A stretch of 64,000 nucleotides of DNA from Zobellia amurskyensis (GTDB lineage: Bacteria > Bacteroidota > Bacteroidia > Flavobacteriales > Flavobacteriaceae), in contig NZ_RCNR01000014.1 of NCBI RefSeq assembly GCF_009725985.1, positions 1 through 64,000 on the forward strand, in the 5' to 3' direction. Position numbers and translations under genes: made by a program. This document shows positions 1 to 64,000 of the stretch, one piece after another (the stretch's first letter is position 1; each line of letters begins with the position of its first letter). The notes under the pieces are model-generated. The model was not told the origin of the DNA. It saw only the letters and a list, made by a program, of their open reading frames with translations, and did no database searches.

Positions 1-162
1 AGCTAAAGCTTATTGTTTTGTTTTTTCTTTTTTTGTTCTAAAGCTAAATTTGAACATTTCGCTCACGCGTAATTTTCAATTTAGCGTCTTTATAAATATA
101 CACAGACCATTCTATTTAGCCCTAAAGTCCGCATTACGTTTAGGATTTGTTGTAAAACGTTT
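1..162. other. non-coding stretch at the window edge
   Basis: No coding frame is supported. It holds a short inverted repeat (CCTAAA at 121-126, TTTAGG at 139-144) just past the stop codon of the minus-strand membrane protein. This could be a weak transcript-end hairpin. An integron-type attC site was considered, but the core sites needed are not convincing. Confidence 0.3.
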
Positions 163-666
163 TTAACTCTTTTGAATTGATTTTAGTACTTTTTTCAATA
201 TCAGATATAGCATTAAAGCTGTAACTCCGGAAATAACTAAAATCAGATAAGTAGCCCATATGTAATTAAATAAAATCCAAATTAAAATACCCAAAATCGC
301 AAGAATTGGAAATGCAATAAATAGTAGAATATCTCTAATGAATTCATGAGATTTACCTTTATTTAGTTTAGGTTTACTGAATGTTATTTGATGGTTATTG
401 TCATTTTTTTTGTCAAAAATGAGTAATGGATAGTACAGGAGCATTACAGCATAAAATGAGAAAAAGCAATAATACAGAATGATAAGGATGGATAAAGGTT
501 CCTCAAATTTCAAATTAATAATTTTCAAACTTTCAATCCACGATTCATATAAATAATCCCATTTCAAATAAAATAATAAGCTTAAACCAAAATAAAAAGT
601 CAAAAGAAAAACTTTATAATTTTTATAAATTAATATCTTATTAAAAATATCTATGAACCTTGTCAT
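163..666 (-). CDS. small multi-pass membrane protein of unknown function
   Basis: A 167-residue protein that I do not recognise. The sequence shows about four hydrophobic segments: near residues 18-36, 58-85, 112-135 and 137-158. A polar lysine-rich stretch (about 88-110) separates the two halves, and the C-terminus is basic. There is no cleavable signal or known catalytic motif. It stands alone on the minus strand, and its upstream side is a gene-free stretch of about 340 bases. Base composition is more A+T rich than in the catabolic genes further in, which fits an accessory gene. The ATG at 666 is the only good start. It is probably a real inner-membrane protein; the function is unknown. 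Confidence 0.6.
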   Translation of the reverse strand: MTRFIDIFNKILIYKNYKVFLLTFYFGLSLLFYLKWDYLYESWIESLKIINLKFEEPLSILIILYYCFFSFYAVMLLYYPLLIFDKKNDNNHQITFSKPKLNKGKSHEFIRDILLFIAFPILAILGILIWILFNYIWATYLILVISGVTALMLYLILKKVLKSIQKS

Positions 667-1009
667 TAATCTTCTTCTTGATTTTTCTTAAATGTTTTAC
701 AAGAACTGTATAAACAAAGTCAAGTACGTTTATGTCTATTTAAGCGGTAATTTACTTAAATCTTGGATACTGTCAATGTTTGTAGGAAAATAAGAATATA
801 ATATACGTATAATATGCCTTTACAAACGCTTAAAAACGGCTGTGCGTGTATAAAATTATAGCTCACCATAGAACTCATCTTTCAGCTGACAAAACTTGGT
901 CGCCCCCTTTTTTAATGTTTTTCACTGTACCGCGTTTCTCATGTATATTTCTTAAACCCTTTTTAGAGTACTAAATTTGTGGTTTTATTACATAAAAAAC
1001 AGAAGGCAA
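667..1009. other. intergenic region, no feature recognised
   Basis: About 340 bases between divergent genes. It is A+T rich and has no long open frame. It must hold the promoters of both neighbours, but I could not pick a convincing TTG/TAnnTTTG pair. Confidence 0.4.
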
Positions 1010-1555
1010 ATGTCATTTTATAGTAAGGTATCGGATTTTGGTTCGCGGTTTATGGGCAAGCACATTCTATTTAAACATGGTTTTAACCTGTCGCCCATGT
1101 ACCGTAGGAGTACCGCTAGGGTAAAACACGTTTCCGAGGATCTTAAAAAGGTAACCGTTAAACTCCCTATTAGCTATAAAAACCGGAATTATGTAAACAC
1201 CATTTTTGGAGGTAGTCTTTTTTCGGCAGTAGACCCAATGCCCATGGTGCAGCTTATTAATATTTTGGGTAACGATTTTGTGGTTTGGGACAAATCTGCG
1301 GAGATAGCCTTCAAAAGACCTGCAAAGGAGGATGTTTATGCAGATTTTGAATACAATCAGGAAGAAATAGACGAAATTAAATTAAGGGTAGCGCAGGAAG
1401 ATGAGATAGACATTGTAAAGACTACACGCTTAATGAACGCTGATCGGAATACTGTTTTCTGCGAAGTAAAGAAAACGATTTATGTAGCGAACAAGGAACA
1501 TTACAAAAAGAAACGAGCGCTGGCAAAAGCAAAGAAAAGCGAAGGAATATTATAG
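1010..1555 (+). CDS. DUF4442-type hotdog-fold (thioesterase-like) protein
   Basis: A 181-residue cytoplasmic protein resembling the DUF4442 group of the hotdog superfamily, whose members bind or hydrolyse acyl thioesters. The recognisable core is the stretch around NTIFGGSLFSAVDPMPMVQL (about residues 62-81), matching the hotdog central helix with its preceding G-G turn. It is followed by beta-strand-rich sequence and a lysine-rich C-terminal tail. I chose the ATG at 1010 rather than the in-frame GTG-type extension at 977, because residues from MSFYSK onward match the family start. The substrate is unknown. The gene is monocistronic and ends in a strong hairpin shared with the facing sulfatase gene. 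Confidence 0.7.
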   Translation: MSFYSKVSDFGSRFMGKHILFKHGFNLSPMYRRSTARVKHVSEDLKKVTVKLPISYKNRNYVNTIFGGSLFSAVDPMPMVQLINILGNDFVVWDKSAEIAFKRPAKEDVYADFEYNQEEIDEIKLRVAQEDEIDIVKTTRLMNADRNTVFCEVKKTIYVANKEHYKKKRALAKAKKSEGIL

Positions 1556-1583
1556 TGGTTGTACTCTAATTTCCTTCGCTTTT
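1535..1583 (+). terminator. bidirectional hairpin terminator
   Basis: A 13-bp perfect stem (AAAAGCGAAGGAA at 1535-1547, TTCCTTCGCTTTT at 1571-1583) with a 23-nt loop. The left arm lies inside the last codons of the DUF4442 gene. A and T runs at the stem ends let it work in both directions between the convergent neighbours. Confidence 0.75.
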
Positions 1584-1620
1584 ATTATTGTAGTATAGGT
1601 CACTTTTTTTAAAAGAGATA

Positions 1621-3273
1621 TTAAGCTCCTGTTTCATTAACTTTTGCCCTATTTCCTTTCCAACCTTTATTGAATTGCTCCATAAGCTCAGCTACAAGTT
1701 CAGGGTGGTCTTTAGCCACATTTACGGTCTCGGAAGGGTCTTTTTCATGATCATACAGTTCTATAAAAACAGGTTCAGCAGTAGCATCGGTATAGTCTTT
1801 CCAAACGATAAACCGATAATTTTTTGTTCGCATGGAATAGCCCATAAGTCGGTTTTCAAAAAGGTCACGGTCCCATTTTTCGCCTTGTTGTTTTTTAATA
1901 CGCTCTTCAACTTCTTCTATTAACGGACCAAAAGAAGTTTCCCGCATTCCTTTGGATAATGGGTTGGCCGCCCACTCGCGCAATGCTGGTGTAGGAAATT
2001 GAGTAAAAACGGCTGTTTTCCATTCTTGTTCAGGATCGGAAAGTAAAGGCGCAAAGCTTTGGCCTTCTAAAGTGTTGGGTTTAGAAATTCCTGTAAGATC
2101 ACATAAGGTAGGATACATATCTACGAGCTCTACGAGGGCATCGGTAGATTTTCCTCTGGTTTCTTTTGCCATATCCGGTGTCCAGATAATTAAGGGGACT
2201 CTTGTGGCAATTTCATAATTGGTAGCTTTCCCCCAAATGCCCATATCCCCTAAATGCCAGCCGTGGTCGCTCCACAGAATAACAATGGTGTTGTCTTTGA
2301 TCCCGGCATCGTCAAGAGCACTGAGCATCTTGCCAATTTGCGCATCTACGTAACTTACACAAGCTAGATAAGCATGCTTCAATTTTATAGCTTGCTCTGG
2401 AGATATATCTCCTTTTTTGGGAATTCCGGCTCTTGCCCGCAATTCAAAAGAAGCATGTAGTCCCATGGTGGCTCCGTCTTTGGGAGCACTGTCCTGTACG
2501 GCAAGTTTTATATCGGCCTCATTATACATATCCCAATATTTCTTTGGGGCGATCCAATCTAAGTGCGGTTTTTTCATTCCCATTCCTAAAAAGAAGGGCT
2601 TTTCAGGGTTTTCCTGAAGCATATCTTTCATGGTGGCAATGGCCAGTTCGGTATTGAATCCGTCTTCGTAGGCGTTATCGGGAAAATCGGCAAATTCGTA
2701 AGAAGGACCTTTGCCAAGTCCGTTTCTTAGTGCTTTCTCTCCGTATTTAGCAACCATGGCAGCGCTATTCTCTTTCTGCATTTTTATATTTTCCGGTAAT
2801 TTGAATCCGAATTTTACGTCGGTTTTATTCATTTTAACCGGTTCTCTGCTCCAGGAAAGTTCAGGGTCGTTATATTTCCCATGATATATTTTTCCGGTGT
2901 AAACCGCCTCATAGCCATTGTTCTTAAAATGCTGGGGAAGCGTTACTATATCCGGATTTTTATCTCTGAAATAGGTGAAATTTTCAATAACCTGAATGGT
3001 TTCAGGGCGTGCGCCTGTCATTAAACTTGCTCTAGATGGGCTGCAAATAGCTTGTTGGCAATAGGCATTATTAAAGCGAAGTCCGTCTTGGGCCAGCGCA
3101 TCAATATTTGGAGTAATGGCAATATCAGAACCGTACACACCCAATTCCGGTCTAAGGTCATCAATAGCAAGAAATAGAATATTGGGTTGCTTTTCTTTTT
3201 CTACGGGAGTTGTAGTATTCTTGCAGCTAAATAAAAGTCCAACACAGATAAGAGTGAGTATGCGAATGTTCAT
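1621..3273 (-). CDS. exported sulfatase of the S1 (iduronate-2-sulfatase-like) type
   Basis: A 550-residue type I sulfatase, expected to hydrolyse sulfate esters on a sulfated glycan or its oligosaccharides. The N-terminus is a lipoprotein signal with lipobox LLFSC (Cys17), so it should sit in the periplasm or on the outer membrane. The metal-site segment LAIDDLRPELG is at about 35-45. The signature CSPSRASLMTG starts at Cys77, the residue converted to formylglycine. TGKIYHGKYN and the later SDHGWHLGDMGIWGK are typical of the iduronate-2-sulfatase-like S1_7 group. The substrate cannot be fixed from sequence. It is transcribed away from the hybrid sensor gene, with 261 bases between them. Maturation needs a formylglycine-generating system; a candidate FGE lies at 50151-51293. 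Confidence 0.9.
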   Translation of the reverse strand: MNIRILTLICVGLLFSCKNTTTPVEKEKQPNILFLAIDDLRPELGVYGSDIAITPNIDALAQDGLRFNNAYCQQAICSPSRASLMTGARPETIQVIENFTYFRDKNPDIVTLPQHFKNNGYEAVYTGKIYHGKYNDPELSWSREPVKMNKTDVKFGFKLPENIKMQKENSAAMVAKYGEKALRNGLGKGPSYEFADFPDNAYEDGFNTELAIATMKDMLQENPEKPFFLGMGMKKPHLDWIAPKKYWDMYNEADIKLAVQDSAPKDGATMGLHASFELRARAGIPKKGDISPEQAIKLKHAYLACVSYVDAQIGKMLSALDDAGIKDNTIVILWSDHGWHLGDMGIWGKATNYEIATRVPLIIWTPDMAKETRGKSTDALVELVDMYPTLCDLTGISKPNTLEGQSFAPLLSDPEQEWKTAVFTQFPTPALREWAANPLSKGMRETSFGPLIEEVEERIKKQQGEKWDRDLFENRLMGYSMRTKNYRFIVWKDYTDATAEPVFIELYDHEKDPSETVNVAKDHPELVAELMEQFNKGWKGNRAKVNETGA

Positions 3274-3534
3274 TTTTATCGAGTTTTATAAAACGATTTA
3301 GAAGAGGATTATAATAAGAAGTACAAAACAATATTTTGAACCGATTACAAATTAACCTTAAAATTGTGTGAATCCATTTTCCAATTTTATCAAGCGTCGG
3401 CACTATTTTAACCCTATAAGCTTAGTTTGTACTTTAGTCGATTTTCGTAACGCTAAAGAGAGCTAAATTGAATTATTCGGTCATAAAAAATAAAATTAAT
3501 TTACCTTTCATGAGAATTGCTTTATATTCAAAAC

Positions 3535-6500
3535 ATGCTTAGAATTTCTCATTTTTTCTTTCTGTTTCTAACAATCTGTACCCTAGGTTTTTCTACTGTG
3601 GTCTGCGGGCAGGGGAATGTGAGCAATTTTGAGATCACTCATTTTCAATTGCCCATAGAAACGGAGGCCCAAGACATTTTAGAAGACCGTTATGGTTTTC
3701 TTTGGATAGCTTCCACTAACGGTCTATGGCGTTTTGATGGAGGTAATTTTAAGAATTACAGTAAAAATGAGCACGAGCAGACCAGCATTACGGACAACCA
3801 TATTTCTTATTTGTTTGAAGATAGTGCCGGAGTTTTATGGGTGGGTACCTATGGCGGAGGGTTATTGAAATATGACCGTGAATATGACCGTTTTCAACGT
3901 TTTATACATGACGAAAATAACCCGGAGAGCCTTAGTTTTAATGAAGTTAGGGTAATTTATGAAACCGCGGACAAAGCTTTTTATATTGGCACGGATGGTG
4001 GCGGATTAAACTTAATGGACCGGGAAACGGGAACTTTTAAGAGATACCAACACAACACATTGGACGTTGAAAGTATTAGCCATAACAACGTACTGGACAT
4101 ACAGGAAAGTCCGGATGGACGCCTTTTTATAGGTACGTGGATCGGGCTGAACATCTTTCATCCCAATACGGGAAAATTCACGCGTCTTGTTAAAAATATA
4201 CCAGGGGGTTCGCATTCGTATCCCGTTTTAGGTTTTTATAATGACCTTATTGTTTCTAGCGGTAAGCTGTTTACTGTAGATAAAAAGAACCAGTTTCATA
4301 AACTAGACTTGCCACAAGATTGGGTAAGTGCCATACAGCCGGATAATGAGAAGAATTGCTGGATAGCGTACCGTGACCAAATAGCTATCATAGATTCGGA
4401 TTTTAAGACCAAGAAATTAATAGCGCTGAACGAGCGGTTTAATGAAGGGTCTTTTTACATACGGCAAATATTCCATAACCCTGCCAAAGAAGATTCTTGG
4501 GCTTTGGATGGAGCAGGCCATTTTTTTCACATTAAAAAATCATCGGTTATTTTTGAGCCGTTTATAGCGTCTGGTGTAAGTGGAAAAATTCTAAAAACAA
4601 ATAACAATTACTGGGTGTTTAATAAGGGCACCATTACCATTTATGACAAAGCTACCCATACACTCGTTAGGACGCTAAAAGGCTTTGTTCACAGAACGTA
4701 TATGAGTTCCTATGATAAGGAAACCATTTGGGCGGCAGATACCAATTCCATCTATCAGTTTACCGAAGCCGGGGAGACCATCTTAAAAACGAACAGGAAA
4801 TCTGCCGAACTTTTTGGTCTTTTGGAGACCAGTGCCGGACTGGTTTGGACGGGCGAGGTTCTGGGTGCACGTATCTACGACCCCAAAACGGATACCACCG
4901 TGTATTTTGACTGTGACCCCAATGATCCTAATGGTATAGGATATTTTCATCGTGCCAATGAACTTTTTGAAGATTATAAAAATCAAATTTGGATCGGGAC
5001 CAATGGTGATGGGGTAAAACGATATCTGCCCGAGAAAAACCAGTTTGTACACTACAGACACGAAATTGGGAATACCGCTACGGTAAACAACAATTTTATA
5101 AATGTGATTTTTGAGGATGCGGACCGTACCCTTTGGGTGGGTACCAACTCCGGGCTTTGTAGTTATGACTCGCAAAAAGATTTGTTTGTTCAGTATGATA
5201 ATAGCCTCCTTAAGGATAGGATAATTAATAGTATTGAACAAGATGGCAAAGGAAATTTGTGGTTGGGTACAAGAAACGGACTTATAAAACTGGATGCCAA
5301 GAACAATGTAGTCCGTATTTTAAATGAACAGGACGGACTCATTTCGCAGAAAATAAATATTTCCAGTTCGGTTACGGATAAGGGCCATATGGTTTTTTCC
5401 ACCAACGCGGGATTAATGACTTTTGACCCGGAAAAGGTAGTGCCCAGCACCAAAACACCATCGGTCTATATTTCTAAATTATGGGTGAACAATGAACTGG
5501 TTTCACCTAAGAGCGATTACATAAAAAAGAGTATTGAGGTAGAGGACCATCTGCAGTTGTCCTATAAAGACCAAAAGATAGAACTCGGTTTTCAGGCCAT
5601 ACAGTACGAGAATACGCAACGGTGCCAATATGCCTATATGCTGGAGGGTTTTGATAAGGACTGGACCATGGCCAACGGCACACGGGCTACCTATACCAAC
5701 TTACCGTCCGGTAACTATACTTTTCTCTTAAAGGCTACCAATGAAGATGGCGTTTGGACGGATAAGTTAAAAAGATTGAACATTGTGGTGACTCCGCCGT
5801 TTTGGGAGCGACTGTGGGTTCAGATTCTTGCCGGTATTCTAGTAGTTTTATTAGGGGTTTGGGGCTTTCGGTTCTTTTTACTGCGAGAGAGGACAAAAAA
5901 TATGTTTGAAATAGAGAAACAACGCGTGTATCAATTTGAAGAGCTGGCGCAGATGAAATTGCGGTTTTTCACCAATATCTCCCATGAGCTACGAACGCCC
6001 TTAACGCTTATTACCTCTCCGTTAGATAAGTACATTCGTAAAGGCACCAAGCCAGATACCAAGGTGTTGCAGATGATGCACAGGAATAGCAACCGTTTGT
6101 TGGAACTCGTTAATCAGATACTGGATTTTAGAAAACTGGAAGGAAATCAGCAACTACGGATTAAACCACATGATGAACTTTTGGTCTGCACCAACATGTA
6201 TACGGCCTATGAGTATTGGGCAAAGGAAAAGAATATCAATTTTAAATGTGATGCTCCTGAAACGGATTATACGCTTTATTTTGATGAAGATGTTATTGAA
6301 AAAATGGTAAGCAACCTAGTTTCCAATGCATTTAAGTTTACGGCAAAAAACGGAAAAATTACCTTAAAGGCATCTTACGCAAATCTTGAAATTGATAAAG
6401 ATGATAAAGTAAAGAAGGGAAGTCTCCGCATTGAGGTAATTGACAACGGAGCAGGTATTCCGGAAAAATACCAAGAGAAAGTTTTTGAACGTTTCTATCA

Positions 6501-7449
6501 GTTAGATGAAAACCCTAATAAAGGATATAGCAGTGGTATAGGGCTTTCTTTAATATCGGAATTGGTAAAGTTGCATAACGGAAGCATAGCGCTAAAGAGT
6601 GAAGAGGGCATAGGTTCGCATTTTACCATAACGTTGCCCATAGGATATAAAGATTACGAAACTAGTGTTGACGAAACGGTCGTGCCACCTGCAGAAATAA
6701 CATCGGGAGAAACCGTTGTATTGCTCATTGAGGATAATGAGGATATCAGGAATTACTTAACGACAGAGCTATCCGAAGAGTATGTTATTCTTCAGGCCGA
6801 TAATGGTAAGGACGGTTTTCAGCTGGCGTTAGAACATATTCCGGATATTGTTATCAGTGATATTATGATGCCTTTATTCGATGGAATTCAAGTGGCAAAT
6901 CAATTAAAGGGAAATGAGTTAACCGCCCATATTCCGTTGATGTTTTTGACGGCCAAAACGGGCTTGGAAAACAAGTTGAAAGGGCTGGAAACGGGCGCCG
7001 AAGATTATATTGAAAAGCCTTTTAATGTCTCGGAGATCAAAATGAAAATCCAGAACCGTCTAAAAAGCAGGCATCAGCTTATCAAAAAATATCAAAAAGA
7101 AGAGTTGTTCGTAGAACCTACATCATCGGTAGACCAATATTTAGTAAAGGTGAACGAAGTTATTGATGCGCATCTGGAAAACTCAGATTTCTCGATCGAC
7201 TTCCTATGCGATGAATTGGCCATTGGACGGTCGCAATTGTACCGCAAAATTCAAGCCCTTACCGGTAAAACTATAATTGAATACATCAACACTTATAAAC
7301 TGTCTAAAGCCATGCCCATGCTACAAGATGGTAGCCTAAGCATAAAGGAAATTGCCTTTAAAGTAGGGTACAATGATAACCGATATTTTAGTCGAATTTT
7401 TAAAAAGGAGTTTGGGCACCCGCCGTCACATTACGTACCCAGTAAATAG
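3535..7449 (+). CDS. hybrid two-component system protein (HTCS), one-protein sensor/regulator
   Basis: A 1304-residue one-chain sensor, kinase and regulator of the kind that controls glycan-utilisation genes in Bacteroidota. In order: signal peptide (1-26); a long beta-propeller of reg_prop repeats (recurring LWIASTNGLWRF / LWVGTYGGGLLKY motifs); Y_Y_Y domain (about 675-742); one transmembrane helix (about 757-782); HisKA with the phospho-histidine in SHELRTPL (His817); HATPase (about 919-1035); receiver with phospho-acceptor Asp1109 in ISDIMMP; AraC-type HTH (about 1216-1302). I use the ATG at 3535, because the in-frame start 18 bases upstream is TTG and adds nothing to the signal peptide. 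It sits directly before the propeller/PSD1/DUF1501 run and probably controls it, sensing a periplasmic oligosaccharide. The ligand is unknown. Confidence 0.93.
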   Translation: MLRISHFFFLFLTICTLGFSTVVCGQGNVSNFEITHFQLPIETEAQDILEDRYGFLWIASTNGLWRFDGGNFKNYSKNEHEQTSITDNHISYLFEDSAGVLWVGTYGGGLLKYDREYDRFQRFIHDENNPESLSFNEVRVIYETADKAFYIGTDGGGLNLMDRETGTFKRYQHNTLDVESISHNNVLDIQESPDGRLFIGTWIGLNIFHPNTGKFTRLVKNIPGGSHSYPVLGFYNDLIVSSGKLFTVDKKNQFHKLDLPQDWVSAIQPDNEKNCWIAYRDQIAIIDSDFKTKKLIALNERFNEGSFYIRQIFHNPAKEDSWALDGAGHFFHIKKSSVIFEPFIASGVSGKILKTNNNYWVFNKGTITIYDKATHTLVRTLKGFVHRTYMSSYDKETIWAADTNSIYQFTEAGETILKTNRKSAELFGLLETSAGLVWTGEVLGARIYDPKTDTTVYFDCDPNDPNGIGYFHRANELFEDYKNQIWIGTNGDGVKRYLPEKNQFVHYRHEIGNTATVNNNFINVIFEDADRTLWVGTNSGLCSYDSQKDLFVQYDNSLLKDRIINSIEQDGKGNLWLGTRNGLIKLDAKNNVVRILNEQDGLISQKINISSSVTDKGHMVFSTNAGLMTFDPEKVVPSTKTPSVYISKLWVNNELVSPKSDYIKKSIEVEDHLQLSYKDQKIELGFQAIQYENTQRCQYAYMLEGFDKDWTMANGTRATYTNLPSGNYTFLLKATNEDGVWTDKLKRLNIVVTPPFWERLWVQILAGILVVLLGVWGFRFFLLRERTKNMFEIEKQRVYQFEELAQMKLRFFTNISHELRTPLTLITSPLDKYIRKGTKPDTKVLQMMHRNSNRLLELVNQILDFRKLEGNQQLRIKPHDELLVCTNMYTAYEYWAKEKNINFKCDAPETDYTLYFDEDVIEKMVSNLVSNAFKFTAKNGKITLKASYANLEIDKDDKVKKGSLRIEVIDNGAGIPEKYQEKVFERFYQLDENPNKGYSSGIGLSLISELVKLHNGSIALKSEEGIGSHFTITLPIGYKDYETSVDETVVPPAEITSGETVVLLIEDNEDIRNYLTTELSEEYVILQADNGKDGFQLALEHIPDIVISDIMMPLFDGIQVANQLKGNELTAHIPLMFLTAKTGLENKLKGLETGAEDYIEKPFNVSEIKMKIQNRLKSRHQLIKKYQKEELFVEPTSSVDQYLVKVNEVIDAHLENSDFSIDFLCDELAIGRSQLYRKIQALTGKTIIEYINTYKLSKAMPMLQDGSLSIKEIAFKVGYNDNRYFSRIFKKEFGHPPSHYVPSK

Positions 7450-7568
7450 ATTAAGTGTACGTGTTACACAAAAAGTACACCCTTTTGCTCAATTAGTCTA
7501 CATTGTAAAACAGGTAGTTAGGTATTTTTGAGGAGCACATACTAGTGCTGCAACCAAAAAACACCTGA

Positions 7569-8624
7569 ATGAAAAACTCCAGACGAAACTTCATTAAACA
7601 GTCGGCTTTTGCAAGCGCCGCCCTAACTGTTCCCACATATAGTTTTGGGATAATAAACAAACCAAAATTTTCAGACCAAATTATAGGCCATGGCGATTTT
7701 ACATATCGCGTCCATAAAGAATGGGGAAATCTAAATCCCGCAAATACCCCAGTGAAAAACTGCCATGAAATGGTGATGGATTCTAAGGGTAGACTTATCA
7801 TGGTAACCGATGAGATCAAGAACAATGTTATTGTTTATGACAAGTCCGGAAAACTATTAAAAACCTGGACACATAATTTAAAGTCCGCTCACGGGTTAAC
7901 CTTGTCCAAAGAAGGTGAAGTTGATATGCTTTTTATTACTGATAACGACGGTGCCATACTAAAAACAACTGTTGAAGGAAAGGTACTCATGGAGTTGCCA
8001 AATCCGCATGATATAGGCGTGTATGAAAAGGACCAAAAGTATCGTCCTACAGAAACCGCTGTAGGTCCCAACGGAGATATCTATGTAGCGGATGGTTATG
8101 GATCCGATTTCATTTTACAATACACCAAAGACGGAGAATTTATCCGAAAATTTGGAGGACGCGGTTTTGAAGACCATTTGTTCAGTACGGCCCATGGTGT
8201 TACCATAGATGATAGAGACCCCAACAATATTACCCTGTTGTGTACCTCTAGAAAACATAACTCGTTTAAGCGCTATAGCCTAGACGGTAAATACCTATCC
8301 AGTATTTTTCTGCCTGGAGCCTTTGTTTGTAGGCCGGTTATAGATGGCGAGAATTTATATTCTGGCGTATGCTGGTCCAGATTAAAATATTTGGAACAAA
8401 CTCCCGATTCGGGTTTTGTTACCATATTGGATAAGAACAACAAAGTAATCTCAAACCCTGGTGGGACGGCTCCTGTTTATGAGAAAGGGGAGTTACAGGT
8501 TATGGTGCAAGATGTGCCGCTTTTTAATCACTGTCATGATGTTTGTATAGACGACGATAAGAATATTTACGTCTGCCAGTGGAATGCCAATAAAACATAT
8601 CCTATAAAACTTGAAAGGGTATAA
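7569..8624 (+). CDS. Tat-exported six-bladed beta-propeller (NHL-repeat) protein
   Basis: A 351-residue protein starting with a twin-arginine signal (NSRRNFIKQSAF, then a hydrophobic stretch to about residue 27). The rest is NHL-like propeller sequence with recurring blades such as PVKNCHEMVMDSKGRLIMV, PTETAVGPNGDIYVADGYG and FNHCHDVCIDDDKNIYVCQW. Such propellers are scaffolds or lactonase/lyase-like enzymes. The repeated C-H pairs (NCHE, NHCHDVC) could bind metal, but I cannot assign a reaction. It is first in a run of four same-strand genes: 3 bases separate it from the PSD1 gene, which argues for one transcript and joint action in the periplasm. Tat export suggests folding or cofactor loading in the cytoplasm. 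Confidence 0.8.
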   Translation: MKNSRRNFIKQSAFASAALTVPTYSFGIINKPKFSDQIIGHGDFTYRVHKEWGNLNPANTPVKNCHEMVMDSKGRLIMVTDEIKNNVIVYDKSGKLLKTWTHNLKSAHGLTLSKEGEVDMLFITDNDGAILKTTVEGKVLMELPNPHDIGVYEKDQKYRPTETAVGPNGDIYVADGYGSDFILQYTKDGEFIRKFGGRGFEDHLFSTAHGVTIDDRDPNNITLLCTSRKHNSFKRYSLDGKYLSSIFLPGAFVCRPVIDGENLYSGVCWSRLKYLEQTPDSGFVTILDKNNKVISNPGGTAPVYEKGELQVMVQDVPLFNHCHDVCIDDDKNIYVCQWNANKTYPIKLERV

Positions 8625-8627
8625 TCT

Positions 8628-10931
8628 ATGAAAAAAATCGTTCTACAACTTTTCATTTTAGGGGTACTCCTGGTCTCTTGTAAGGAAGAGGGCCAATACG
8701 CTTCCATTCCGCAGAAAAAAGTGCCGGATAGGGTAGACTATAATTTTGACGTGCGGCCCATATTATCGGACAAGTGTTTTAATTGCCATGGTCCGGATGC
8801 CAACAAAAGATCGGAAGATTTGCGCTTGGATACTCCTGAAGGTGCTTATGGGGCGTTAAAAGATTCAGAGAATGAGTTTGCCATAGTACCTAGGAACATT
8901 GAGAAATCGGTGGTGTATCAGCGGATTACGGCTAAAGATAGTTCCAACCTTATGCCTCCCGTGGACTCCAATTTAAAACTATCCGACTACGAAATAAAGG
9001 TGTTGAAAAAGTGGATAGAACAAGGTGCGGTCTATGATGCGCATTGGGCTTTTAGTCCGGTGGAAAAACCCCAAATTCCTAATACGGATTCAGATTGGGT
9101 AAATAATGAAATTGACCATTTTGTGCTGAATAAACTGGATGAGGTGGACCTTCAGCCTAATGAAATAGCAGATAAAGAACGTTTGTTAAAAAGGGTTTCA
9201 TTAGATATTACGGGTTTACCGCCTACACCGGAAATGCGAAAAAAGTTTATAAGTACTAATAATACCAATGCTTACGAACAAATAGTAGATGAATTGCTGG
9301 GCAGTGACCATTATGGTGAAAAAATGGCAAGTCATTGGTTAGATGTGGCACGCTATGCAGATTCACACGGTTTTCAGAACGATCAGTTGCGTACCATGTG
9401 GCCATGGCGAGATTGGGTGATTTATGCCTTTAACGAAAATTATAGCTACAAAAAGTTTGTAACCTATCAGTTGGCAGGAGATTTAATGCCCAAGAAAAAT
9501 ATAGAAACCATATTGGCAACAGGCTTCAATAGAAACCACAAAATAAACCAAGAAGCGGGCATAATTGAAGAAGAGTATCGAATAGAAAATGTAACTGATA
9601 GAACCAACACCTTTGGTAAGGCATTTTTAGGGTTGACTTTAGAATGTGCCAAGTGCCATGATCACAAGTACGACCCTATTTCACAGAAAGAATACTTCAA
9701 CACCTTTGCCTTTTTTGACAAGGTAATCCATAGGCCAAAGGCAATGGGAGAAGTTTTGGCCGAAGCTCCATTGATCACAATTACCGATGAAGTTGTTGAA
9801 AAGGAACTTCCGTTTGTGAACAAAAAAGAACCAGAGGATATAGAGGTCATGGTTATTGAGGAGAAGGCGGATATTAGAACCACTCACATATTGAACAGAG
9901 GTGTTTACGACGATAAAGGTGAAATTGTTCAGCCAAGCACACCGGAGTCGGTTTTAAAGTTTGATACACTTGTTTATGATAGCAATCGTCTTGGTCTTAC
10001 CAAATGGCTTTTTGATAAGAAAAATCCATTGACCAGTAGGGTCTTTGTTAATAGGGTATGGCAAGAAATTTTTGGGGAAGGTATTGTTAGGTCTTCGGGA
10101 GATTTCGGTATGCAGGGAGATTTACCCACGCATATAGGTCTTTTAAACTGGCTCTCCGCAGATTTTATGGAGAACGATTGGGATATGAAACGTTTGGTGA
10201 AGCAAATAGTAATGTCATCTACCTACAAGCAATCTTCTGTAGTTGACGATAAAAAACTCGCCATAGATCCAGACAATCGGTATTTGTCGCATATGACCCG
10301 ATTGCGTTTTAGTTCGGAGACCATTAGAGACCACGCACTGGCAACTAGTGGTTTATTGAACGAGGAGATAGGAGGCCGTAGCGTAAAGGTGTATCAGCCC
10401 GATGGTATTTGGGAAGCGGCCAGTTCAGGTCGTGGTATTTTGGCCAATTATGTACAAGACCATGGTGAAGACCTGTATAGAAGGGGGATTTACATTTTTA
10501 TAAAACGAACCACGTTGCCACCGGTACAGCTAACTTTTGATGCCGCTACACGTGACCAATGCGAGGTAAAACGGCAATCTACCATGACACCGCTTCAAGC
10601 ACTTATTGCTTTGAACGATCCTACTATTTTGGAAGCTGCCCGGGTATTATCGGAAACCTTAATACAAGAGGAAAGTACCGTAGATGAAAAGATAACGGAG
10701 GCTTTTGGACGTATTATGAGCAGGACCATAAAACCCCAAGAAAAGGAAATGCTGGTGGGATATTACCATGATCAAGAAGAAGCATTCGCGAACAATAAAC
10801 AGAAGGCAAAAGATTTTATTGAAGTAGGGGAGTACCCTATTTTGAAAGGTAGAGATGAGGTTAAGGTTGCGGCACTCATGCAAATCATTCATACTATCTA
10901 CAATCTAGAAGAAACAATAGTAAAAGGTTAA
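8628..10931 (+). CDS. PSD1 cytochrome c / DUF1549 / DUF1553 lipoprotein
   Basis: A 767-residue exported protein with the domain chain first known from Planctomycetes. A lipoprotein signal (lipobox LLVSC, Cys18) is followed by a PSD1 c-type cytochrome domain with heme motif CFNCH (Cys50/Cys53/His54) and a distal region with LMPP. DUF1549 (about 150-360) carries a second CxxCH motif, ECAKCHDHKYDP (Cys340/Cys343/His344). DUF1553 (about 450-700) holds the conserved FVNRVWQEIFGEGIV and SGDFGMQGDLPTH stretches. Family members are tied to polysaccharide catabolism, but their reaction is unproven; electron transfer through the hemes is the natural inference. It is shorter than many planctomycete relatives, which often carry extra glycan-binding inserts. 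It sits between the propeller gene and the DUF1501 gene. Confidence 0.88.
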   Translation: MKKIVLQLFILGVLLVSCKEEGQYASIPQKKVPDRVDYNFDVRPILSDKCFNCHGPDANKRSEDLRLDTPEGAYGALKDSENEFAIVPRNIEKSVVYQRITAKDSSNLMPPVDSNLKLSDYEIKVLKKWIEQGAVYDAHWAFSPVEKPQIPNTDSDWVNNEIDHFVLNKLDEVDLQPNEIADKERLLKRVSLDITGLPPTPEMRKKFISTNNTNAYEQIVDELLGSDHYGEKMASHWLDVARYADSHGFQNDQLRTMWPWRDWVIYAFNENYSYKKFVTYQLAGDLMPKKNIETILATGFNRNHKINQEAGIIEEEYRIENVTDRTNTFGKAFLGLTLECAKCHDHKYDPISQKEYFNTFAFFDKVIHRPKAMGEVLAEAPLITITDEVVEKELPFVNKKEPEDIEVMVIEEKADIRTTHILNRGVYDDKGEIVQPSTPESVLKFDTLVYDSNRLGLTKWLFDKKNPLTSRVFVNRVWQEIFGEGIVRSSGDFGMQGDLPTHIGLLNWLSADFMENDWDMKRLVKQIVMSSTYKQSSVVDDKKLAIDPDNRYLSHMTRLRFSSETIRDHALATSGLLNEEIGGRSVKVYQPDGIWEAASSGRGILANYVQDHGEDLYRRGIYIFIKRTTLPPVQLTFDAATRDQCEVKRQSTMTPLQALIALNDPTILEAARVLSETLIQEESTVDEKITEAFGRIMSRTIKPQEKEMLVGYYHDQEEAFANNKQKAKDFIEVGEYPILKGRDEVKVAALMQIIHTIYNLEETIVKG

Positions 10932-10947
10932 AGGTCAATCAAACGAT

Positions 10948-12402
10948 ATGGATAAAGAAGTTTTTGAACATTATTTGAATACGAACCGAAGACATTTTTT
11001 AGGTAAAATGGCCATGGGAATGGGCGGCGTGGCTTTGGGCTCGCTTTTAATGCCCGATTTGTTGACAGGAAAGAAAGCCGCCGAAGAACAGTTGCCTCTA
11101 GGCTTAAAACACTTTGCGGCCAAAGCCAAACGAATCATCTTATTGGTGCAAAACGGGGCGCCTTCTCAATTGGAGACATTTGACTACAAACCTAAGTTGA
11201 ACGACATGTTCGGTCAAGAACTTCCGCCATCAATTAGAGGAGAGCAAAAATTGACAGGCATGACCGCAGGTCAAGAATCGTTTCCGTTAGTGGGGTCTAA
11301 ATTCAGCTTTAAACAATATGGGGAATCGGGAACTTGGGTAAGTGAGCTCTTGCCAAATATTGCCAAGATTACAGATGATATATGCATGATTAAAAGTATG
11401 CATACAGACGCTATTAACCATGACCCAGCACTCACATTCATGCAAACTGGGGCGCAGGTGGGTAACAGACCTAGTATTGGTTCTTGGTTTAGTTATGGAC
11501 TGGGTAGTGAGAACCAAAATTTGCCCGCATATTGTGTTTTGCTTTCAAAGGGAAAAGGTAACGGTCAAGGTGCGTATTCAAAATTATGGTCCAACGGGTT
11601 TTTAGATAGTTCGCACCAAGGTGTGCAATTGAGTGCCAGTGAAGACCCAATTCTATATCTGAACGACCCAAAAGGTATGGATAGGGAAACACGTCGTAAG
11701 ATGTTAGACCACTTGGCTTCGTTAAATCAGCTTGGGTATGATGAGTTTGGTGATCCAGAAATCCCTGCAAAAATTAAGCAGTACGAAATGGCCTTTAGAA
11801 TGCAAACGGCCGTACCGGAAATTACGGACGTATCCAAAGAACCAGATCATATTAAGAAAATGTATGGGCCGGATTGTATGGTGCCTGGTACATACGCAGC
11901 CAATTGTTTGTTAGCTAGAAAACTTTCTGAATCCGGAGTGCGTTTTGTACAATTGTACCATCAGGGCTGGGATCAGCATAATGATTTGGTAGGGGAAATT
12001 AAAGGGCAGGCCAAAGATGTAGATATGGCATCGGCAGCATTGATTACCGATTTAAAACAAAGGGGACTTTTAGATGAAACCTTAGTGATATGGAGCGGAG
12101 AATTTGGTAGAACCAACTATTGCCAAGGGAAGCTGACCAAAGATAATTACGGACGAGACCACCATCCACGTTGTTTTAGCATCTTCATGGCCGGTGGTGG
12201 CGTAAAGGCTGGGATGTCTTATGGTAAGACAGATGAGTTAGGATATAACATTGTAGAAAGCCCTGTGCATATTCATGATTTACATGCAACGATCATGCAC
12301 TTAATGGGCTTGGACCATGAAAAGCTAACGCACAAACACCTAGGTAGAAGATTTAGGTTGACCGATGTTCATGGTCATGTGGTAAAAGATATTCTAGCGT
12401 AG
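10948..12402 (+). CDS. DUF1501 protein (sulfatase/phosphatase-fold relative), Tat-exported
   Basis: A 484-residue protein beginning with a Tat-like signal (NRRHFLGKMAMGMGGVALGSLL). DUF1501 proteins share the alkaline-phosphatase/sulfatase fold and almost always travel with PSD1/DUF1549/DUF1553 proteins. Visible family features include AKRIILLVQNGAPSQLETFDYKP near the N-terminus, HQGWDQHNDL, VIWSGEFGRTNY and GRDHHPRCFSIFMAGGGVKAG, which contribute metal-binding Asp and His residues. The usual FGly/Ser nucleophile signature of sulfatases is not present. It starts 16 bases after the PSD1 gene and ends 4 bases before the next one, so the three are surely co-transcribed. It probably forms a complex or sequential pathway with the PSD1 protein; the reaction is unknown. 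Confidence 0.9.
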   Translation: MDKEVFEHYLNTNRRHFLGKMAMGMGGVALGSLLMPDLLTGKKAAEEQLPLGLKHFAAKAKRIILLVQNGAPSQLETFDYKPKLNDMFGQELPPSIRGEQKLTGMTAGQESFPLVGSKFSFKQYGESGTWVSELLPNIAKITDDICMIKSMHTDAINHDPALTFMQTGAQVGNRPSIGSWFSYGLGSENQNLPAYCVLLSKGKGNGQGAYSKLWSNGFLDSSHQGVQLSASEDPILYLNDPKGMDRETRRKMLDHLASLNQLGYDEFGDPEIPAKIKQYEMAFRMQTAVPEITDVSKEPDHIKKMYGPDCMVPGTYAANCLLARKLSESGVRFVQLYHQGWDQHNDLVGEIKGQAKDVDMASAALITDLKQRGLLDETLVIWSGEFGRTNYCQGKLTKDNYGRDHHPRCFSIFMAGGGVKAGMSYGKTDELGYNIVESPVHIHDLHATIMHLMGLDHEKLTHKHLGRRFRLTDVHGHVVKDILA

Positions 12403-12406
12403 CTAT

Positions 12407-14512
12407 ATGAAAAAAACAGTCCCTTTCTTTTTAAATGTTTTATTCTTTCTGCATGTTTTGCTGGCATTTTTGGTGCTCTTTGAAGGATATATGAAAGTTC
12501 CGTTTTGGGTTCAACCTTTGGGAAGAATGCATCCATTGGTTTTACACTTTCCGGTAGCGTTTATTGTGCTTTTGGTATTGCTCAATTTGTTCAAAAAACA
12601 ACTGGACCCGGCTTCTTTTGAAAAGATAAACTTCGCTCTCTTATTACTCACATCGTTTACCACGGTTCTAGCAACCCTCATGGGATTATTGTTATCCCTA
12701 GAAGGTTATGACTCGGAGCTGTTGACGCTTCACAAGTGGGTAGGTATTGCCTTGTGTTTTGTCATATATGCTTTGGTTTGGTGTTACACTTATAAAAAAG
12801 TATTTCAAATATTACTATATGTTGGTTTGATAGGAGTGCTCGTAGGCGGGCACTTTGGAGCGGGATTGACCCATGGCACCAATTTTTTAATGGAGCCTAT
12901 TACTGCTTCAAAAGAAGAAATCGTAGATGAAAATACGCCTATTTATTCGGCGTATATAGCTCCTGTTTTAAAAGCGAAATGTACCAGTTGCCACAATCCC
13001 CAAAAGCATAAAGGCGATTTGGATTTGACCACGATTGAAGCCATTGCCCAAGGTGGTGAAAATGGAGAGGCATGGTTAGCCCATAATGCGGAAGAGAGCC
13101 TCCTGTTAAAAAGAGCGGCCTTACCCATTGAAGATGAAGAGCATATGCCACCCGAAGGAAAACCACAACTAACGGCAGCAGAAATAGAATTAATGCAGAT
13201 TTGGATTGAACATGGCGCCGATGACCAAATTACTTATGCTCAACTAAAAGAAGGGGATACCTTAAAACAACTTGTTACCAGCAAATGGCTAAAATCTATT
13301 GAGGATAAGCAGTATGAGTTCGATTTTGTAACGGCTCAAACCATCAAGGAACTCAACAACCCATATAGAACGGTTGTTCAAAAATCACCTACGTCACCAG
13401 CTATTGACGTTGTTATATTCGGTAGAAGCGCTTTTCAAGAAAATAATATAACCGAGCTTGAAAAGGTAAAAGATCAAGTAGTGTATTTGAATTTGGCCAA
13501 TCTTCCCATAACAAGCGAGCATTTGCAGACCATAGGAAAGTTAGATAACCTAGAGCACTTGGTGCTCAATTTTACGGATATCAATAGTGAATCTTTAGCA
13601 TCACTGGCAAGTTGTGTTGAACTAGAAACGTTATCCTTGTCAGGAACAGCTATAGACGTAACCGTATTGGAACACTTAAAAGGCTTAAAGAGTTTAAAGG
13701 AAGTGTTCGTATGGAATACCAATTTGGAAGCAGAGGATATTGAGGTGTTAAGAAGCGAATTGCCCAACGTTATTATTAATGAAGGTTATATTCCAAATCC
13801 AGAAGAGGAGCTACAATTAACACCACCAACTTTGGTCAACGAAGGGAACATAATTAGCTCCGGTGATTTGATTTCTCTTGGTCATAAAATGAACGGAGTT
13901 ACCATTCAATATACTTTGGATGGGAGTGAGCCGGACTCCACTTCAATAGCTTTTGAAAAACCGTTTTCGTTGGATTTGAAAGGGAAAAGGGAACAAACCA
14001 TAAAGACATTAGCTCATAAAGAAGGCTGGTTGCCCAGTAAATCTATTTCCTATGTTTTTTACGATAGAGGCCTAGTGCCCGATGGTATTGAAGTTTTGTA
14101 TCCTGGAGTTTTAAGCTCGTATACAGGTGATACCGAAAAAATACTGACGGATGCCGTGCGGAAAAATGAAAAAATAGGATACTCTAAATTCTGGGCATCC
14201 TATAACAAAAATCCACTTGAGGCTATTGTTGACTTTAGCGCAACCTCTCCCGAAATAAAGGAAGTGGTTTTAAGCTGTGGCATCAACTTTAGACAAAAGA
14301 AATCGCCATTGGATCATATAGCGGTTTGGGCCAGTGATGATAAGGAAGATTGGCAACTGATTAAAAAGCAAAGTTTTGCCAATGAAAACAATTTAGACCG
14401 GCTTAAGGAGATATCTATGCAGCTGCCAAAGAAATCGTATAAATACATAAAAATAGTAGCGAAGCCGCAAAAAGGCCAAACCATACGCGTCAATCAATTG
14501 TTCTTTTTCTAA
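12407..14512 (+). CDS. membrane-bound PSD1-type cytochrome with leucine-rich repeats and C-terminal beta domains
   Basis: A 701-residue multi-domain protein. Residues 1-165 form about five transmembrane helices of the DUF2231-like type, with HPLVLHFPVAF, whose His residues are often heme ligands. A PSD1-type cytochrome domain follows (about 175-280) with heme motif CTSCH (Cys192/Cys195/His196) and distal HMPPEGKPQLTAAE. Then come leucine-rich repeats (about 350-460: VYLNLANLPITSEHLQTI, LEHLVLNFTDIN, LETLSLSGTAID), a chitobiase-C/FN3-associated segment (TIQYTLDGSEPDSTS, about 500-545), and a discoidin-like beta domain at the C-terminus. It plausibly anchors the PSD1/DUF1501 system to the inner membrane and hands electrons to the respiratory chain; that is inference. 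Its stop codon overlaps the LacI gene end by four bases. Confidence 0.82.
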   Translation: MKKTVPFFLNVLFFLHVLLAFLVLFEGYMKVPFWVQPLGRMHPLVLHFPVAFIVLLVLLNLFKKQLDPASFEKINFALLLLTSFTTVLATLMGLLLSLEGYDSELLTLHKWVGIALCFVIYALVWCYTYKKVFQILLYVGLIGVLVGGHFGAGLTHGTNFLMEPITASKEEIVDENTPIYSAYIAPVLKAKCTSCHNPQKHKGDLDLTTIEAIAQGGENGEAWLAHNAEESLLLKRAALPIEDEEHMPPEGKPQLTAAEIELMQIWIEHGADDQITYAQLKEGDTLKQLVTSKWLKSIEDKQYEFDFVTAQTIKELNNPYRTVVQKSPTSPAIDVVIFGRSAFQENNITELEKVKDQVVYLNLANLPITSEHLQTIGKLDNLEHLVLNFTDINSESLASLASCVELETLSLSGTAIDVTVLEHLKGLKSLKEVFVWNTNLEAEDIEVLRSELPNVIINEGYIPNPEEELQLTPPTLVNEGNIISSGDLISLGHKMNGVTIQYTLDGSEPDSTSIAFEKPFSLDLKGKREQTIKTLAHKEGWLPSKSISYVFYDRGLVPDGIEVLYPGVLSSYTGDTEKILTDAVRKNEKIGYSKFWASYNKNPLEAIVDFSATSPEIKEVVLSCGINFRQKKSPLDHIAVWASDDKEDWQLIKKQSFANENNLDRLKEISMQLPKKSYKYIKIVAKPQKGQTIRVNQLFFF

Positions 14513-15546
14513 GGCTGGGCCTTGATCAAGGGTATGGTGGAATCCCGCTCGATCATAGTGGTTTTGATGACTTCGGTTTCAAATGGTTTTTCGGGATCGT
14601 TTTGTTCTATTCGGTTTACCAATTGTTGAGCGGCACGTTGCCCCATATGATATCCATGCTGACTAATAGATGTTAGGCTTGGTACTACGTATTTGGGTAA
14701 AATTCCGTTAGTGAAACAGATGATGGAAAGTTCTTCAGGAATTTTTATTCCCAAAGAATTTGCAGTCAATAATGAGGTGACACCGGCTTCTTCCTCTAAA
14801 CCTAAAATGGCATCTACTTTTCCTGCGGATAGTAGTTTTCGTATTTCAACCTCCATAAAAGACTTTTCCAACTTTTCGAAAATTAAGCTCTGGTCCAAGT
14901 CTATATTATGGTCCTTTAGACACTGATGATAACCGTTTATTCTCAGTTTTGATATTTCAAGGTCGCCCAAGAGCGAAACCACGGCGATACGCTTGCATCC
15001 GCTTTTTATAAGATGTTCCGTAGCATTGTAAGCAGCCTTGGTATCATCTATGGTTACTTTGTCACAGTCCAGTTTTGATGATACACGATCAAACATTACT
15101 ACAGGTATACCTTTGTTCAAGAAGGGCTCAAAGTGATCGGTATTATCAAGTTTTCCTGTTTCCTCCGCAAGCGAAACTAAGAGTCCGGATATAGCGCCTT
15201 TGCGTAACATTTCGGTGATGGCAACCTCCTTTTTATAAGATTCGTTGGAGATGCAGGCAATCATATTATAGCCGCGATCATTCAATACTTTTTCTACACC
15301 ACTAATAACTTGGGCAAAAAAGTAGTTGAGGATATTGGGAATGATGACACCAACAGATTGCGAAGGTTCTTTTCTAAGATTGATTGCATTAAGGTTAGGA
15401 CGGTATTTATGTTCCCGTGCATACGCAATAATTTTCGCCTTGGTTTTGGCGCTTATTTCATGGCTATCATTTAACGCCTTGGATACGGTAGATTTAGAGA
15501 CTTTAAAATGCTTGGCAATATCGTCTAAACTAAGTTTTCGCTTCAT
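14509..15546 (-). CDS. LacI-family transcriptional regulator
   Basis: A 345-residue repressor with the N-terminal helix-turn-helix LSLDDIAKHFKVSKSTVSKALNDSHEIS (about residues 4-31) and the hinge KAKIIAYAREHKYRPN. The periplasmic-binding-protein-like sugar domain (about 60-340) starts SVGVIIPNILNYFFAQVISGVE. It is transcribed divergently from the xylB-xylA-transaldolase operon across 332 bases. This makes xylose or a derivative the likely effector and the operon the likely target. The 3' end overlaps the facing cytochrome/LRR gene by four bases. An autoregulatory role is common in this arrangement but is not shown here. Confidence 0.9.
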   Translation of the reverse strand: MKRKLSLDDIAKHFKVSKSTVSKALNDSHEISAKTKAKIIAYAREHKYRPNLNAINLRKEPSQSVGVIIPNILNYFFAQVISGVEKVLNDRGYNMIACISNESYKKEVAITEMLRKGAISGLLVSLAEETGKLDNTDHFEPFLNKGIPVVMFDRVSSKLDCDKVTIDDTKAAYNATEHLIKSGCKRIAVVSLLGDLEISKLRINGYHQCLKDHNIDLDQSLIFEKLEKSFMEVEIRKLLSAGKVDAILGLEEEAGVTSLLTANSLGIKIPEELSIICFTNGILPKYVVPSLTSISQHGYHMGQRAAQQLVNRIEQNDPEKPFETEVIKTTMIERDSTIPLIKAQP

Positions 15547-15878
15547 AACTGTATCAAGATACTAAATATCATACTAAGATATTACTTCGTTTTTGCCATT
15601 CCGATCGCTAAAATAGCATTTTGGAGCTACGCTTTTTACGAAACCCATTTCGAAAAATGTAAAATATTGTAAATATCTGATTTTAAATAGGTTGTGATTG
15701 TGAAATTTTGAATTTATAAACGCTTGTATTTCGTATTTTTAGTACGGAAACGAATTATCTGGAACTCGTTTTAAGTTATAGTTTAAATTTGACAAAAGGG
15801 CTTGGTTTTTAATGGAATACAAAATATCCAATAGGGTAACGTTCAAAAAATAAAAGCACTTACAAACACCAAAAGATT
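15547..15878. promoter_or_regulatory. divergent lacI/xylB control region with candidate operator
   Basis: A 332-base A+T-rich gap between the divergent LacI and xylB starts. The inverted repeat AAACGA (15748-15753) / TCGTTT (15766-15771) is a candidate LacI-family operator. A loose Bacteroidota promoter lies just upstream (TTTG at 15707-15710, TATTTCG near 15727), oriented to xylB. Both calls are pattern matches only. Confidence 0.4.
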
Positions 15879-17363
15879 ATGTATAGTATAGGTTACGATA
15901 TAGGAAGTTCGTCAATAAAAGCAGCCTTGGTTGAGGTAAGTACGGGTAAACCCGTTGCTGTAGTGAGTGAGCCTAAAACAGAAATGGATATTCTTGCCAT
16001 TAACAATGGTTGGGCAGAACAAGATCCAGATACATGGTGGAAACACGTTTGTACCGCTACAAAAACATTGTTATCAGAAAATAATATAAAACCAGAAGAG
16101 GTTACGGGTATTGGTATTTCATACCAGATGCACGGATTGGTGGTTGTTGATGAGAACCTAAAGCCTTTGCGTGATTCCATTATTTGGTGCGATAGTAGAG
16201 CGGTAGGTATTGGTCAAAAAGCATTTGATGAGTTGGGCAACGACCGTTGTAGTGAGAACTTATTAAACTCGCCCTCTAATTTTACCGCATCCAAATTAAA
16301 GTGGGTCAAAGAAAATGAACCGGAAACTTTTGAACGTATTCATAAGTTCATGCTACCGGGAGATTATATAGCCTGTAGATTAAGCGGCACGGCAAATACT
16401 ACTTTATCCGGCTTGTCCGAAGGTATATTCTGGGATTTTAAAACGAATAGTTTAGCCACTTGGTTATTGGACTATTACGGATTAAACGAATCCCATGTGC
16501 CTGAAATAGTAGATACTTTTTCGGTTCAAAGTAAAGTGTCCGAACAAGGAGCAAAAGAATCAGGTTTAAAAGAAGGCACGCCTATTTTATACCGTGCGGG
16601 AGATCAGCCTAACAATGCATTGTCATTGAATGTTTTTAATCCAGGAGAGGTAGCGGCAACCGGTGGTACATCTGGTGTTATTTATGCCATTACGGATAAT
16701 CTTTCGGTTAAAGAGAGCTCGCGGGTAAACAACTTTGCTCACGTAAATTATAGTGAAGCCAACAGGTTTGTGGGTAAACTACTTTGTATAAACGGAGCCG
16801 GTATCCAATACCGATGGTTGTTGAACAACTTAAGTGTTGCTTCATACGATGAAATGAACGATTTGGCCAATTCGGTACCACAAGGTTCGGATGGTGTAAA
16901 AATATTGCCATTCGGTAACGGTGCAGAACGCATGTTGAACAATGTGGATTTAGGGACGAATATCTTTGGTATCAACTTAAACAACCACACCAAGGCACAT
17001 TTGTGCAGAGCTTCATTGGAAGGTATTGCCTTCTCTTTTGTGTATGGTATGGAAATCCTTAGGTCAGACGGTATTACCGCTACTAAAATACGGGCAGGAA
17101 ACGATAACTTGTTTCGCTCGGAAATTTTCTCGAACACTATAGCGACACTTATTGATCGCGAAATAGAAATATATAATACCACAGGCGCTATTGGCGCAGC
17201 TAGGGCCTGTATTTTACGCGATGGCGATTTTTCAAGCTTTGGGGAACAGATTATGGCCAATGATTATGTCATGAGCTATAAACCTTCCGCAGAAAAGGAA
17301 GCATTGCAATCCGCATATTCCGCATGGAAAAAAGAATTAGAACAATTATTAAAAAACAAGTAA
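15879..17363 (+). CDS. xylB: xylulokinase
   Basis: A 494-residue FGGY-family kinase that phosphorylates D-xylulose to D-xylulose 5-phosphate with ATP. The phosphate-1 loop is [18 protein letters not shown] at the N-terminus. The substrate region [29 protein letters not shown] (about 83-110) is typical of xylulokinases (MHG motif). The C-terminal ATPase half holds [15 protein letters not shown] and [16 protein letters not shown]. Length is normal. One base separates its stop from the xylose isomerase start, so the two are translated together. The divergent LacI gene probably controls it. Confidence 0.95.
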
Positions 17364-17364
17364 C

Positions 17365-18690
17365 ATGGCATTATTAGGAGACAAAGAGTACTTTAAAGGT
17401 ATTGGAGACATCAAGTTTGAAGGGAAGGAATCAGACAACCCTTTAGCGTTTAAATATTACAACCCGGATCAAGTTGTTGCGGGCAAGACCATGAAGGAAC
17501 ACTTCAAGTTTGCCATTGCATACTGGCATACGTTCTGTGGACAGGGTTCTGATCCATTTGGCCCAGGTACACAAAGTTTTGAGTGGGATAAATCTTCTGA
17601 TGCCGTTCAAGCTGCAAAAGACAAGGCAGATGCCGCTTTTGAGTTTATCAGCAAAATGGGTTTCGATTATTTCTGTTTTCATGATTTCGATTTAATTCAA
17701 GAAGGTCCAACTTTCGCTGAGTCAGAAAAAAGATTAGCTACTATTACTGAGTATATCAAGGAGAAAAAAGCGGCTTCAGGTATTAAGTTATTGTGGGGTA
17801 CGGCTAACTGTTTTTCTAACCCAAGGTACATGAACGGTGCTGCTACCAACCCTGATTTTGATGTGGTTGCTAGAGCAGGTGGTCAAGTAAAATTGGCTTT
17901 GGATGCTACTATTGCATTAGATGGAGAGAATTATGTTTTCTGGGGAGGTCGTGAAGGTTATATGTCTCTTTTGAACACCAATATGGGTCGCGAATTAGAC
18001 CATATGGCACAGTTCTTAACTATAGCTAGAGATTATGCCCGTAAACAAGGTTTTAAAGGTAATTTCTTTATTGAACCAAAACCAATGGAGCCAACTAAGC
18101 ACCAGTATGATTTTGATTCGGCTACGGCAATCGGTTTCTTAAAAGAGTACGGATTGGATAAAGATTTCAAAATTAATATTGAAGTAAACCATGCAACTTT
18201 GGCACAACACACTTTTCAGCATGAAATGGAAGTTGCCGCTAAATCCGGTATGTTAGGAAGCTTGGATGCCAACCGTGGGGATTACCAAAACGGATGGGAT
18301 ACGGATCAGTTCCCAAACAATATTTTGGAGACTACAGAAGCTATGTTGGTTTTCTTGCAAGCAGGAGGCTTACAAGGTGGTGGTGTAAACTTTGATGCTA
18401 AAATCAGAAGAAATTCTACAGACCTTGAAGATATTTTCTTAGCTCATATTGGAGGTGCGGATACGTTTGCAAGAGGTTTAATTACGGCCGATAAAATTAT
18501 CCAGTCTTCTGATTATACCAAGCTTCGTGAAAACCGTTACAGCTCTTTTGATTCAGGAAAAGGAAAAGAGTTTGAAGCAGGTAAATTAAGCCTTGAGAAC
18601 TTATACGATTTAGCAACTACAAATGGTGAGTTAGAGCTGAAGAGTGGTAAGCAAGAATTGTTCGAAAACATTGTTAATCAGTACATCTAG
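17365..18690 (+). CDS. xylA: xylose isomerase
   Basis: A 441-residue class II xylose isomerase that interconverts D-xylose and D-xylulose in the cytoplasm. Catalytic and metal motifs are visible in order: [15 protein letters not shown] (catalytic His), [34 protein letters not shown] (metal-binding Glu, Lys), [18 protein letters not shown], and [18 protein letters not shown] (metal-binding Asp). Length fits the longer class II enzymes. It lies in the middle of the xylB-xylA-transaldolase operon, which funnels xylose to the pentose phosphate pathway. Confidence 0.97.
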
Positions 18691-18695
18691 AATAT

Positions 18696-19352
18696 ATGAA
18701 GTTTTTTATAGATACAGCAAATTTAAACGACATTCAAAGCGCCTATGAGTTAGGTGTTTTGGATGGCGTAACTACCAACCCTTCTTTAATGGCTAAGGAA
18801 GGCATTACCGGGAAAGACAATATTTTAAAGCATTACTTGGCAATTTGTGAAAAAGTTGAAGGTGATGTTTCTGCTGAGGTTATTGCAACCGATTATGCAG
18901 GTATGATCAAAGAAGGTGAGGAGCTAGCCGCTTTACATCCTCAGATCGTGGTAAAATTACCAATGATTGCAGATGGCGTAAAAGCATGTAAATATTTCTC
19001 TGATAAAGGAATAAAAACAAACGTTACGCTTGTGTTTTCTGTAGGTCAGGCATTATTGGCTGCTAAAGCTGGAGCTACTTATGTTTCTCCATTTTTAGGT
19101 AGGTTAGATGATATTTCTACAGACGGTATGCGTTTGATCGAGGAAATTCGTCTTATATATGATAACTACGATTTTGACACGCAAATTTTGTCGGCTTCTG
19201 TACGTCATACCATGCACGTTATCAACTGTGCTAAATTGGGGTCAGATGTAATGACAGGTCCATTGTCAGCAATAGAAGGTCTGCTTAAGCACCCACTTAC
19301 CGATAGTGGTTTAGAGAAGTTCTTGGCAGATTATAACAAGGGAAATGAATAA
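18696..19352 (+). CDS. transaldolase (short, FSA/TalC-like type)
   Basis: A 218-residue TIM-barrel enzyme of the short transaldolase/fructose-6-phosphate aldolase group (usual length 210-220). Motifs: [36 protein letters not shown] at the N-terminus, [16 protein letters not shown] with the Schiff-base lysine, and [15 protein letters not shown]. In this operon it most likely acts as a transaldolase, recycling pentose phosphates formed from xylose. Aldolase activity on fructose 6-phosphate cannot be excluded from sequence. It starts 5 bases after xylA, and a hairpin follows about 70 bases after its stop. Confidence 0.93.
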
Positions 19353-19421
19353 GAAACCTTGTTATAGATAGGCCTAGTAAATAGGTCTGAACAACAGTTT
19401 CCAATTTATTCAATAAGCTAT

Positions 19422-19449
19422 ATTGCCGGTGGTTTAAACTACCGGCAAT
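19422..19449 (+). terminator. hairpin terminator of the xylBA-tal operon
   Basis: ATTGCCGGT (19422-19430) pairs with ACCGGCAAT (19441-19449), and the pairing continues inward through a near-palindrome. It is followed by TTTGGTTT, a modest T run. It could also limit read-in to the small secreted-protein gene at 19489. Confidence 0.6.
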
Positions 19450-19488
19450 TTGGTTTAAGAACACTTCTGTTTCACTTAAATTACTCCT

Positions 19489-19983
19489 ATGAAATGTAAA
19501 CTAATGTTACTCGTATTTTTATGTGCCTTTGGTGCATCTGCTCAAGAAACCAACGTAGATCAAGCTGCGGGTTTAAAAAGATATATAGGGGAATGGGTAA
19601 GTACAGTTTCTCCGGAATCTAATGAGGTAGGTGCCCAGCCGGACATTAAAATGGTAAATGTGCCTAAAATGGAAGGTACTGCCCTGCAAGTTGAAGTGTT
19701 TCAGTTTCGTAATAATGCATACGTTTCTATTTTAGTTGAATTAATAAACCATGATGTAACAACTAATAAAATTGTAGCGCTTGGGCAAAATGAAAAAGGC
19801 GAAAGCTTTTCAGGAACAGGAAGTTTTTCCGATAAAGACCATTGGTTAATGACGGACCATGATTTTAATGGTAAGCATACACAGACCGTCTCTTTTCAGT
19901 TTTTCTCTGATAATGAGGTATATCTAGAAGGGAAGGATAATACGGGCAAAATTCTTTGGAAAACCCGTTATGTAAAAAAGTAA
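19489..19983 (+). CDS. small secreted protein, function unknown
   Basis: A 164-residue protein with a Sec signal peptide (MKCKLMLLVFLCAFGASAQ, cleavage near residue 19). The mature part begins with YIGEWVSTVSPESNE and is rich in beta strands. The layout (W-containing start, central VEVFQFRNNAYVSI, late EVYLEGKDNTGKILWKTRYVKK) recalls lipocalin-like or DUF1579-like ligand-binding barrels. This is a fold impression, not a family match. It stands between the xylose operon and the second HTCS gene. No enzymatic motif is seen. Confidence 0.65.
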   Translation: MKCKLMLLVFLCAFGASAQETNVDQAAGLKRYIGEWVSTVSPESNEVGAQPDIKMVNVPKMEGTALQVEVFQFRNNAYVSILVELINHDVTTNKIVALGQNEKGESFSGTGSFSDKDHWLMTDHDFNGKHTQTVSFQFFSDNEVYLEGKDNTGKILWKTRYVKK

Positions 19984-20135
19984 CACCAAAAACGGATTGT
20001 AGTGTAGAACAACTATTCCGTTTGTGTGAAATGAACAATTGGCCTATCTTCAAGCAGGCCTGAAAAGGAGTGTTCACGTTTGTTTGTCAATCAATAAAGT
20101 ATAATGTAATTAGCCCGTAAAAGCGGTATTCGTAT

Positions 20136-23100
20136 ATGAAGTTCGTACAGATAGTTTTGGTCTCTATTTTTTGTGCATTTTTTGCTCAAGATTGCCTGTA
20201 TGCCCAGAATTTAAAAACGGATTATAATTTTGTAAATATAGAACAGGACAATACGCAAAGAGCGGTCTCTACTATTGTTGAGGATAGTATGGGACTCATC
20301 TGGATGGGAACCAATGGCGTGGGTCTAAAAAAGTATAATGGCATAGATTTCATTACTTATAAGCAGGATGTAAATAAATCGAAATCTATAAGTAATTCGC
20401 TCATACATACCTCCTATATAGACCGTAAAAATAGGCTGTGGGTTGGCACGGAAACAGGTCTGGACGTATACAACAGAGACCTGGATAATTTTGATAAAAT
20501 AGAATTAGGGGATGAGACTTCACTAGAAGGCGGTGTTCTTATCAGGGCAATACAAGAAGGAGTTAATGGAGAGCTTTTGGTGGGTTCTCATTATCATGGG
20601 GTGTTTAGGGTAGACCCGTTAACCTTGCACAGTGAGTCAATTCCTTTTCAGTCTACCCTAGATAAATCTACACTTCAGGTCAATTATATTTTAAAGAGTA
20701 GTACCGGTAAAATATATGTAGCTACAAATTATGGGCTTTTTGAGTATGACGGCGTTAAGATAACACCTTCACAAATAGTGAACGAGAAGGGAGATGAAGT
20801 CGAAAGTCTATATAGAAATATTGAGACCTTGTTTCAAGATAAAGCGGGAGCCATTTGGTTGGGTACGCTTTCGGACGGATTAGTGAAGATTAAATTCCTG
20901 TCAGCAAATACGTATAAAATAGATTCTTTTGAAGTTACCCAAGAAAGAGTTTTTTCCATAGCTCAAGCTGCGGATGGTAATATCATATGTGGTACCGAAA
21001 ATGACGGGCTTTTTGTCCTAAAAGCAAACGGAACGTTGATCAAGAACTATCGTTATGACAAGTTTGATGTAAACAGCATAAAATCCAACTCCATCTGGTC
21101 TGTTTTTGTAGACAGTCAAGAGCGTATTTGGATCGGGTATTACAATAAGGGTGTTGGGGTTTATGATAAGTTGTACGATAAATTCAGGAATATTAAAAGC
21201 TTGGCCAACATCAATAATTCTTTGTTATTGCCTTCCGTTACAGGTATTGTTAGTAATGAAAAAGGGAAACTTTGGATAGGCTTGGATGGCGGTGGTATAG
21301 ATGTGTATAATGCTGCTGATAATAGCATCGTACATTTAAAAGACTCTGAAAATGGTATAGCAACCAATCTTCATGCCGCAGCGGTTGCAGGTATGTTTTT
21401 TGATAGTAAAGGCAACCTTTGGGTGGGAACTTGGAACTCGGGGGTTTATTTTCTGGAAAAGAACGCTGCAACATTTGTGAACTACAAGATTTCCAATACG
21501 GACGGCGGACTAACGAGTAACCGTATTATGACCTTTGATGAGGATAAGAACGGAATCATTTGGATTGGCTCTTACGTAACAGGTTTGCATTCGTATAATC
21601 CTAAAACTAAAAAATTCACACCTCACCTTAACCAAATTTTTCATAATCAAATTCCCAGTCATGGAGAGGTGCGTAAGATTTTGGTAGATAGCAATGGCTT
21701 TATTTGGTTGGGAACCACAGGCGGATTGTATAAAATTTCGAGTGATTTTTTTGCTGGGGACAAAGCCATTTCTTTGGTGGAGCGTATGCACGCAGATACA
21801 GGTAAACAGCTTATAGTAGATAGAATTGTATCCTTGTTTGAAGATAGTAACCATGTAATCTGGATAGGCACGGACGGGGGCGGTCTCTGTAAATATGAGC
21901 CATCTAAAGATACGTTTACTTGGTACGGAGATAGGAACGGTTTAACACAACAGACCATAGCTTCAATCTTGGAAGATGATAACGGGGCTATTTGGTTAGG
22001 TGGTAACAACGGTATCTCTAGAATGGATGTGGAAAAGGAAAGCTTCAAGAATTTTGATATTCATGACGGACTTCTGGCCAACGATTTTAATTTTAATTCC
22101 ACTTTTAAGGATGAATCCGGTATTTTATATTTTGGAAGCTATGAAGGCGTAAATTCAATAGACCCACAGAACTTGAATTTTAATGAGCACGAACCGGAAG
22201 TTTATTTTACGGACTTTAAACTGTTCAATAAATCCGTGGTTCCCGGAATGGAAGACTCACCTTTGGAAAAAGTCATTGATCGTACCAAAGCCATAAGCCT
22301 TTCCCATGACCAGTCCGTTTTCACCATAGAATACACGGGAATTAATTTTACAAGGCCCAAAAAGAACCAATACGCATATTTTTTAGAGGGGTTTGACAAT
22401 AGATGGAACTACGTAGGTAAAACCAGGAGTGCTACCTATACCAACCTGCCTCCGGGCGATTATGTATTTAAGGTGAAGGCCGCCAATAATGATGGGGTTT
22501 GGAACAATACCCCAACGGCAATGAAAATTACCGTTCTATCACCATGGTGGAGTACAAATCTGGCCATATTTCTATATGTGTTGGCCATTCTTTTAATCAC
22601 CTATTTTTTGGTGAATTTGGCCAGCCAGCGCATACGTGAAAAGCGTATTGTACAGTTTGAACGTGAAAAACGATTGCAGGAAGAAGTGCTGAACGATAGA
22701 AAAATTCAATTCTTCACCAATATCTCTCATGAGTTCAGAACACCGCTAACCCTCATTTTAAATCCTCTGGAAGACATCCTCCGTGATTCGGAGCAGGTAT
22801 TTTCAAAGAAAATGAAAGAGAAGTTGAGCATCATTCATAAGAATACCAATCGGTTAAAACGGTTGATAGATGAGCTGATGGATTTTAGAAAACTGGACAT
22901 CAACAAGCTGAACGTTAAGGTATCCGAACTGGAAGCTGTGTCTTTTGTAAAGGAGATAACCGGTCACTTTGAAGAAGAAGCTACACTAAAGGATGTGCAT
23001 TTGGTGGTAGAATCGGATGAACCGCCGTTAACCCTTTGGAGCGATCCCTCCATGCTGGAAAAGGTTATTTTTAATATTCTCTCCAACGCCTTTAAGATTA

Positions 23101-24275
23101 CACCGGATAAAGGAACCATTACGGTGGGAATCTTTAAGTGTGCCGATAAAGTAATATTGCCCCTTTTAAACGAGGAGGAATCGGTCCGGGCTCTGGAAAT
23201 TTATATAGAGGATACCGGTAGCGGAATTGGTAAGGACGAATTGGAAAAGGTTTTTGAACGTTTCTATCAAGTAGAAAAAATGAACAGCCAGTATTATGGA
23301 GGTACGGGTATTGGTCTAGAAGTGGTAAAAAGTTTTGTAGACCTTTTAAAAGGGAAGGTCATAGTAGAAAGCGAAGAGGGCATAGGAACCAAATTTAGAA
23401 TCTTTCTTCCGCTGGGGAATGCCCACTTTAAACCAAGTGAACTTTTCTTGAAACCAACTCCTAAAGAAGAGGACTTACCACTGGTTAAGGTAGATGAAGA
23501 TATAGTGGAAAGGCTTACCAATAAAGGCTCCGGTATTACTTTACTCATTGTAGAGGATAATGCGGAGCTACGTACTTACCTAAAAAGTGAACTTAAAGAT
23601 GAGTATGCTGTAATTGAAGCGGTAAATGGTACCGAGGGATTAAAAGCTGCAGAAAAAAGAACGCCGGATATTATCCTGTCGGATGTGGTTATGCCGGAAA
23701 TGGACGGTTTTGAGTTTTGTAGGCATATTAGGGAAGACCTTAAAACAAGCCACATTCCTATACTTATGCTAACCGCCAAAACCATGACGGATGATTGGGT
23801 AAAGGGAATTGACTGCGGAGCGGATATCTACCTGACCAAACCTTTTGAGATGACCGTATTAAAGGCGCAACTAAAGCAGATTCTTAGCAGCAGGCAAGTG
23901 CTTTTTAATAAGTATTTAAATGACTCCAACAACGTAAAAATACCTGAAAACACGTCTGAATTGGATAAGGGTTTTATTGGCAAGGTACTGGATTATGTTA
24001 CCGATAATTTATCGGATGAAAACCTTAATGTAGAGCAATTGGCAGAGGAACTGAATCTAAGTAGAAGTCAATTATACCGAAAGATAAAAGCGCTCACCGG
24101 CTACTCCGCAAATGAATTCTTAAGAAAGATCAGGCTTGAAAAAGCCAAGAAAATGATAGAAAACGGAAACGAATCTATCAGTGAGGTCTGCTTTAAAGTA
24201 GGCTTTTCCTCTCCTTCTTATTTTACCAAATGCTTTAAGGCACAATTTGGGTTTCTTCCTACGGAGGTGAAGTAA
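20136..24275 (+). CDS. hybrid two-component system protein (HTCS), second copy
   Basis: A 1379-residue sensor, kinase and regulator built like the one at 3535. Order: signal peptide (1-24); reg_prop propeller repeats (LIWMGTNGVGLKKYNG, LWVGTETGLDVYN, VIWIGTDGGGLCKYEP and others); Y_Y_Y domain (about 725-788); transmembrane helix (about 805-828); HisKA with SHEFRTPL (His865); HATPase (about 968-1095); receiver with Asp1183 in LSDVVMPEMDG; AraC HTH (about 1292-1378). All key phospho-relay residues are present. It stands alone, downstream of the xylose operon and 10 kb before the xylanase genes. Either could be its target; by location and sugar logic, xylan-derived oligosaccharides are a plausible signal, though this is inference. 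Confidence 0.93.
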   Translation: MKFVQIVLVSIFCAFFAQDCLYAQNLKTDYNFVNIEQDNTQRAVSTIVEDSMGLIWMGTNGVGLKKYNGIDFITYKQDVNKSKSISNSLIHTSYIDRKNRLWVGTETGLDVYNRDLDNFDKIELGDETSLEGGVLIRAIQEGVNGELLVGSHYHGVFRVDPLTLHSESIPFQSTLDKSTLQVNYILKSSTGKIYVATNYGLFEYDGVKITPSQIVNEKGDEVESLYRNIETLFQDKAGAIWLGTLSDGLVKIKFLSANTYKIDSFEVTQERVFSIAQAADGNIICGTENDGLFVLKANGTLIKNYRYDKFDVNSIKSNSIWSVFVDSQERIWIGYYNKGVGVYDKLYDKFRNIKSLANINNSLLLPSVTGIVSNEKGKLWIGLDGGGIDVYNAADNSIVHLKDSENGIATNLHAAAVAGMFFDSKGNLWVGTWNSGVYFLEKNAATFVNYKISNTDGGLTSNRIMTFDEDKNGIIWIGSYVTGLHSYNPKTKKFTPHLNQIFHNQIPSHGEVRKILVDSNGFIWLGTTGGLYKISSDFFAGDKAISLVERMHADTGKQLIVDRIVSLFEDSNHVIWIGTDGGGLCKYEPSKDTFTWYGDRNGLTQQTIASILEDDNGAIWLGGNNGISRMDVEKESFKNFDIHDGLLANDFNFNSTFKDESGILYFGSYEGVNSIDPQNLNFNEHEPEVYFTDFKLFNKSVVPGMEDSPLEKVIDRTKAISLSHDQSVFTIEYTGINFTRPKKNQYAYFLEGFDNRWNYVGKTRSATYTNLPPGDYVFKVKAANNDGVWNNTPTAMKITVLSPWWSTNLAIFLYVLAILLITYFLVNLASQRIREKRIVQFEREKRLQEEVLNDRKIQFFTNISHEFRTPLTLILNPLEDILRDSEQVFSKKMKEKLSIIHKNTNRLKRLIDELMDFRKLDINKLNVKVSELEAVSFVKEITGHFEEEATLKDVHLVVESDEPPLTLWSDPSMLEKVIFNILSNAFKITPDKGTITVGIFKCADKVILPLLNEEESVRALEIYIEDTGSGIGKDELEKVFERFYQVEKMNSQYYGGTGIGLEVVKSFVDLLKGKVIVESEEGIGTKFRIFLPLGNAHFKPSELFLKPTPKEEDLPLVKVDEDIVERLTNKGSGITLLIVEDNAELRTYLKSELKDEYAVIEAVNGTEGLKAAEKRTPDIILSDVVMPEMDGFEFCRHIREDLKTSHIPILMLTAKTMTDDWVKGIDCGADIYLTKPFEMTVLKAQLKQILSSRQVLFNKYLNDSNNVKIPENTSELDKGFIGKVLDYVTDNLSDENLNVEQLAEELNLSRSQLYRKIKALTGYSANEFLRKIRLEKAKKMIENGNESISEVCFKVGFSSPSYFTKCFKAQFGFLPTEVK

Positions 24276-24429
24276 GAACTTATTAATTTTTATTGTAGTA
24301 CAAATCTTAACACTTCACTAGAATTAGTTAAATTAGGGGTAAAATAGATGTACACGAAATGTGTATTGCATATATACGTGCGATGGCAAAAAATTGAAGA
24401 AAACCGCTAAACCGACAAATAATTACAAA

Positions 24430-25294
24430 ATGAAGAAAATGCTATTTGTTTTAATTTTTAGTTCAGGCATAAGTGCTTTTTCCCAACAAACTAGCCACTA
24501 TTACGTTGATTTAAACCAGAATATAAATGCGAATATTAAGGAAGATATTGAAGTTAGCGGTAGCATAAATGTTAACAAGAATATATCTACAATCGATTAC
24601 GGCCAACTAGCTTTGGCAAACGCACAAAGTGAGAAAAATAGACTCGAGCATCAAAAATATATGGATGAAAAAGAAAAAAATATGTCCTTGGCAATAGCAG
24701 AGAACCCTGTACTTGCATACGATTATGGTGCACCCTTTTTACAAGAATTTGATAAAAAAGGCGCAAGAGAACGAGGATTTAAAAAATTTAGTTGGGGGGT
24801 ATCAAACTCCACATAAATCATTATTCATATTTACTAGTAATGGTCGGTGGGAAAATGTAAGCGCGGAGAACATAACTACAGAAATTCTTTTTCAAGGCCC
24901 AGTCTACAATAAGGAAAATAATCCGACTTGGAAAGAAATCGAAAAGACAGCAAAAGAACAGCCAATCAAAGAGGGAGAAGTTAATAAAGGACTATCGCCT
25001 GATGGAAAAGATATTTTTGTTCATAAAACAGACTTAAACAGAGCAACCATATTCGGCGTAAAGGGATTCGTAAGTACAATAATTTGGGAAGATGATTACC
25101 AATACACTATAACGGATAATTATACTTCATATGATAATTCAGAGGGTAATGGGTTTGTTAATCAAGTAAAAGTTCGCTACTACGGAGACAAAGATGAAGT
25201 CACTTTTGAACAATTGGAAGGAAGAAAGTACTACCTAAAACGGTTGCTTGAAAAAATAATTTCTTCGGGTGTTATTACAAACATAAAATATTAA
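24430..25294 (+). pseudogene. exported protein of unknown function, split by a frameshift in a G6 run
   Basis: Two overlapping frames form one protein. The first starts at ATG 24430 with a signal peptide (MKKMLFVLIFSSGISAFSQQ), continues through an N-rich strand region and a charged helix, and stops at 24816 just after FSWG. The second frame continues the protein from YQTPHKSLFIFTSNG to the stop at 25294. Dropping one G from the run at 24794-24799 joins them as FSWGYQTPHKSL, giving about 287 residues. Neither half makes sense alone. The family is not recognised. It may be a sequencing error, a true null mutation or a phase-variable tract. The upstream in-frame extension to 24361 has no support. 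Confidence 0.65.
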
Positions 25295-25373
25295 TCATCT
25301 ATGATAGATAAAAACTATTAAAATAAATATTTTAATATATTTGTATTATAATGTTGATTGTAAGACAAATAAT

Positions 25374-25724
25374 ATGGAAAACGAATATAAATCACTAAAT
25401 AATACGTTTTTAAAGATAAGCAAATTACTAATGGAAGAGGAAAACTTAAAATTTCCACCCCATTACCCACTCAAATCTAGTGCAGAAAAAATAATTTGTT
25501 TATTACAAGATTCTGTTATTAACGACGATAAATTTAAAAACTGGCGATATTGGAAAATTCAAGACCTCAAAAATTTCATTGCGGATTTAGTCGGGGAATT
25601 ATACCATGATTATGATAACCGAAATAAAAGATATCGTGGTAAGTGGGTATTGCAAAAAAGAAAAATTGATGGTGTTATAGCAAACTTCAAATCGGAATTT
25701 ATAGACCAAATCATACCAGAATAA
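25374..25724 (+). CDS. small cytoplasmic protein of unknown function
   Basis: A 116-residue protein that I do not recognise. It is mostly helical by composition, with no signal or transmembrane segment. The N-terminus (MENEYKSLNNTFLKISKLLMEEENLKF) looks like an amphipathic helix, and the tail is rich in Lys, Arg and aromatic residues (YRGKWVLQKRKIDGVIANFKSEF). I chose the ATG at 25374 over the in-frame TTG at 25341. It follows the frameshifted exported gene by 79 bases. Both are more A+T rich than the catabolic genes, suggesting an accessory patch. Function is unknown. Confidence 0.5.
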   Translation: MENEYKSLNNTFLKISKLLMEEENLKFPPHYPLKSSAEKIICLLQDSVINDDKFKNWRYWKIQDLKNFIADLVGELYHDYDNRNKRYRGKWVLQKRKIDGVIANFKSEFIDQIIPE

Positions 25725-25968
25725 AATGCGTACCAATAATGGTTATATCAAATAGGGTTAAAGAACTATATTTAAAGGCTTATGTGTTTTGCTAAGTCCA
25801 CCAAATCTTTGAAATTTTGCTTTGAATAACAAAGAATAAGGATTGTGCTCTAAGTTAATCTGAAAACCGCATGCCCTTTAAGTTATATTCATAAAACATT
25901 ATAAAAAAGACCATCAAAATTAATTGTTTTGACCAAATTTATTTAACTAACCGGGATGAATCCGAGAT

Positions 25969-26154
25969 ATGGAAACTAAACAACAGAGTAAATGGTATAA
26001 TAGCAGCACTACTGTAGATATCTTATTGTTTTTATTGCCACCTTTAGGTTTTTACGGACTGTATAAGACAAAGACAATCAAGTCCAATACATCCAAAATT
26101 CTTTACGGAGTAATTGCTTTTGTTTCTATGCTAACCTTGTTGATTAGTTTGTAA
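25969..26154 (+). CDS. small membrane protein (two helices)
   Basis: A 61-residue protein with two hydrophobic segments (about 18-32 and 43-60) separated by a basic loop (YKTKTIKSNTSK). The opening resembles short flavobacterial membrane proteins (KWYNSSTTVDILLFLLPPLGFYGLYKT). It has a clean ATG and stop with no overlap. Function is unknown. It may be a real small protein, since the frame has no other explanation and the composition is strongly membrane-like. Confidence 0.5.
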   Translation: METKQQSKWYNSSTTVDILLFLLPPLGFYGLYKTKTIKSNTSKILYGVIAFVSMLTLLISL

Positions 26155-26273
26155 GCGAAACCAAAAATTAAACAGTATCCAAAACCCTGTGTAACCTAAA
26201 TTCTGGATACTTTCCATACGGGTTAAACTAGCGTCAGCCTTTCGTGACAAACGCTAATCAGAACCTTTTAAAA

Positions 26274-27143
26274 CTAGGATGCCAATTCCCATTTTACAGT
26301 CTTTACCCAGTCCGTTAAACTTTGCGGAGTTACTCCCAATAGTTCTTGCGTTGCTTTAAAGTCTTTGGCAATCAATTGTTCTCTATTGCTTTCTACATAT
26401 CTATAAAGATTGGAAATTTCTCTTCCTGCAACTTCTCCAAAAGCAGGTGAAATTTTCTTTTCGAATTCATCTGGAGTCATAGGAACATAATGTACTTGCT
26501 TTCCTATTTCAGATGAGATAGCCGCTGCTATTTCTTCTCCCGAAAATAAGTTCCCTCCAATAGGTAAAACTTTATCGGACAATTCTGGTTTTTCAACTGC
26601 AGAGGCTACATATTTTGCTAAATCCATATGGCTGATCCATGGTACTTTACTCCCTGATGCTACTGGGTAGGGAACAATATTGTTATTTAAAATAACCGGA
26701 ATAGACCATGGTGCAGAAATATTGTCAATATAGATGTCAGGTACTAACGTGGTTACATTTAGTCCAGATGCATCCAGTAAGTTTTTAACTTCTGCTTTTA
26801 TGTCAAGGGCCAATAGGCCATAACTTTTTTCAGGCAAATCAAAACCTACATTGTATACTACGTGGGACACGTTTTGCGCTTTTGCCGCGTTAATAAAATT
26901 TAAAGTATACTCCTTTGCTACGTTTAAATCAAATAGTAAAGGGAACGTATAAACAGCCACATCTACTCCCGTCAATGCCTTATATAAAGCTTCCTTATTT
27001 TCTAATCCTCCTTTTACAACATGTATACCTGGGACATTGCCTTCTGAGCGTGATAATGTGGTTACCTCATGTCCTTTTTTGATTAACTGTAGTGCTATGC
27101 TGCCTCCCTGGAACCCAGTAGCTGCCGATACAAATATTTTCAT
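26274..27143 (-). CDS. NmrA-like NAD(P)-binding protein
   Basis: A 289-residue atypical short-chain dehydrogenase of the NmrA/quinone-reductase-2 type. The nucleotide-binding loop MKIFVSAATGFQGGSIALQLIKKGHEVTTLSR is at the N-terminus (G-F-Q-G-G variant). Later segments LYKALTGVDVAVYTFPLLF and VPWISHMDLAKYVASAVEKPELSDK are typical of the family. The active-site Tyr-x3-Lys of classical SDRs is not evident. It may reduce quinones or sense redox state. It is transcribed divergently from an HxlR regulator; pairs like this are usually redox- or quinone-responsive. Confidence 0.82.
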   Translation of the reverse strand: MKIFVSAATGFQGGSIALQLIKKGHEVTTLSRSEGNVPGIHVVKGGLENKEALYKALTGVDVAVYTFPLLFDLNVAKEYTLNFINAAKAQNVSHVVYNVGFDLPEKSYGLLALDIKAEVKNLLDASGLNVTTLVPDIYIDNISAPWSIPVILNNNIVPYPVASGSKVPWISHMDLAKYVASAVEKPELSDKVLPIGGNLFSGEEIAAAISSEIGKQVHYVPMTPDEFEKKISPAFGEVAGREISNLYRYVESNREQLIAKDFKATQELLGVTPQSLTDWVKTVKWELAS

Positions 27144-27278
27144 CTTTTTTATTTCAAATATTAATTATGGTCCTAAAGTAGTATATTACCCTACTTTTTG
27201 AAAGTACCTACCAAAAAGTAGGGTGCTTACTAAAAAGTATGTAAAATTGATAATCAATTAGTTATAATAAATTAAAAA
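27144..27278. promoter_or_regulatory. divergent nmrA-like/hxlR control region with nested inverted repeats
   Basis: A 12-bp perfect inverted repeat, CCCTACTTTTTG (27189-27200) / CAAAAAGTAGGG (27212-27223), is flanked by further TACT...AGTA half-site pairs. One is at about 27192-27206 and another, TACTAAAAAGTA, is at 27228-27239. TACT-spacer-AGTA palindromes are the known operator type of HxlR/YodB regulators. These are probably the binding sites of the HxlR protein encoded next door, controlling both genes. Confidence 0.65.
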
Positions 27279-27626
27279 ATGTTAAAAGATGAAACCTGTC
27301 CTGTAAGTACGGCATTAAGCATCATAGGAGGGAAGTGGAGATTGCAGATAATCTTTCAAATAGGTAATGAAAAAAGAAGGTTTGGAGAACTAAAAAGACG
27401 TATTCCAACAATTAGTGAAAAGATGCTCATTCAGGAACTGAAAAATTTGACAGGAGCGGGAATTCTAAATAGAAAAGCTTACAATGAGATTCCACCTAAA
27501 GTAGAATACTCATTAACCGAAGAAGGACAAAAAATATTACCGATTATAGATCAGATAAAAGCTTTTGGTACCGAGTTGATGGAGAAATCAAATGCGGGTA
27601 AAGCTAACCTCGGAACGAGCGAATAA
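27279..27626 (+). CDS. HxlR-family winged-helix transcriptional regulator
   Basis: A 115-residue regulator with the family hallmarks: an N-terminal cysteine in ETCPVSTALSIIGGKWRLQIIF (Cys7, the usual redox/quinone-sensing residue), the recognition region RRFGELKRRIPTISEKMLIQELKNL, and the wing YNEIPPKVEYSLTEEGQKILPII. It acts as a homodimer on DNA. It is divergent from the NmrA-like gene, with matching TACT/AGTA palindromes between them, so it probably represses that gene and itself until modified by an electrophile or oxidant. A terminator follows. Confidence 0.9.
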   Translation: MLKDETCPVSTALSIIGGKWRLQIIFQIGNEKRRFGELKRRIPTISEKMLIQELKNLTGAGILNRKAYNEIPPKVEYSLTEEGQKILPIIDQIKAFGTELMEKSNAGKANLGTSE

Positions 27627-27649
27627 TTCACTATAACATACATTTATAT

Positions 27650-27673
27650 AAGCCTCTTAACGGAGGTTTTTTT
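27650..27673 (+). terminator. intrinsic terminator after hxlR gene
   Basis: AAGCCTC (27650-27656) pairs with GAGGTTT (27663-27669) around a 6-nt loop, followed by a T run to 27673. Confidence 0.7.
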
Positions 27674-27781
27674 GCTTGATAAGAAGTTGTTCCTCAAATT
27701 TAAACACGAATAATTACTAACTTGGTGCACCATATCGAAGTTCAATAAAAGCTGAATCTACTTAGGGGTCTAAAACAAGTT

Positions 27782-28531
27782 ATGGAGGAAGAATTAAAAC
27801 CGTTTTGGAGAAAGATTTTCAATTTTGATTGGAAATTCGGCCTTTTCTTAATCCTACTTATTTGTATTCCTCGTTTCGCATTGGTCCTGCAGGCTAATCA
27901 AACTGCTAATTATAGTTGGCTAGGATTGATAATGCTTATTTCGGCTATAGTGCCTTTTCTGTTTTTGAGTAAGAAGGGAAGAAGAAAAATAGGTCTTAAA
28001 AAGCCAGAGAACCTCAATTGGGTAATTATTGCTTTAGTAATTGGTCTAGTTTTTAGTATCTCTTTATATTATTTGGGGGTAGGCTTGTATGGTAACTCTT
28101 TTGAAAATTGGTATTACTACATTGGGAAATCTTATAATATTCCTGCAGGAATTGACGGGGAAGGAAAACTCATTTTATTCAGTATTATGGCATTGACCGG
28201 AATGACGTTTAGCCCAATTGGCGAAGAACTTTTTTTTAGAGGAATAGTCCACTCAAGTATGGCAACCTCATTAGGAGATAGAAAGGCATCCTTAATTGAT
28301 AGTTCGGCATTCGCCCTTGTCCACATTTCCCACTTTGGTTTAGTATTCGTAAATCAAGAATGGAGATTCCTGTTGGTGCCAACCATTATCTGGGTTTTAA
28401 GTATGTTATGTGTCAGTATACTTTTTTACATATGTAGAAAACGCTCAGGCACTATTTTAGGCGCAATACTATGCCATGCAGCTTTTAATCTGGGAATGAT
28501 TTATTGCATTTTTTATCAAATTAATGGATAG
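27782..28531 (+). CDS. CPBP-family intramembrane metalloprotease
   Basis: A 249-residue multi-pass membrane protein (about seven hydrophobic segments) of the CPBP/Rce1 family. All three family motifs are visible: GEELFFRG (Glu148, Glu149, Arg153), the His-bearing FALVHISHFG, and LCHAAFNLG near the C-terminus. Family members cleave prenylated or other membrane substrates or protect against bacteriocins; the substrate here is unknown. It is monocistronic, with a terminator upstream and the convergent AraC gene downstream. Confidence 0.85.
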   Translation: MEEELKPFWRKIFNFDWKFGLFLILLICIPRFALVLQANQTANYSWLGLIMLISAIVPFLFLSKKGRRKIGLKKPENLNWVIIALVIGLVFSISLYYLGVGLYGNSFENWYYYIGKSYNIPAGIDGEGKLILFSIMALTGMTFSPIGEELFFRGIVHSSMATSLGDRKASLIDSSAFALVHISHFGLVFVNQEWRFLLVPTIIWVLSMLCVSILFYICRKRSGTILGAILCHAAFNLGMIYCIFYQING

Positions 28532-28588
28532 TAGTATTACGAACTGATAGAAGTAAAATGAAAGGTCAATTGTAAAATTTGTCCAACT

Positions 28589-29464
28589 CTAAACCGTATC
28601 AAAATTGTACTGGTTTCTGTAAAGGGTAGGGGTTTTTCCTGTGATGTTTTTAAACGAGCGACTGAAATAAGTAAAACTATCAAACCCACACTCATAGCAG
28701 ATTTGACTGGTCGACAGGTCATTGCTTTGTAAAAGCTTACAGGCATAGCCTATTCTAGCTTCCTTAACGAATTGAGAAAATGTTTTCCGGGTCTTCTTTT
28801 TAAAGAATCTACAGAATGCACTTTTGGAAAGATTCAGCAGATTTGCCGCCTCATCTAAATTTATGTTCTCGGTCAGATGTTCCATAACATACTCATAAAC
28901 TTTATCCAGTCTTTCGTCATTTCCCTTATTAAACGATTTAACAAAACCCGAAGTGGCCAAGAGCTGGTGCTCGGTATTGGTTGCAATATCGTTCAATACC
29001 TCAAAGAACAACATCAGTTTTTCAAAACCTTCAGTATGGGGCAGCTTTTCGATTTTTACTGCGATTTCCGTTCGGGCTGGGCCATCTATACGAATACCGT
29101 ATTTTGCCTTTTTCAACAGGTCGTCTACCGATTTTATGCCTTCTAGGGTCAAAAACCTGCTTCCCCAAAGCTCAGGTTCAAAATGGATAATTATTGCAGC
29201 GGCATGATTACCCGAGGTGTTCTGGTAATAGGATGCTTCGTTCTGCCATAGGTGTGGCAAATTAGGACCGATCAATACCAAATCGCCCACAGAGAACTGG
29301 TCAATATGATCACCAATAAACCGTATTCCATCACTCTTTAAAATAAGGGTAAGCTCAATTTGGTCGTGAAAGTGCCACGAGTTATAAAAATGGGGCAATT
29401 CATCTTTTCTAACTTCAAATGCCTTATTAGAGGGTAGTGTTATTTTCTGGGAAATGGCTTTCAT
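28589..29464 (-). CDS. AraC-family regulator with cupin sensor domain
   Basis: A 291-residue regulator. The N-terminal cupin (about 15-100) carries SWHFHDQIELTLIL and a later PNLPHLWQNE, the usual His-rich pocket. The C-terminal double helix-turn-helix (about 185-285) carries LDEAANLLNLSKSAFCRFFKKKTRKTF and TSQICYECGFDSFTYFSRSFKNITGKTP. It is transcribed divergently from the RraA/dehydratase/lactonase/SDR operon and most likely activates it in response to the sugar or a sugar acid. The 140-base gap holds several inverted repeats that suit an AraC dimer. Confidence 0.9.
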   Translation of the reverse strand: MKAISQKITLPSNKAFEVRKDELPHFYNSWHFHDQIELTLILKSDGIRFIGDHIDQFSVGDLVLIGPNLPHLWQNEASYYQNTSGNHAAAIIIHFEPELWGSRFLTLEGIKSVDDLLKKAKYGIRIDGPARTEIAVKIEKLPHTEGFEKLMLFFEVLNDIATNTEHQLLATSGFVKSFNKGNDERLDKVYEYVMEHLTENINLDEAANLLNLSKSAFCRFFKKKTRKTFSQFVKEARIGYACKLLQSNDLSTSQICYECGFDSFTYFSRSFKNITGKTPTLYRNQYNFDTV

Positions 29465-29604
29465 AGACGCTTATATTGTCAATTTGTAATTCAAATTATC
29501 AATAAAATGTGAATATAGTGCATTTTATTGTAAACGGTGTGGAGGTGTTGAGTGCTCTTGTACACTAGTTTTGGATTTCTAATCTATTCTAAAAATAAGC
29601 GTAT
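29465..29604. promoter_or_regulatory. AraC-type operator array between araC-like gene and sugar-acid operon
   Basis: There are three nested inverted repeats in 140 bases. CAATAAAATG (29500-29509) / CATTTTATTG (29521-29530) is a perfect 10-bp repeat with arm centres 21 bases apart, about two helical turns. AATTTG / CAAATT spans 29481-29497. ACGCTTAT (29467-29474) and its inverse ATAAGCGT (29595-29602) each lie within a few bases of the two start codons. This symmetry suggests looping or dual repression of both genes. Confidence 0.55.
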
Positions 29605-30300
29605 ATGAATGTACAGGATATGTCGGATGAAGAATTGTTCACAGCGGCCCGAAAAGAATTGTTTACGGCCGTAGTTGGCGATGCTATGGATAAGATGAAA
29701 TTGCTCCATCAGTTTTTACCGGCCAGAATACAGCCGCTTAAATCTGACATGCTTTTAATAGGAAGGGCCATGACCGTGCTTGAAGCCGATACTTTTGAAG
29801 AAACGCCAAGCTTCACCAACAACCCTATACTTAAAAAACCATTCGGCTTAATGCTAGAGGCATTGGATGATCTGAAAAAAGACGAGGTCTACATATGTAC
29901 GGGAGCCTCTGATCACTATGCATTGATCGGAGAGATTATGATGACCAGAGCCCAAAAACTGGGTGCTGCCGGTGCCGTGGTCAATGGCTATTCCAGAGAT
30001 ACTCATGGAATGCTAGATTTGGATATGCCCATTTTTTCCTATGGAAATTATGCGCAAGACCAAGGGCCTAGAGGACGGGTGATCGATTTTCGGGTGCCCA
30101 TAGAAATAGAAGGCGTGAGGATCAATCCCGGCGATATTGTTGTAGGTGATGTAGATGGCGTTTGTGTTGTGCCTAAAGAACATGAGAAGGAAGTTTTTGA
30201 ACGTGCTTTTGAAAAAGCAAGGGGCGAACGAAAAGTGCTGAAAGCGGTACAAGATGGGATGAGCGCTGTAGATGCATGGAACACCTATGGTATCATGTAA
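29605..30300 (+). CDS. RraA-family aldolase/lyase-like protein
   Basis: A 231-residue member of the RraA/HMG-aldolase family. Key segments: AVVGDAMDKMKLLHQFLPARIQPL near the N-terminus; GAAGAVVNGYSRDTHGM, with the Arg-Asp that binds substrate and metal; and GDIVVGDVDGVCVVPKE. Family members cleave 4-hydroxy-2-oxo acids such as 4-carboxy-4-hydroxy-2-oxoadipate, or act as RNase E inhibitors in enterobacteria. As the first gene of an operon with a sugar-acid dehydratase, lactonase and SDR, it most plausibly cleaves a 2-keto-3-deoxy sugar acid to pyruvate and an aldehyde. That role is inference. Confidence 0.85.
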   Translation: MNVQDMSDEELFTAARKELFTAVVGDAMDKMKLLHQFLPARIQPLKSDMLLIGRAMTVLEADTFEETPSFTNNPILKKPFGLMLEALDDLKKDEVYICTGASDHYALIGEIMMTRAQKLGAAGAVVNGYSRDTHGMLDLDMPIFSYGNYAQDQGPRGRVIDFRVPIEIEGVRINPGDIVVGDVDGVCVVPKEHEKEVFERAFEKARGERKVLKAVQDGMSAVDAWNTYGIM

Positions 30301-30345
30301 ACTGCAAAAAAGAGAAGAGAGTAATATTAATTCGAATATTGTATA

Positions 30346-31506
30346 ATGAAAATAACCGAAGTAAAAGTTTGGCTGGTAGAAGGGGTAAAATATAACTGGA
30401 CACTATTAAAAATCTATACGGATACCGGCCATACCGGTGTGGGTGAGGCAACAAACTGGCCCGGTAGCCAAATTGTGGAGGCCGCTACCCGAGAACTAGG
30501 TGAAAGAATTATAGGTCTTGACCCCATGCGAACCGATTTTATATGGACAAAATTATACCGTGATTTAAACTGGGTGGGACCTTATGGCGCCAGTATGTGT
30601 GCTATAAGTGGTATTGATATGGCTCTTTTGGATCTTAAGGGCAAGGTTTTAGGAGTTCCCATGTATGAGCTGTTGGGAGGTCAGTACCGTACGGAAATTC
30701 CTTTATATGCCAATTATTGGTTTGTAGGTGGCGGCCATAATACAGAAGATTATGTACGTCAGGCCAAGATTGTAAAGGAGGCTGGTTTTAGCGGCTTGAA
30801 ATTTGACCCCTTTGCACATACCAATTATTTTTATGGAGAAGATCTTAGTACGGAGCTTACCCTTACCAGAACACAACAAGATTTGGCATTTAATATAAGT
30901 AAGGCCGTTCGAGAGGCCATTGGTCCGGATATGGACATGATGATAGAAACCCATGCCATGCTGAATTTTAAGGTTGCCGTGGCCATGGCGGAACGATTGG
31001 CTGCCTTGGACATCGCTTGGTTTGAGGAGCCGGCAGGACCGGAAAGTGCAAAGACCCTCAGGGCTTTTAGAGAACGCATAGACCCTAAAGTTTCTATTTG
31101 TGTAGGGGAAAGACACTACACGCGCTATGGCATACGCGATGTTCTGGAGAGCTACGTGGCCGATATTATCATGCCTGATATTACAAGGTGCGGTGGCCCT
31201 AGTGAAATGAAACGGATGGCAACAATGGCGGAAGCTTACAATGTTTTAGTAGCTCCACATAATCCCAATGGACCATTATCCACATTGGCAAGTTCTCATG
31301 TTTGCGCTTCTATTCCCAATTTCTTTCGTCAGGAATTTATTTTCAACGATGTACCTTGGAGGGACGAAGTTATAAGTCACCCCTTAAATATTAAAAGTGG
31401 TAAATTGATAATTTCGGATAGACCCGGACTTGGTGTTGATCTCGTTGAGAGTGAAATGGAAAAACACCCAGGCATACGTAAACACAGGGAAGGGTATTAT
31501 ATTTAA
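30346..31506 (+). CDS. enolase-superfamily sugar-acid dehydratase (MR/MLE)
   Basis: A 386-residue mandelate racemase/muconate lactonizing enzyme relative. The N-terminal capping domain ends near 115; the barrel follows. GLKFDPF carries Lys152. Metal ligands are likely Glu201 (in MIETHAML, with His203), Glu227 (FEEP) and Glu255 (GERHYTR). His305 in APHNPNGPLSTLAS is the probable second base. The KFDPF and HNPNGP stretches are seen in aldonate dehydratases such as galactonate and gluconate/arabinonate dehydratases, so I predict dehydration of an aldonate to the 2-keto-3-deoxy acid. Exact substrate is open. It lies second in the operon, 45 bases after the RraA gene. Confidence 0.87.
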   Translation: MKITEVKVWLVEGVKYNWTLLKIYTDTGHTGVGEATNWPGSQIVEAATRELGERIIGLDPMRTDFIWTKLYRDLNWVGPYGASMCAISGIDMALLDLKGKVLGVPMYELLGGQYRTEIPLYANYWFVGGGHNTEDYVRQAKIVKEAGFSGLKFDPFAHTNYFYGEDLSTELTLTRTQQDLAFNISKAVREAIGPDMDMMIETHAMLNFKVAVAMAERLAALDIAWFEEPAGPESAKTLRAFRERIDPKVSICVGERHYTRYGIRDVLESYVADIIMPDITRCGGPSEMKRMATMAEAYNVLVAPHNPNGPLSTLASSHVCASIPNFFRQEFIFNDVPWRDEVISHPLNIKSGKLIISDRPGLGVDLVESEMEKHPGIRKHREGYYI

Positions 31507-31525
31507 CTAAACACAGTAGAGTTAT

Positions 31526-32413
31526 ATGGTTGAAACGGTTCTAGATAGTACGGCAACATTAGGTGAAGGAGTTTTTTGGCATCCCCAAGAGAAAAAAGTC
31601 TATTGGGTAGATATTTATGGCAAAGAAATTCACGCTACCGACCCAAAGACCGGAAGTAACCAAACTTTTAAACTTCCTGAATATGTGGGTACTATTGCTC
31701 CGATAAATACAGGGGGATTGTTGGTGGCCTTAGAAAATGGTGTAGTTGAACTAGATACCGAAACAGGTGAATTTTTCTCCGTTTTAGAACTGGAAAAAGA
31801 TAAACCCAGTAATAGGTTCAACGACGGTAAGTGCGACCCAAAGGGAAGGTTTTGGGTAGGTAGCATGTGTCGCGAAGGCTTAAAGCCAACAGGAGCTTTA
31901 TACAGTATAAACACAGACAAGAGCTTTGTGAAAAGAGTGGAAAATATTACCGTGTCAAACGGTATCACTTGGAGTTTAGACCATAAGACCATGTACTATA
32001 TAGACTCGCCAACAAGAAAAGTAGTCGCGTATTCGTATGACGTAGAAACAGGGAGTATATCTAACCCCATAAAAGTGATTGATGTACCGGAGGAATTTGG
32101 TTTTCCCGATGGGATGACGATTGATAATGAGGGAATGTTATGGATCGCGCTATGGGGCGGAAACTCGGTATCTCAATGGAACCCCAATACAGGTGAGCTT
32201 ATCCAAAAGATAATAATACCTGCCCCTCATGTAACATCATGTGCTTTTGGAGGAGAAGATCAGCGCAAACTTTTTATCACGACGGCAAGAGAAGGACTTA
32301 CCGAAGCACAGTTGGACGAATATCCATTAAGTGGGAGCCTTTTTACCATAGAGCTACCTGTTGGCGGCCCGGAGGTTTTCTTTTTTAATAAATTAATAGC
32401 TCCTAATGCTTAA
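31526..32413 (+). CDS. SMP-30/gluconolactonase-family sugar lactonase
   Basis: A 295-residue six-bladed propeller hydrolase. Metal-site residues are visible: Glu in TLGEGVFWHPQEKKVYWVDI, Asn in SNRFNDGKCDPKGRFWVGSM, Asn in TVSNGITWSLDHKTMYYIDS, and Asp in FPDGMTIDNEGMLWIALWGG. It has no signal peptide, so it acts in the cytoplasm. It would open the aldono-lactone made by the SDR gene product and supply the acid to the dehydratase. It starts 19 bases after the dehydratase gene. Confidence 0.92.
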   Translation: MVETVLDSTATLGEGVFWHPQEKKVYWVDIYGKEIHATDPKTGSNQTFKLPEYVGTIAPINTGGLLVALENGVVELDTETGEFFSVLELEKDKPSNRFNDGKCDPKGRFWVGSMCREGLKPTGALYSINTDKSFVKRVENITVSNGITWSLDHKTMYYIDSPTRKVVAYSYDVETGSISNPIKVIDVPEEFGFPDGMTIDNEGMLWIALWGGNSVSQWNPNTGELIQKIIIPAPHVTSCAFGGEDQRKLFITTAREGLTEAQLDEYPLSGSLFTIELPVGGPEVFFFNKLIAPNA

Positions 32414-32425
32414 TTACAAATTGAT

Positions 32426-33214
32426 ATGTTAAACATAGATTTTAAAAATAAGGTTGTACTAATTACAGGAGTAACCAGCGGTATAGGAGCTGGAATAGCA
32501 GCCATATTTTCAGAAGCAGGCTGTCTTGTTTCGGGTTGTGGAAGAAGGGAAGAATCCCATACTGATGTGCAAGAGTTTCATAACAAAGGAAAGCAATACG
32601 AATCAGCTACTCTCTATACCCAAACCGATGTTACAAACGATGACGACCTGAAAAATCTTGTTGACCGTACCGCAGACAAATTTGGGAAAATCGATTTTTT
32701 AATATCCAATGCAGGAGCGAATTCTTTTCAGGGAGCAAAGGAATGTAGCGATTCGGATTTTGATAAAAACCTAAACCTGAACTTGAGGTCGCATTGGAAA
32801 ATAAGTCAATTGTGTCAACCTCATTTGAGTAAGAGCGATAGTGGAACCATCGTTATTATCACTTCAAACCACGGCTATGCTACCATGTCGGGCTGTTTTC
32901 CATATAACACCACTAAAACGGCATTAAGAGGTTTAGTACAGTCGTTAGCAATTGAATGGGGACCAAAAATAAGGGCCGTGGGTATAGCTCCAGGGTTTAT
33001 AGAAACTGCGGGAACTCAAACTTGGTTCGACTCTTTTCCTGACCCAGAGGAAGAACGCAAGAGAACCAATGCTTTACATCCTAGTGGAAGAATCGGAACA
33101 CCAGAGGAGGTGGGAGCCTTTTGCGCTTTCTTATGTAGTGCATATGGAAAATTCATGAACGGAACCACATACCTAATGGACGGGGGAAGGTCTGCACTAA
33201 TGCAAGACGCCTAA
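32426..33214 (+). CDS. short-chain dehydrogenase/reductase, likely sugar 1-dehydrogenase
   Basis: A 262-residue classical SDR. The cofactor loop is VLITGVTSGIGAGIAAIF. The NAG motif is ISNAGANSFQG. The catalytic triad is Ser in IITSNHGYATMSG with Tyr and Lys in PYNTTKTALRG. The C-terminal GTTYLMDGGRSAL is family-typical. The sugar operon context suggests oxidation of an aldose at C1 to the lactone, the first step of the pathway. Other polyol or keto-sugar reactions are possible, since SDR specificity is not readable from sequence. It is last in the operon, 12 bases after the lactonase gene. Confidence 0.9.
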   Translation: MLNIDFKNKVVLITGVTSGIGAGIAAIFSEAGCLVSGCGRREESHTDVQEFHNKGKQYESATLYTQTDVTNDDDLKNLVDRTADKFGKIDFLISNAGANSFQGAKECSDSDFDKNLNLNLRSHWKISQLCQPHLSKSDSGTIVIITSNHGYATMSGCFPYNTTKTALRGLVQSLAIEWGPKIRAVGIAPGFIETAGTQTWFDSFPDPEEERKRTNALHPSGRIGTPEEVGAFCAFLCSAYGKFMNGTTYLMDGGRSALMQDA

Positions 33215-33310
33215 TTACAACACCGTTTTTCGATTACTATTTATAGAAAACTTACGCGCACAATAGTGTGGGGTAGTGGGTAGAAATATTTCAAAAGAAG
33301 GAGAGAAAAT

Positions 33311-33871
33311 ATGATAATAGAAAAGGACCAGGTTTTAGTAAGTAATCTAAAAGCTGGTGATATAAAGGCATATGAGGCACTATATGAAAAGTATAGGAAT
33401 AGACTCTATCACTTTGCATTCGGATATTTAAAATCCCATGTAGAAGCAGAAGGATTGGTGCAAGATGTTTTTGTTATCATATGGAAAAAGAGAGCTGATT
33501 TAAAGCCGGAATGCTCCTTTAAATCTTACATTTTCACCATAGGCTTCAATCAAATTAAAAGCATGTTTTCAAAAAGAACCGCTCATAAAAATTACATGAA
33601 CTCTAAAGCAGACGCTGAAAGTTTAGATTATTCTACCATGAATATGGTTGATTATACTTTTCTGATGGATAACCTTATGGGCGTTGTTGCAAAAATTCCG
33701 TTGCGAAGAAGAGAAACCTTTATGAAGAGTAGGTTTGATGGCTTGTCGGTAAAAGAAATTGCACAAGAAATGGAGGTCAGTCCAAAAACGGTCGAGAACC
33801 AGATTACACTAGCATTACGGTTTATAAAATCGAATTTGGCGGTAGAAAGAAGCCTGGTGAGTTCTCGTTAA
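33311..33871 (+). CDS. ECF-type RNA polymerase sigma factor, Bacteroidota family
   Basis: A 186-residue sigma-70 family factor. Region 2 is AYEALYEKYRNRLYHFAFGYLKSHVEAEGLVQDVFVIIWKKR (about 17-58). Region 4 is RRRETFMKSRFDGLSVKEIAQEMEVSPKTVENQI (about 134-167). Members of this group usually pair with a FecR-like anti-sigma gene next to SusC/SusD. None is present here, and the nearest susC is on the other strand 12.5 kb away. It is an orphan factor whose targets are unknown. Confidence 0.9.
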   Translation: MIIEKDQVLVSNLKAGDIKAYEALYEKYRNRLYHFAFGYLKSHVEAEGLVQDVFVIIWKKRADLKPECSFKSYIFTIGFNQIKSMFSKRTAHKNYMNSKADAESLDYSTMNMVDYTFLMDNLMGVVAKIPLRRRETFMKSRFDGLSVKEIAQEMEVSPKTVENQITLALRFIKSNLAVERSLVSSR

Positions 33872-33997
33872 GCATTCTATTCTTTACGTTTTCTTAGATG
33901 TTGACACTACAAAAGATTCAATAAAAATACGGGAACAATAGAAGTAGATGTAGTTTTTAGGTAAATCCATATCTTTATATGAATTAAAAATACTGGA

Positions 33998-34477
33998 TTG
34001 GAAATAGTAGAAACGCATAAAAAGGAATACACCATTTCAACCGATAAGGATAAATTGGACATTCTTAGTATTCATAAATTTCTAGCAAATGAAGCGGACT
34101 GGAGTAACGGAATTCCTATGAATACGCTAAAAATATCCATTGAAAACTCTCTGAATTTTGGACTGTATCATAAAAACAAACAAATAGGGTACGCCAGAAT
34201 AATTTCAGACTATTCCACAATTGCCTATTTAGGAGATGTATTTGTTCTAAAAGAATATAGAGGAAAAGGATTAAGTAAGTGGTTGATAAATGAAATCATG
34301 CAACATCCAAACCTACAAGGATTAAGACGATGGATTTTACTAACAGATACTGCAGAATGGCTTTATAAGAAATTTGGATTCACAGAATTGCCTCGTCCCG
34401 AATTTTATATGGAAAAGCACAATCCAAATGTTTATAAAGGAATAGAAATTACTAAAGGTAACGCTCAAGAAAGCTAA
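33998..34477 (+). CDS. GNAT-family N-acetyltransferase
   Basis: A 159-residue acetyl-CoA-dependent acyltransferase. The acetyl-CoA binding region reads YLGDVFVLKEYRGKGLSKWLINEIMQHP (R-G-K-G-L variant of the Q/R-x-x-G-x-G/A motif). The late stretch LTDTAEWLYKKFGFTELP is typical of small flavobacterial GNATs. The start is a TTG at 33998: the only nearby ATG (33979) hits a stop at once, and the next in-frame ATG would remove about 40 family-like residues. The acyl acceptor is unknown. Confidence 0.85.
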   Translation: MEIVETHKKEYTISTDKDKLDILSIHKFLANEADWSNGIPMNTLKISIENSLNFGLYHKNKQIGYARIISDYSTIAYLGDVFVLKEYRGKGLSKWLINEIMQHPNLQGLRRWILLTDTAEWLYKKFGFTELPRPEFYMEKHNPNVYKGIEITKGNAQES

Positions 34478-34613
34478 AAATAGGATTGTTTAGCAATCAA
34501 CTGACCTTATAAAAATTCAATTAAAACCACTCATTTTCTACACCCAAAAATGTGACTTTTAATCACTCACATTTTCAACCAAATGCCCAATTACATCAGA
34601 GTAGTCGCCATTA

Positions 34614-34680
34614 TGTGGTAAAATGCCACAAATGTTCTACACCGCGCTTCATTTGTAATATGGTCAACCTAGTAATTTTC
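34614..34680 (+). promoter_or_regulatory. candidate promoter and palindrome upstream of the xylanase operon
   Basis: The palindrome TGTGG (34614-34618) / CCACA (34626-34630) precedes a Bacteroidota-type promoter. TTTG at 34652-34655, 17 bases, then TAATTTTC at 34673-34680 matches TAnnTTTG at 7 of 8 positions. It sits about 80 bases before the xylanase start. The palindrome is a possible HTCS or LacI site. Confidence 0.4.
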
Positions 34681-34761
34681 CGACTTTTATCAAACCTATA
34701 GCCTAGAGAGTTGACTAGTGTTATTATCAATTTCTTTATTTAACCTTTTTAAATTAATGAT

Positions 34762-35901
34762 ATGTTTAAATCCGTTGTATTATTTTTTGCAATTCTGTTG
34801 TTTTTGTTCGGTTTTGGAAAAATCAAGGAAAGTAAATTTCAAACCGAAGACGATGTTGCCAGTCTCAAAAAAGTGTACGAGAAAGATTTTTATATAGGAG
34901 CGGCTATTAACGATCGGATTATTACCGGAAACGATACTAAAGCGCTTAAGGTTTTAAAAGAAGAATTCAATTCTCTTAGTCCGGAAAATGTAATGAAATG
35001 GGAAGCACTTCACCCATCTCCCGACACCTATAATTTTGAAATGGCAGACCAATACGTGGCCCTTGGTAAAAAGAACAATATGCACATTGTAGGGCATACC
35101 TTATTATGGCATAGCCAAATTGGTCAGTGGATGAATTCCGTTAAGGATAGCGCTACAATGGCTAATTATATTAAAGAGCACATAACTACGGTTGCCAGTA
35201 GGTACAAGGGAAAGATAGATACTTGGGATGTGGTAAACGAAGCCCTAAATGAAGATGGTTCCCTACGGGAATCTGTTTTTTTGAAAGTTATGGGTGAACG
35301 GTATTTGGAATTTGCATTTAAAATGGCAGAAAAAGCGGACCCAACCGCCGAACTATATTACAACGATTACAACATGTGGAAACCTAAAAAGAGAGAAGGA
35401 GCCATTCAGCTTATAGAAACACTTCAGAAAAACGGAGCCAAGATAAATGGGGTGGGTATGCAAGGCCACTGGGGCCTGACGGAGCCGTCGTTGGAAGAAG
35501 TAGAGAAAAGTATTATAGCCTATTCCAAATTAGGGATTAAGGTGGCTATTACCGAATTGGACGTAACCGTTCTACCAAATCCGTGGGAACTTGAAGGAGC
35601 GGAAATAAGTCAGAATTTTGAGAATAGCGAAGAAATGAACCCGTATCCAGATGCTTTGCCAGATTCTGTAGAAGTACAGTTGGCGGAGCGTTTCCGCGAT
35701 ATTTTTAAACTCTTCTTGAAGCACAGCGATAAAATTGATAGGGTTACGTTTTGGGGCGTGAACGATAGAAGCTCATGGCTCAATAATTGGCCCATTAAAA
35801 ATAGAACCAATTACCCTTTACTTTTTGATAGAAAATTCGAACCAAAAAAAGCATACCATGCAATAACTCAACTTAAAGCCGAATCAATCAAACAACAGTA
35901 A
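34762..35901 (+). CDS. GH10 endo-1,4-beta-xylanase
   Basis: A 379-residue glycoside hydrolase family 10 enzyme that cuts the xylan backbone with retention. The N-terminus is a signal peptide or membrane anchor (MFKSVVLFFAILLFLFGFGK). The barrel shows LSPENVMKWEALHP, HTLLWHSQIGQWM, the acid/base Glu160 in DTWDVVNEALNEDG, and the nucleophile Glu265 in VAITELDVTVLP. TFWGVNDRSSWLN comes near the end. It is a single catalytic module without an appended carbohydrate-binding domain, so it probably works on oligosaccharides near the cell. It leads the xylanase-symporter-GH43 operon. Confidence 0.96.
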   Translation: MFKSVVLFFAILLFLFGFGKIKESKFQTEDDVASLKKVYEKDFYIGAAINDRIITGNDTKALKVLKEEFNSLSPENVMKWEALHPSPDTYNFEMADQYVALGKKNNMHIVGHTLLWHSQIGQWMNSVKDSATMANYIKEHITTVASRYKGKIDTWDVVNEALNEDGSLRESVFLKVMGERYLEFAFKMAEKADPTAELYYNDYNMWKPKKREGAIQLIETLQKNGAKINGVGMQGHWGLTEPSLEEVEKSIIAYSKLGIKVAITELDVTVLPNPWELEGAEISQNFENSEEMNPYPDALPDSVEVQLAERFRDIFKLFLKHSDKIDRVTFWGVNDRSSWLNNWPIKNRTNYPLLFDRKFEPKKAYHAITQLKAESIKQQ

Positions 35902-35906
35902 TACCC

Positions 35907-37364
35907 ATGAATTTAGAATCTCAAAAATTATCCGTTAAGGAAAAAATAGGCTATAGTCTAGGTGATCTTTCGGCAAATTTGGTCTTTCAGACCTTAATGA
36001 CGTACCTGGCCTATTTTTACACGGACATTTATGGTCTAGAAACAAGTCATGCGTCCGCCATAATATTAACGGTGGGTCTTGTTGCCGCATTTGGTTTCAA
36101 CCCTATTATTGGAGCGCTTGCGGACCGCACAACTTCTAAGTGGGGCAAGTTTAGACCGTGGATTTTATTTACGGCAATTCCTCTTGGGATTGTAGCACTT
36201 TTGGCTTTTAGTACACCGGATTTTGAGTATAAGGGCAAGGTTATTTATGCCGTTGTAACCTATACCTTGTTACTGTTGTTATATGCAGCGAACAATTTGC
36301 CTTACTCCGCATTAAGTGGTGTAATTACAGGAGACATGGGTGAGCGGAACAGTTTGTCCGCTTATCGTTTTGTAGCTGTAATGTTCGCACAGTTTTTTGT
36401 GCAGGTATTCATGTTGCCCATAATTGAATCTGCAGGTAATGGAGATAAAGCTGTAGGTATAGAGATAGTAATGACTTGGTTGGCCATTATTGGCACGGTA
36501 ATGCTTATTATTACTTTTTGGACTACCAAGGAACGTATAGTACCTACTCCAGAACAGAAATCTACCTTAAAAGAAGATTTGGGTGATTTATTCGGTAACA
36601 GACCATGGATTATTATGTTGGTGCTCACCACTCTAGTTTTTATAACCTTGGCAATGAAAGGTGGGTCTTATGTATACTACTTTGAGAACTACGTGGATGA
36701 AGAAAGTCTGACGCTTTTTATACAACCTATTTTGGATGCCCTGGCATCTATTGGTGTCAATTTTTTTGGTGAGAATCCCGTTTCTGCAGGTTTTGGACTT
36801 TTTAATGCAGGAGGTATTATTTTTATGATTGTGGGTATCACGCTTTCAAAAAGATTTGCAGATACATATGGCAAAAGAGATGTCTTTATGGCGGCACTCT
36901 TTTTATCTACGCTATTCATCATCTTCTTTTACTTTTTCTCGCCAACTTCGGTCGGGCTTATTTTTACCTCACAGATTTTTCATGGGTTCTTTTACGGACT
37001 CACTATACCCTTACTCTGGGCAATGATTGCAGATGTAGCCGATTTTTCCGAATGGAAAAATAATAGGAGAGCCACGGCCATCATTTTTTCGGCCATGATG
37101 GTAGGCCTAAAAGGTGGCTTAAGTATCGGGAGTGCATTAGTGACGGCTATTTTAGGAATGTATGGCTATATATCAAAAGAAGCCATGGTTGCGGGAGAGG
37201 CCATTGTACAGCCAGAAACGGCTATTCAAGGAACCAGAATGCTCGTTAGTATTTACCCTGCAATTCCTTTTTTACTGGGGATAGCTTTGTTGTTTCTCTA
37301 TGAAATAAATAAGAAAATGGAAACCCAGATAGAGGTAGATTTAAAGAAACGAAGAATAAAATAA
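35907..37364 (+). CDS. GPH-family sugar:cation symporter
   Basis: A 485-residue transporter of the glycoside-pentoside-hexuronide family with about twelve transmembrane helices. Hallmarks are the opening KLSVKEKIGYSLGDLSANLVFQTLMTYLAYFYTD, the loop GALADRTTSKWGKFRPWILFTAIPLG, and the symmetric MIADVADFSEWKNNRRATAI. It would import xylobiose or xylo-oligosaccharides through the inner membrane. An extra loop near residues 265-295 (VDEESLTLFIQPILDAL) is longer than in MelB-type relatives. It starts 5 bases after the xylanase gene, so they are co-translated. Confidence 0.93.
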   Translation: MNLESQKLSVKEKIGYSLGDLSANLVFQTLMTYLAYFYTDIYGLETSHASAIILTVGLVAAFGFNPIIGALADRTTSKWGKFRPWILFTAIPLGIVALLAFSTPDFEYKGKVIYAVVTYTLLLLLYAANNLPYSALSGVITGDMGERNSLSAYRFVAVMFAQFFVQVFMLPIIESAGNGDKAVGIEIVMTWLAIIGTVMLIITFWTTKERIVPTPEQKSTLKEDLGDLFGNRPWIIMLVLTTLVFITLAMKGGSYVYYFENYVDEESLTLFIQPILDALASIGVNFFGENPVSAGFGLFNAGGIIFMIVGITLSKRFADTYGKRDVFMAALFLSTLFIIFFYFFSPTSVGLIFTSQIFHGFFYGLTIPLLWAMIADVADFSEWKNNRRATAIIFSAMMVGLKGGLSIGSALVTAILGMYGYISKEAMVAGEAIVQPETAIQGTRMLVSIYPAIPFLLGIALLFLYEINKKMETQIEVDLKKRRIK

Positions 37365-37392
37365 TAAAAGCTAAACAAAACACAGATATCAT

Positions 37393-38415
37393 ATGCCAGA
37401 AGAATCTATAGAGAATATCGATTTTGATAAATTAAACGAAACAGCTATTTCTCAGCCGTTGGTAAAGCATATATATACGGCAGACCCCTCTGCACATGTT
37501 TTTAATGGGAAAATATACATCTACCCATCTCATGACATAGAATCGGGAATTCCCTTTGATGACTTAGGGAGTCATTTTGCCATGCAAGATTATCATGTAA
37601 TTTCTATGGATGCAATTCATAGTGAAGCTGTAGATAACGGGGTGGCTCTTCATGTTGATGATGTGCCGTGGGCAGAAAAACAAATGTGGGCGCCGGATGC
37701 AGCACATAAAGATGGAAAGTACTATTTATATTTTCCTGCACGGGATTACGATGGGATTTTTAAAATAGGCGTTGCCGTTGGCGATGCTCCCGAAGGACCT
37801 TTTACCCCTCAGCCCGAAGCTATAAAAGGAAGTTATTCCATTGACCCCGCAGTGTTTGAAGATGAGGATGGCAGCTACTACATGTATTTTGGTGGAATTT
37901 GGGGTGGACAGCTTCAAAAATATCGCAAGAATACATATGATCAAACCTTTGAGATGCCTGAACCACAAGAGACGGCTTTGCTGCCTATTGTAGCCAAACT
38001 AACGGATGATATGTTAGAATTTGCTGAGGAGCCTAAAGAGGTACAGATTTTGGACACTCATGGAAATCTTCTTTTGGAAGTGGATAATAACAGACGCTTT
38101 TTTGAAGCCTCTTGGGTACATAAGTATGACGGAAAATATTATTTTTCATATTCTACCGGTGATACCCATTTCATTTGCTACGCAATAGGGGATAACCCTT
38201 ATGGCCCATTTACGTATACTGGCCGTATCCTGAACCCTGTTGTAGGCTGGACGTCTCACCACTCCATTTGTGAGGTGGACGGCAAATGGTATTTATTTTA
38301 CCATGATTCCAGTCTATCCAAAGGGGTTACACATCTACGTTCCGTGAAAGTTGCGGAGATTACCTATAATCCAGACGGGAGCATTGTCACCTTAGACCCG
38401 TACAAAGAATATTAA
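37393..38415 (+). CDS. GH43 glycosidase (beta-xylosidase/arabinofuranosidase type), cytoplasmic
   Basis: A 340-residue five-bladed family 43 enzyme. The catalytic carboxylates are visible: base Asp31 in TADPSAHVFNGK, pKa-modulating Asp151 in SIDPAVFEDEDGSYYMYFGG, and acid Glu238 in FFEASWVHKYDGKYYFSYS. HHSICEVDGKWYLFYHDSS comes late. It has no signal peptide. This fits intracellular trimming of imported xylo-oligosaccharides to xylose, which xylA and xylB then use. It starts 28 bases after the symporter gene. The exact linkage (xylosidase or arabinofuranosidase) is open. Confidence 0.93.
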   Translation: MPEESIENIDFDKLNETAISQPLVKHIYTADPSAHVFNGKIYIYPSHDIESGIPFDDLGSHFAMQDYHVISMDAIHSEAVDNGVALHVDDVPWAEKQMWAPDAAHKDGKYYLYFPARDYDGIFKIGVAVGDAPEGPFTPQPEAIKGSYSIDPAVFEDEDGSYYMYFGGIWGGQLQKYRKNTYDQTFEMPEPQETALLPIVAKLTDDMLEFAEEPKEVQILDTHGNLLLEVDNNRRFFEASWVHKYDGKYYFSYSTGDTHFICYAIGDNPYGPFTYTGRILNPVVGWTSHHSICEVDGKWYLFYHDSSLSKGVTHLRSVKVAEITYNPDGSIVTLDPYKEY

Positions 38416-38432
38416 TTTTACAATGAAAACAG

Positions 38433-38457
38433 AGGGACTATTATTTTGATAGTCCCT
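38433..38457. terminator. bidirectional terminator between converging xylan operons
   Basis: AGGGACTAT (38433-38441) pairs with ATAGTCCCT (38449-38457) around a 7-nt loop. A rich sequence lies on the left and T rich sequence on the right. It overlaps the stop codon of the FG-GAP lipoprotein gene and serves both strands. Confidence 0.72.
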
Positions 38458-41400
38458 TTATCTTTTTAATTTCTATAAACTGTAAGTAGTCATTGTTTTT
38501 GGCCGCAATAATATAAGGTTGAGAGTTTACCTCTATAGTGGCCATATTTTTCACATCGCCCGAGACAAAAAAGCCACTTTCAGAAGCCGTTATAGGTGTA
38601 AAGCCTCCTTTTCCATTTCCTTCCAAAAACAGGCCATGACCAGCATCGTTACGTGGGGTCTCAACTTCCGAGGCATAGAGATTTCCGGCAACCAAAATAT
38701 CTAGATTACCGTCTTTGTTGTAATCGTCTACCAATACCTCGTTAATGCTAGAAGTTTGGGCTAAAATTGGAAGTTCATGAACTATGAATTTCCCATCCCT
38801 ATTTTCTAGATAGATACTAGCAAAAGATTTTACTTGATAGTGAAGAGCGGACTCCAATGACTTTTCGGTATAGACATCCTCTAAAGTAGCTTCTGCGAAA
38901 CTTTCGTAATCCTGGAATTTCTGTTTTATGGCAGGAATCTGTTGCGATGAACATCCGCGGCCACGAACGGGATATTGCTTACCGTCATTATAATAACTAA
39001 GTACAATATCTTGGTTGTTGTCCTTATCAAAATCACTCACAAAAATATCAAAAGTCTCTTCCTCGGTAGCCTTGTATTTGTAGTTTTTGCCATTGTTTCC
39101 TAAAACATAATCCATATCGCCATCCTTATCAAAATCGCCTTGCTGCACGCTCCACCACCAGCCAGTGGTATCTTTTGTTAGTCCCAAAGATTCGGAAACC
39201 TCTTCAAATCCTGTTTTGGTATTTCGGAACATACGTATGGGCATCCATTCGCCAATAATCATAACATCCTGTCTGCCGTCATTGTCGTAATCTGTAATTA
39301 TTGCACTTGTAGCCATCCCTAGATTTTGAAATTCTTTGGGTTGTATTTCTCCAAAGATTTCAAAACTAACCTTGCCGTTGCTACTTGTGTTTTTTAAAAT
39401 ATGGCTTGTAGCAGGACTAGGATAATTTTTAGGAACCTGTCTGCCCAAGACCAGAAGGTCCGGTTTTCCATCCCCATTAAAATCGGATTGATAGACTTGA
39501 GAACCGCTAATTTTTAGATCCGGTAGGGACGTGGTCTCGGCTTTTTGGAAATTGCCTTGGCCGTCGTTTAGATATAATCTATCTCGTAATGCATTAGAGT
39601 TTTCTGAAAATTCATATCCGCCACTTACCACGTACAGGTCATTATCGCCATCACCATCGGCGTCAAAAATTAAAGAACCAGAATCCTCACTTTTAATATC
39701 GTCTTCTAAAAAGGTAGATGGGTGTTTTTGAAACCCAGTTGAAGTTTGCATAAATAGACTACCCATATTACCGGAAGAACCTCCAACAAAGTAATCGTCA
39801 AGACCATCATTGTTAAGGTCTCCAACGGCCAAGGTTGGCCCAAAAGAGGACATCTTATGCGGAAGTAAAACTTGGTCTTCAAAATCATCATAGTCGTTTT
39901 CGGTATGTTTGTATTCAGGGAATTTTGAGTTGGTAACTGTAGCGAATAATTTGGTTTGAGGCTCTTTTTTAGCCGTGTCCGCAACGGCACTCTCAAAATC
40001 TAAGGTCAATGTTTGGTTGGCTTCAACAGCATCCAATTTTTGAACTTTTCCGTTAGGCCAAACTACTTTTAATCCGTCTATTTTAGAAGCATCGCCCAAT
40101 CCAAAATGAAGCATAGGGGCAACGGAAGATTGAAACCCTCTTGTGAGCGTTAATTCTTGCATTTGTGTTCGTTCATTAACGGTTAGGTACACACGAGCTC
40201 CAAGGCCAAATAGATTGGTTTGATTGCCTTTAAATTTTATCTGGATGTAATTATTGGATTCCGAAGCATTGTTCTTAAAAACCGAAGCCTTATCATCTAT
40301 ATTATTGGTTACAATCTCTAAGTCTCCGTCGTTATCCAGGTCAGCATAGACCACGCCGTTGGAAAAACCTTGAAATTCAATTCCCCAATCTTTATTGGCT
40401 CTTTTGAATTTTAGATTTCCCATATTCTTGAAAATGAAATTATCGATTTTCTCCGATGGAATTTTTTGACTGAGCTCTAATAGCGTATCACTTTTAATTT
40501 TGATAGATTTTAGCTTGTTGAAATAGTCATTGTTATTGATTTCACGCCGCGTACCGTTGGATACAAAAAGGTCTTTGTGACCATCATTGTCAAAATCTGC
40601 AAAAAGAGGACCCCAACTCCAATCGGTAGAGGAAGTTCCAGTGATTCTAGAAACATTGGAAAAATGTGGAATGCCATTTTCAAAAACTCCTGAGTTAACT
40701 TGCATACAATTGTGCATATATTGGTAATGGAATCCAGCATTGACTACATCCCAAAACAGTTGCGGGTTCATGCTGGCCATGTTGGCTTTCTTTCGTCGGT
40801 TAGACTTAGCATCCATATCTACCTGAAAAATATCTAGATTTCCATCATCATTAAAATCGGCTATGTCTGCACCCATGCCGTAAAATGCCGTTTGTGAAGT
40901 AGCCTCCTTTACCACTTCTTTAAATGTGCCATCTTGGTTGTTGATGTACATGAAATCAGGAGAGTTAAAGTCATTGGAAACGTAAAGGTCCGGCCAGGAA
41001 TCATTGTTGAGGTCGCCCACAGTAGCACTTAATGAAAGCCCGAAGGCCTTTAAGCCAGAAGTTTCCGTAACATCCGTAAAAGCCTCACCATTATTTTGGT
41101 ATAAATGCCCGGATTCATGGTCTTTAACGTTCTCCATTTTATAAGAATATACAAAAGTGGGAGAGTCAAATTGAGTAGGAGGGTAGTTGGCAACAAATAG
41201 ATCTAGATCGCCATCTTTATCATAATCAAAAAAAGTAGCCTGTACGCTATTTCCAATGTCATCTAGACCATACTCAGCAGCTTTTTCAGAAAAGGTTCCA
41301 TCTCCGTTATTGATGTATAGTTCATTATTTTTTGGTCCGAATTTGCCGCCTACAGAACAATAAATGTCTAAAAATCCATCAGCATTCACATCGGCCATGG

Positions 41401-41767
41401 TTACGCCGGTATACCAGCGGTCATCACCTGTTACACCCGCATTTTCTGTTATATCCTCAAATTGAAGATTGCCTTTGTTCAGGTACAATTTATTCGAAAC
41501 TTGGTTTCCGGTAAAGTAAAGGTCTACCAAACCATCATTATTTATATCACCGGCAGAAACCCCTCCGCCCATATACAGATACGAATAGGTGAAGTAATTT
41601 AAAGAATCATTTTCAGTAAGGGTGTTATTGAAATCAACCCCAGTGGAGTCTGAATTTATTTCGGTAAATATCTTACTATCCGTTTTTACTTTTTCTTTGG
41701 TACAATTGATTAAGAGAAAAAGAAACAGCGCGTACAATAAGGTTTTACTGTAAATATTTATGTCCAT
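38441..41767 (-). CDS. FG-GAP/VCBS-repeat and ASPIC/UnbV lipoprotein (CRTAC1-like)
   Basis: A 1108-residue exported protein. A lipoprotein signal (lipobox LLINC, Cys22) is followed by many integrin-like FG-GAP/VCBS repeats of the form D-x-N-x-D-G-x-x-D, each a likely calcium site (for example GDINNDGLVDLYFTGN and ADFDNDGHKDLFVSNG). An ASPIC/UnbV domain lies near 515-585 (GLGARVYLTVNERTQMQELTLTRGFQSS, FGLGDASKIDGLKVVWPNGK), and a second propeller follows. Such proteins often follow susD in flavobacterial glycan loci and are thought to bind glycan at the surface. The role is inferred from position. It lies downstream of susD, but a hairpin separates the two. Confidence 0.88.
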   Translation of the reverse strand: MDINIYSKTLLYALFLFLLINCTKEKVKTDSKIFTEINSDSTGVDFNNTLTENDSLNYFTYSYLYMGGGVSAGDINNDGLVDLYFTGNQVSNKLYLNKGNLQFEDITENAGVTGDDRWYTGVTMADVNADGFLDIYCSVGGKFGPKNNELYINNGDGTFSEKAAEYGLDDIGNSVQATFFDYDKDGDLDLFVANYPPTQFDSPTFVYSYKMENVKDHESGHLYQNNGEAFTDVTETSGLKAFGLSLSATVGDLNNDSWPDLYVSNDFNSPDFMYINNQDGTFKEVVKEATSQTAFYGMGADIADFNDDGNLDIFQVDMDAKSNRRKKANMASMNPQLFWDVVNAGFHYQYMHNCMQVNSGVFENGIPHFSNVSRITGTSSTDWSWGPLFADFDNDGHKDLFVSNGTRREINNNDYFNKLKSIKIKSDTLLELSQKIPSEKIDNFIFKNMGNLKFKRANKDWGIEFQGFSNGVVYADLDNDGDLEIVTNNIDDKASVFKNNASESNNYIQIKFKGNQTNLFGLGARVYLTVNERTQMQELTLTRGFQSSVAPMLHFGLGDASKIDGLKVVWPNGKVQKLDAVEANQTLTLDFESAVADTAKKEPQTKLFATVTNSKFPEYKHTENDYDDFEDQVLLPHKMSSFGPTLAVGDLNNDGLDDYFVGGSSGNMGSLFMQTSTGFQKHPSTFLEDDIKSEDSGSLIFDADGDGDNDLYVVSGGYEFSENSNALRDRLYLNDGQGNFQKAETTSLPDLKISGSQVYQSDFNGDGKPDLLVLGRQVPKNYPSPATSHILKNTSSNGKVSFEIFGEIQPKEFQNLGMATSAIITDYDNDGRQDVMIIGEWMPIRMFRNTKTGFEEVSESLGLTKDTTGWWWSVQQGDFDKDGDMDYVLGNNGKNYKYKATEEETFDIFVSDFDKDNNQDIVLSYYNDGKQYPVRGRGCSSQQIPAIKQKFQDYESFAEATLEDVYTEKSLESALHYQVKSFASIYLENRDGKFIVHELPILAQTSSINEVLVDDYNKDGNLDILVAGNLYASEVETPRNDAGHGLFLEGNGKGGFTPITASESGFFVSGDVKNMATIEVNSQPYIIAAKNNDYLQFIEIKKIKGLSK

Positions 41768-41820
41768 TTGTTCGTGTTCAAAAATTTAAGGTACAGTTTT
41801 TAAAAATTAGAATAAAAACA

Positions 41821-41851
41821 AAAACAGTGTGTCGACCAAACACACTGTTTT
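41821..41851 (-). terminator. hairpin between susD and the FG-GAP gene (terminator or attenuator)
   Basis: A perfect 11-bp stem, AAAACAGTGTG (41821-41831) / CACACTGTTTT (41841-41851), with a 9-nt loop. Read on the minus strand, it is followed by a T-rich run. It would end or dampen the susCD transcript before the FG-GAP gene. Confidence 0.65.
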
Positions 41852-41887
41852 AGATAACTAACTCAAAACTAACTTAATTAAAGTGCG

Positions 41888-43375
41888 TTAATATCCTGCA
41901 TTTTGGTCAGCTGCAGAGATGTTTATATTTGCATCTATTTCACCTTGAGGTATTGGTAAAAGCTCATGCTTACCTTCTTGAAATTGGGTGTTGGCCAATT
42001 CTGTGCCGGCAATTCCCCAGCGAATAATATCATTGAACCTAGTTTGCTCACCAGCCAATTCAACTTTGCGTTCATGTACTAAAGCTTCAAATACTTCGGC
42101 TTTTGATAATCCTGTAGGTAATGGGGCTAACATAGCCCTTTCACGAACTTCATTAATATAGCCTATGGCTACATCTTGGTCTCCTCCAGGTCTCATACTC
42201 TCACATTCGGCCATCATTAACAAAACATCGGCATATCTTAAATACTTAAAATTAATACCTGAAGTTTGATCTTCGTTGGCATCTTTGTAGTAGTTGTTGT
42301 ATTTAGACCATCCGGCATTGCCACCGCCATTGCTAGGGAAAGCATCTACGGTTAATGAACCATCTGGTCCAAAAGTATCTCCGTTTACATAAAATGTTTG
42401 TTCAAAACGAATGTCTCCAATTTCATATTCCTCCAATAAATCATCCGAAGGAAAAACGTTGAACCAATCATTAAAACCATATTCCTGGCCTCTAAAAGTA
42501 GCTTCGTTGGGACCTTGACCGCTACGGTCGGAATTCCACTGCGCACTGGTTCCAAAATCATCATTGTATTCAATTTCAAAGATAGACTCATCACCATGTT
42601 CAGTTTCTTCCATGAAATTATCAAAGTAGTTGTCCTCTAATTTGTAGCCGTTTAGAGCATTGAACTGGACCAAAGCATCATCATACTGTTCCAAGAATAG
42701 ATAAACCTTTCCTAAAAGCGCTTGAGCGGCTCCTTTTGTGGCACGGCCGTTTTCTTCCTCACCTTTTACTTTAAGCACAGGAATAGCATCCTGAAGATCT
42801 TTAATAATCTGCGCATAAATTTCAGAGCTAGGACTTTTGCCTGGGCCGGAACCATCATCCGGAGGCAATGTGGTAACCAAAGGAGCATCTCCATATCTGG
42901 TTACGATAAAGAAATGAAACAAAGCACGCAAGAATTTAGCCTCGCCAATTGCTTTTTGCTTTAGGGCATCGCTCATTTGGGAAGGTAAAATTTCATCTAT
43001 TTTCGCTGAATTTTCAATAACAAAATTGGCTTTGTTGATACCTCTATAGCAACTTTCCCAATAAGCTCCAATGGCACCATGGCTGGCATCAAAAGAGAAA
43101 TCAAGATATTGCCTTTTATCGGCTTCCAATTGGTTGTTTCCTCCATTTTCATGGGCCATATTGTCCATCATAAAAAACATATGACGGCTATATAGACCTT
43201 GTGTTTGTAGGTTGGAGTATACGGCATTTACAGCAGACTGTACCTGTGTGCTATTTGTGAAAAAAGTGTCCGGTGAAAGTTCGTTGGGGTTGGTCAATTC
43301 TAATGAATCTTCATTACACGATAGCACCAGACCTATCGTAGCTATGACCGTTACTAGTATTTTATTTCTTTTCAT
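41888..43375 (-). CDS. SusD/RagB-family outer-membrane glycan-binding lipoprotein
   Basis: A 495-residue SusD homologue that caps the SusC channel and binds oligosaccharide at the surface. I use the ATG at 43375. It starts the lipoprotein signal MKRNKILVTVIATIGLVLSC (lipobox LVLSC); the longer frame upstream runs back into the susC 3' end. The tetratricopeptide-like core shows NPNELSPDTFFTNSTQVQSAVNAVY and EAKFLRALFHFFIVTRYGDAPLVT. The C-terminal RagB half shows YLRYADVLLMMAECESMRPGG, VHERKVELAGEQTRFNDIIRWG and HELLPIPQGEIDANI, all typical. It follows susC by 10 bases. Confidence 0.95.
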   Translation of the reverse strand: MKRNKILVTVIATIGLVLSCNEDSLELTNPNELSPDTFFTNSTQVQSAVNAVYSNLQTQGLYSRHMFFMMDNMAHENGGNNQLEADKRQYLDFSFDASHGAIGAYWESCYRGINKANFVIENSAKIDEILPSQMSDALKQKAIGEAKFLRALFHFFIVTRYGDAPLVTTLPPDDGSGPGKSPSSEIYAQIIKDLQDAIPVLKVKGEEENGRATKGAAQALLGKVYLFLEQYDDALVQFNALNGYKLEDNYFDNFMEETEHGDESIFEIEYNDDFGTSAQWNSDRSGQGPNEATFRGQEYGFNDWFNVFPSDDLLEEYEIGDIRFEQTFYVNGDTFGPDGSLTVDAFPSNGGGNAGWSKYNNYYKDANEDQTSGINFKYLRYADVLLMMAECESMRPGGDQDVAIGYINEVRERAMLAPLPTGLSKAEVFEALVHERKVELAGEQTRFNDIIRWGIAGTELANTQFQEGKHELLPIPQGEIDANINISAADQNAGY

Positions 43376-43385
43376 GATAATTTTT

Positions 43386-46300
43386 TTAAAATGATAGTTG
43401 AACTCCAAGTAATACTGATTTTGGTTGTGGATAGTTTCCTCTATCGATTCCCAATTCATACTGGCTGTTTCCACCATTGTTTGTCAAAGGGTTTCCTATC
43501 TCAGGATCTAAACCTGAATAGTCACTTATAGTAATCAAATTCTGGCCACTGATGTAAATTCTGCATTTGGAGAAATAATCATCCAAAGCTGGATTATCTA
43601 ATGTATACCCTAGTGTTATGTTCTTTAATCTGGTGAACGAACCATCTTCTACAAAACGATCAGAAATTGAGTTAAAATTCTGGTCGTTACCTCCCGCGGC
43701 AGGTACGCTGTTAGACGTTCCTGGGCCTGTCCACCTGTTCAGCACATTAGTTCCTGCATTAAACAATCTAGGCATCCCCTCTAGGTCATAAATGTTAGTG
43801 TTGTAGACATCAACACCAGATACACCGGATATGAATAAGTTAAGGTCTAACTGCTTGTAATTAGCATTTAGGTTTAGGCCGTATGTAAAGTCTGGATATG
43901 GATTTCCAATTTTTACACGGTCGTCCGCATTAATTTGACCATCTCCGTTTTGGTCTACGAATCTTATATCTCCAGGGTTAACAGGAAACTCACCATCTAC
44001 AAGGGTTTGGTTTAGATTAGCGTCTACTTCAGCACGAGTTTGGTAAATACCGTCTGTTTCATAACCGAAGAAAAAGAACAAAGGCTCACCCACTTCTATT
44101 CTAGAAATATCTTGAGACTCAAAAGTACCTCCTGATAGTGATTCATTTGACCCAAGTGACTTTACTTCATTGGTAGATGTACCTAAGTTTAAGTTGGCAG
44201 ACCATGTAAAATCTCCGTCATAATCATTATAGCCAAGACTAAATTCAACCCCGTTGGTTTCAACAGAGCCAACATTTTCGGTTACGGAACCGGAATGGAT
44301 ACCTAACGAACCGGCAAGCGGACGACTCATAAGTAGATCATCACTTGTGTTATTAAAGTATTCAACGGCACCCGTTAGTTTGCTATCGAACAACTCAAAA
44401 TCAAGACCAATATTCATCATGGTAGTTTCCTCCCATTTTAAATCAGGATTGGCAAGTCCGCCAGCTGTTGTTCCCGTGGCCAATGTATCCCCAAACGGGT
44501 AAAAGAAATCAGAAAGTAAGGTAGCGCTATACTGGTAATTGTTAATACGGTCGTTACCCGTAATACCCCAACTACCTCTTAGTTTTAAGGTGTTGAAAGC
44601 GGTGTCCGTAAGGAAGTTTTCTTTAGCAATGTTCCAACCCAAGGCTACAGAGGGAAAAGTACCCCATCTGTTATTCTCACCAAATCTAGAAGAGGCATCA
44701 TGTCTAATAGAGGCCGCAAAAATATACTTTTGATCAAAGTTATAGTTTAACCTACCCAAATACCCTAAACGGTTGTACTCATACGTAAACGATTGTAAAA
44801 AAGCTTTCTCAGAAGAAACTTGGTTTAAGTCGTTCGTAATAGGGTTTTGACTGTTGCTATTTAAAAGCTCATCTATGGTTTCCTGCTTCTCCGCAAGTAC
44901 TAACACATCAAAATTATGTTTGTCACTAAGCGAGAACGTATAGTTTAAGCTATTAGTAATCGTGATGGATTTTCTTAAGCTAGAATTCTTTGTAATAGTA
45001 GCAAAATCAGAGCTGTGTGTTGCTCCTTCACTGTCATCATTATAGGAAGGTACAAAAATATTGGTGTTGGCATTCCTGTATTCTAGACCCACCTGACTTT
45101 TAAATTTAAGTCCGTCTATAATTTCAAATTCACCAAAAATGCTACCAAGAACGGCAGATGACTTGTTAATGTGTTCCCCAAGGGTCTGAACTCTAATTGG
45201 GTTCTCGCCGTCTTGGCCGTCGGCATCGTTATTCGGTCCCTGAAAACCTTGTAGGTTGTTAGGGTTGTAAATAGGTAAATAAGGAGCGGCTTTAATAGCG
45301 TGCTCTAGTAAAGATCGGTCTCCTAGGTTTCTTTCAGGGTTTTGGGTTTGAAAAGAAACCGCCATGGTTTCACCAAAATTGAATTTGCCTACAGTAAAGT
45401 TACTATTGGCACGGAAAGAAAATCTTTGGAATCCTGTTTCTATAATGGCACCTTCTTGATCCATATATCCAGCAGAAAATCTGTAGTTGTTATTTTCTCC
45501 ACCACCAGAAAGTCCAAAATCTACTTTCTGCATAACACCGGTTCTAAACAGGGCGTCTTGAAAATCTGTTGTATTGCTATTAGATTGTGAAAGCGCAGAA
45601 GTTGGCGTAAAACCAAAAGCATCCTGAGCGTATTGTAAGTATTGTTGCGTATCCAATAGGTCAAACCTTTGATTGGAAAAGTTAACACCAGTATACGCGT
45701 CTAGAGTAACTAAGGTTTTTCCAGAACGATTTCCTTTTTTGTAGTAACCATTACAACACCGTTAGACCCCAAAGAACCATAAATGGCCGTTGTTGAAGCA
45801 TCTTTTAGTATGTTTATGGATTCTATGTCATTAGGATTCAAATCGCCTAATCCACCAGCAATGATACCATCAATAACATATAATGGGTCATTATTGTTCA
45901 TGGTACCTAAGCCACGAATACGTACTACGGGCGCACTACCTGGAGAACCGGTGTTTAAGACTGTTACACCTGCCGCTCTACCTTGTAATGCTTGATCGGC
46001 ACTTGCCACAGGTAATGCAGATAATTCTTCAGCTCCTACAGTGGCTATCGCACCAGTTACTTCTGCTCGCGATTGCGTTCCGTAACCTACAACCACCACT
46101 TCATCCAAAGCCTGTGCATCTTCTTGTAGACTCACATTAATAGAAGTTTTAGTTCCCGCAGTAATGGTTTGTGGTGTCATACCAATATAGGAGAAAACCA
46201 GTTTATCCGCAGGATTTATGTTTGACAGGGAGTAGTTACCATCAAAATCCGTAGTTGTACCATTGGTGGTACCCGATACTAAAATTGTAGCTCCTGGCAA

Positions 46301-46411
46301 GGGTGTGCCGCTTTCATCCGAAACCACACCGCTTACTGTGGAAGTCTGTGAATAGGCAAACTGCCCGATCATTACAAGACATGCAATGACCGCATGTTTA
46401 AGTTTAATCAT
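43386..46411 (-). pseudogene. SusC/RagA TonB-dependent glycan transporter, frameshifted
   Basis: Two frames make one SusC protein. The N-terminal piece (46411 to 45710) has a signal peptide ending FAYSQ, a carboxypeptidase-like domain (GVVSDESGTPLPGATILVSG), and a plug with VVVGYGTQ and GVVMVTTKK. It then runs into a stop. The C-terminal piece (to 43386) is the TonB barrel ending in YPQPKSVLLGVQLSF. Shifting -1 at the A6 run (45735-45740) restores TTKKGNRSGKTLVTLDAY and about 1008 residues, the normal size. The first in-frame ATG of the second piece (45656) lies inside the barrel. Translation of a full protein requires frameshifting unless the run is an error. It is the import partner of the SusD beside it. 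A second ATG at 46417 is possible. Confidence 0.85.
45734..45741 (-). other. A AAA AAG slippery heptamer at the susC frame break
   Basis: On the minus strand the zero-frame codons read ACA AAA AAG, giving the classic -1 slippery heptamer A AAA AAG in the correct phase. A -1 slip continues with GGA AAT CGT, exactly the frame of the SusC barrel. The zero-frame stop comes eight codons later. I see no strong stimulatory stem downstream. Confidence 0.55.
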
Positions 46412-46472
46412 AATCATTGAGTTTAGTTAGTTAATTATTAGAGTATTGGTCTTATGAAGACCACACTTGAGC

Positions 46473-46480
46473 AAATGTAT
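46473..46480 (-). promoter_or_regulatory. candidate susC promoter -7 element
   Basis: TACATTTG on the minus strand matches TAnnTTTG, 62 bases before the start codon. Only a weak TTTA stands at the -33 position, so an activator (HTCS or ECF sigma) may be needed. Confidence 0.45.
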
Positions 46481-46871
46481 GTGAAGGGTTGAATGAGTAG
46501 TAAAAGATTTGATGCATATACTGGAAATTATGTTGCATGACTCATTATATCTCAATGTTTTGGGGGTAAAAAGGGGAATTTAGTAGTTTAGGGCTGTAAA
46601 ATTTAGCAATGTAATACAGGTCTGAGATAGCGTAAATATGAGGTAGAAAACCATATGTTACTCAAATTGTTTGCTTTGAATAATATTACTGTTGATTTTG
46701 CACTGGGGAATTCTAACACTATAATACCACGATAATGGTATTTGTGCTATTATAAGATTGTTTTAGTACAAACTCAGAATGTCTATTACAGAGTATTAGA
46801 CATTTTAACAAGCAGGACGGAATGAAGAGCACATTCTTTAGGAGCAATACTTAGCTGGGTGCGGACAAAGA

Positions 46872-46897
46872 AAAAGCCCGATGTACATCGGGCTTTT
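46872..46897. terminator. perfect palindromic terminator
   Basis: A 26-bp perfect palindrome (arms AAAAGCCCGATGT and its inverse) with A/T flanks, positioned after the stop codon of the minus-strand MFS gene. It is symmetric and therefore works on both strands. Confidence 0.8.
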
Positions 46898-46924
46898 AAA
46901 TATAAATATATGTAGGGCTTAAGT

Positions 46925-48169
46925 TTATGCAACTTCAGCTTCCGTGTTTTCCTTCCTATTTTTCATCCAGAAATAAAGTAGAGTGAAAAGTACGATTAGA
47001 ATACCGGGAAATATCGTCATGGTTAATAAGGTTGCTTGTCCGGATACTAAATCCAGTTCATCACCTGTAAAGCCTTCAGCCGCTGCTTTCGCTTTATCAG
47101 CATCAATCCATCCGCCAATAATTGGTTGGAAAATAGAGCTGGAGAACATACCCACGGCACCAACAATCGAAAGACCTAATGCACCACTTTTTGGAATTTT
47201 ATCGGCAACAAAACCAATCATGTTAGGCCAGAAATAAGCAACACCCAAGGCAAAGAAGATTGCAGCAACATAAGCCATAGCTCCTGTTTGTGTACTGAAC
47301 AAATAAATACCTAATGTGGCAAGAACTGCGGAGCCTAAAAGAACTCCGGTTTGATTGAATCTCTTTACCATATTACCTCCAAAGAATCTTGCAACCGCCA
47401 TTAAACCTGCCGTTAAAGCAAGAATAATCATAGGGTTTGCACCACTCTTAGATAAAATAAGGCCTACCCATTGGTTTGGTCCAAATTCTGAAATAGCGGT
47501 CAAAGCCATACACGCAACCATAAATAAGAATAGAGGGGAAAGCATTGCTTTGAAGTTTCCTCCAATGGTAGCAGCTTCCTCAACTTTTGCCTTAGGCCAT
47601 GATTGTCCAAAGAACAAGTAAGCATAAATAACCGTAGGTATTAAAATCAACCATATTTGGCTTTCCCAGCTAAATGACATATCTGTCATAAAACCCGAAA
47701 TAAGACTACCAATGGCAATACCGCCAGGGAACCACATATGAAAACGGTTCATCATGGTACTCATTCTGCTACCTTGGTAAGCATCTGCTATCATTGGATT
47801 ACAAGCTGCTTCGGTACATCCGTTACCTAAACCTATTAATAGTGTTGAGACAAGAAGGCCTATATAGCTACCTGAATAGATAGTTAAAATAATACCTACC
47901 GCATGAGCAAAGAACGCGAATTGCATTATGGCCTTACCGCCTACTTTATGGTAGATTAATCCGCCAATGACCATAGATAATGGAAATCCTAAGAACCACA
48001 TAGAATTTATAAAGCCTAACTGTTCACCGCTCAGGCTAAGCTCTTCTCCCAATTGGGGTAAAATACCGGCCCTGATACTAAAAGAAAATGCAGTTGTAAT
48101 AAGGGCAAAGCAACTTGCGTAAAAAAGTCTATTGGCGTTTGAGGCCATTTCATTTGTTCGTGTTTCCAT
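46925..48169 (-). CDS. major facilitator superfamily transporter (sugar type)
   Basis: A 414-residue MFS permease with about twelve transmembrane helices. The N-terminal half shows GFINSMWFLGFPLSMVIGGLIYHKVGGK and GLGNGCTEAACNPMIADAY; the latter is seen in sugar:H+ permeases of Bacteroidota that accompany Gfo/Idh/MocA oxidoreductases. The conserved WFPGGIAIGSLISG and YFWPNMIGFVADKIPKSGALG segments match that group. The substrate is probably a monosaccharide or oxidised sugar; I cannot name it. It is divergent from the Gfo/Idh/MocA gene, sharing a control region of nearly 500 bases. Confidence 0.85.
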   Translation of the reverse strand: METRTNEMASNANRLFYASCFALITTAFSFSIRAGILPQLGEELSLSGEQLGFINSMWFLGFPLSMVIGGLIYHKVGGKAIMQFAFFAHAVGIILTIYSGSYIGLLVSTLLIGLGNGCTEAACNPMIADAYQGSRMSTMMNRFHMWFPGGIAIGSLISGFMTDMSFSWESQIWLILIPTVIYAYLFFGQSWPKAKVEEAATIGGNFKAMLSPLFLFMVACMALTAISEFGPNQWVGLILSKSGANPMIILALTAGLMAVARFFGGNMVKRFNQTGVLLGSAVLATLGIYLFSTQTGAMAYVAAIFFALGVAYFWPNMIGFVADKIPKSGALGLSIVGAVGMFSSSIFQPIIGGWIDADKAKAAAEGFTGDELDLVSGQATLLTMTIFPGILIVLFTLLYFWMKNRKENTEAEVA

Positions 48170-48666
48170 AAAAATTTGGTTTGTTGTTTAAGCTTTGATA
48201 TTCGTAAAAGTAATTTTTATTAAATGTTTATTGCGAAAATCGAAACGAAAGATAAATTAAAAATATGTAATTGATAAAAAAAAACAGAATTTAACAACCC
48301 GTTGTCATCTAGGACAAAACTTGAAAAATTGGCTATAAAAACCTTTTTCAACTAAACTATGTGTTAAATATACACTTCTTTATATAAGGTGTATTATCTT
48401 CAAAACACCAAAAGTCAGGCAATTAACTTTTAAACGTTAAGAAATCTATCTGAACGGCTAATTATAGAACCGTTTGAAGGGCAAAACATAAAACAGTTAT
48501 AGAAAATTGAAAAAAGTAACAATATTATGTGTTTTTGATAACGAGTTGTTTTTTGAGTTGAGAAAAACGCAGGTTTTTAATGAATAAATTGCCTTATTAT
48601 TTTTATATTCACAGCTGCTTTGTAGATAGATTATGTGCTACAATTAATTTCAGAAATATCGAGAAA
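48170..48666. promoter_or_regulatory. divergent control region of MFS and Gfo/Idh/MocA genes
   Basis: About 500 A+T-rich bases without a supported gene (an in-frame upstream extension of the oxidoreductase to 48580 is not signal-like). It must hold both promoters. I could not select a convincing pair or a repeated operator. Confidence 0.4.
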
Positions 48667-50007
48667 ATGAAAGAAGATAAGACCAAAACCAGTATGATCA
48701 AAAAATCAAGAAGAGATTTCGTGAGAAACACCGCATTATTTACCGGCGGTGCTATGTTATTGCCTAACCTGCATATGAGTGGAATGGCAAATGTTTTAGG
48801 AGATAAGAAATTAAAATTAGCATTGGTAGGCTGTGGTGGTCGTGGTACTGGTGCCGCTGTGCAGGCATTAACTGCAGATGAGAATATTGAGCTTGTAGCC
48901 ATGGCAGATGCTTTTGAGGATCGCTTAAAAAGTAGTTTGGCCAATATTTCTAAGGCAATGGGTGAAACCAAAAAAATAAATGTAAAAGAAAAGAACCAAT
49001 TTGTTGGTTTTGATGCTGCTACAAAGGCAATGGATTTAGCCGACGTAGTTATTTTGGCAACACCACCGGGTTTTAGGCCTCAACATTTTGAGTATGCAGT
49101 AAACAACGGAAAGCATGTTTTTATGGAAAAACCGGTAGCTACAGACGTACCAGGTGTACGTAAAGTGTTAGCAGCTGCAAAGAAAGCAAAAGAAAATAAG
49201 CTAAACGTAGTGGTAGGTCTACAGAGACATTATCAAGACAGTTATTTAGCGGCTATGGACCATCTTCAGAAAGATGCTATTGGTAAAATTGTTTCGGGGC
49301 AGGTCTATTGGAACAGTGGTGGTGTATGGGTTCGAGAAAGACAAGCGGGACAGAGTGAACTGGAATACCAAATGCGTAACTGGTACTACTTTAACTGGCT
49401 GTGTGGAGATCATATTCTGGAGCAGCATATACATAATATTGATGTAGCCAACTGGTTTGTTGGAGAAACTCCTATTTCGGCACAAGGTATGGGTGGTAGA
49501 CAAGTTCGTAAAGGAAAAGACCATGGTGAGATTTATGATCATCATTTTGTGGAGTATACCTATCCAAGTGGTGCTGTAATTTCAAGCCAATGTCGTCATC
49601 AACCAGAAACTATGAGTAAAGTTTCAGAGTTTTTCCAAGGAACAAAAGGTACGGTCTATACCAAAGGTGATACCGCTACATTAACGGATTGGAACGGTAA
49701 TTCAATTTTTGAGCACAGAGGTAAAGATGATCCAAACCCTTATCAAGTAGAACATATTAAACTTTTTGAATCCATTAGAAATGGAGGTGTAATTGCTGAT
49801 GCTGAAAATGGAGCTAAAAGTACCATGACCGCTATTATGGGTAGGATGGCTACGTATTCAGGTAAGGTTATTAAATGGGATGAAGCCATGCAGTCTAATA
49901 TTGACTTGGCTCCAGATGAGTTAACCTGGGATTCTCCAGCTCCGGTACAACCAAATGCAGATGGTACGTACAACATACCAAAACCCGGTGAAACCGTAGT
50001 AATATAA
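48667..50007 (+). CDS. Tat-exported Gfo/Idh/MocA-family oxidoreductase
   Basis: A 446-residue sugar oxidoreductase. The start at 48667 gives a twin-arginine signal (KKSRRDFVRNTALFTGGAMLLPNL); an ATG at 48697 is a close alternative. The Rossmann loop is LALVGCGGRGTGAAVQAL. The signature EKP occurs in FMEKPVATDVPG. The active-site region GDHILEQHIHNIDVANWF carries the catalytic His. NAD(P) enzymes of this family oxidise sugars or inositol, and Tat export with bound cofactor is known for periplasmic members that rework glycans. A strong terminator follows, so the downstream FGE gene is transcribed separately. Confidence 0.92.
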   Translation: MKEDKTKTSMIKKSRRDFVRNTALFTGGAMLLPNLHMSGMANVLGDKKLKLALVGCGGRGTGAAVQALTADENIELVAMADAFEDRLKSSLANISKAMGETKKINVKEKNQFVGFDAATKAMDLADVVILATPPGFRPQHFEYAVNNGKHVFMEKPVATDVPGVRKVLAAAKKAKENKLNVVVGLQRHYQDSYLAAMDHLQKDAIGKIVSGQVYWNSGGVWVRERQAGQSELEYQMRNWYYFNWLCGDHILEQHIHNIDVANWFVGETPISAQGMGGRQVRKGKDHGEIYDHHFVEYTYPSGAVISSQCRHQPETMSKVSEFFQGTKGTVYTKGDTATLTDWNGNSIFEHRGKDDPNPYQVEHIKLFESIRNGGVIADAENGAKSTMTAIMGRMATYSGKVIKWDEAMQSNIDLAPDELTWDSPAPVQPNADGTYNIPKPGETVVI

Positions 50008-50032
50008 TTTATGAGTATCACAAAATAACAGT

Positions 50033-50060
50033 GTCCCCGTTTTTTACGGGGACTTTTTTT
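50033..50060 (+). terminator. strong intrinsic terminator after Gfo/Idh/MocA gene
   Basis: GTCCCCGT (50033-50040) pairs with ACGGGGAC (50046-50053), followed by seven T. Confidence 0.9.
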
Positions 50061-50150
50061 GTTTCCGTTTCAAAAGAAACAGACGGATTCTAATATAGTG
50101 GTTAACCGAAAAATAGGTTTAACTTTGTTTTCCATTTTTGAAATAGAATT

Positions 50151-51293
50151 ATGCACAATACGATTAAAATTTTTGCTTCCGTTGCTGTTCTTTGTCTTTC
50201 TATAGGATGTAAAGAGGATAAATCACAGAAGGCAGAAGTAGGTGAAACAGCCGAAAAAATAGAGGCCCCAAAAACTATTGAAGTAGATACTACGGTAATC
50301 AAAGAACAACCGAAAGATGTAACTACTCCCGAGGGTATGGTTTGGGTTCCGGGAGCGGTCTTTTCACAAGGAGCGGTGCCACAAGATAAAGGGGCGATGG
50401 AACATGAGAAACCTGCACATAAAGTTGCGGTAGATGGTTTTTTTATCGATATAACCGAAGTTACCAATGATGACTTTAAAAAATTCGTAAAGGCAACAGG
50501 TTATAAAACCGTAGCGGAGCGTGAAATTGATTGGGAAGAAATGAAAAAACAACTTCCTGAGGGCACTCCTAAACCTCACGATAGTATTATGCAACCTGGT
50601 TCTTTAACATTTAAACAAGCCAAAAGTGCAGTACCTAATCTATATGATTTTTCACAATGGTGGAGTTGGACCATAGGAGCCGATTGGCAACACCCCAACG
50701 GACCTAAAAGTTCCATTAAGGGTAAAGGAAATTATCCTGTAGTGCATATTGCTTACGAAGATGCCCTAGCTTATTGTGAGTGGGCCAACAGACGTTTGCC
50801 AACTGAAGCGGAATGGGAACGCGCTGCTCGTGGTACTCATTTAACAACAACTTATTCTTGGGGAGACGAAGACACTAAATTATCTGAAAAGGCAAATACT
50901 TGGGAAGGTGAATTTCCTGTAACCAATGTAGAGACAGATGGTTTTGGACTTAGGGCACCCGTAAAATCCTACCCTGCAAATGATTTTGGTCTTTTTGATA
51001 TGGCCGGAAATGTTTGGGAATGGACCAATGATTGGTACAATACTAATTATTATAAAGAGTTGAGCACAACGTATCCGGTAGCTAAAAACCCAATGGGTGC
51101 GGATCAAGCCTATAATGAGAGGGATCCTTATGCAAGGGAAAAAGTAATGAAAGGTGGGTCGTTTTTATGTAATGCCAGTTATTGTGCCAGTTACAGAGTT
51201 TCTTCTCGTATGGCCACAAGTTTAGATTCATCATTAGAACATTTAGGTTTTAGGACCGTTGCTACACCTGATATGGTTCGCAATTCAAAATAA
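50151..51293 (+). CDS. formylglycine-generating-enzyme-family (SUMF1) lipoprotein with intact active cysteines
   Basis: A 380-residue protein. The lipoprotein signal has lipobox LSIGC (Cys20), and a charged linker follows to about residue 55. The FGE-sulfatase domain (about 62-370) shows GMVWVPGAVF, GFFIDITEVTNDDFKKFVKATGY, VVHIAYEDALAYCEWANRRLPTEAEWERAAR and DMAGNVWEWTNDWY. The C-terminal GGSFLCNASYCASYRVSSR has the Cys-x4-Cys pair (Cys340, Cys345) of true copper-dependent FGEs; many SUMF1-domain relatives lack it. It should therefore convert the sulfatase CxPxR cysteine to formylglycine outside the cytoplasm. The exported sulfatase at 1621-3273 is a possible client. It lies 12 bases before galK. 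Confidence 0.88.
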   Translation: MHNTIKIFASVAVLCLSIGCKEDKSQKAEVGETAEKIEAPKTIEVDTTVIKEQPKDVTTPEGMVWVPGAVFSQGAVPQDKGAMEHEKPAHKVAVDGFFIDITEVTNDDFKKFVKATGYKTVAEREIDWEEMKKQLPEGTPKPHDSIMQPGSLTFKQAKSAVPNLYDFSQWWSWTIGADWQHPNGPKSSIKGKGNYPVVHIAYEDALAYCEWANRRLPTEAEWERAARGTHLTTTYSWGDEDTKLSEKANTWEGEFPVTNVETDGFGLRAPVKSYPANDFGLFDMAGNVWEWTNDWYNTNYYKELSTTYPVAKNPMGADQAYNERDPYAREKVMKGGSFLCNASYCASYRVSSRMATSLDSSLEHLGFRTVATPDMVRNSK

Positions 51294-51305
51294 ATAATTC
51301 CTATT

Positions 51306-52433
51306 ATGCAGTTTTTAGAAAATTTTAAGCCAGAACTGGTTATATCTTCACCAGGTAGAATTAACCTTATAGGCGAGCATACCGATTATAACATGGGGTA
51401 TGTATTACCAACGGCCATAGAGAACAATATTACGTTCAGTTTTAAAAAGAACGGTTCCGATGATCAATGTAATGTATATAGTAAAACCTATGATACGGGT
51501 TTTGAAATAGACTTAAATAAGATTGCGGTAAGTAAAATAGAGTGGGAGAATTACATTCTAGGCGTACTGAACGAAATCTCAAAAAGAACGGATAAGGTTA
51601 GAGGGTTTGATTGTATCGTAGAAAGTAATTTACCTACGGGCTCAGGTCTTAGTTCTTCTGCAGCTTTAGAATGTGGTTTGGCCTTTGGTCTTAACGAAAT
51701 TTTTGAGTTGGGACTTTCAAAATTAGAAATGGTACAGCTTTCCCAAACTGCAGAGCATACGTATGTAGGCACCCAATGTGGTATTATGGACCAATTTGCA
51801 TCGGTCATGAGCGAGGCTGGAAATGTTATTCTATTGGATTGTCGTTCTTTAGAATACAAGCACATTCCTATAGACTTACATCCTTATAAAATAATACTCT
51901 TGAATACAAAAGTTTCTCATAATCTAGCTTCTAGCGAGTATAATACGCGTAAGCAAGAATGTGAGCAAGGTGTTGCCATTATTCAGAAGAAAAATCCAAA
52001 TGTAAAATCTTTGAGGGATGTTGATGAAGAAATGCTGTTGGCCGCTAAAGAAGAAATGTCTCCCGTAGTTTATAATAGATGTTCATTTATCGTTAAAGAA
52101 AACGATAGGGTGTTAGAAATGGTTGAGGCATTAAAACAAAATGACCTTGAAGAGGTTGGTCAGATTTTGTATAAGGCCCATGATGGAATCAGTAAAGAAT
52201 ATGAAGTAAGTTGTCCGGAGTCGGATTTCTTAGTAGACTTCTCTAAAGATAATGCACAAGTTTTAGGGGCTAGGCAGACCGGTGGTGGTTTTGGCGGGTG
52301 TACTTTGAACATTGTACATGAAAGTGCAGTAGAGGATTTTACAAGTGCCGCTACAAAAGCATATAAAGATGAGTTTGATATTACCTTGGAAGCATTTGAG
52401 GTGCGGCCCAGTGGTGGTACAACAGCTATATAA
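51306..52433 (+). CDS. galK: galactokinase
   Basis: A 375-residue GHMP kinase that phosphorylates alpha-D-galactose at C1 with ATP. The signature PGRINLIGEHTDYNMGYVLPTAIE is at the N-terminus. The ATP loop is LPTGSGLSSSAALECG. The third motif is GARQTGGGFGGCTLNIV near the end. QCGIMDQFASVMSEAG holds the catalytic Asp region. It is cytoplasmic, and length is normal. It follows the FGE gene by 12 bases, linking sulfated-glycan processing with galactose use. That suggests a galactan such as carrageenan, agar or porphyran, but no GH for these is in the window. Confidence 0.95.
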   Translation: MQFLENFKPELVISSPGRINLIGEHTDYNMGYVLPTAIENNITFSFKKNGSDDQCNVYSKTYDTGFEIDLNKIAVSKIEWENYILGVLNEISKRTDKVRGFDCIVESNLPTGSGLSSSAALECGLAFGLNEIFELGLSKLEMVQLSQTAEHTYVGTQCGIMDQFASVMSEAGNVILLDCRSLEYKHIPIDLHPYKIILLNTKVSHNLASSEYNTRKQECEQGVAIIQKKNPNVKSLRDVDEEMLLAAKEEMSPVVYNRCSFIVKENDRVLEMVEALKQNDLEEVGQILYKAHDGISKEYEVSCPESDFLVDFSKDNAQVLGARQTGGGFGGCTLNIVHESAVEDFTSAATKAYKDEFDITLEAFEVRPSGGTTAI

Positions 52434-52435
52434 GT

Positions 52436-52464
52436 AAAAAGCCCAATCTTTGATTGGGCTTTTT
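52436..52464 (+). terminator. intrinsic terminator after galK
   Basis: AAAAAGCCCAATC (52436-52448) pairs with GATTGGGCTTTTT (52452-52464) around a 3-nt loop. Confidence 0.85.
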
Positions 52465-52487
52465 TATTTTAGGATAGGCTATTGCTA

Positions 52488-53189
52488 TTAAGCCTGAGAG
52501 TTCATTAATGCATCTTCCAGTGCAAGTTTTTTATGTCTGCTCAGCGGAATTGAATGTCCACAAACTTCAACTTGTGATCCGTTAAATTTTTCCACCTTAT
52601 CAAGGTTAATGATGTATGATTTATGTACACGTAAGAACCTGTCTTCTGGTAGTTTTTCTGAAAAAGATTTCATTGTAGATAGAATTAATACATTCTTTTC
52701 ATCCGTAACTACTTTAATATAGTCACCAAGACCTTCTATCCATTTAATATCACTTAGGGGCAGTTTAACTTTTTTGAGTTTGCTGTTCACAAAAATATAG
52801 TCATCTTCTTTTTCTTCAATTTCAATATTGTTCTGTAGTGCTTTTTTAATAGCAGTATTAAAACGATTTTGACCAATAGGTTTAAGAAGATAATCCGTTA
52901 CATCATAATCAAAAGCTTGCATGGCATACTCTTCTTTTGCCGAAATAAGAATAATCTGCGGACGGTTTTTTAAAGAGTCTATAAATTGAAAGCCATTGAT
53001 TAAAGGCATTTCTATATCTAGAAAAACCAGGTCAACATCGCTTTGTTCCATATGCTTTTGTGCCTCCACAGCATTCTTGTAATCGGCAAGAAAACGAAGG
53101 TTAATATGGTTCTTTATAAGTTTGGCAACTGCGGTACGCTGTGTTTTAGAATCATCTATAACTACACACGTTAATTTTACAGAGTTCAT
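52488..53189 (-). CDS. LytTR-type response regulator
   Basis: A 233-residue regulator. The receiver domain (1-118) has the acidic pair in VVIDDS, phospho-acceptor Asp58 in LVFLDIEMPLINGF, Ser in ILISAKEEY, and Lys in DYLLKPIG. The LytTR DNA-binding domain (about 135-230) shows DIKWIEGLGDYIKVVTDEKNVLILSTMKSF and FLRVHKSYIINLDKVEKF. It is an orphan: no histidine kinase of the matching LytS/YehU type is next to it. It is about 50% identical by eye to the regulator at 54311-55009, from which it is separated only by the Usp gene. Confidence 0.92.
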   Translation of the reverse strand: MNSVKLTCVVIDDSKTQRTAVAKLIKNHINLRFLADYKNAVEAQKHMEQSDVDLVFLDIEMPLINGFQFIDSLKNRPQIILISAKEEYAMQAFDYDVTDYLLKPIGQNRFNTAIKKALQNNIEIEEKEDDYIFVNSKLKKVKLPLSDIKWIEGLGDYIKVVTDEKNVLILSTMKSFSEKLPEDRFLRVHKSYIINLDKVEKFNGSQVEVCGHSIPLSRHKKLALEDALMNSQA

Positions 53190-53451
53190 AATAAGAGGAT
53201 TGCTTAAAAAGTATATAACTTCTTAAAGAGGTTAAATATTCATTAACTAATCACCTTCTTTTAACAGTTGTGGGGCCAGATAAAAATAGGTTAGCTATTG
53301 CAAATATATAGTTTAAAAATTTATTGGCTCCCAAGCACTTTTAAAATTGAGTTAGACATCCAAAATATTACGAATATTATCTTCAAAACTGATAGATGTC
53401 ATGTTTTTCTCTTTCAGAAGGTCTTAATTTTATTAAATCAAATCAAAAGTC

Positions 53452-54297
53452 ATGCTAAAAGTCCTTTTACCTACCGATTTTTCTGAAAATTCTAGAAATG
53501 CTATTGATTATGCCCTACGGTTTTATGAAGATACGGAGTGTACTTTCTTTTTTTTGCATACTTATACTCCTGCAGCATATAGGATAGATTACATTTTGGG
53601 TTCTCCGGCACAGATAGGTATGGGAGATAATTGGCAGTCCGAGACGGAAGACCAAATGAGTGAGTTTTGTAAAGATGTATCATATGCGAGCCAAAACCCC
53701 AAACACAGGTTCATAACACATATAGCACTTGAATCACTATTGACAGAGGTTTTGAAAGTAACGGCAAAAGAGAAAATAGATATGATTGTAATGGGTACCC
53801 AAGGGGCAACAGGAGCCAAATCTGTTTTTTTGGGAACCAAAACAGTGAATGTCATAAAAGTGGCTGCTTGCCCCGTACTTGTAGTTCCGAATGGTTGTTT
53901 TTATAAAGTGCCTAAGAAAGTTGCCTTAGTAACGAATTTTAAGAGAAATTTCTCAGCGGAGATTTTGGCGCCTGTAAAATGTATTCTTACTCGCTTTAAA
54001 ACGTCAATGCATATTATGCATGTAAATGAAGAAGAACGTTTAGATTCTATTCAGGCATCCAATAGAAATACGTTAGATGCTTATTTAGATATATTTAAAC
54101 CCAAGTATCATTGGATGCCTAATTTTTCCAATAAGACTAAAAGCATTCAAGTGTTTGTAAAAGAGTTGGATATTGATTTGTTGACCATGGTTAAGAATGA
54201 TCATGACTTTTTTGAAGGCTTGATGCGGGAGCCGATTATTAAAAAAATAAGCTTCTCTATAGAAATACCATTCTTGGTAATCCCTGTTGCCGATTAA
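53452..54297 (+). CDS. universal stress protein (two-Usp-domain form)
   Basis: A 281-residue UspA-superfamily protein. The first domain (about 1-150) has the nucleotide-binding region DMIVMGTQGATGAKSVFLGTKTVNVIKVAACPVLVVPNG, with the G-2x-G-9x-G(S/T) type motif. The second half (about 155-281) is a diverged Usp repeat without a clean ATP motif. It is cytoplasmic. The two LytTR regulators flank it on the other strand, hinting at a shared stress or redox circuit; thioredoxin reductase is next. Confidence 0.88.
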   Translation: MLKVLLPTDFSENSRNAIDYALRFYEDTECTFFFLHTYTPAAYRIDYILGSPAQIGMGDNWQSETEDQMSEFCKDVSYASQNPKHRFITHIALESLLTEVLKVTAKEKIDMIVMGTQGATGAKSVFLGTKTVNVIKVAACPVLVVPNGCFYKVPKKVALVTNFKRNFSAEILAPVKCILTRFKTSMHIMHVNEEERLDSIQASNRNTLDAYLDIFKPKYHWMPNFSNKTKSIQVFVKELDIDLLTMVKNDHDFFEGLMREPIIKKISFSIEIPFLVIPVAD

Positions 54298-54310
54298 AAT
54301 TTAGATAATC

Positions 54311-55009
54311 CTAAGAAGTTCCAATGGCATTCATAAATGAATCTCTTCTACTTCGACTTAATGTTATTTTCTTGCCTTCAACTTCTACCATAGTATTGTT
54401 AAACTTTTCTATTCTTTGAAGATTAATGATGTACGATTTGTGAATACGAACAAATTGAGCGTCTGGTAATTTTTGCTCGAACGCTTTCATTGAAGACAAT
54501 ACAATATGGTTAGATTTTTCGGTAACCAGTTTTACATAATCTCCTAAAGCCTCTATCCATTTAATATCTTTATAATTCACTTTGACCTTCCTAGAATTAC
54601 TTTTTACGAAAAAATGCTCTTCATCATTGGTGTTTGTAGATAGCTCTGCATTACGGAGCGCTTTTTTAACGGCCTTGTCAAACCTTGATGGTAAAATGGG
54701 CTTCAGTAAATAATCGGTTATAGTATAGTCAAAAGCCCTGAAGGCATGGTCAGGGTCACTGCTTACCAATATAATTTGCGGACTTTCCTTAAAAGTTTCT
54801 ATTAAATCAAAACCAGTAATTAAAGGTAATTCTACGGTAATAAAGATGAGGTCTACGTTTTCTTCTGCCTTACTGTTTTTTGCCTCTATTCCGTTTCTGT
54901 AGGTTTTTTTGAGACTTAGATTGGGATGATGTTCTACTAATTTAACTAGTTCTCTACAGTGAACTGGTGAATCTTCAATAATTGCGCTTGTCAACTTTAA
55001 ATCATCCAT
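54311..55009 (-). CDS. LytTR response regulator with degenerate receiver (no phospho-acceptor Asp)
   Basis: A 232-residue paralog of the regulator at 52488. The acidic pocket is AIIEDS and the Lys is in DYLLKPIL, but the phospho-acceptor position reads LIFITVELPLITGF. Thr58 therefore replaces the Asp58 of the paralog; the codon (plus-strand 54836-54838, GGT) reads ACC. The DNA-binding LytTR domain is intact (DIKWIEALGDYVKLVTEKSNHIVLSSMKAF, FVRIHKSYIINLQRIEKF). It should bind DNA without phosphorylation, or respond to another ligand. It is separated by 13 bases from the facing Usp gene stop. Confidence 0.88.
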   Translation of the reverse strand: MDDLKLTSAIIEDSPVHCRELVKLVEHHPNLSLKKTYRNGIEAKNSKAEENVDLIFITVELPLITGFDLIETFKESPQIILVSSDPDHAFRAFDYTITDYLLKPILPSRFDKAVKKALRNAELSTNTNDEEHFFVKSNSRKVKVNYKDIKWIEALGDYVKLVTEKSNHIVLSSMKAFEQKLPDAQFVRIHKSYIINLQRIEKFNNTMVEVEGKKITLSRSRRDSFMNAIGTS

Positions 55010-55265
55010 AGTGTTTCATGCTTTTTCAACAAGTATTTACGAGGTGGTAATACCAAGGGTTTGTTTTTTTAATAACTTTTTTTGAAAAATGTGTGGAAAA
55101 CTACGATCTGCTTTTCTTGAGAGTACCTATTTGCGGTACATTAGAGCCTTTGTAAGTATTGAGGACTAAAACGACCAATACCAAAAACTTTTAATAACTT
55201 TTAGAAGGGGCTTTTTACAAAAAAGCTATTTTTGTTCATTAACTATTTAAAATGAATATTTGATT

Positions 55266-56231
55266 ATGTCTGAGAAAATAGAGAGGCTTAAAACGTTGAT
55301 TATAGGGTCGGGACCTGCAGGGTACACCGCGGCAATTTATGCGGCTCGTGCAGATTTAAAACCGGTTGTATATACAGGAATGGAGCCCGGAGGGCAATTG
55401 ACTACAACAACAGAGGTAGATAATTTTCCAGGCTATCCAGAAGGTATTGATGGCCCAAGTATGATGGTGCAACTACAGCAGCAAGCAGAACGTTTTGGTA
55501 CGGAAGTTCGTATTGGTATGGCTACAGCTGTTGAGTTTAGTGATACTGTTGGTGGCATACATAAAGTAACTATAGATGATTCAAAAATTATTGAAGCGGA
55601 ATCTGTAATTATTTCTACAGGTGCTTCAGCAAAATATTTGAATATACCCAGTGAGCAACGTTTGCGTGGAGGTGGTGTTTCTGCTTGTGCGGTTTGTGAT
55701 GGTTTTTTCTATAGAGGGCAGGATGTTGCTATCGTAGGTGCAGGAGATACGGCTGCAGAAGAGGCTTCTTATTTGGCTAACATATGTAATAAGGTAACTA
55801 TGTTGGTCCGTAAAGACCACATGCGAGCTTCAAAAGCTATGCAACACCGTGTTGAGAGCTTAAAAAATGTTGAGATAAAATACAACTCTGAGGTAGATGA
55901 GGTTCTAGGAGAACAAGTTGTTGAAGGTTTACGTGTAGTTAATAACCAGACCGGGGCAAAAGAAGATATAGCTATAACAGGTCTTTTTATCGCTATTGGG
56001 CATAAACCGAATACGGATATATTTAAAGGTCAGTTAGATATGGACGAAACCGGATATATCATAACTAAAGGGAAATCTACAAAAACTAACAAACCAGGTG
56101 TTTTTGCAAGTGGTGATGCTCAAGATAAAGAATACCGTCAAGCAGTAACAGCTGCGGGTACGGGCTGTATGGCCGCATTAGATGCAGAGCGGTATTTGGC
56201 TACTGTAGAAACTCCACAAGAAGCCATTTAG
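55266..56231 (+). CDS. trxB: thioredoxin-disulfide reductase
   Basis: A 321-residue flavoprotein that reduces thioredoxin with NADPH. I use the ATG at 55266; the TTG two codons upstream only adds MI. FAD motif: TLIIGSGPAGYTAAIYAARADL. The redox pair Cys141/Cys144 sits in SACAVCDGFFYRG. The NADPH loop is VAIVGAGDTAAEEASYLA. The C-terminal FAD motif is GVFASGDAQDKEYRQAVTAAGTGCMAALDAERYL. Length and order are normal. It ends in a hairpin terminator. Confidence 0.96.
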   Translation: MSEKIERLKTLIIGSGPAGYTAAIYAARADLKPVVYTGMEPGGQLTTTTEVDNFPGYPEGIDGPSMMVQLQQQAERFGTEVRIGMATAVEFSDTVGGIHKVTIDDSKIIEAESVIISTGASAKYLNIPSEQRLRGGGVSACAVCDGFFYRGQDVAIVGAGDTAAEEASYLANICNKVTMLVRKDHMRASKAMQHRVESLKNVEIKYNSEVDEVLGEQVVEGLRVVNNQTGAKEDIAITGLFIAIGHKPNTDIFKGQLDMDETGYIITKGKSTKTNKPGVFASGDAQDKEYRQAVTAAGTGCMAALDAERYLATVETPQEAI

Positions 56232-56252
56232 AAGAATTAGAACATAGAATAA

Positions 56253-56281
56253 AAAAAAGCTGCAATTTTGCAGCTTTTTTT
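56253..56281 (+). terminator. intrinsic terminator after trxB
   Basis: AAAAAAGCTGC (56253-56263) pairs with GCAGCTTTTTT (56270-56280), ending in seven T. The A run upstream also permits use on the minus strand. Confidence 0.8.
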
Positions 56282-56299
56282 ATCTTCTTTAATAATCAG

Positions 56300-56749
56300 T
56301 TAATCTAAACGTTTGTAGTTTTCAGAGTTAATTCTATTTCCTTCCTCATCCCTGAAAATTTGACTATAACTGTTTTTTTCCAATTGAAGTTCCATGTGCC
56401 ATTTCATATCAGAATTGGCAATTTTACGCATGGAGGCAGACATGTATTCCAATCTTTCCGTAAGAGTGCTGTCCGTGGTTTCATAAGACCCATAGCCAAA
56501 CCATTCTACAGAATCGTTGGGTACATACCTAGTCCACATTACTTTGCCATTGTAGTACATTTTAATTTGGCGGTATCCATCTGCGGCTAATAAAGTATCG
56601 GAGGGGTGTATGCCGTCGTCATAATTATAATGACTCACTAATTCCCAAGTACCTTCTATGGTAGGGTGATATGAAGTTTTTGAATCTTCATATTTAGTGG
56701 CGGAAATAAGTAAAAACGAAATGCAGATTACAGTAATTATTTTTTTCAT
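56300..56749 (-). CDS. small secreted protein, paralog pair member A
   Basis: A 149-residue exported protein with a Sec signal (MKKIITVICISFLLISATK). The mature part reads SYHPTIEGTWELVSHYNYDD, RQIKMYYNGKVMWTRYVPNDSVEWFGYGSYE and LEYMSASMRKIANSDMKWHMELQL. It is close to the neighbour at 56828-57274 (more than half identical by eye). The GTWELVS start and beta-rich layout recall lipocalin-like domains. Function is unknown. The ATG at 56749 is preferred over the in-frame TTG at 56755. Confidence 0.75.
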   Translation of the reverse strand: MKKIITVICISFLLISATKYEDSKTSYHPTIEGTWELVSHYNYDDGIHPSDTLLAADGYRQIKMYYNGKVMWTRYVPNDSVEWFGYGSYETTDSTLTERLEYMSASMRKIANSDMKWHMELQLEKNSYSQIFRDEEGNRINSENYKRLD

Positions 56750-56827
56750 GGCCAAGTGTTTTTAAAATTGTCATATAGGTGTTAATAAACCGGTTTGTAG
56801 AAATTAACAAACCGTAGGGCATATGGG

Positions 56828-57274
56828 TTAATCTATTCGTCTGTAGTTTTCCGAAGCAATACGTCCCCCGTCTTCATCTAATGAGATTTGGGTAAAAGAA
56901 TTATTTTTCAGTTGCAGTTCCATCTTCCATTGCATTTCTGGATTGGCAATTTTACGCATGGAGGCAGACATGTATTCTAATTTTTCAACCAAGGTATGGT
57001 CTGTAGCTTCATAAGAACCATAACCAAACCATTCTACAGTTTTGTTAGGAGTATAACGTGTCCACATAACCTTCCCGTTATAGAACATTTTTATTTGACT
57101 AAAACCTTTTTCAGGGGTAAGGGTATCCGTAACATTTTCACCATCATAATTATAACGGCTTATAAGTTCCCATGTTCCTTCAATAGAAGGGTGTAGTTCA
57201 GATTCAACAGATTTAGTTCCCGTTGCAGAGATGAGTAAAAGCATCAATAAAGCTAATCCTAATAATTTTTTCAT
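56828..57274 (-). CDS. small secreted protein, paralog pair member B
   Basis: A 148-residue exported protein with signal MKKLLGLALLMLLLISATG. The body repeats the sequence of its downstream neighbour: EGTWELISRYNYDGEN, SQIKMFYNGKVMWTRYTPNKTVEWFGYGSYEATDHTLVEKLEYMSASMRKIANPEMQWKMELQL. The two are a tandem duplication, 78 bases apart, with the C-terminal YRRID/YKRLD preserved. Its role is unknown, but the strict conservation of WFGYGSYE and SASMRKIAN suggests a binding function. Confidence 0.78.
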   Translation of the reverse strand: MKKLLGLALLMLLLISATGTKSVESELHPSIEGTWELISRYNYDGENVTDTLTPEKGFSQIKMFYNGKVMWTRYTPNKTVEWFGYGSYEATDHTLVEKLEYMSASMRKIANPEMQWKMELQLKNNSFTQISLDEDGGRIASENYRRID

Positions 57275-57666
57275 AATGATATAGTTTAAATGGATAAGCG
57301 GTTTTGTACCAATAAGTTACAACAAAATTTATGAATATCGTATTTTTTGTAACAAAAAATAAGGCATTCTCAGTGTAGGGAAAGTCCTCAATATTGGATA
57401 TTTGAAATCTAAATTGAATAAAATCTACATATCGATAATAAGGAGAATGTATTTTACCGATGTGTGATTTCAGCGGGTCTATCTAATGTTTTTATAGGGT
57501 TAGAGTTACCTATAGGTCATAATGAAATTCTAAATGGGCAATGGGTGCGAAGAGCGCAATACCCTACTTCTGAGCAGACCAGAAACGGAGAGCAGGTAGA
57601 AGCGGTAACCAAAGGAATTGGTGACCCAGTCTGGTGGGATAGGGACTAACTCCCGGATATTAAGTT
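57275..57666. other. intergenic region holding a gene relic
   Basis: About 390 bases between a minus-strand small secreted-protein gene and the minus-strand aminotransferase gene. A plus-strand frame (57422-57649) is described separately. Nothing else is recognised. Confidence 0.4.
57422..57649 (+). pseudogene. possible 3' end of a lost plus-strand gene
   Basis: The plus frame from 57422 (after TAA at 57419) to the stop at 57649 reads like a real protein end: FYRCVISAGLSNVFIGLELP, then GQWVRRAQYPTSEQTRNG and KGIGDPVWWDRD. The only start is a GTG at 57464, and there is no good upstream ATG. A plus-strand hairpin with a T8 tail stands 25 bases after the stop (57674-57718). I read it as the C-terminal remnant of a deleted gene with its terminator left behind; a short real gene is possible. 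The family is not recognised. Confidence 0.35.
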
Positions 57667-58710
57667 TTAAGGAAGGATATTGATGCAATGTAAAACGTGC
57701 TCAATATCCTTTTTTTTATGTGATGCACTCAGTACAATTCTACTCATGAGAGGTGCATTTTCGTCAGGATAGGGAAAGCTGGTGACAATAATACGGTTGG
57801 CTTCCAAGTATTCGGTTAACTGCACATTAGAAAAAGTATAGGCAGGGTGGCCTTTCATAAAATGAAATGTTTTCCTTTTTTTTAGATTACCATAAAACAG
57901 ATCCATATTACGTTGCAATCGTTTTCTCTTAAGTTCGTAGATAACGTCGGCTTCCACAAGTGTTGCCATGGCTGCAGGGATTGCAGGGCTGGCTCCTCCA
58001 AAAAAGGGAGTGTCGGTTAAGAAACGAATGCGCTCTTTTGTGCCAAAAACAGCACCTGCCTGAATACCAAAACCTTTACCCAATGATCCACAGACAATGA
58101 GTTCCTTTATTTTTAGCTTTGCTAGAATAGAATAAACGCCTCCTCCATTTTTCCCAACAATACCTAACCCGTGGGAGTCATCCACAACCAAAATGATATC
58201 TTCTAACGGAAGAATTTTTAAAGCTTCAAAATCAGGATAATTACAACCGGAGAAATCTATACTATCTAAAAAAACAACAGGGATAGATGTGCTTGATTCT
58301 AAGTGCTCCCGAACGGCAATGTTTAAGGAGGCAAAAGTGGTATACGATTTTATTTTAGATTGATAAAGCGCAGAATGTGTGTTGGGTGCATAAAAAAACT
58401 GATGTTCTTTGGTATTTAGTACTTGTGCTAAAAACTGACCGGCCAAGTACCCAGATGATAGAGTGATACATGCCTCACTGCCCACGATTTTAGCTAAATA
58501 CGTTTCAGCTTCATCAAAGACGGACAGCCTGATATTAGATTTTCTAGAGGCTCCGTAATTAGTACCGTATTTCTTAATGTTACTAATAAATAATTTCTGA
58601 AAATCACTATCGGTTTGTAGACCTAAATACGAAGTGCCACCAAAATAAAGATGAGATACTCCGTTTAGAGTAATCTTTCTGCCCGGGAATGTATCTATAT
58701 AATAGCTCAT
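57667..58710 (-). CDS. alpha-oxoamine-synthase-like PLP enzyme (AONS/KBL-type)
   Basis: A 347-residue fold-type-I PLP enzyme related to 8-amino-7-oxononanoate synthase and 2-amino-3-ketobutyrate CoA ligase. Visible residues: LYFGGTSYLGL at the N-terminus, His112 in APNTHSALYQ, Asp177 and His180 in VVDDSHGLGIVGKNGGGV, and the Schiff-base Lys212 in CGSLGKGFGIQAG. It is shorter than bacterial AONS (about 380-400), and the Ser-Lys motif SLGKGFG departs from the usual SFSKA. It starts within the stop codon of the epimerase gene (TAATG), so the two are translationally coupled. An acyl-CoA plus amino acid condensation is the family reaction; the substrate is unknown. Confidence 0.82.
   Translation of the reverse strand: MSYYIDTFPGRKITLNGVSHLYFGGTSYLGLQTDSDFQKLFISNIKKYGTNYGASRKSNIRLSVFDEAETYLAKIVGSEACITLSSGYLAGQFLAQVLNTKEHQFFYAPNTHSALYQSKIKSYTTFASLNIAVREHLESSTSIPVVFLDSIDFSGCNYPDFEALKILPLEDIILVVDDSHGLGIVGKNGGGVYSILAKLKIKELIVCGSLGKGFGIQAGAVFGTKERIRFLTDTPFFGGASPAIPAAMATLVEADVIYELKRKRLQRNMDLFYGNLKKRKTFHFMKGHPAYTFSNVQLTEYLEANRIIVTSFPYPDENAPLMSRIVLSASHKKKDIEHVLHCINILP
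57674..57718 (+). terminator. plus-strand terminator inside the 3' end of the aminotransferase gene
   Basis: AGGATATTGA (57674-57683) pairs with TCAATATCCT (57701-57710), followed by eight T. It is oriented for transcripts arriving from 57422-57649, although it lies within the coding end of the minus-strand gene. Confidence 0.6.
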
Positions 58711-59720
58711 TACCTTAAACTAACTCCTGTTCCATTCAGTTCTGAAAAAACAAGTTTACCATCGGGCAATATCTGTACGCCGTTCGCAATATCGTCTTTG
58801 AGCAGTAGAGGTCCGTCCATATCAACATAGTCCAGTTGAGGAACCAATTGCGCAATGGCAGAAATGCCAACGGTAGATTCTGTCATACAACCTATCATTA
58901 CTTTAATACCCATTTCTTTTGCTTCGGCAATCATCCGTAGGGCAGGGGTAATACCTCCGCATTTCGTCAATTTTATATTAATACCGCTATAGTGAAGCCC
59001 ACATTTTTGAACATCACTTTCTATAATACAGCTTTCATCTGCAATGACAGGTAGTACGCTGTGGTGCATAACTTTTTCCATGCCTTCCCAATCATCGGCT
59101 TTTAAAGGTTGCTCAAGAAACTCCACACCTAATTCTTTTAATAATGGGGCGTTTGTAATTGTTTCACTTGCAGACCACGCGCAGTTGGCGTCTATTCTAA
59201 AAATGGCATCGGTATGTTCTCGTAAAGCTTTAACAATAGCAACATCATCTTCCGTACCTAGTTTTATTTTATAAATAGGCCATGGCATTTCTTTCATTTT
59301 CTCTACCATTTTTTCAACGGGGGCAATGCCTATAGTATAATTTGTTGTTGGGTAGGAGGTGTTGCCAGTGCCCCAAATATTATAAAGCGGTTTTCCTTGT
59401 AGTTTACCGTAAAGATCCCAAGCGGCAAGGTCTAATGCGCAGATAGCAAAATTAGATAATTGTTTACCTGTTAAAAAAGCATGGAAATTTTCGGGGTGGT
59501 CTATATGAAAAGCTTCTATTTCTTTTCTGATGGTTTCAATTTCCGCCATCATACTTTCTACCGTAATGTTGTAGTAAGGATTAGATGTGGTTTCTCCATA
59601 ACCGGTTTTTCCATCTAAAGAAAGACTAACGATTAGGGTATTTTGAAAATCGTGAGATTCACGAGAAATACTAAAAGTGTGTTTTAAGGCTAAAACGTAT
59701 TTTTTTAAATCTAACTGCAT
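58710..59720 (-). CDS. L-Ala-D/L-Glu (dipeptide) epimerase
   Basis: A 336-residue enolase-superfamily enzyme. Residues: Lys151 and Lys153 (YKIKLGTED), Asp178 (RIDANCAWS), Glu203 (LEQPL), Asp228 (ADES), and Lys250 (NIKLTKCGG). The D300-M-D302 pair (YVDMDGPLLLKDD) is the dipeptide-binding signature of Ala-Glu epimerases. The enzyme interconverts L-Ala-D-Glu and L-Ala-L-Glu from murein turnover. It is cytoplasmic. Its stop codon overlaps the oxoamine-synthase-like start, an unusual partner for a murein-recycling enzyme. Confidence 0.92.
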   Translation of the reverse strand: MQLDLKKYVLALKHTFSISRESHDFQNTLIVSLSLDGKTGYGETTSNPYYNITVESMMAEIETIRKEIEAFHIDHPENFHAFLTGKQLSNFAICALDLAAWDLYGKLQGKPLYNIWGTGNTSYPTTNYTIGIAPVEKMVEKMKEMPWPIYKIKLGTEDDVAIVKALREHTDAIFRIDANCAWSASETITNAPLLKELGVEFLEQPLKADDWEGMEKVMHHSVLPVIADESCIIESDVQKCGLHYSGINIKLTKCGGITPALRMIAEAKEMGIKVMIGCMTESTVGISAIAQLVPQLDYVDMDGPLLLKDDIANGVQILPDGKLVFSELNGTGVSLR

Positions 59721-59825
59721 GTTCCAATTGTTTCCACTAAGATAAAAAGAGAAAAAGGGTTGGCACTTTTCTCTTGGCTTTTTTTTCGAAGGAATAAAAG
59801 ATTAACATTTCTTCCGACTTAAACC

Positions 59826-59856
59826 AAAAACAAGCGGCCGAAAATTCGACAGCTTG
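59826..59856 (-). terminator. intrinsic terminator of the PadR/PspC/DUF2807 cluster
   Basis: On the minus strand CAAGC and the inner CGAA pair with TTCG and GCTTG, with one mismatch in a stem of about 12 bp. Five T follow. It stands about 27 bases after the stop of the DUF2807 gene. Confidence 0.65.
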
Positions 59857-59882
59857 CATTTAGGATTGTTCGTTTTTTGGTT

Positions 59883-60614
59883 TTAGTACTTGTGTACGCT
59901 TCCTGAAACCGATTTTTTGGTCTTTACACTGGCATTACCCGTATAGGCTACGTTACCACCACTGCTGGCGTCTGCCACAAGGGTTTCGGAAACTTGAATT
60001 TTCATATTCCCGCCACTGCTGGCATCTGCCGTGCAGCTTTTGGTTGAAAGCATTTTCGCGTTGATATTACCACCGCTGCTTACATCTACATCAGCACGGT
60101 TGGCTTGGCCGGATATATTTAGATTTGCGCCGCTGCTGGCATCTATTTCTAGGACATCTGCAACTAATTCAATGTTTATCTGGGCACCGCTGCTGCCATC
60201 TATTTCCAGATCATCACTTTCAATAGTATTCTCAACACGTAATTGTGACCCGCTTGATGCACTTAAATTAGTTACTACAGGAAGTGAAACGTAAACCTTT
60301 TTGGTTGCCCTACCAATATTCTGTTTAGCGTGAATGCGTAATTTTCCATTTTTAATATCGGTAGCAATAAGGTCAATTATGTTTTCGTCTGCTTCTACTT
60401 TAATATTAAATTCATTAGATTGAGTTACATACACCGTAAGACCTTCCGATGCCGATACTTTTGTAAAATCATCAGTGATTGCTCTATCGTCCGTTACTAC
60501 GGTTCCGTTACCTTTTTCGCCGGTTCCAAAATCGCCAATATTGACGTCAAAACCACAGGAGGATAAGAATAATGCTACTAAAAATGCTATTGCAATTCGA
60601 ATTAAAGTTGTCAT
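59883..60614 (-). CDS. DUF2807 (head-GIN) beta-solenoid lipoprotein
   Basis: A 243-residue exported protein. I start it at 60614, which gives the lipoprotein signal MTTLIRIAIAFLVALFLSSC (lipobox LSSC). The longer frame upstream has no signal. The mature part is one DUF2807 domain with a repeated core: SASSGSQ, DGSSGAQ, DASSGAN, DVSSGGN, DASSGGN, DASSGGN, about every 20 residues. It predicts a right-handed beta-helix with a stacked Ser-Ser-Gly turn. It follows the PspC gene on the same strand and is a usual member of that cluster. Function is not known; surface or envelope-stress roles are suggested by context. Confidence 0.88.
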   Translation of the reverse strand: MTTLIRIAIAFLVALFLSSCGFDVNIGDFGTGEKGNGTVVTDDRAITDDFTKVSASEGLTVYVTQSNEFNIKVEADENIIDLIATDIKNGKLRIHAKQNIGRATKKVYVSLPVVTNLSASSGSQLRVENTIESDDLEIDGSSGAQINIELVADVLEIDASSGANLNISGQANRADVDVSSGGNINAKMLSTKSCTADASSGGNMKIQVSETLVADASSGGNVAYTGNASVKTKKSVSGSVHKY

Positions 60615-60733
60615 GGTTGTTGTTTTAAGATTGATGTAAAATTGAACTATTGGTTGCGTCTTTACCAGATTTTCAGACTCAAACGTCATATTTTGATACT
60701 GAATTGATTACACTGGGTAAATAGCCTTAAAAA

Positions 60734-62575
60734 TTATGTTTTGTAATTGGTGTCCTCGGTTTCGGAACGGTTGTCGTCTATGTCTATATTAATGCCCTTT
60801 TCATCAATATTGATTTGGTTTTTGCCATCAGCACCATTTTCATTTGATTTTATCTGAACCCCGTCTTCACCTATTTTCATTTTGAAAGATTCACCATCGT
60901 CTTGAATGTCTATGTCAATTCCGTTTTCATCTATTCTGATTTTGTTCCTTCCTTTATTGTCATCATCGTCTTCATCTACAATCTCAGGACATTCTTGACA
61001 TTTTAATTCGCCATCGGATCCCATTTTCCATATTTCGTCCTTAATCTCGCAACCGTCTAGGTCTCTATTGTTTTTAGCATGAAATCTCCAGCAGTTAAAA
61101 CCACTTTCTTTGCTGTACTTCAAAACGGTCCCTACGGGAATGAATAGATTAACCCTTACCTCTTGGTTCATGATTTTATTTTCACGAGCAGTGGTCAGGA
61201 AATCTTCAAGTAACAAAGTGTTGCCTTCAATTTTGTACTCATAGTTAATTTTCTCAGCCAGTTCTTCAGCTTTCTCAAAAGACGAACCATCAGATTCTTT
61301 AACGATTTCTATTTTAGCAATTGAGTCTCGTGAGCGCTCAATATAAAAGCTAACATCGTCTAGAACCATGACCTCTTCACCAGCTTCGTTACGGCTAATG
61401 GTAAGTCCGTCTAATTCAACTCTTCTTTTATTCCTGAAACGGGTGTCATAAGCAACTACCTGAATTTCTAATGTATCGGTCATATCTCTAAAATAGAGGT
61501 CTTCGGTAACCTCGGTAGTATCAGAATAGGCACGTGCTGCAGCTTGCTTTATGCCAAAGACAATCAGCATTATAATGGATATCAGCCAAAGGCCCAATAA
61601 AGAGAACTTGGCAATGCTTCCAATAGATTTTAAGTTGTTCACCAAAATTTTCAATCCTAAATAGAGAAGGAAGAAAAATGGAATACCTATAGCAAAGAAA
61701 CCAAGCATGGATACCAACCAAATAGGCATGTTACTTGCATCTACTAGATTATACATATTAAGACCAGGTATCTGGACCATATCTGAAATACCCACGGTTA
61801 TCATGCCTATAAAAAGGCCTATAATAGTAGAAGCTCCAATAATAATCAAGAGTACACCAATGAACTTTCCAAAAACCTTAAAGAAGAACATGATAATATC
61901 TCCAAGAGTATCAAAAAAGGACTTGCCTCCACTTTTTACTTTATTACCTACATTTTCATAATCGACGCTCTTAATTTTTTGGGCAACATCATCAAAGCCT
62001 TCCTTGACCTTGCGTTCTATATTGCTGATGTTGACGTCCTCCCCCCGCATATCCAACTTTTGCGAAGTAGTAACAGCTTCGGGAATCAATAACCAAAGTA
62101 AACCGTAGATCAAAATAAATCCACCCGAAGAACCAATGGTTAAAAACACCCATATTAAACGAACCCAAAGTGGGTCTATATTAAAATAGTGCGCCAGACC
62201 AGAAGAAACCCCAGCTACATATTTCTGCTCCGTATCTCGGTACAGCTTTTTGGATTTTCTTGGTTCGGAATGGTTTTTATTTGTGTTAGGTTCATCCTCA
62301 AAAATATCCTCGTCAACCATATAGTCCTCTGGTTGTCCCATTATGGCAATGACCTCGTCTACCTGTTTTTGCGTAATGACCTGACGGTCGTTGTCAAGCT
62401 TTTCATGAAATAGTTCTGCAATACGTGCTTCAATGTCTGCCAGAATCTCATCACTGCCCGGTGTGTTGGCAAAAGAGCGCTTCACGGACTCCAGATAGCG
62501 CTGCATTTTGTTATATGCGTCTTCATCCATATGGAAGAGCATATTTGCTAGATTAATGTTTATAGTTTTGTTCAT
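60734..62575 (-). CDS. PspC-domain membrane protein with acidic repeat tail
   Basis: A 613-residue protein. The cytoplasmic N-terminus (1-100) is followed by a PspC domain (about 109-166: KLYRDTEQKYVAGVSSGLAHYFNIDPLWVRLIWVFLTIGSSGGFILIYGLLWLLIPE). Then come a linker and further transmembrane segments (about 220-350), a beta-rich periplasmic half, and an acidic tail of repeats such as RIDENGIDIDIQDD and NIDEKGINIDIDDN. PspC proteins answer envelope stress. It lies between a PadR repressor gene and a DUF2807 gene on the same strand, the usual flavobacterial set. The tail looks like short calcium-type or beta-stack repeats. Confidence 0.88.
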   Translation of the reverse strand: MNKTININLANMLFHMDEDAYNKMQRYLESVKRSFANTPGSDEILADIEARIAELFHEKLDNDRQVITQKQVDEVIAIMGQPEDYMVDEDIFEDEPNTNKNHSEPRKSKKLYRDTEQKYVAGVSSGLAHYFNIDPLWVRLIWVFLTIGSSGGFILIYGLLWLLIPEAVTTSQKLDMRGEDVNISNIERKVKEGFDDVAQKIKSVDYENVGNKVKSGGKSFFDTLGDIIMFFFKVFGKFIGVLLIIIGASTIIGLFIGMITVGISDMVQIPGLNMYNLVDASNMPIWLVSMLGFFAIGIPFFFLLYLGLKILVNNLKSIGSIAKFSLLGLWLISIIMLIVFGIKQAAARAYSDTTEVTEDLYFRDMTDTLEIQVVAYDTRFRNKRRVELDGLTISRNEAGEEVMVLDDVSFYIERSRDSIAKIEIVKESDGSSFEKAEELAEKINYEYKIEGNTLLLEDFLTTARENKIMNQEVRVNLFIPVGTVLKYSKESGFNCWRFHAKNNRDLDGCEIKDEIWKMGSDGELKCQECPEIVDEDDDDNKGRNKIRIDENGIDIDIQDDGESFKMKIGEDGVQIKSNENGADGKNQINIDEKGINIDIDDNRSETEDTNYKT

Positions 62576-62636
62576 CTTTAGTTGTTTTTCTCTGTAAATA
62601 CATAATAGCTATGAAGTTACAGGGTAGTTTTTAGGT

Positions 62637-62966
62637 TTATTTATTGTTGGTTACCAGATTTGTTGCTGTTCTAAGCTCGTCCCAAGTGCTATCCAGTTCT
62701 TTTAGAAAGAGTTTACCGGTTTCTGTTAGTGCATAATATTTTCTTGGGGGGCCAGAGGTTGACTCTTCCCAGCGGTAGCTAAGTAATCCCGCATTTTTTA
62801 ATCGGGTCAGTAAAGGGTAAATTGTGCCCTCTACAACAAGCATTTTCGCATCTTTTAGCGTTCCAAGAATTTCAGAGGCGTATTTGTCTTTCCCATTTAA
62901 GATAGACAGAATACAATACTCCAAAACACCCTTACGCATTTGTGCTTTTGTATTTTCTACATTCAT
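62637..62966 (-). CDS. PadR-family transcriptional regulator
   Basis: A 109-residue winged-helix repressor. The start at 62966 (MNVENTKAQMRKGVLEYCIL) gives the normal PadR length; the longer frame to 63038 adds an unlikely head. The winged helix reads LSILNGKDKYASEILGTLKDAKMLVVEGTIYPLLTRLKNAGLLSYRWEES, and the wing GPPRKYYALTETGKLFLKELDSTWDEL. It is the first gene of the PspC/DUF2807 cluster, probably controlling it in response to envelope stress or a small ligand. Confidence 0.92.
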   Translation of the reverse strand: MNVENTKAQMRKGVLEYCILSILNGKDKYASEILGTLKDAKMLVVEGTIYPLLTRLKNAGLLSYRWEESTSGPPRKYYALTETGKLFLKELDSTWDELRTATNLVTNNK

Positions 62967-63181
62967 AATTTCTTTTTGCTTTTTATGCAGTTCCTTTAAA
63001 TTGGGGGAACGTGTCTGTTCATAAATGGTACGCTGCATAGTGTGATTGTTCGTTTTTTTTCTACTCCAAATCTGTTTAGGTTACCGCCCCGTGATTAGTG
63101 AGGCCCTGATACAAATTTTGAGTAAATTGATTGATGAATAAACTCCTTTTTGACTGGGGTGTGATGAGCACCCTTTTTATA

Positions 63182-63634
63182 TTAATGAAGGCTGATGACC
63201 CTTGTAATCTTCCAAATGGAATCTGTCTGTTGCCATATCATTATAAATTTTCCTGGTTTTGAAATGGCATCCGGCTCTTGGTTGTTATGAAATTTGTGCA
63301 ATCCTATTTCTACTGCACCAAACCCGTTTATAGGATACACTTCAATACTACCTTCAACTAACTCCCTTGTTACTTTACCACAAATATTCTTTTTTAAACT
63401 TTCAAGCAAATCTTGTTTTGATGTGGATAGCCCTCCCTTGTCATGGTAGAATTCTAAATCTTCGGCGTACATCTCTGCTTGCTTTTCCATATTACAGGTG
63501 TTATATGCTTCAAAGTATTCAGCATCCAAATTCGTAATAGTTTCCTTTAATTGGTCTTCGCTAGTAGCTTGTGCTGCCATTTCCAAAAAACTTGAAACGA
63601 AAACTATTGCGATAAGGAGAGTAGCGGATTTCAT
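63182..63634 (-). CDS. secreted DUF4440/SnoaL-like (NTF2-fold) protein
   Basis: A 150-residue exported protein (signal MKSATLLIAIVFVSSFLEMAAQA, then TSEDQLKETITNLDAEYFEAYNTCNMEKQAEMYAEDLEFYHDKGG). It is a DUF4440 member of the NTF2-like fold with a cone-shaped cavity. The C-terminus GKFIMIWQQTDSIWKITRVISLH is characteristic. Function is not predictable; such proteins bind small ligands or act as lyase/isomerase scaffolds. Its start codon overlaps the stop codon of the DUF4870 gene upstream, so the two are translationally coupled. Confidence 0.88.
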   Translation of the reverse strand: MKSATLLIAIVFVSSFLEMAAQATSEDQLKETITNLDAEYFEAYNTCNMEKQAEMYAEDLEFYHDKGGLSTSKQDLLESLKKNICGKVTRELVEGSIEVYPINGFGAVEIGLHKFHNNQEPDAISKPGKFIMIWQQTDSIWKITRVISLH

Positions 63635-64000
63635 TATTTTATAAATTTTATAGTGATGGGATAAGAAAACTCTTGTCCTTCGTTAGTTTTAATGACCGCT
63701 AAAATGGTATATACTACGTTCACCACAAATAGAGCTCCGTGAGCTAAACCTGCCACACCTAATGGAAATAACCAAGAACTAAATCTGAAAGTTTCATTAA
63801 AATCAATATGTAAATTATTGTAATCGTTCAAATGGTCAAATCCGAATAACCCACCATTGAGGAAATCAGGAAAGAAACCAATGAATAACGGTATACTTAT
63901 CATACCCAAAACAATAGAGTAGAGCAGAAGGCTAATTTGGAAGTTTAAAACCTGTTTTCCAGAATAATCTACAAGCGCGGAATCTTTCTTATTGGCAGAC
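63634..64000 (-). CDS. DUF4870 membrane protein, 5' end outside the window
   Basis: The frame is open through the window edge. The upstream part reads KKDSALVDYSGKQVLNFQISLLLYSIVLGM, the family's conserved opening (VDYxGKQxLNFQIS). Three hydrophobic segments follow. The start codon is not in the window, so an ATG at 63909 would be an internal Met. DUF4870 proteins are small inner-membrane proteins of unknown role. It is coupled by a 1-base overlap to the DUF4440 gene. Confidence 0.88.
   Translation of the reverse strand, partial: SANKKDSALVDYSGKQVLNFQISLLLYSIVLGMISIPLFIGFFPDFLNGGLFGFDHLNDYNNLHIDFNETFRFSSWLFPLGVAGLAHGALFVVNVVYTILAVIKTNEGQEFSYPITIKFIK

Follow-up and report, generated by a model that had tools for sequence, protein, structure and literature searches.

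What does a four-gene module that stands beside the xylose genes of the flavobacterium Zobellia amurskyensis do, and on what substrate would it act? The module occupies positions 7569-14512 of the window, the 64,000-nucleotide stretch of contig NZ_RCNR01000014.1 analysed here, and consists of four closely spaced open reading frames (ORFs) on the plus strand, separated by gaps of 3, 16 and 4 bases (Table 1). A first-pass annotation had described this layout, together with Tat and lipoprotein signals and three CxxCH motifs, and we recovered all of them, the ORFs to the exact base: the NHL and DUF1501 proteins carry Tat-type signals, the PSD1 protein carries a lipobox-like sequence and two CxxCH motifs, and the membrane protein carries the third. 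The neighbours that it had named, a hybrid two-component system (HTCS) directly upstream, a sulfatase and xylB/xylA (15879-18690, plus strand), are likewise in place, with the HTCS ending 119 bases before the module and containing Reg_prop, Y_Y_Y, HisKA, receiver and HTH_18 domains (Pfam). The convergent LacI-type gene is probably a regulator of the xylose operon and is treated as context outside the module. A promoter scan of 7300-14700 returned 18 sites compared to 18.0 in shuffled sequence, and 13 terminator-like sites were found in the same interval compared to 7.5 (sd 3.0) in shuffled sequence, the majority of them within genes; neither set entered the interpretation.

Table 1. Features of the window in and around the module (ORFs of at least 90 aa).
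Feature	Position	Strand	Evidence
Sulfatase	1621..3273	-	
HTCS: propeller sensor, kinase, receiver, AraC-type output	3517..7449	+	Pfam
NHL beta-propeller with Tat-type signal	7569..8624	+	Pfam; 25-row alignment
PSCyt1-PSCyt2(DUF1549)-PSD1(DUF1553) lipoprotein	8628..10931	+	Pfam, alignments, AF2 model, Foldseek
DUF1501, Tat-type signal, alkaline phosphatase/sulfatase-like fold	10948..12402	+	Pfam, AF2, Foldseek, hhalign
Membrane cytochrome with PSCyt1 motif	12407..14512	+	Pfam; 89-row conservation and hydropathy
LacI-type regulator, convergent, between module and xylB	14509..15546	-	NCBIfam matches below cut-offs
xylB (kinase), xylA (isomerase), transaldolase: xylose isomerase pathway	15879..19352	+	xylB/xylA by eye; transaldolase Pfam
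GH10, MFS_2, GH43, FG-GAP/ASPIC, SusD, SusC-like: xylan-type utilisation locus	34762..45656	.	Pfam; SusC-like ORF (756 aa) named from position, no Pfam match

The initial description of this module as a candidate for an undescribed pathway was too strong, since published work already covers its domains and proposes a carbohydrate or redox role for them (sections of PMC5615132 and PMC2754498). According to these sections, PSCyt1/PSCyt2-PSD1 proteins, described as planctomycete-specific and reported from planctomycetes and Verrucomicrobia, have conserved gene families and sulfatases as neighbours and form carbohydrate-binding fusions; PSD1-type proteins are abundant in planctomycetes, Rhodopirellula baltica having 41 copies of each of two domains (PMC2754498), and the sections concerned give no tested function for PSD1-type proteins. 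The Pfam domains of the planctomycete proteins are the same as those of the window PSD1 protein. In contrast with the planctomycete systems, the loci analysed here belong to Bacteroidota; all 21 orthologous loci encode a membrane cytochrome, some also encode an NHL protein, those of flavobacteria come with an HTCS, and paralogues stand beside particular sugar pathways.

All three Pfam domains of the PSD1 protein, PSCyt1, PSCyt2 (DUF1549) and PSD1 (DUF1553), scored above curated cut-offs, with an E value of 5.6e-94 for PSD1, and its N terminus reads LLVSC (by eye). The CxxCH motifs lie at residues 50-54 and 340-344, and shuffled versions of this protein or of the membrane protein would contain about 0.001 such motifs each. 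Both were invariant in a 15-row alignment. In a 31-row alignment, the second motif was present in every row and the first in 25; the remaining six rows are gapped there and retain a single CxxCH each, indicating that a two-heme PSD1 protein is not universal. Residue M109, found in 29 of the 31 rows with a gap in the other two, is a possible axial heme ligand. An AF2 model (pLDDT 83.6, pTM 0.86) placed the second motif in an all-helical domain, and a Foldseek search with this model returned no PDB match at E<=0.001, leaving the PSD1 protein without a solved relative.

The NHL protein has a twin-arginine N terminus and four invariant histidines (66, 108, 209 and 323, in 25/25 rows). Its profile matches include peptidyl-glycine amidating lyase (E 2.9e-14, residues 87-247), an enzyme with a Zn-binding His triad at the starts of its blades. 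These observations, along with the universal second CxxCH in a helical domain that has no solved relative, could fit a heme oxygenase or peroxygenase in which O2 or peroxide, activated at the second PSD1 heme, serves to oxidise or dealkylate substituted sugars, with the NHL protein completing the reaction in the manner of the amidating lyase. However, TRIM-family NHL domains match the NHL protein as well as or better than the lyase does, and the resemblance may therefore be one of fold only; among the alignments listed, all are to TRIM-type NHL proteins. Moreover, the NHL gene is missing from 12 of the 21 orthologous loci and Pfam detected no monooxygenase family, so we regard an oxygenase as improbable.

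DUF1501 is present at all 90 PSD1 loci examined, and the window protein matches the family with an E value of 6.6e-155. Its twin arginines, R14 and R15, are found in 50 of 50 aligned rows. Foldseek with the AF2 model identified 173 PDB matches at E<=0.001 with the sulfatase/alkaline phosphatase fold, the best at E 6.7e-7 and probability 1.00 with a TM score of just 0.33 for this predicted model, and hhalign matched the C-terminal part to a profile of this superfamily (E 4e-8); a sequence-profile search of the PDB returned no match at E<=0.01. The predicted fold is thus common to DUF1501 and the S1 sulfatase/alkaline phosphatase superfamily, and, together with sulfatase homologues near 16/83 modules compared to 3/39 control regions (p 0.12, not significant alone), it would suit a working DUF1501 enzyme, which might hydrolyse sulfate or phosphate esters or be a related transferase, with the heme proteins acting as an anchor or redox sensor. 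We consider this quite unlikely, given that the formylglycine motif CxPSR is absent, that the position of the nucleophile Cys is taken by His158 and that the Asp-His metal pair is replaced by Glu-Phe (E385, F386), each in 50/50 rows. True sulfatases also adjoin some modules and would make such an activity of DUF1501 redundant. DUF1501 is also the partner in DUF1800-DUF1501 gene pairs, which have already been described (in part of PMC5122149); in 31 genomes, 17/17 DUF1800 matches adjoined a DUF1501 gene, five DUF1501 rows under the cut-off having been dropped from this search. The DUF1501 branch involved fits the Pfam model with much lower scores. The idea that PSD1 and DUF1800, sharing this partner, are hidden homologues was rejected, as no similarity was detectable (hhalign probability 0.4%, P 0.16).

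In the membrane cytochrome, PSCyt1, Fn3_assoc and CHB_HEX_C_1 scored above Pfam cut-offs and DUF2231, F5_F8_type_C and LRR_4 below them. Its CxxCH lies at residues 192-196, with C192, C195 and H196 each conserved in 99% of 89 rows. The same alignment and hydropathy delineate a DUF2231-like membrane part with five conserved histidines, located at the ends of membrane segments on one face, as well as an LRR-like segment and a CHB_HEX_C_1/Fn3_assoc/F5_8C-like tail.

Conservation of gene order in relatives had been named at the outset as a check on the module, and PSD1, DUF1501 and membrane cytochrome genes occur together in 21/21 Bacteroidota loci taken as orthologous. The proposed link to the HTCS stood in part: an HTCS of the same cluster lies upstream in 5/5 flavobacterial orthologues, but in 0/16 of the others, and HTCS-like genes are not commoner near modules than in control regions (11/83 compared to 6/39, p 0.78). 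We infer that the HTCS likely regulates the window module. The xylose and sulfatase neighbourhood fared similarly; its positions were right, but a sulfatase homologue accompanies only 4/21 orthologous loci and the xylose operon only 2/21, those of the window and its congener; the cluster of the LacI-type gene is present in 2/21. No xylA/xylB homologue was detected in the fetched flanks of the 19 orthologues outside the genus. The adjoining xylose operon is a trait of one genus and not of the module, and a xylose-specific module as a general rule was rejected on the same count. In 2/2 genomes of the genus, a single block unites module, xylose operon and GH10/GH43/SusCD locus, the order of the GH10/GH43/SusCD part being the same in the congener (tblastn); GH10, GH43 and SusD lie 20-29 kb downstream of the module, with a second HTCS in between.

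The genome encodes seven PSD1-DUF1501 pairs, with a DUF1501 neighbour for each of its seven PSD1 proteins; in the PSD1 searches of this and other genomes, second-piece rows of split matches were dropped. A PSD1 pair is found no more than 10 kb from its single xylA and from each of its two Arabinose_Iso_C genes, an arrangement with a chance of ~4e-5 in a test chosen after the fact, and two of its three rhaM genes are also near a pair. One paralogous module is found in a locus that we read as L-fucose-type (Pfam domains; the pathway name is our reading), another in an L-rhamnose locus and a third in an L-arabinose locus (L018, L022 and L019, respectively), while three modules of relatives (L032, L033 and L054) are in N-glycan-type loci. 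One alternative is a general envelope or stress role, with proximity to sugar operons reflecting hitchhiking in a sugar-rich genome. It would account for the orthologous loci outside the genus, which have mixed contexts, some beside housekeeping genes (names by eye), and for a Rhodopirellula baltica PSD1 gene, RB10051, which, according to part of PMC2754498, is likely to be controlled by an ECF sigma factor up-regulated in three stress conditions. We nevertheless find it very improbable, because all three sugar isomerase genes sought in the genome adjoin modules, different paralogues pair with different sugars, and carbohydrate markers are jointly rarer in control regions: a sulfatase or SusC/D homologue lies near 32/83 module regions compared to 5/39 control regions (p = 0.0055).

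This enrichment is significant for unions of markers only, since, like sulfatase and HTCS, neither SusC/D (17/83 compared to 3/39, p 0.11) nor ASPIC (4/83 compared to 2/39, p 1.0) was significant by itself; a table of sugar-enzyme markers, biased because its references were drawn from module loci, is descriptive of the loci only. Of nine arabinose-isomerase-like genes in 26 of the 32 other PSD1-bearing genomes of the family, only three have a module within 12 kb, a limit fixed after the distances had been seen, and two within 10 kb, a mixed result. With so few of these genes near modules, the sugar pathway evidently does not need the module, and given the mixed contexts and missing xylA/xylB outside the genus, sugar specificity may be confined to certain clades. 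Arabinose_Iso_C and rhaM are present and PSD1 is absent in controls such as Escherichia coli and Bacteroides ihuae. PSD1 was found in only 4 of 99 sampled genomes, this one included, and COX1, present in 97 of the 99, was uninformative as a co-occurrence link to respiration.

Periplasmic sugar oxidation with electron transfer to cytochrome c is carried out by the FAD-dependent glucoside 3-dehydrogenase, which acts with gluconate 2-dehydrogenase subunit 3 and a cytochrome c. Our working model for the module follows the same electron route, and one relative's locus (L061) has both sets side by side, with a GMC oxidoreductase, gluconate 2-dehydrogenase subunit 3 and 3-keto-disaccharide hydrolase directly upstream of its module. 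In contrast, GMC, FAD and subunit 3 families are absent from the window module (Pfam), and a literature search on 3-keto-glycosides retrieved no matching paper. Loci of this kind raise the alternative that the module is an electron sink only, with separate GMC or molybdopterin dehydrogenases oxidising the sugar in the periplasm and the PSD1 protein and membrane cytochrome performing no catalysis. In keeping with it, L113 has a GMC-like gene (BLAST, 27%) and genes for parts of a molybdopterin or 2Fe-2S dehydrogenase are present in L017, L099, L101 and L094, adjoining the module in L017 and L099. The dehydrogenase neighbours of L061, L017 and L099 also count in favour of our own reading. We judge the electron-sink alternative unlikely, as such genes occur in just 5/90 loci (L061 and the latter four; BLAST, one reference each), a control region (L234) carries GMC-like genes as well, and a simple carrier would have no need of a constant DUF1501 partner. 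The window module itself has no such gene. This also counts against our own reading: with no FAD, NAD or molybdenum protein next to the window module, its catalytic oxidase must be the PSD1, DUF1501 and NHL proteins themselves, a role for which we know of no precedent.

Based on the observed gene order, motifs, predicted folds and sugar-locus contexts, we infer heme attachment, oxidation as the reaction, a direction of electron flow, a substrate and HTCS control, and we give an even chance to a reading of the four genes as a PSD1/DUF1501 redox module of the planctomycete type, whose substrate is a sugar or a piece of a glycan in the periplasm and whose electrons go to the inner membrane. The PSD1 lipoprotein would carry two c-type hemes, one in the PSCyt1 domain and one inside the PSCyt2 domain, and DUF1501 would be its constant partner, with the nucleophile and one metal site rebuilt around the invariant His and the Glu-Phe pair. 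Where present, the NHL protein may join through its four invariant histidines, which resemble a metal-site pattern. Together, these proteins would catalyse the oxidation of one particular monosaccharide unit or of its glycoside, most likely one derived from xylan or xylose in the window. Electrons from the PSD1 hemes would be taken up by the PSCyt1 heme in the membrane cytochrome, which has its five conserved histidines at one face of the membrane part, and would go on to the respiratory chain. The HTCS would sense the inducer and regulate the module.

More tentatively, and as a possibility that we do not favor outright, PSD1-DUF1501 modules may form a new class of substrate-specific periplasmic sugar oxidisers, built from a heme protein whose fold is absent from the PDB and a sulfatase-fold partner that has lost the sulfatase nucleophile. 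Each sugar (xylose, arabinose, fucose, rhamnose, N-glycan) would have a module of its own, linked to respiration by a membrane cytochrome rich in histidine. As several of the seven modules stand next to a sugar pathway, in the genome of a genus that includes cultured seaweed degraders, a vague carbohydrate hypothesis for PSD1-type proteins becomes concretely testable sugar by sugar, and, if true, it would extend the degradation of polysaccharides from algae and plants by an oxidation step coupled to respiration.

All four open reading frames of the module were confirmed, with intergenic gaps of 3, 16, and 4 bases, in a window that begins at base 1 of contig 14 of a 5.14-Mb, 120-contig genome. 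The hybrid two-component system (HTCS) gene upstream has a complete hybrid architecture by Pfam and ends 119 bases before the module. The three CxxCH motifs of the module are not attributable to chance (about 0.001 per protein in shuffles), and in the PSD1 alignment the second PSD1 motif is present in 31/31 rows and the first in 25/31, the other six rows being gapped there with a single CxxCH. For the membrane cytochrome, the DUF2231, LRR_4, and F5_F8_type_C matches all fell under their Pfam cut-offs; its tail families also occur on a GH20 hexosaminidase in the relative locus L032, which suggests that the tail is plausibly glycan-binding.

Coordinates and content of the module, the xylose/xylan block, and related loci (L017-L023 are in the same genome; L-numbers are fetched loci; neighbor families are from Pfam, and pathway names are our own reading)
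Locus	Coordinates (strand)	Content	Basis or reading
Window	3517-7449 (+)	HTCS	Pfam
Window, ORF 1	7569-8624 (+)	NHL	Pfam
Window, ORF 2	8628-10931 (+)	PSCyt1+PSCyt2+PSD1	Pfam
Window, ORF 3	10948-12402 (+)	DUF1501	Pfam
Window, ORF 4	12407-14512 (+)	PSCyt1, DUF2231-like membrane part, CHB_HEX_C_1/Fn3_assoc tail	Pfam
Window	29605-33214	RraA-like, MR_MLE, SGL, SDR proteins	
Window	38441-41767 (-)	FG-GAP/UnbV_ASPIC protein beside SusCD	
Window	43386-46417 (-)	SusC-like ORF of just 756 aa from a TTG; 235-aa ORF immediately upstream	
Window	48580-52433	Consecutive genes for Gfo/Idh oxidoreductase, FGE-sulfatase type protein, GHMP kinase	
L017 (C24)	819-9442 (one strand)	Molybdopterin oxidase, 2Fe-2S protein, two-CxxCH protein, membrane cytochrome, DUF1501, PSD1	
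L018		Altronate/galactarate-type dehydratase, mannitol dehydrogenase-type, Amidohydro_2, SDR, MFS, rhaM, two sulfatases, Tat-like Gfo/Idh	L-fucose
L019		L-arabinose isomerase, class II aldolase, SSF transporter	
L020, L021		Two module copies with TIM-barrel protein and membrane cytochrome	
L022		GH106, RhaT, arabinose/fucose isomerase-like protein	L-rhamnose
L023 (C20)	7057-10273	DUF1800-DUF1501 pair	
L032, L033, L054		GH92, GH18, GH20, asparaginase-type amidase, fucosidases	N-glycan-type; Pfam, others by BLAST
L061		GMC oxidoreductase, gluconate 2-dehydrogenase subunit 3, 3-keto-disaccharide hydrolase, directly upstream of module	
L238	9538-17920	DUF1501, membrane cytochrome, NHL homologues, then GntR, epimerase, galK, galT look-alikes; N run before DUF1501	By eye

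The first-pass annotation proposed an HTCS-induced periplasmic machine for sugar or glycan oxidation beside a xylose operon, and expected its gene order to be kept in relatives. The orthologous set comprised 21 loci, namely 16 of the best 80 loci of a longer list (DUF1501 70-76% identical), four flavobacterial loci (82-97%), and the window, with orthology assigned by identity and without a tree. Among the matches listed, PSD1, DUF1501, and the membrane cytochrome occur together in 21/21 of these loci, in agreement with that expectation. Again among the matches listed, the NHL gene was found in 9/21, the HTCS cluster in 5/21 (all five flavobacterial), and the sulfatase homologue in 4/21, absences of outer genes being upper bounds because contig ends cut some loci. 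A gene resembling a SIS-type sugar isomerase (named by eye; one cluster) lies downstream of the orthologous module in 4/4 loci from Aquiflexum and Algoriphagus (L107-L110).

The xylose link is a genus trait: among the matches listed, xylB and xylA accompany the module in two of the 21 loci, the window and the same-genus genome G001. In G001, the opening 19,000 bases of contig C5 (L062) are identical over the 18,934 shared bases to a Zobellia uliginosa DSM 2061 record (L131). After xylB, xylA, and transaldolase, the window carries a second HTCS, and a xylan-type block there includes RraA-like, MR_MLE, SGL, and SDR genes that likely constitute an oxidative sugar-acid pathway, followed by an ECF sigma factor, GH10, MFS_2, GH43, FG-GAP/ASPIC, SusD, and a SusC-like ORF. 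The G001 counterpart runs from its second HTCS into GH10, MFS_2, GH43, ASPIC, SusD, and SusC-like genes at 79-92% identity, and the four sugar-acid genes had no tblastn match at 1e-20 in this block (stretches L071, L239, and L240). Given the common block order, the module reads as the head of a xylose/xylan-use block in 2/2 genus genomes, a name taken from the gene families. The short SusC-like ORF of the window had no Pfam match at 1e-5 and, with the ORF upstream of it, may represent a split SusC gene. The row running from Gfo/Idh oxidoreductase to GHMP kinase is also kept in G001.

The genome encodes seven PSD1 proteins (eight rows, one protein being split in two), each adjoining a DUF1501, and the L017 module is possibly a complete periplasmic dehydrogenase. 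The sole xylA and both Arabinose_Iso_C genes lie at most 10 kb from a PSD1-DUF1501 pair, as do 2/3 rhaM copies, where about 3.4% of the genome falls within that distance; these genes were picked after the loci had been seen, so the small chance probability is not a fair test. A fairer test covered 26 of the other 32 family genomes that carry PSD1: 2/9 arabinose-isomerase-like genes were within 10 kb of a module and 3/9 within 12 kb (0.2 expected; P ~7e-4), a limit chosen after the distances were known and with the close relative G001 among the three positives. Named control genomes, E. coli, B. subtilis, and Bacteroides ihuae among them, carry Arabinose_Iso_C and rhaM, while PSD1 was found in 0/14 control genomes, which is evidence against the module being necessary.

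PSD1 is carried by 33/149 family genomes. We compared 83 module regions of up to 20 kb (some shorter) outside the source genome with 39 control regions taken within those genomes, hand-picked at round coordinates and in some cases on module-carrying contigs. Sulfatase or SusC/D homologues occurred in 32/83 module regions vs 5/39 controls (p 0.0055) and a wider carbohydrate-type marker set in 48/83 vs 12/39 (p 0.0066). No single marker was significantly enriched between these regions, and HTCS-like genes were no commoner near modules (11/83) than in controls (6/39). With the source genome's seven loci included, DUF1501 was present in 90/90, the membrane cytochrome cluster in 62/90, and NHL in 36/90. 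The FG-GAP/UnbV_ASPIC family of the window also occurs near PSD1 modules in L020, L063, L066, and L068; ASPIC genes were no commoner near modules than in controls (4/83 vs 2/39). L238, from genome G024 and separate from the 39 controls, is a possible galactose-linked case of the module. PSD1-DUF1501 genes were also seen in L165 and L166, on MAG contigs labeled Akkermansia muciniphila, labels that are doubtful because the available part of PMC4960237 describes this species as lacking the DUF1501 module.

Above the cut-off, 60 DUF1501 proteins were found in 31 genomes, of which 42 lie beside PSD1 and 17 beside DUF1800 by gene coordinates; for the remaining one, in L238, the neighboring stretch is N in the sequence data. 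All 17 DUF1800 matches in these genomes adjoin a DUF1501, and DUF1501 therefore has two partner families. The DUF1800-DUF1501 pairing is already published: PMC5122149, in the part available, describes such operons together with chitin synthase genes and reports a Tat motif. The AF2 model of DUF1501 (pLDDT 84.1, pTM 0.82) matched sulfatases and alkaline phosphatases in the PDB by Foldseek (173 hits at E<=0.001, the best of them at 6.7e-7), a match that a TM of about 0.33 marks as divergent, and its profile aligned to 23 sulfatases at E 4e-8. In this alignment the sulfatase formylglycine Cys corresponds to H158 and the Asp-His pair to E385-F386, so DUF1501 has the sulfatase fold but not sulfatase chemistry. 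H158, D342, H344, E385, F386, R388, D404, and H405 are each conserved in 50/50 rows, and the metal site would be changed relative to sulfatases.

The PSD1 model was confident (pLDDT 83.6, pTM 0.86), and a Foldseek comparison with the PDB gave no hit for it at E<=0.001; by sequence, its profile matched the cytochrome c portion of FoxE at E 2e-4, with two weaker matches (E 0.02 and 0.03). In the membrane cytochrome, H42, H47, H109, H149, and H156 are conserved in 97-99% of 89 rows, CxxCH in 99%, and M247 in 100%. Hydropathy segments and a periplasmic C-terminus would place the five His at the periplasmic face, where they could suit a heme b or quinone site. In the NHL protein, R5, H66, H108, H209, and H323 are invariant in 25/25 rows, and its profile was matched both by peptidyl-glycine amidating lyase and by NHL domains of the TRIM type; the protein plausibly holds a metal site, and a lyase reaction is a guess.

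In the portions available, the literature describes Verrucomicrobia PSCyt genes of unknown function that adjoin two unknown gene families, lie near sulfatases, and carry carbohydrate-binding fusions (PMC5615132), suggests a redox function and counts each of the two domains 41 times (PMC2754498), terms DUF1501 uncharacterized (PMC4452313), and treats it as a conserved module of compartmentalized PVC species (PMC4960237). The corresponding portions of PMC4982196, PMC9296495, PMC11495043, PMC5888151, and PMC6653060 give no function, and nowhere in the cited text seen is a tested function assigned to these families. The module is real, conserved, and of an already known kind. Sugar or glycan oxidation with electrons passing to the membrane cytochrome is the best-supported reading, one that we hold to be about evenly poised, with all of its chemistry inferred. 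The genomic setting of the module makes its function testable.
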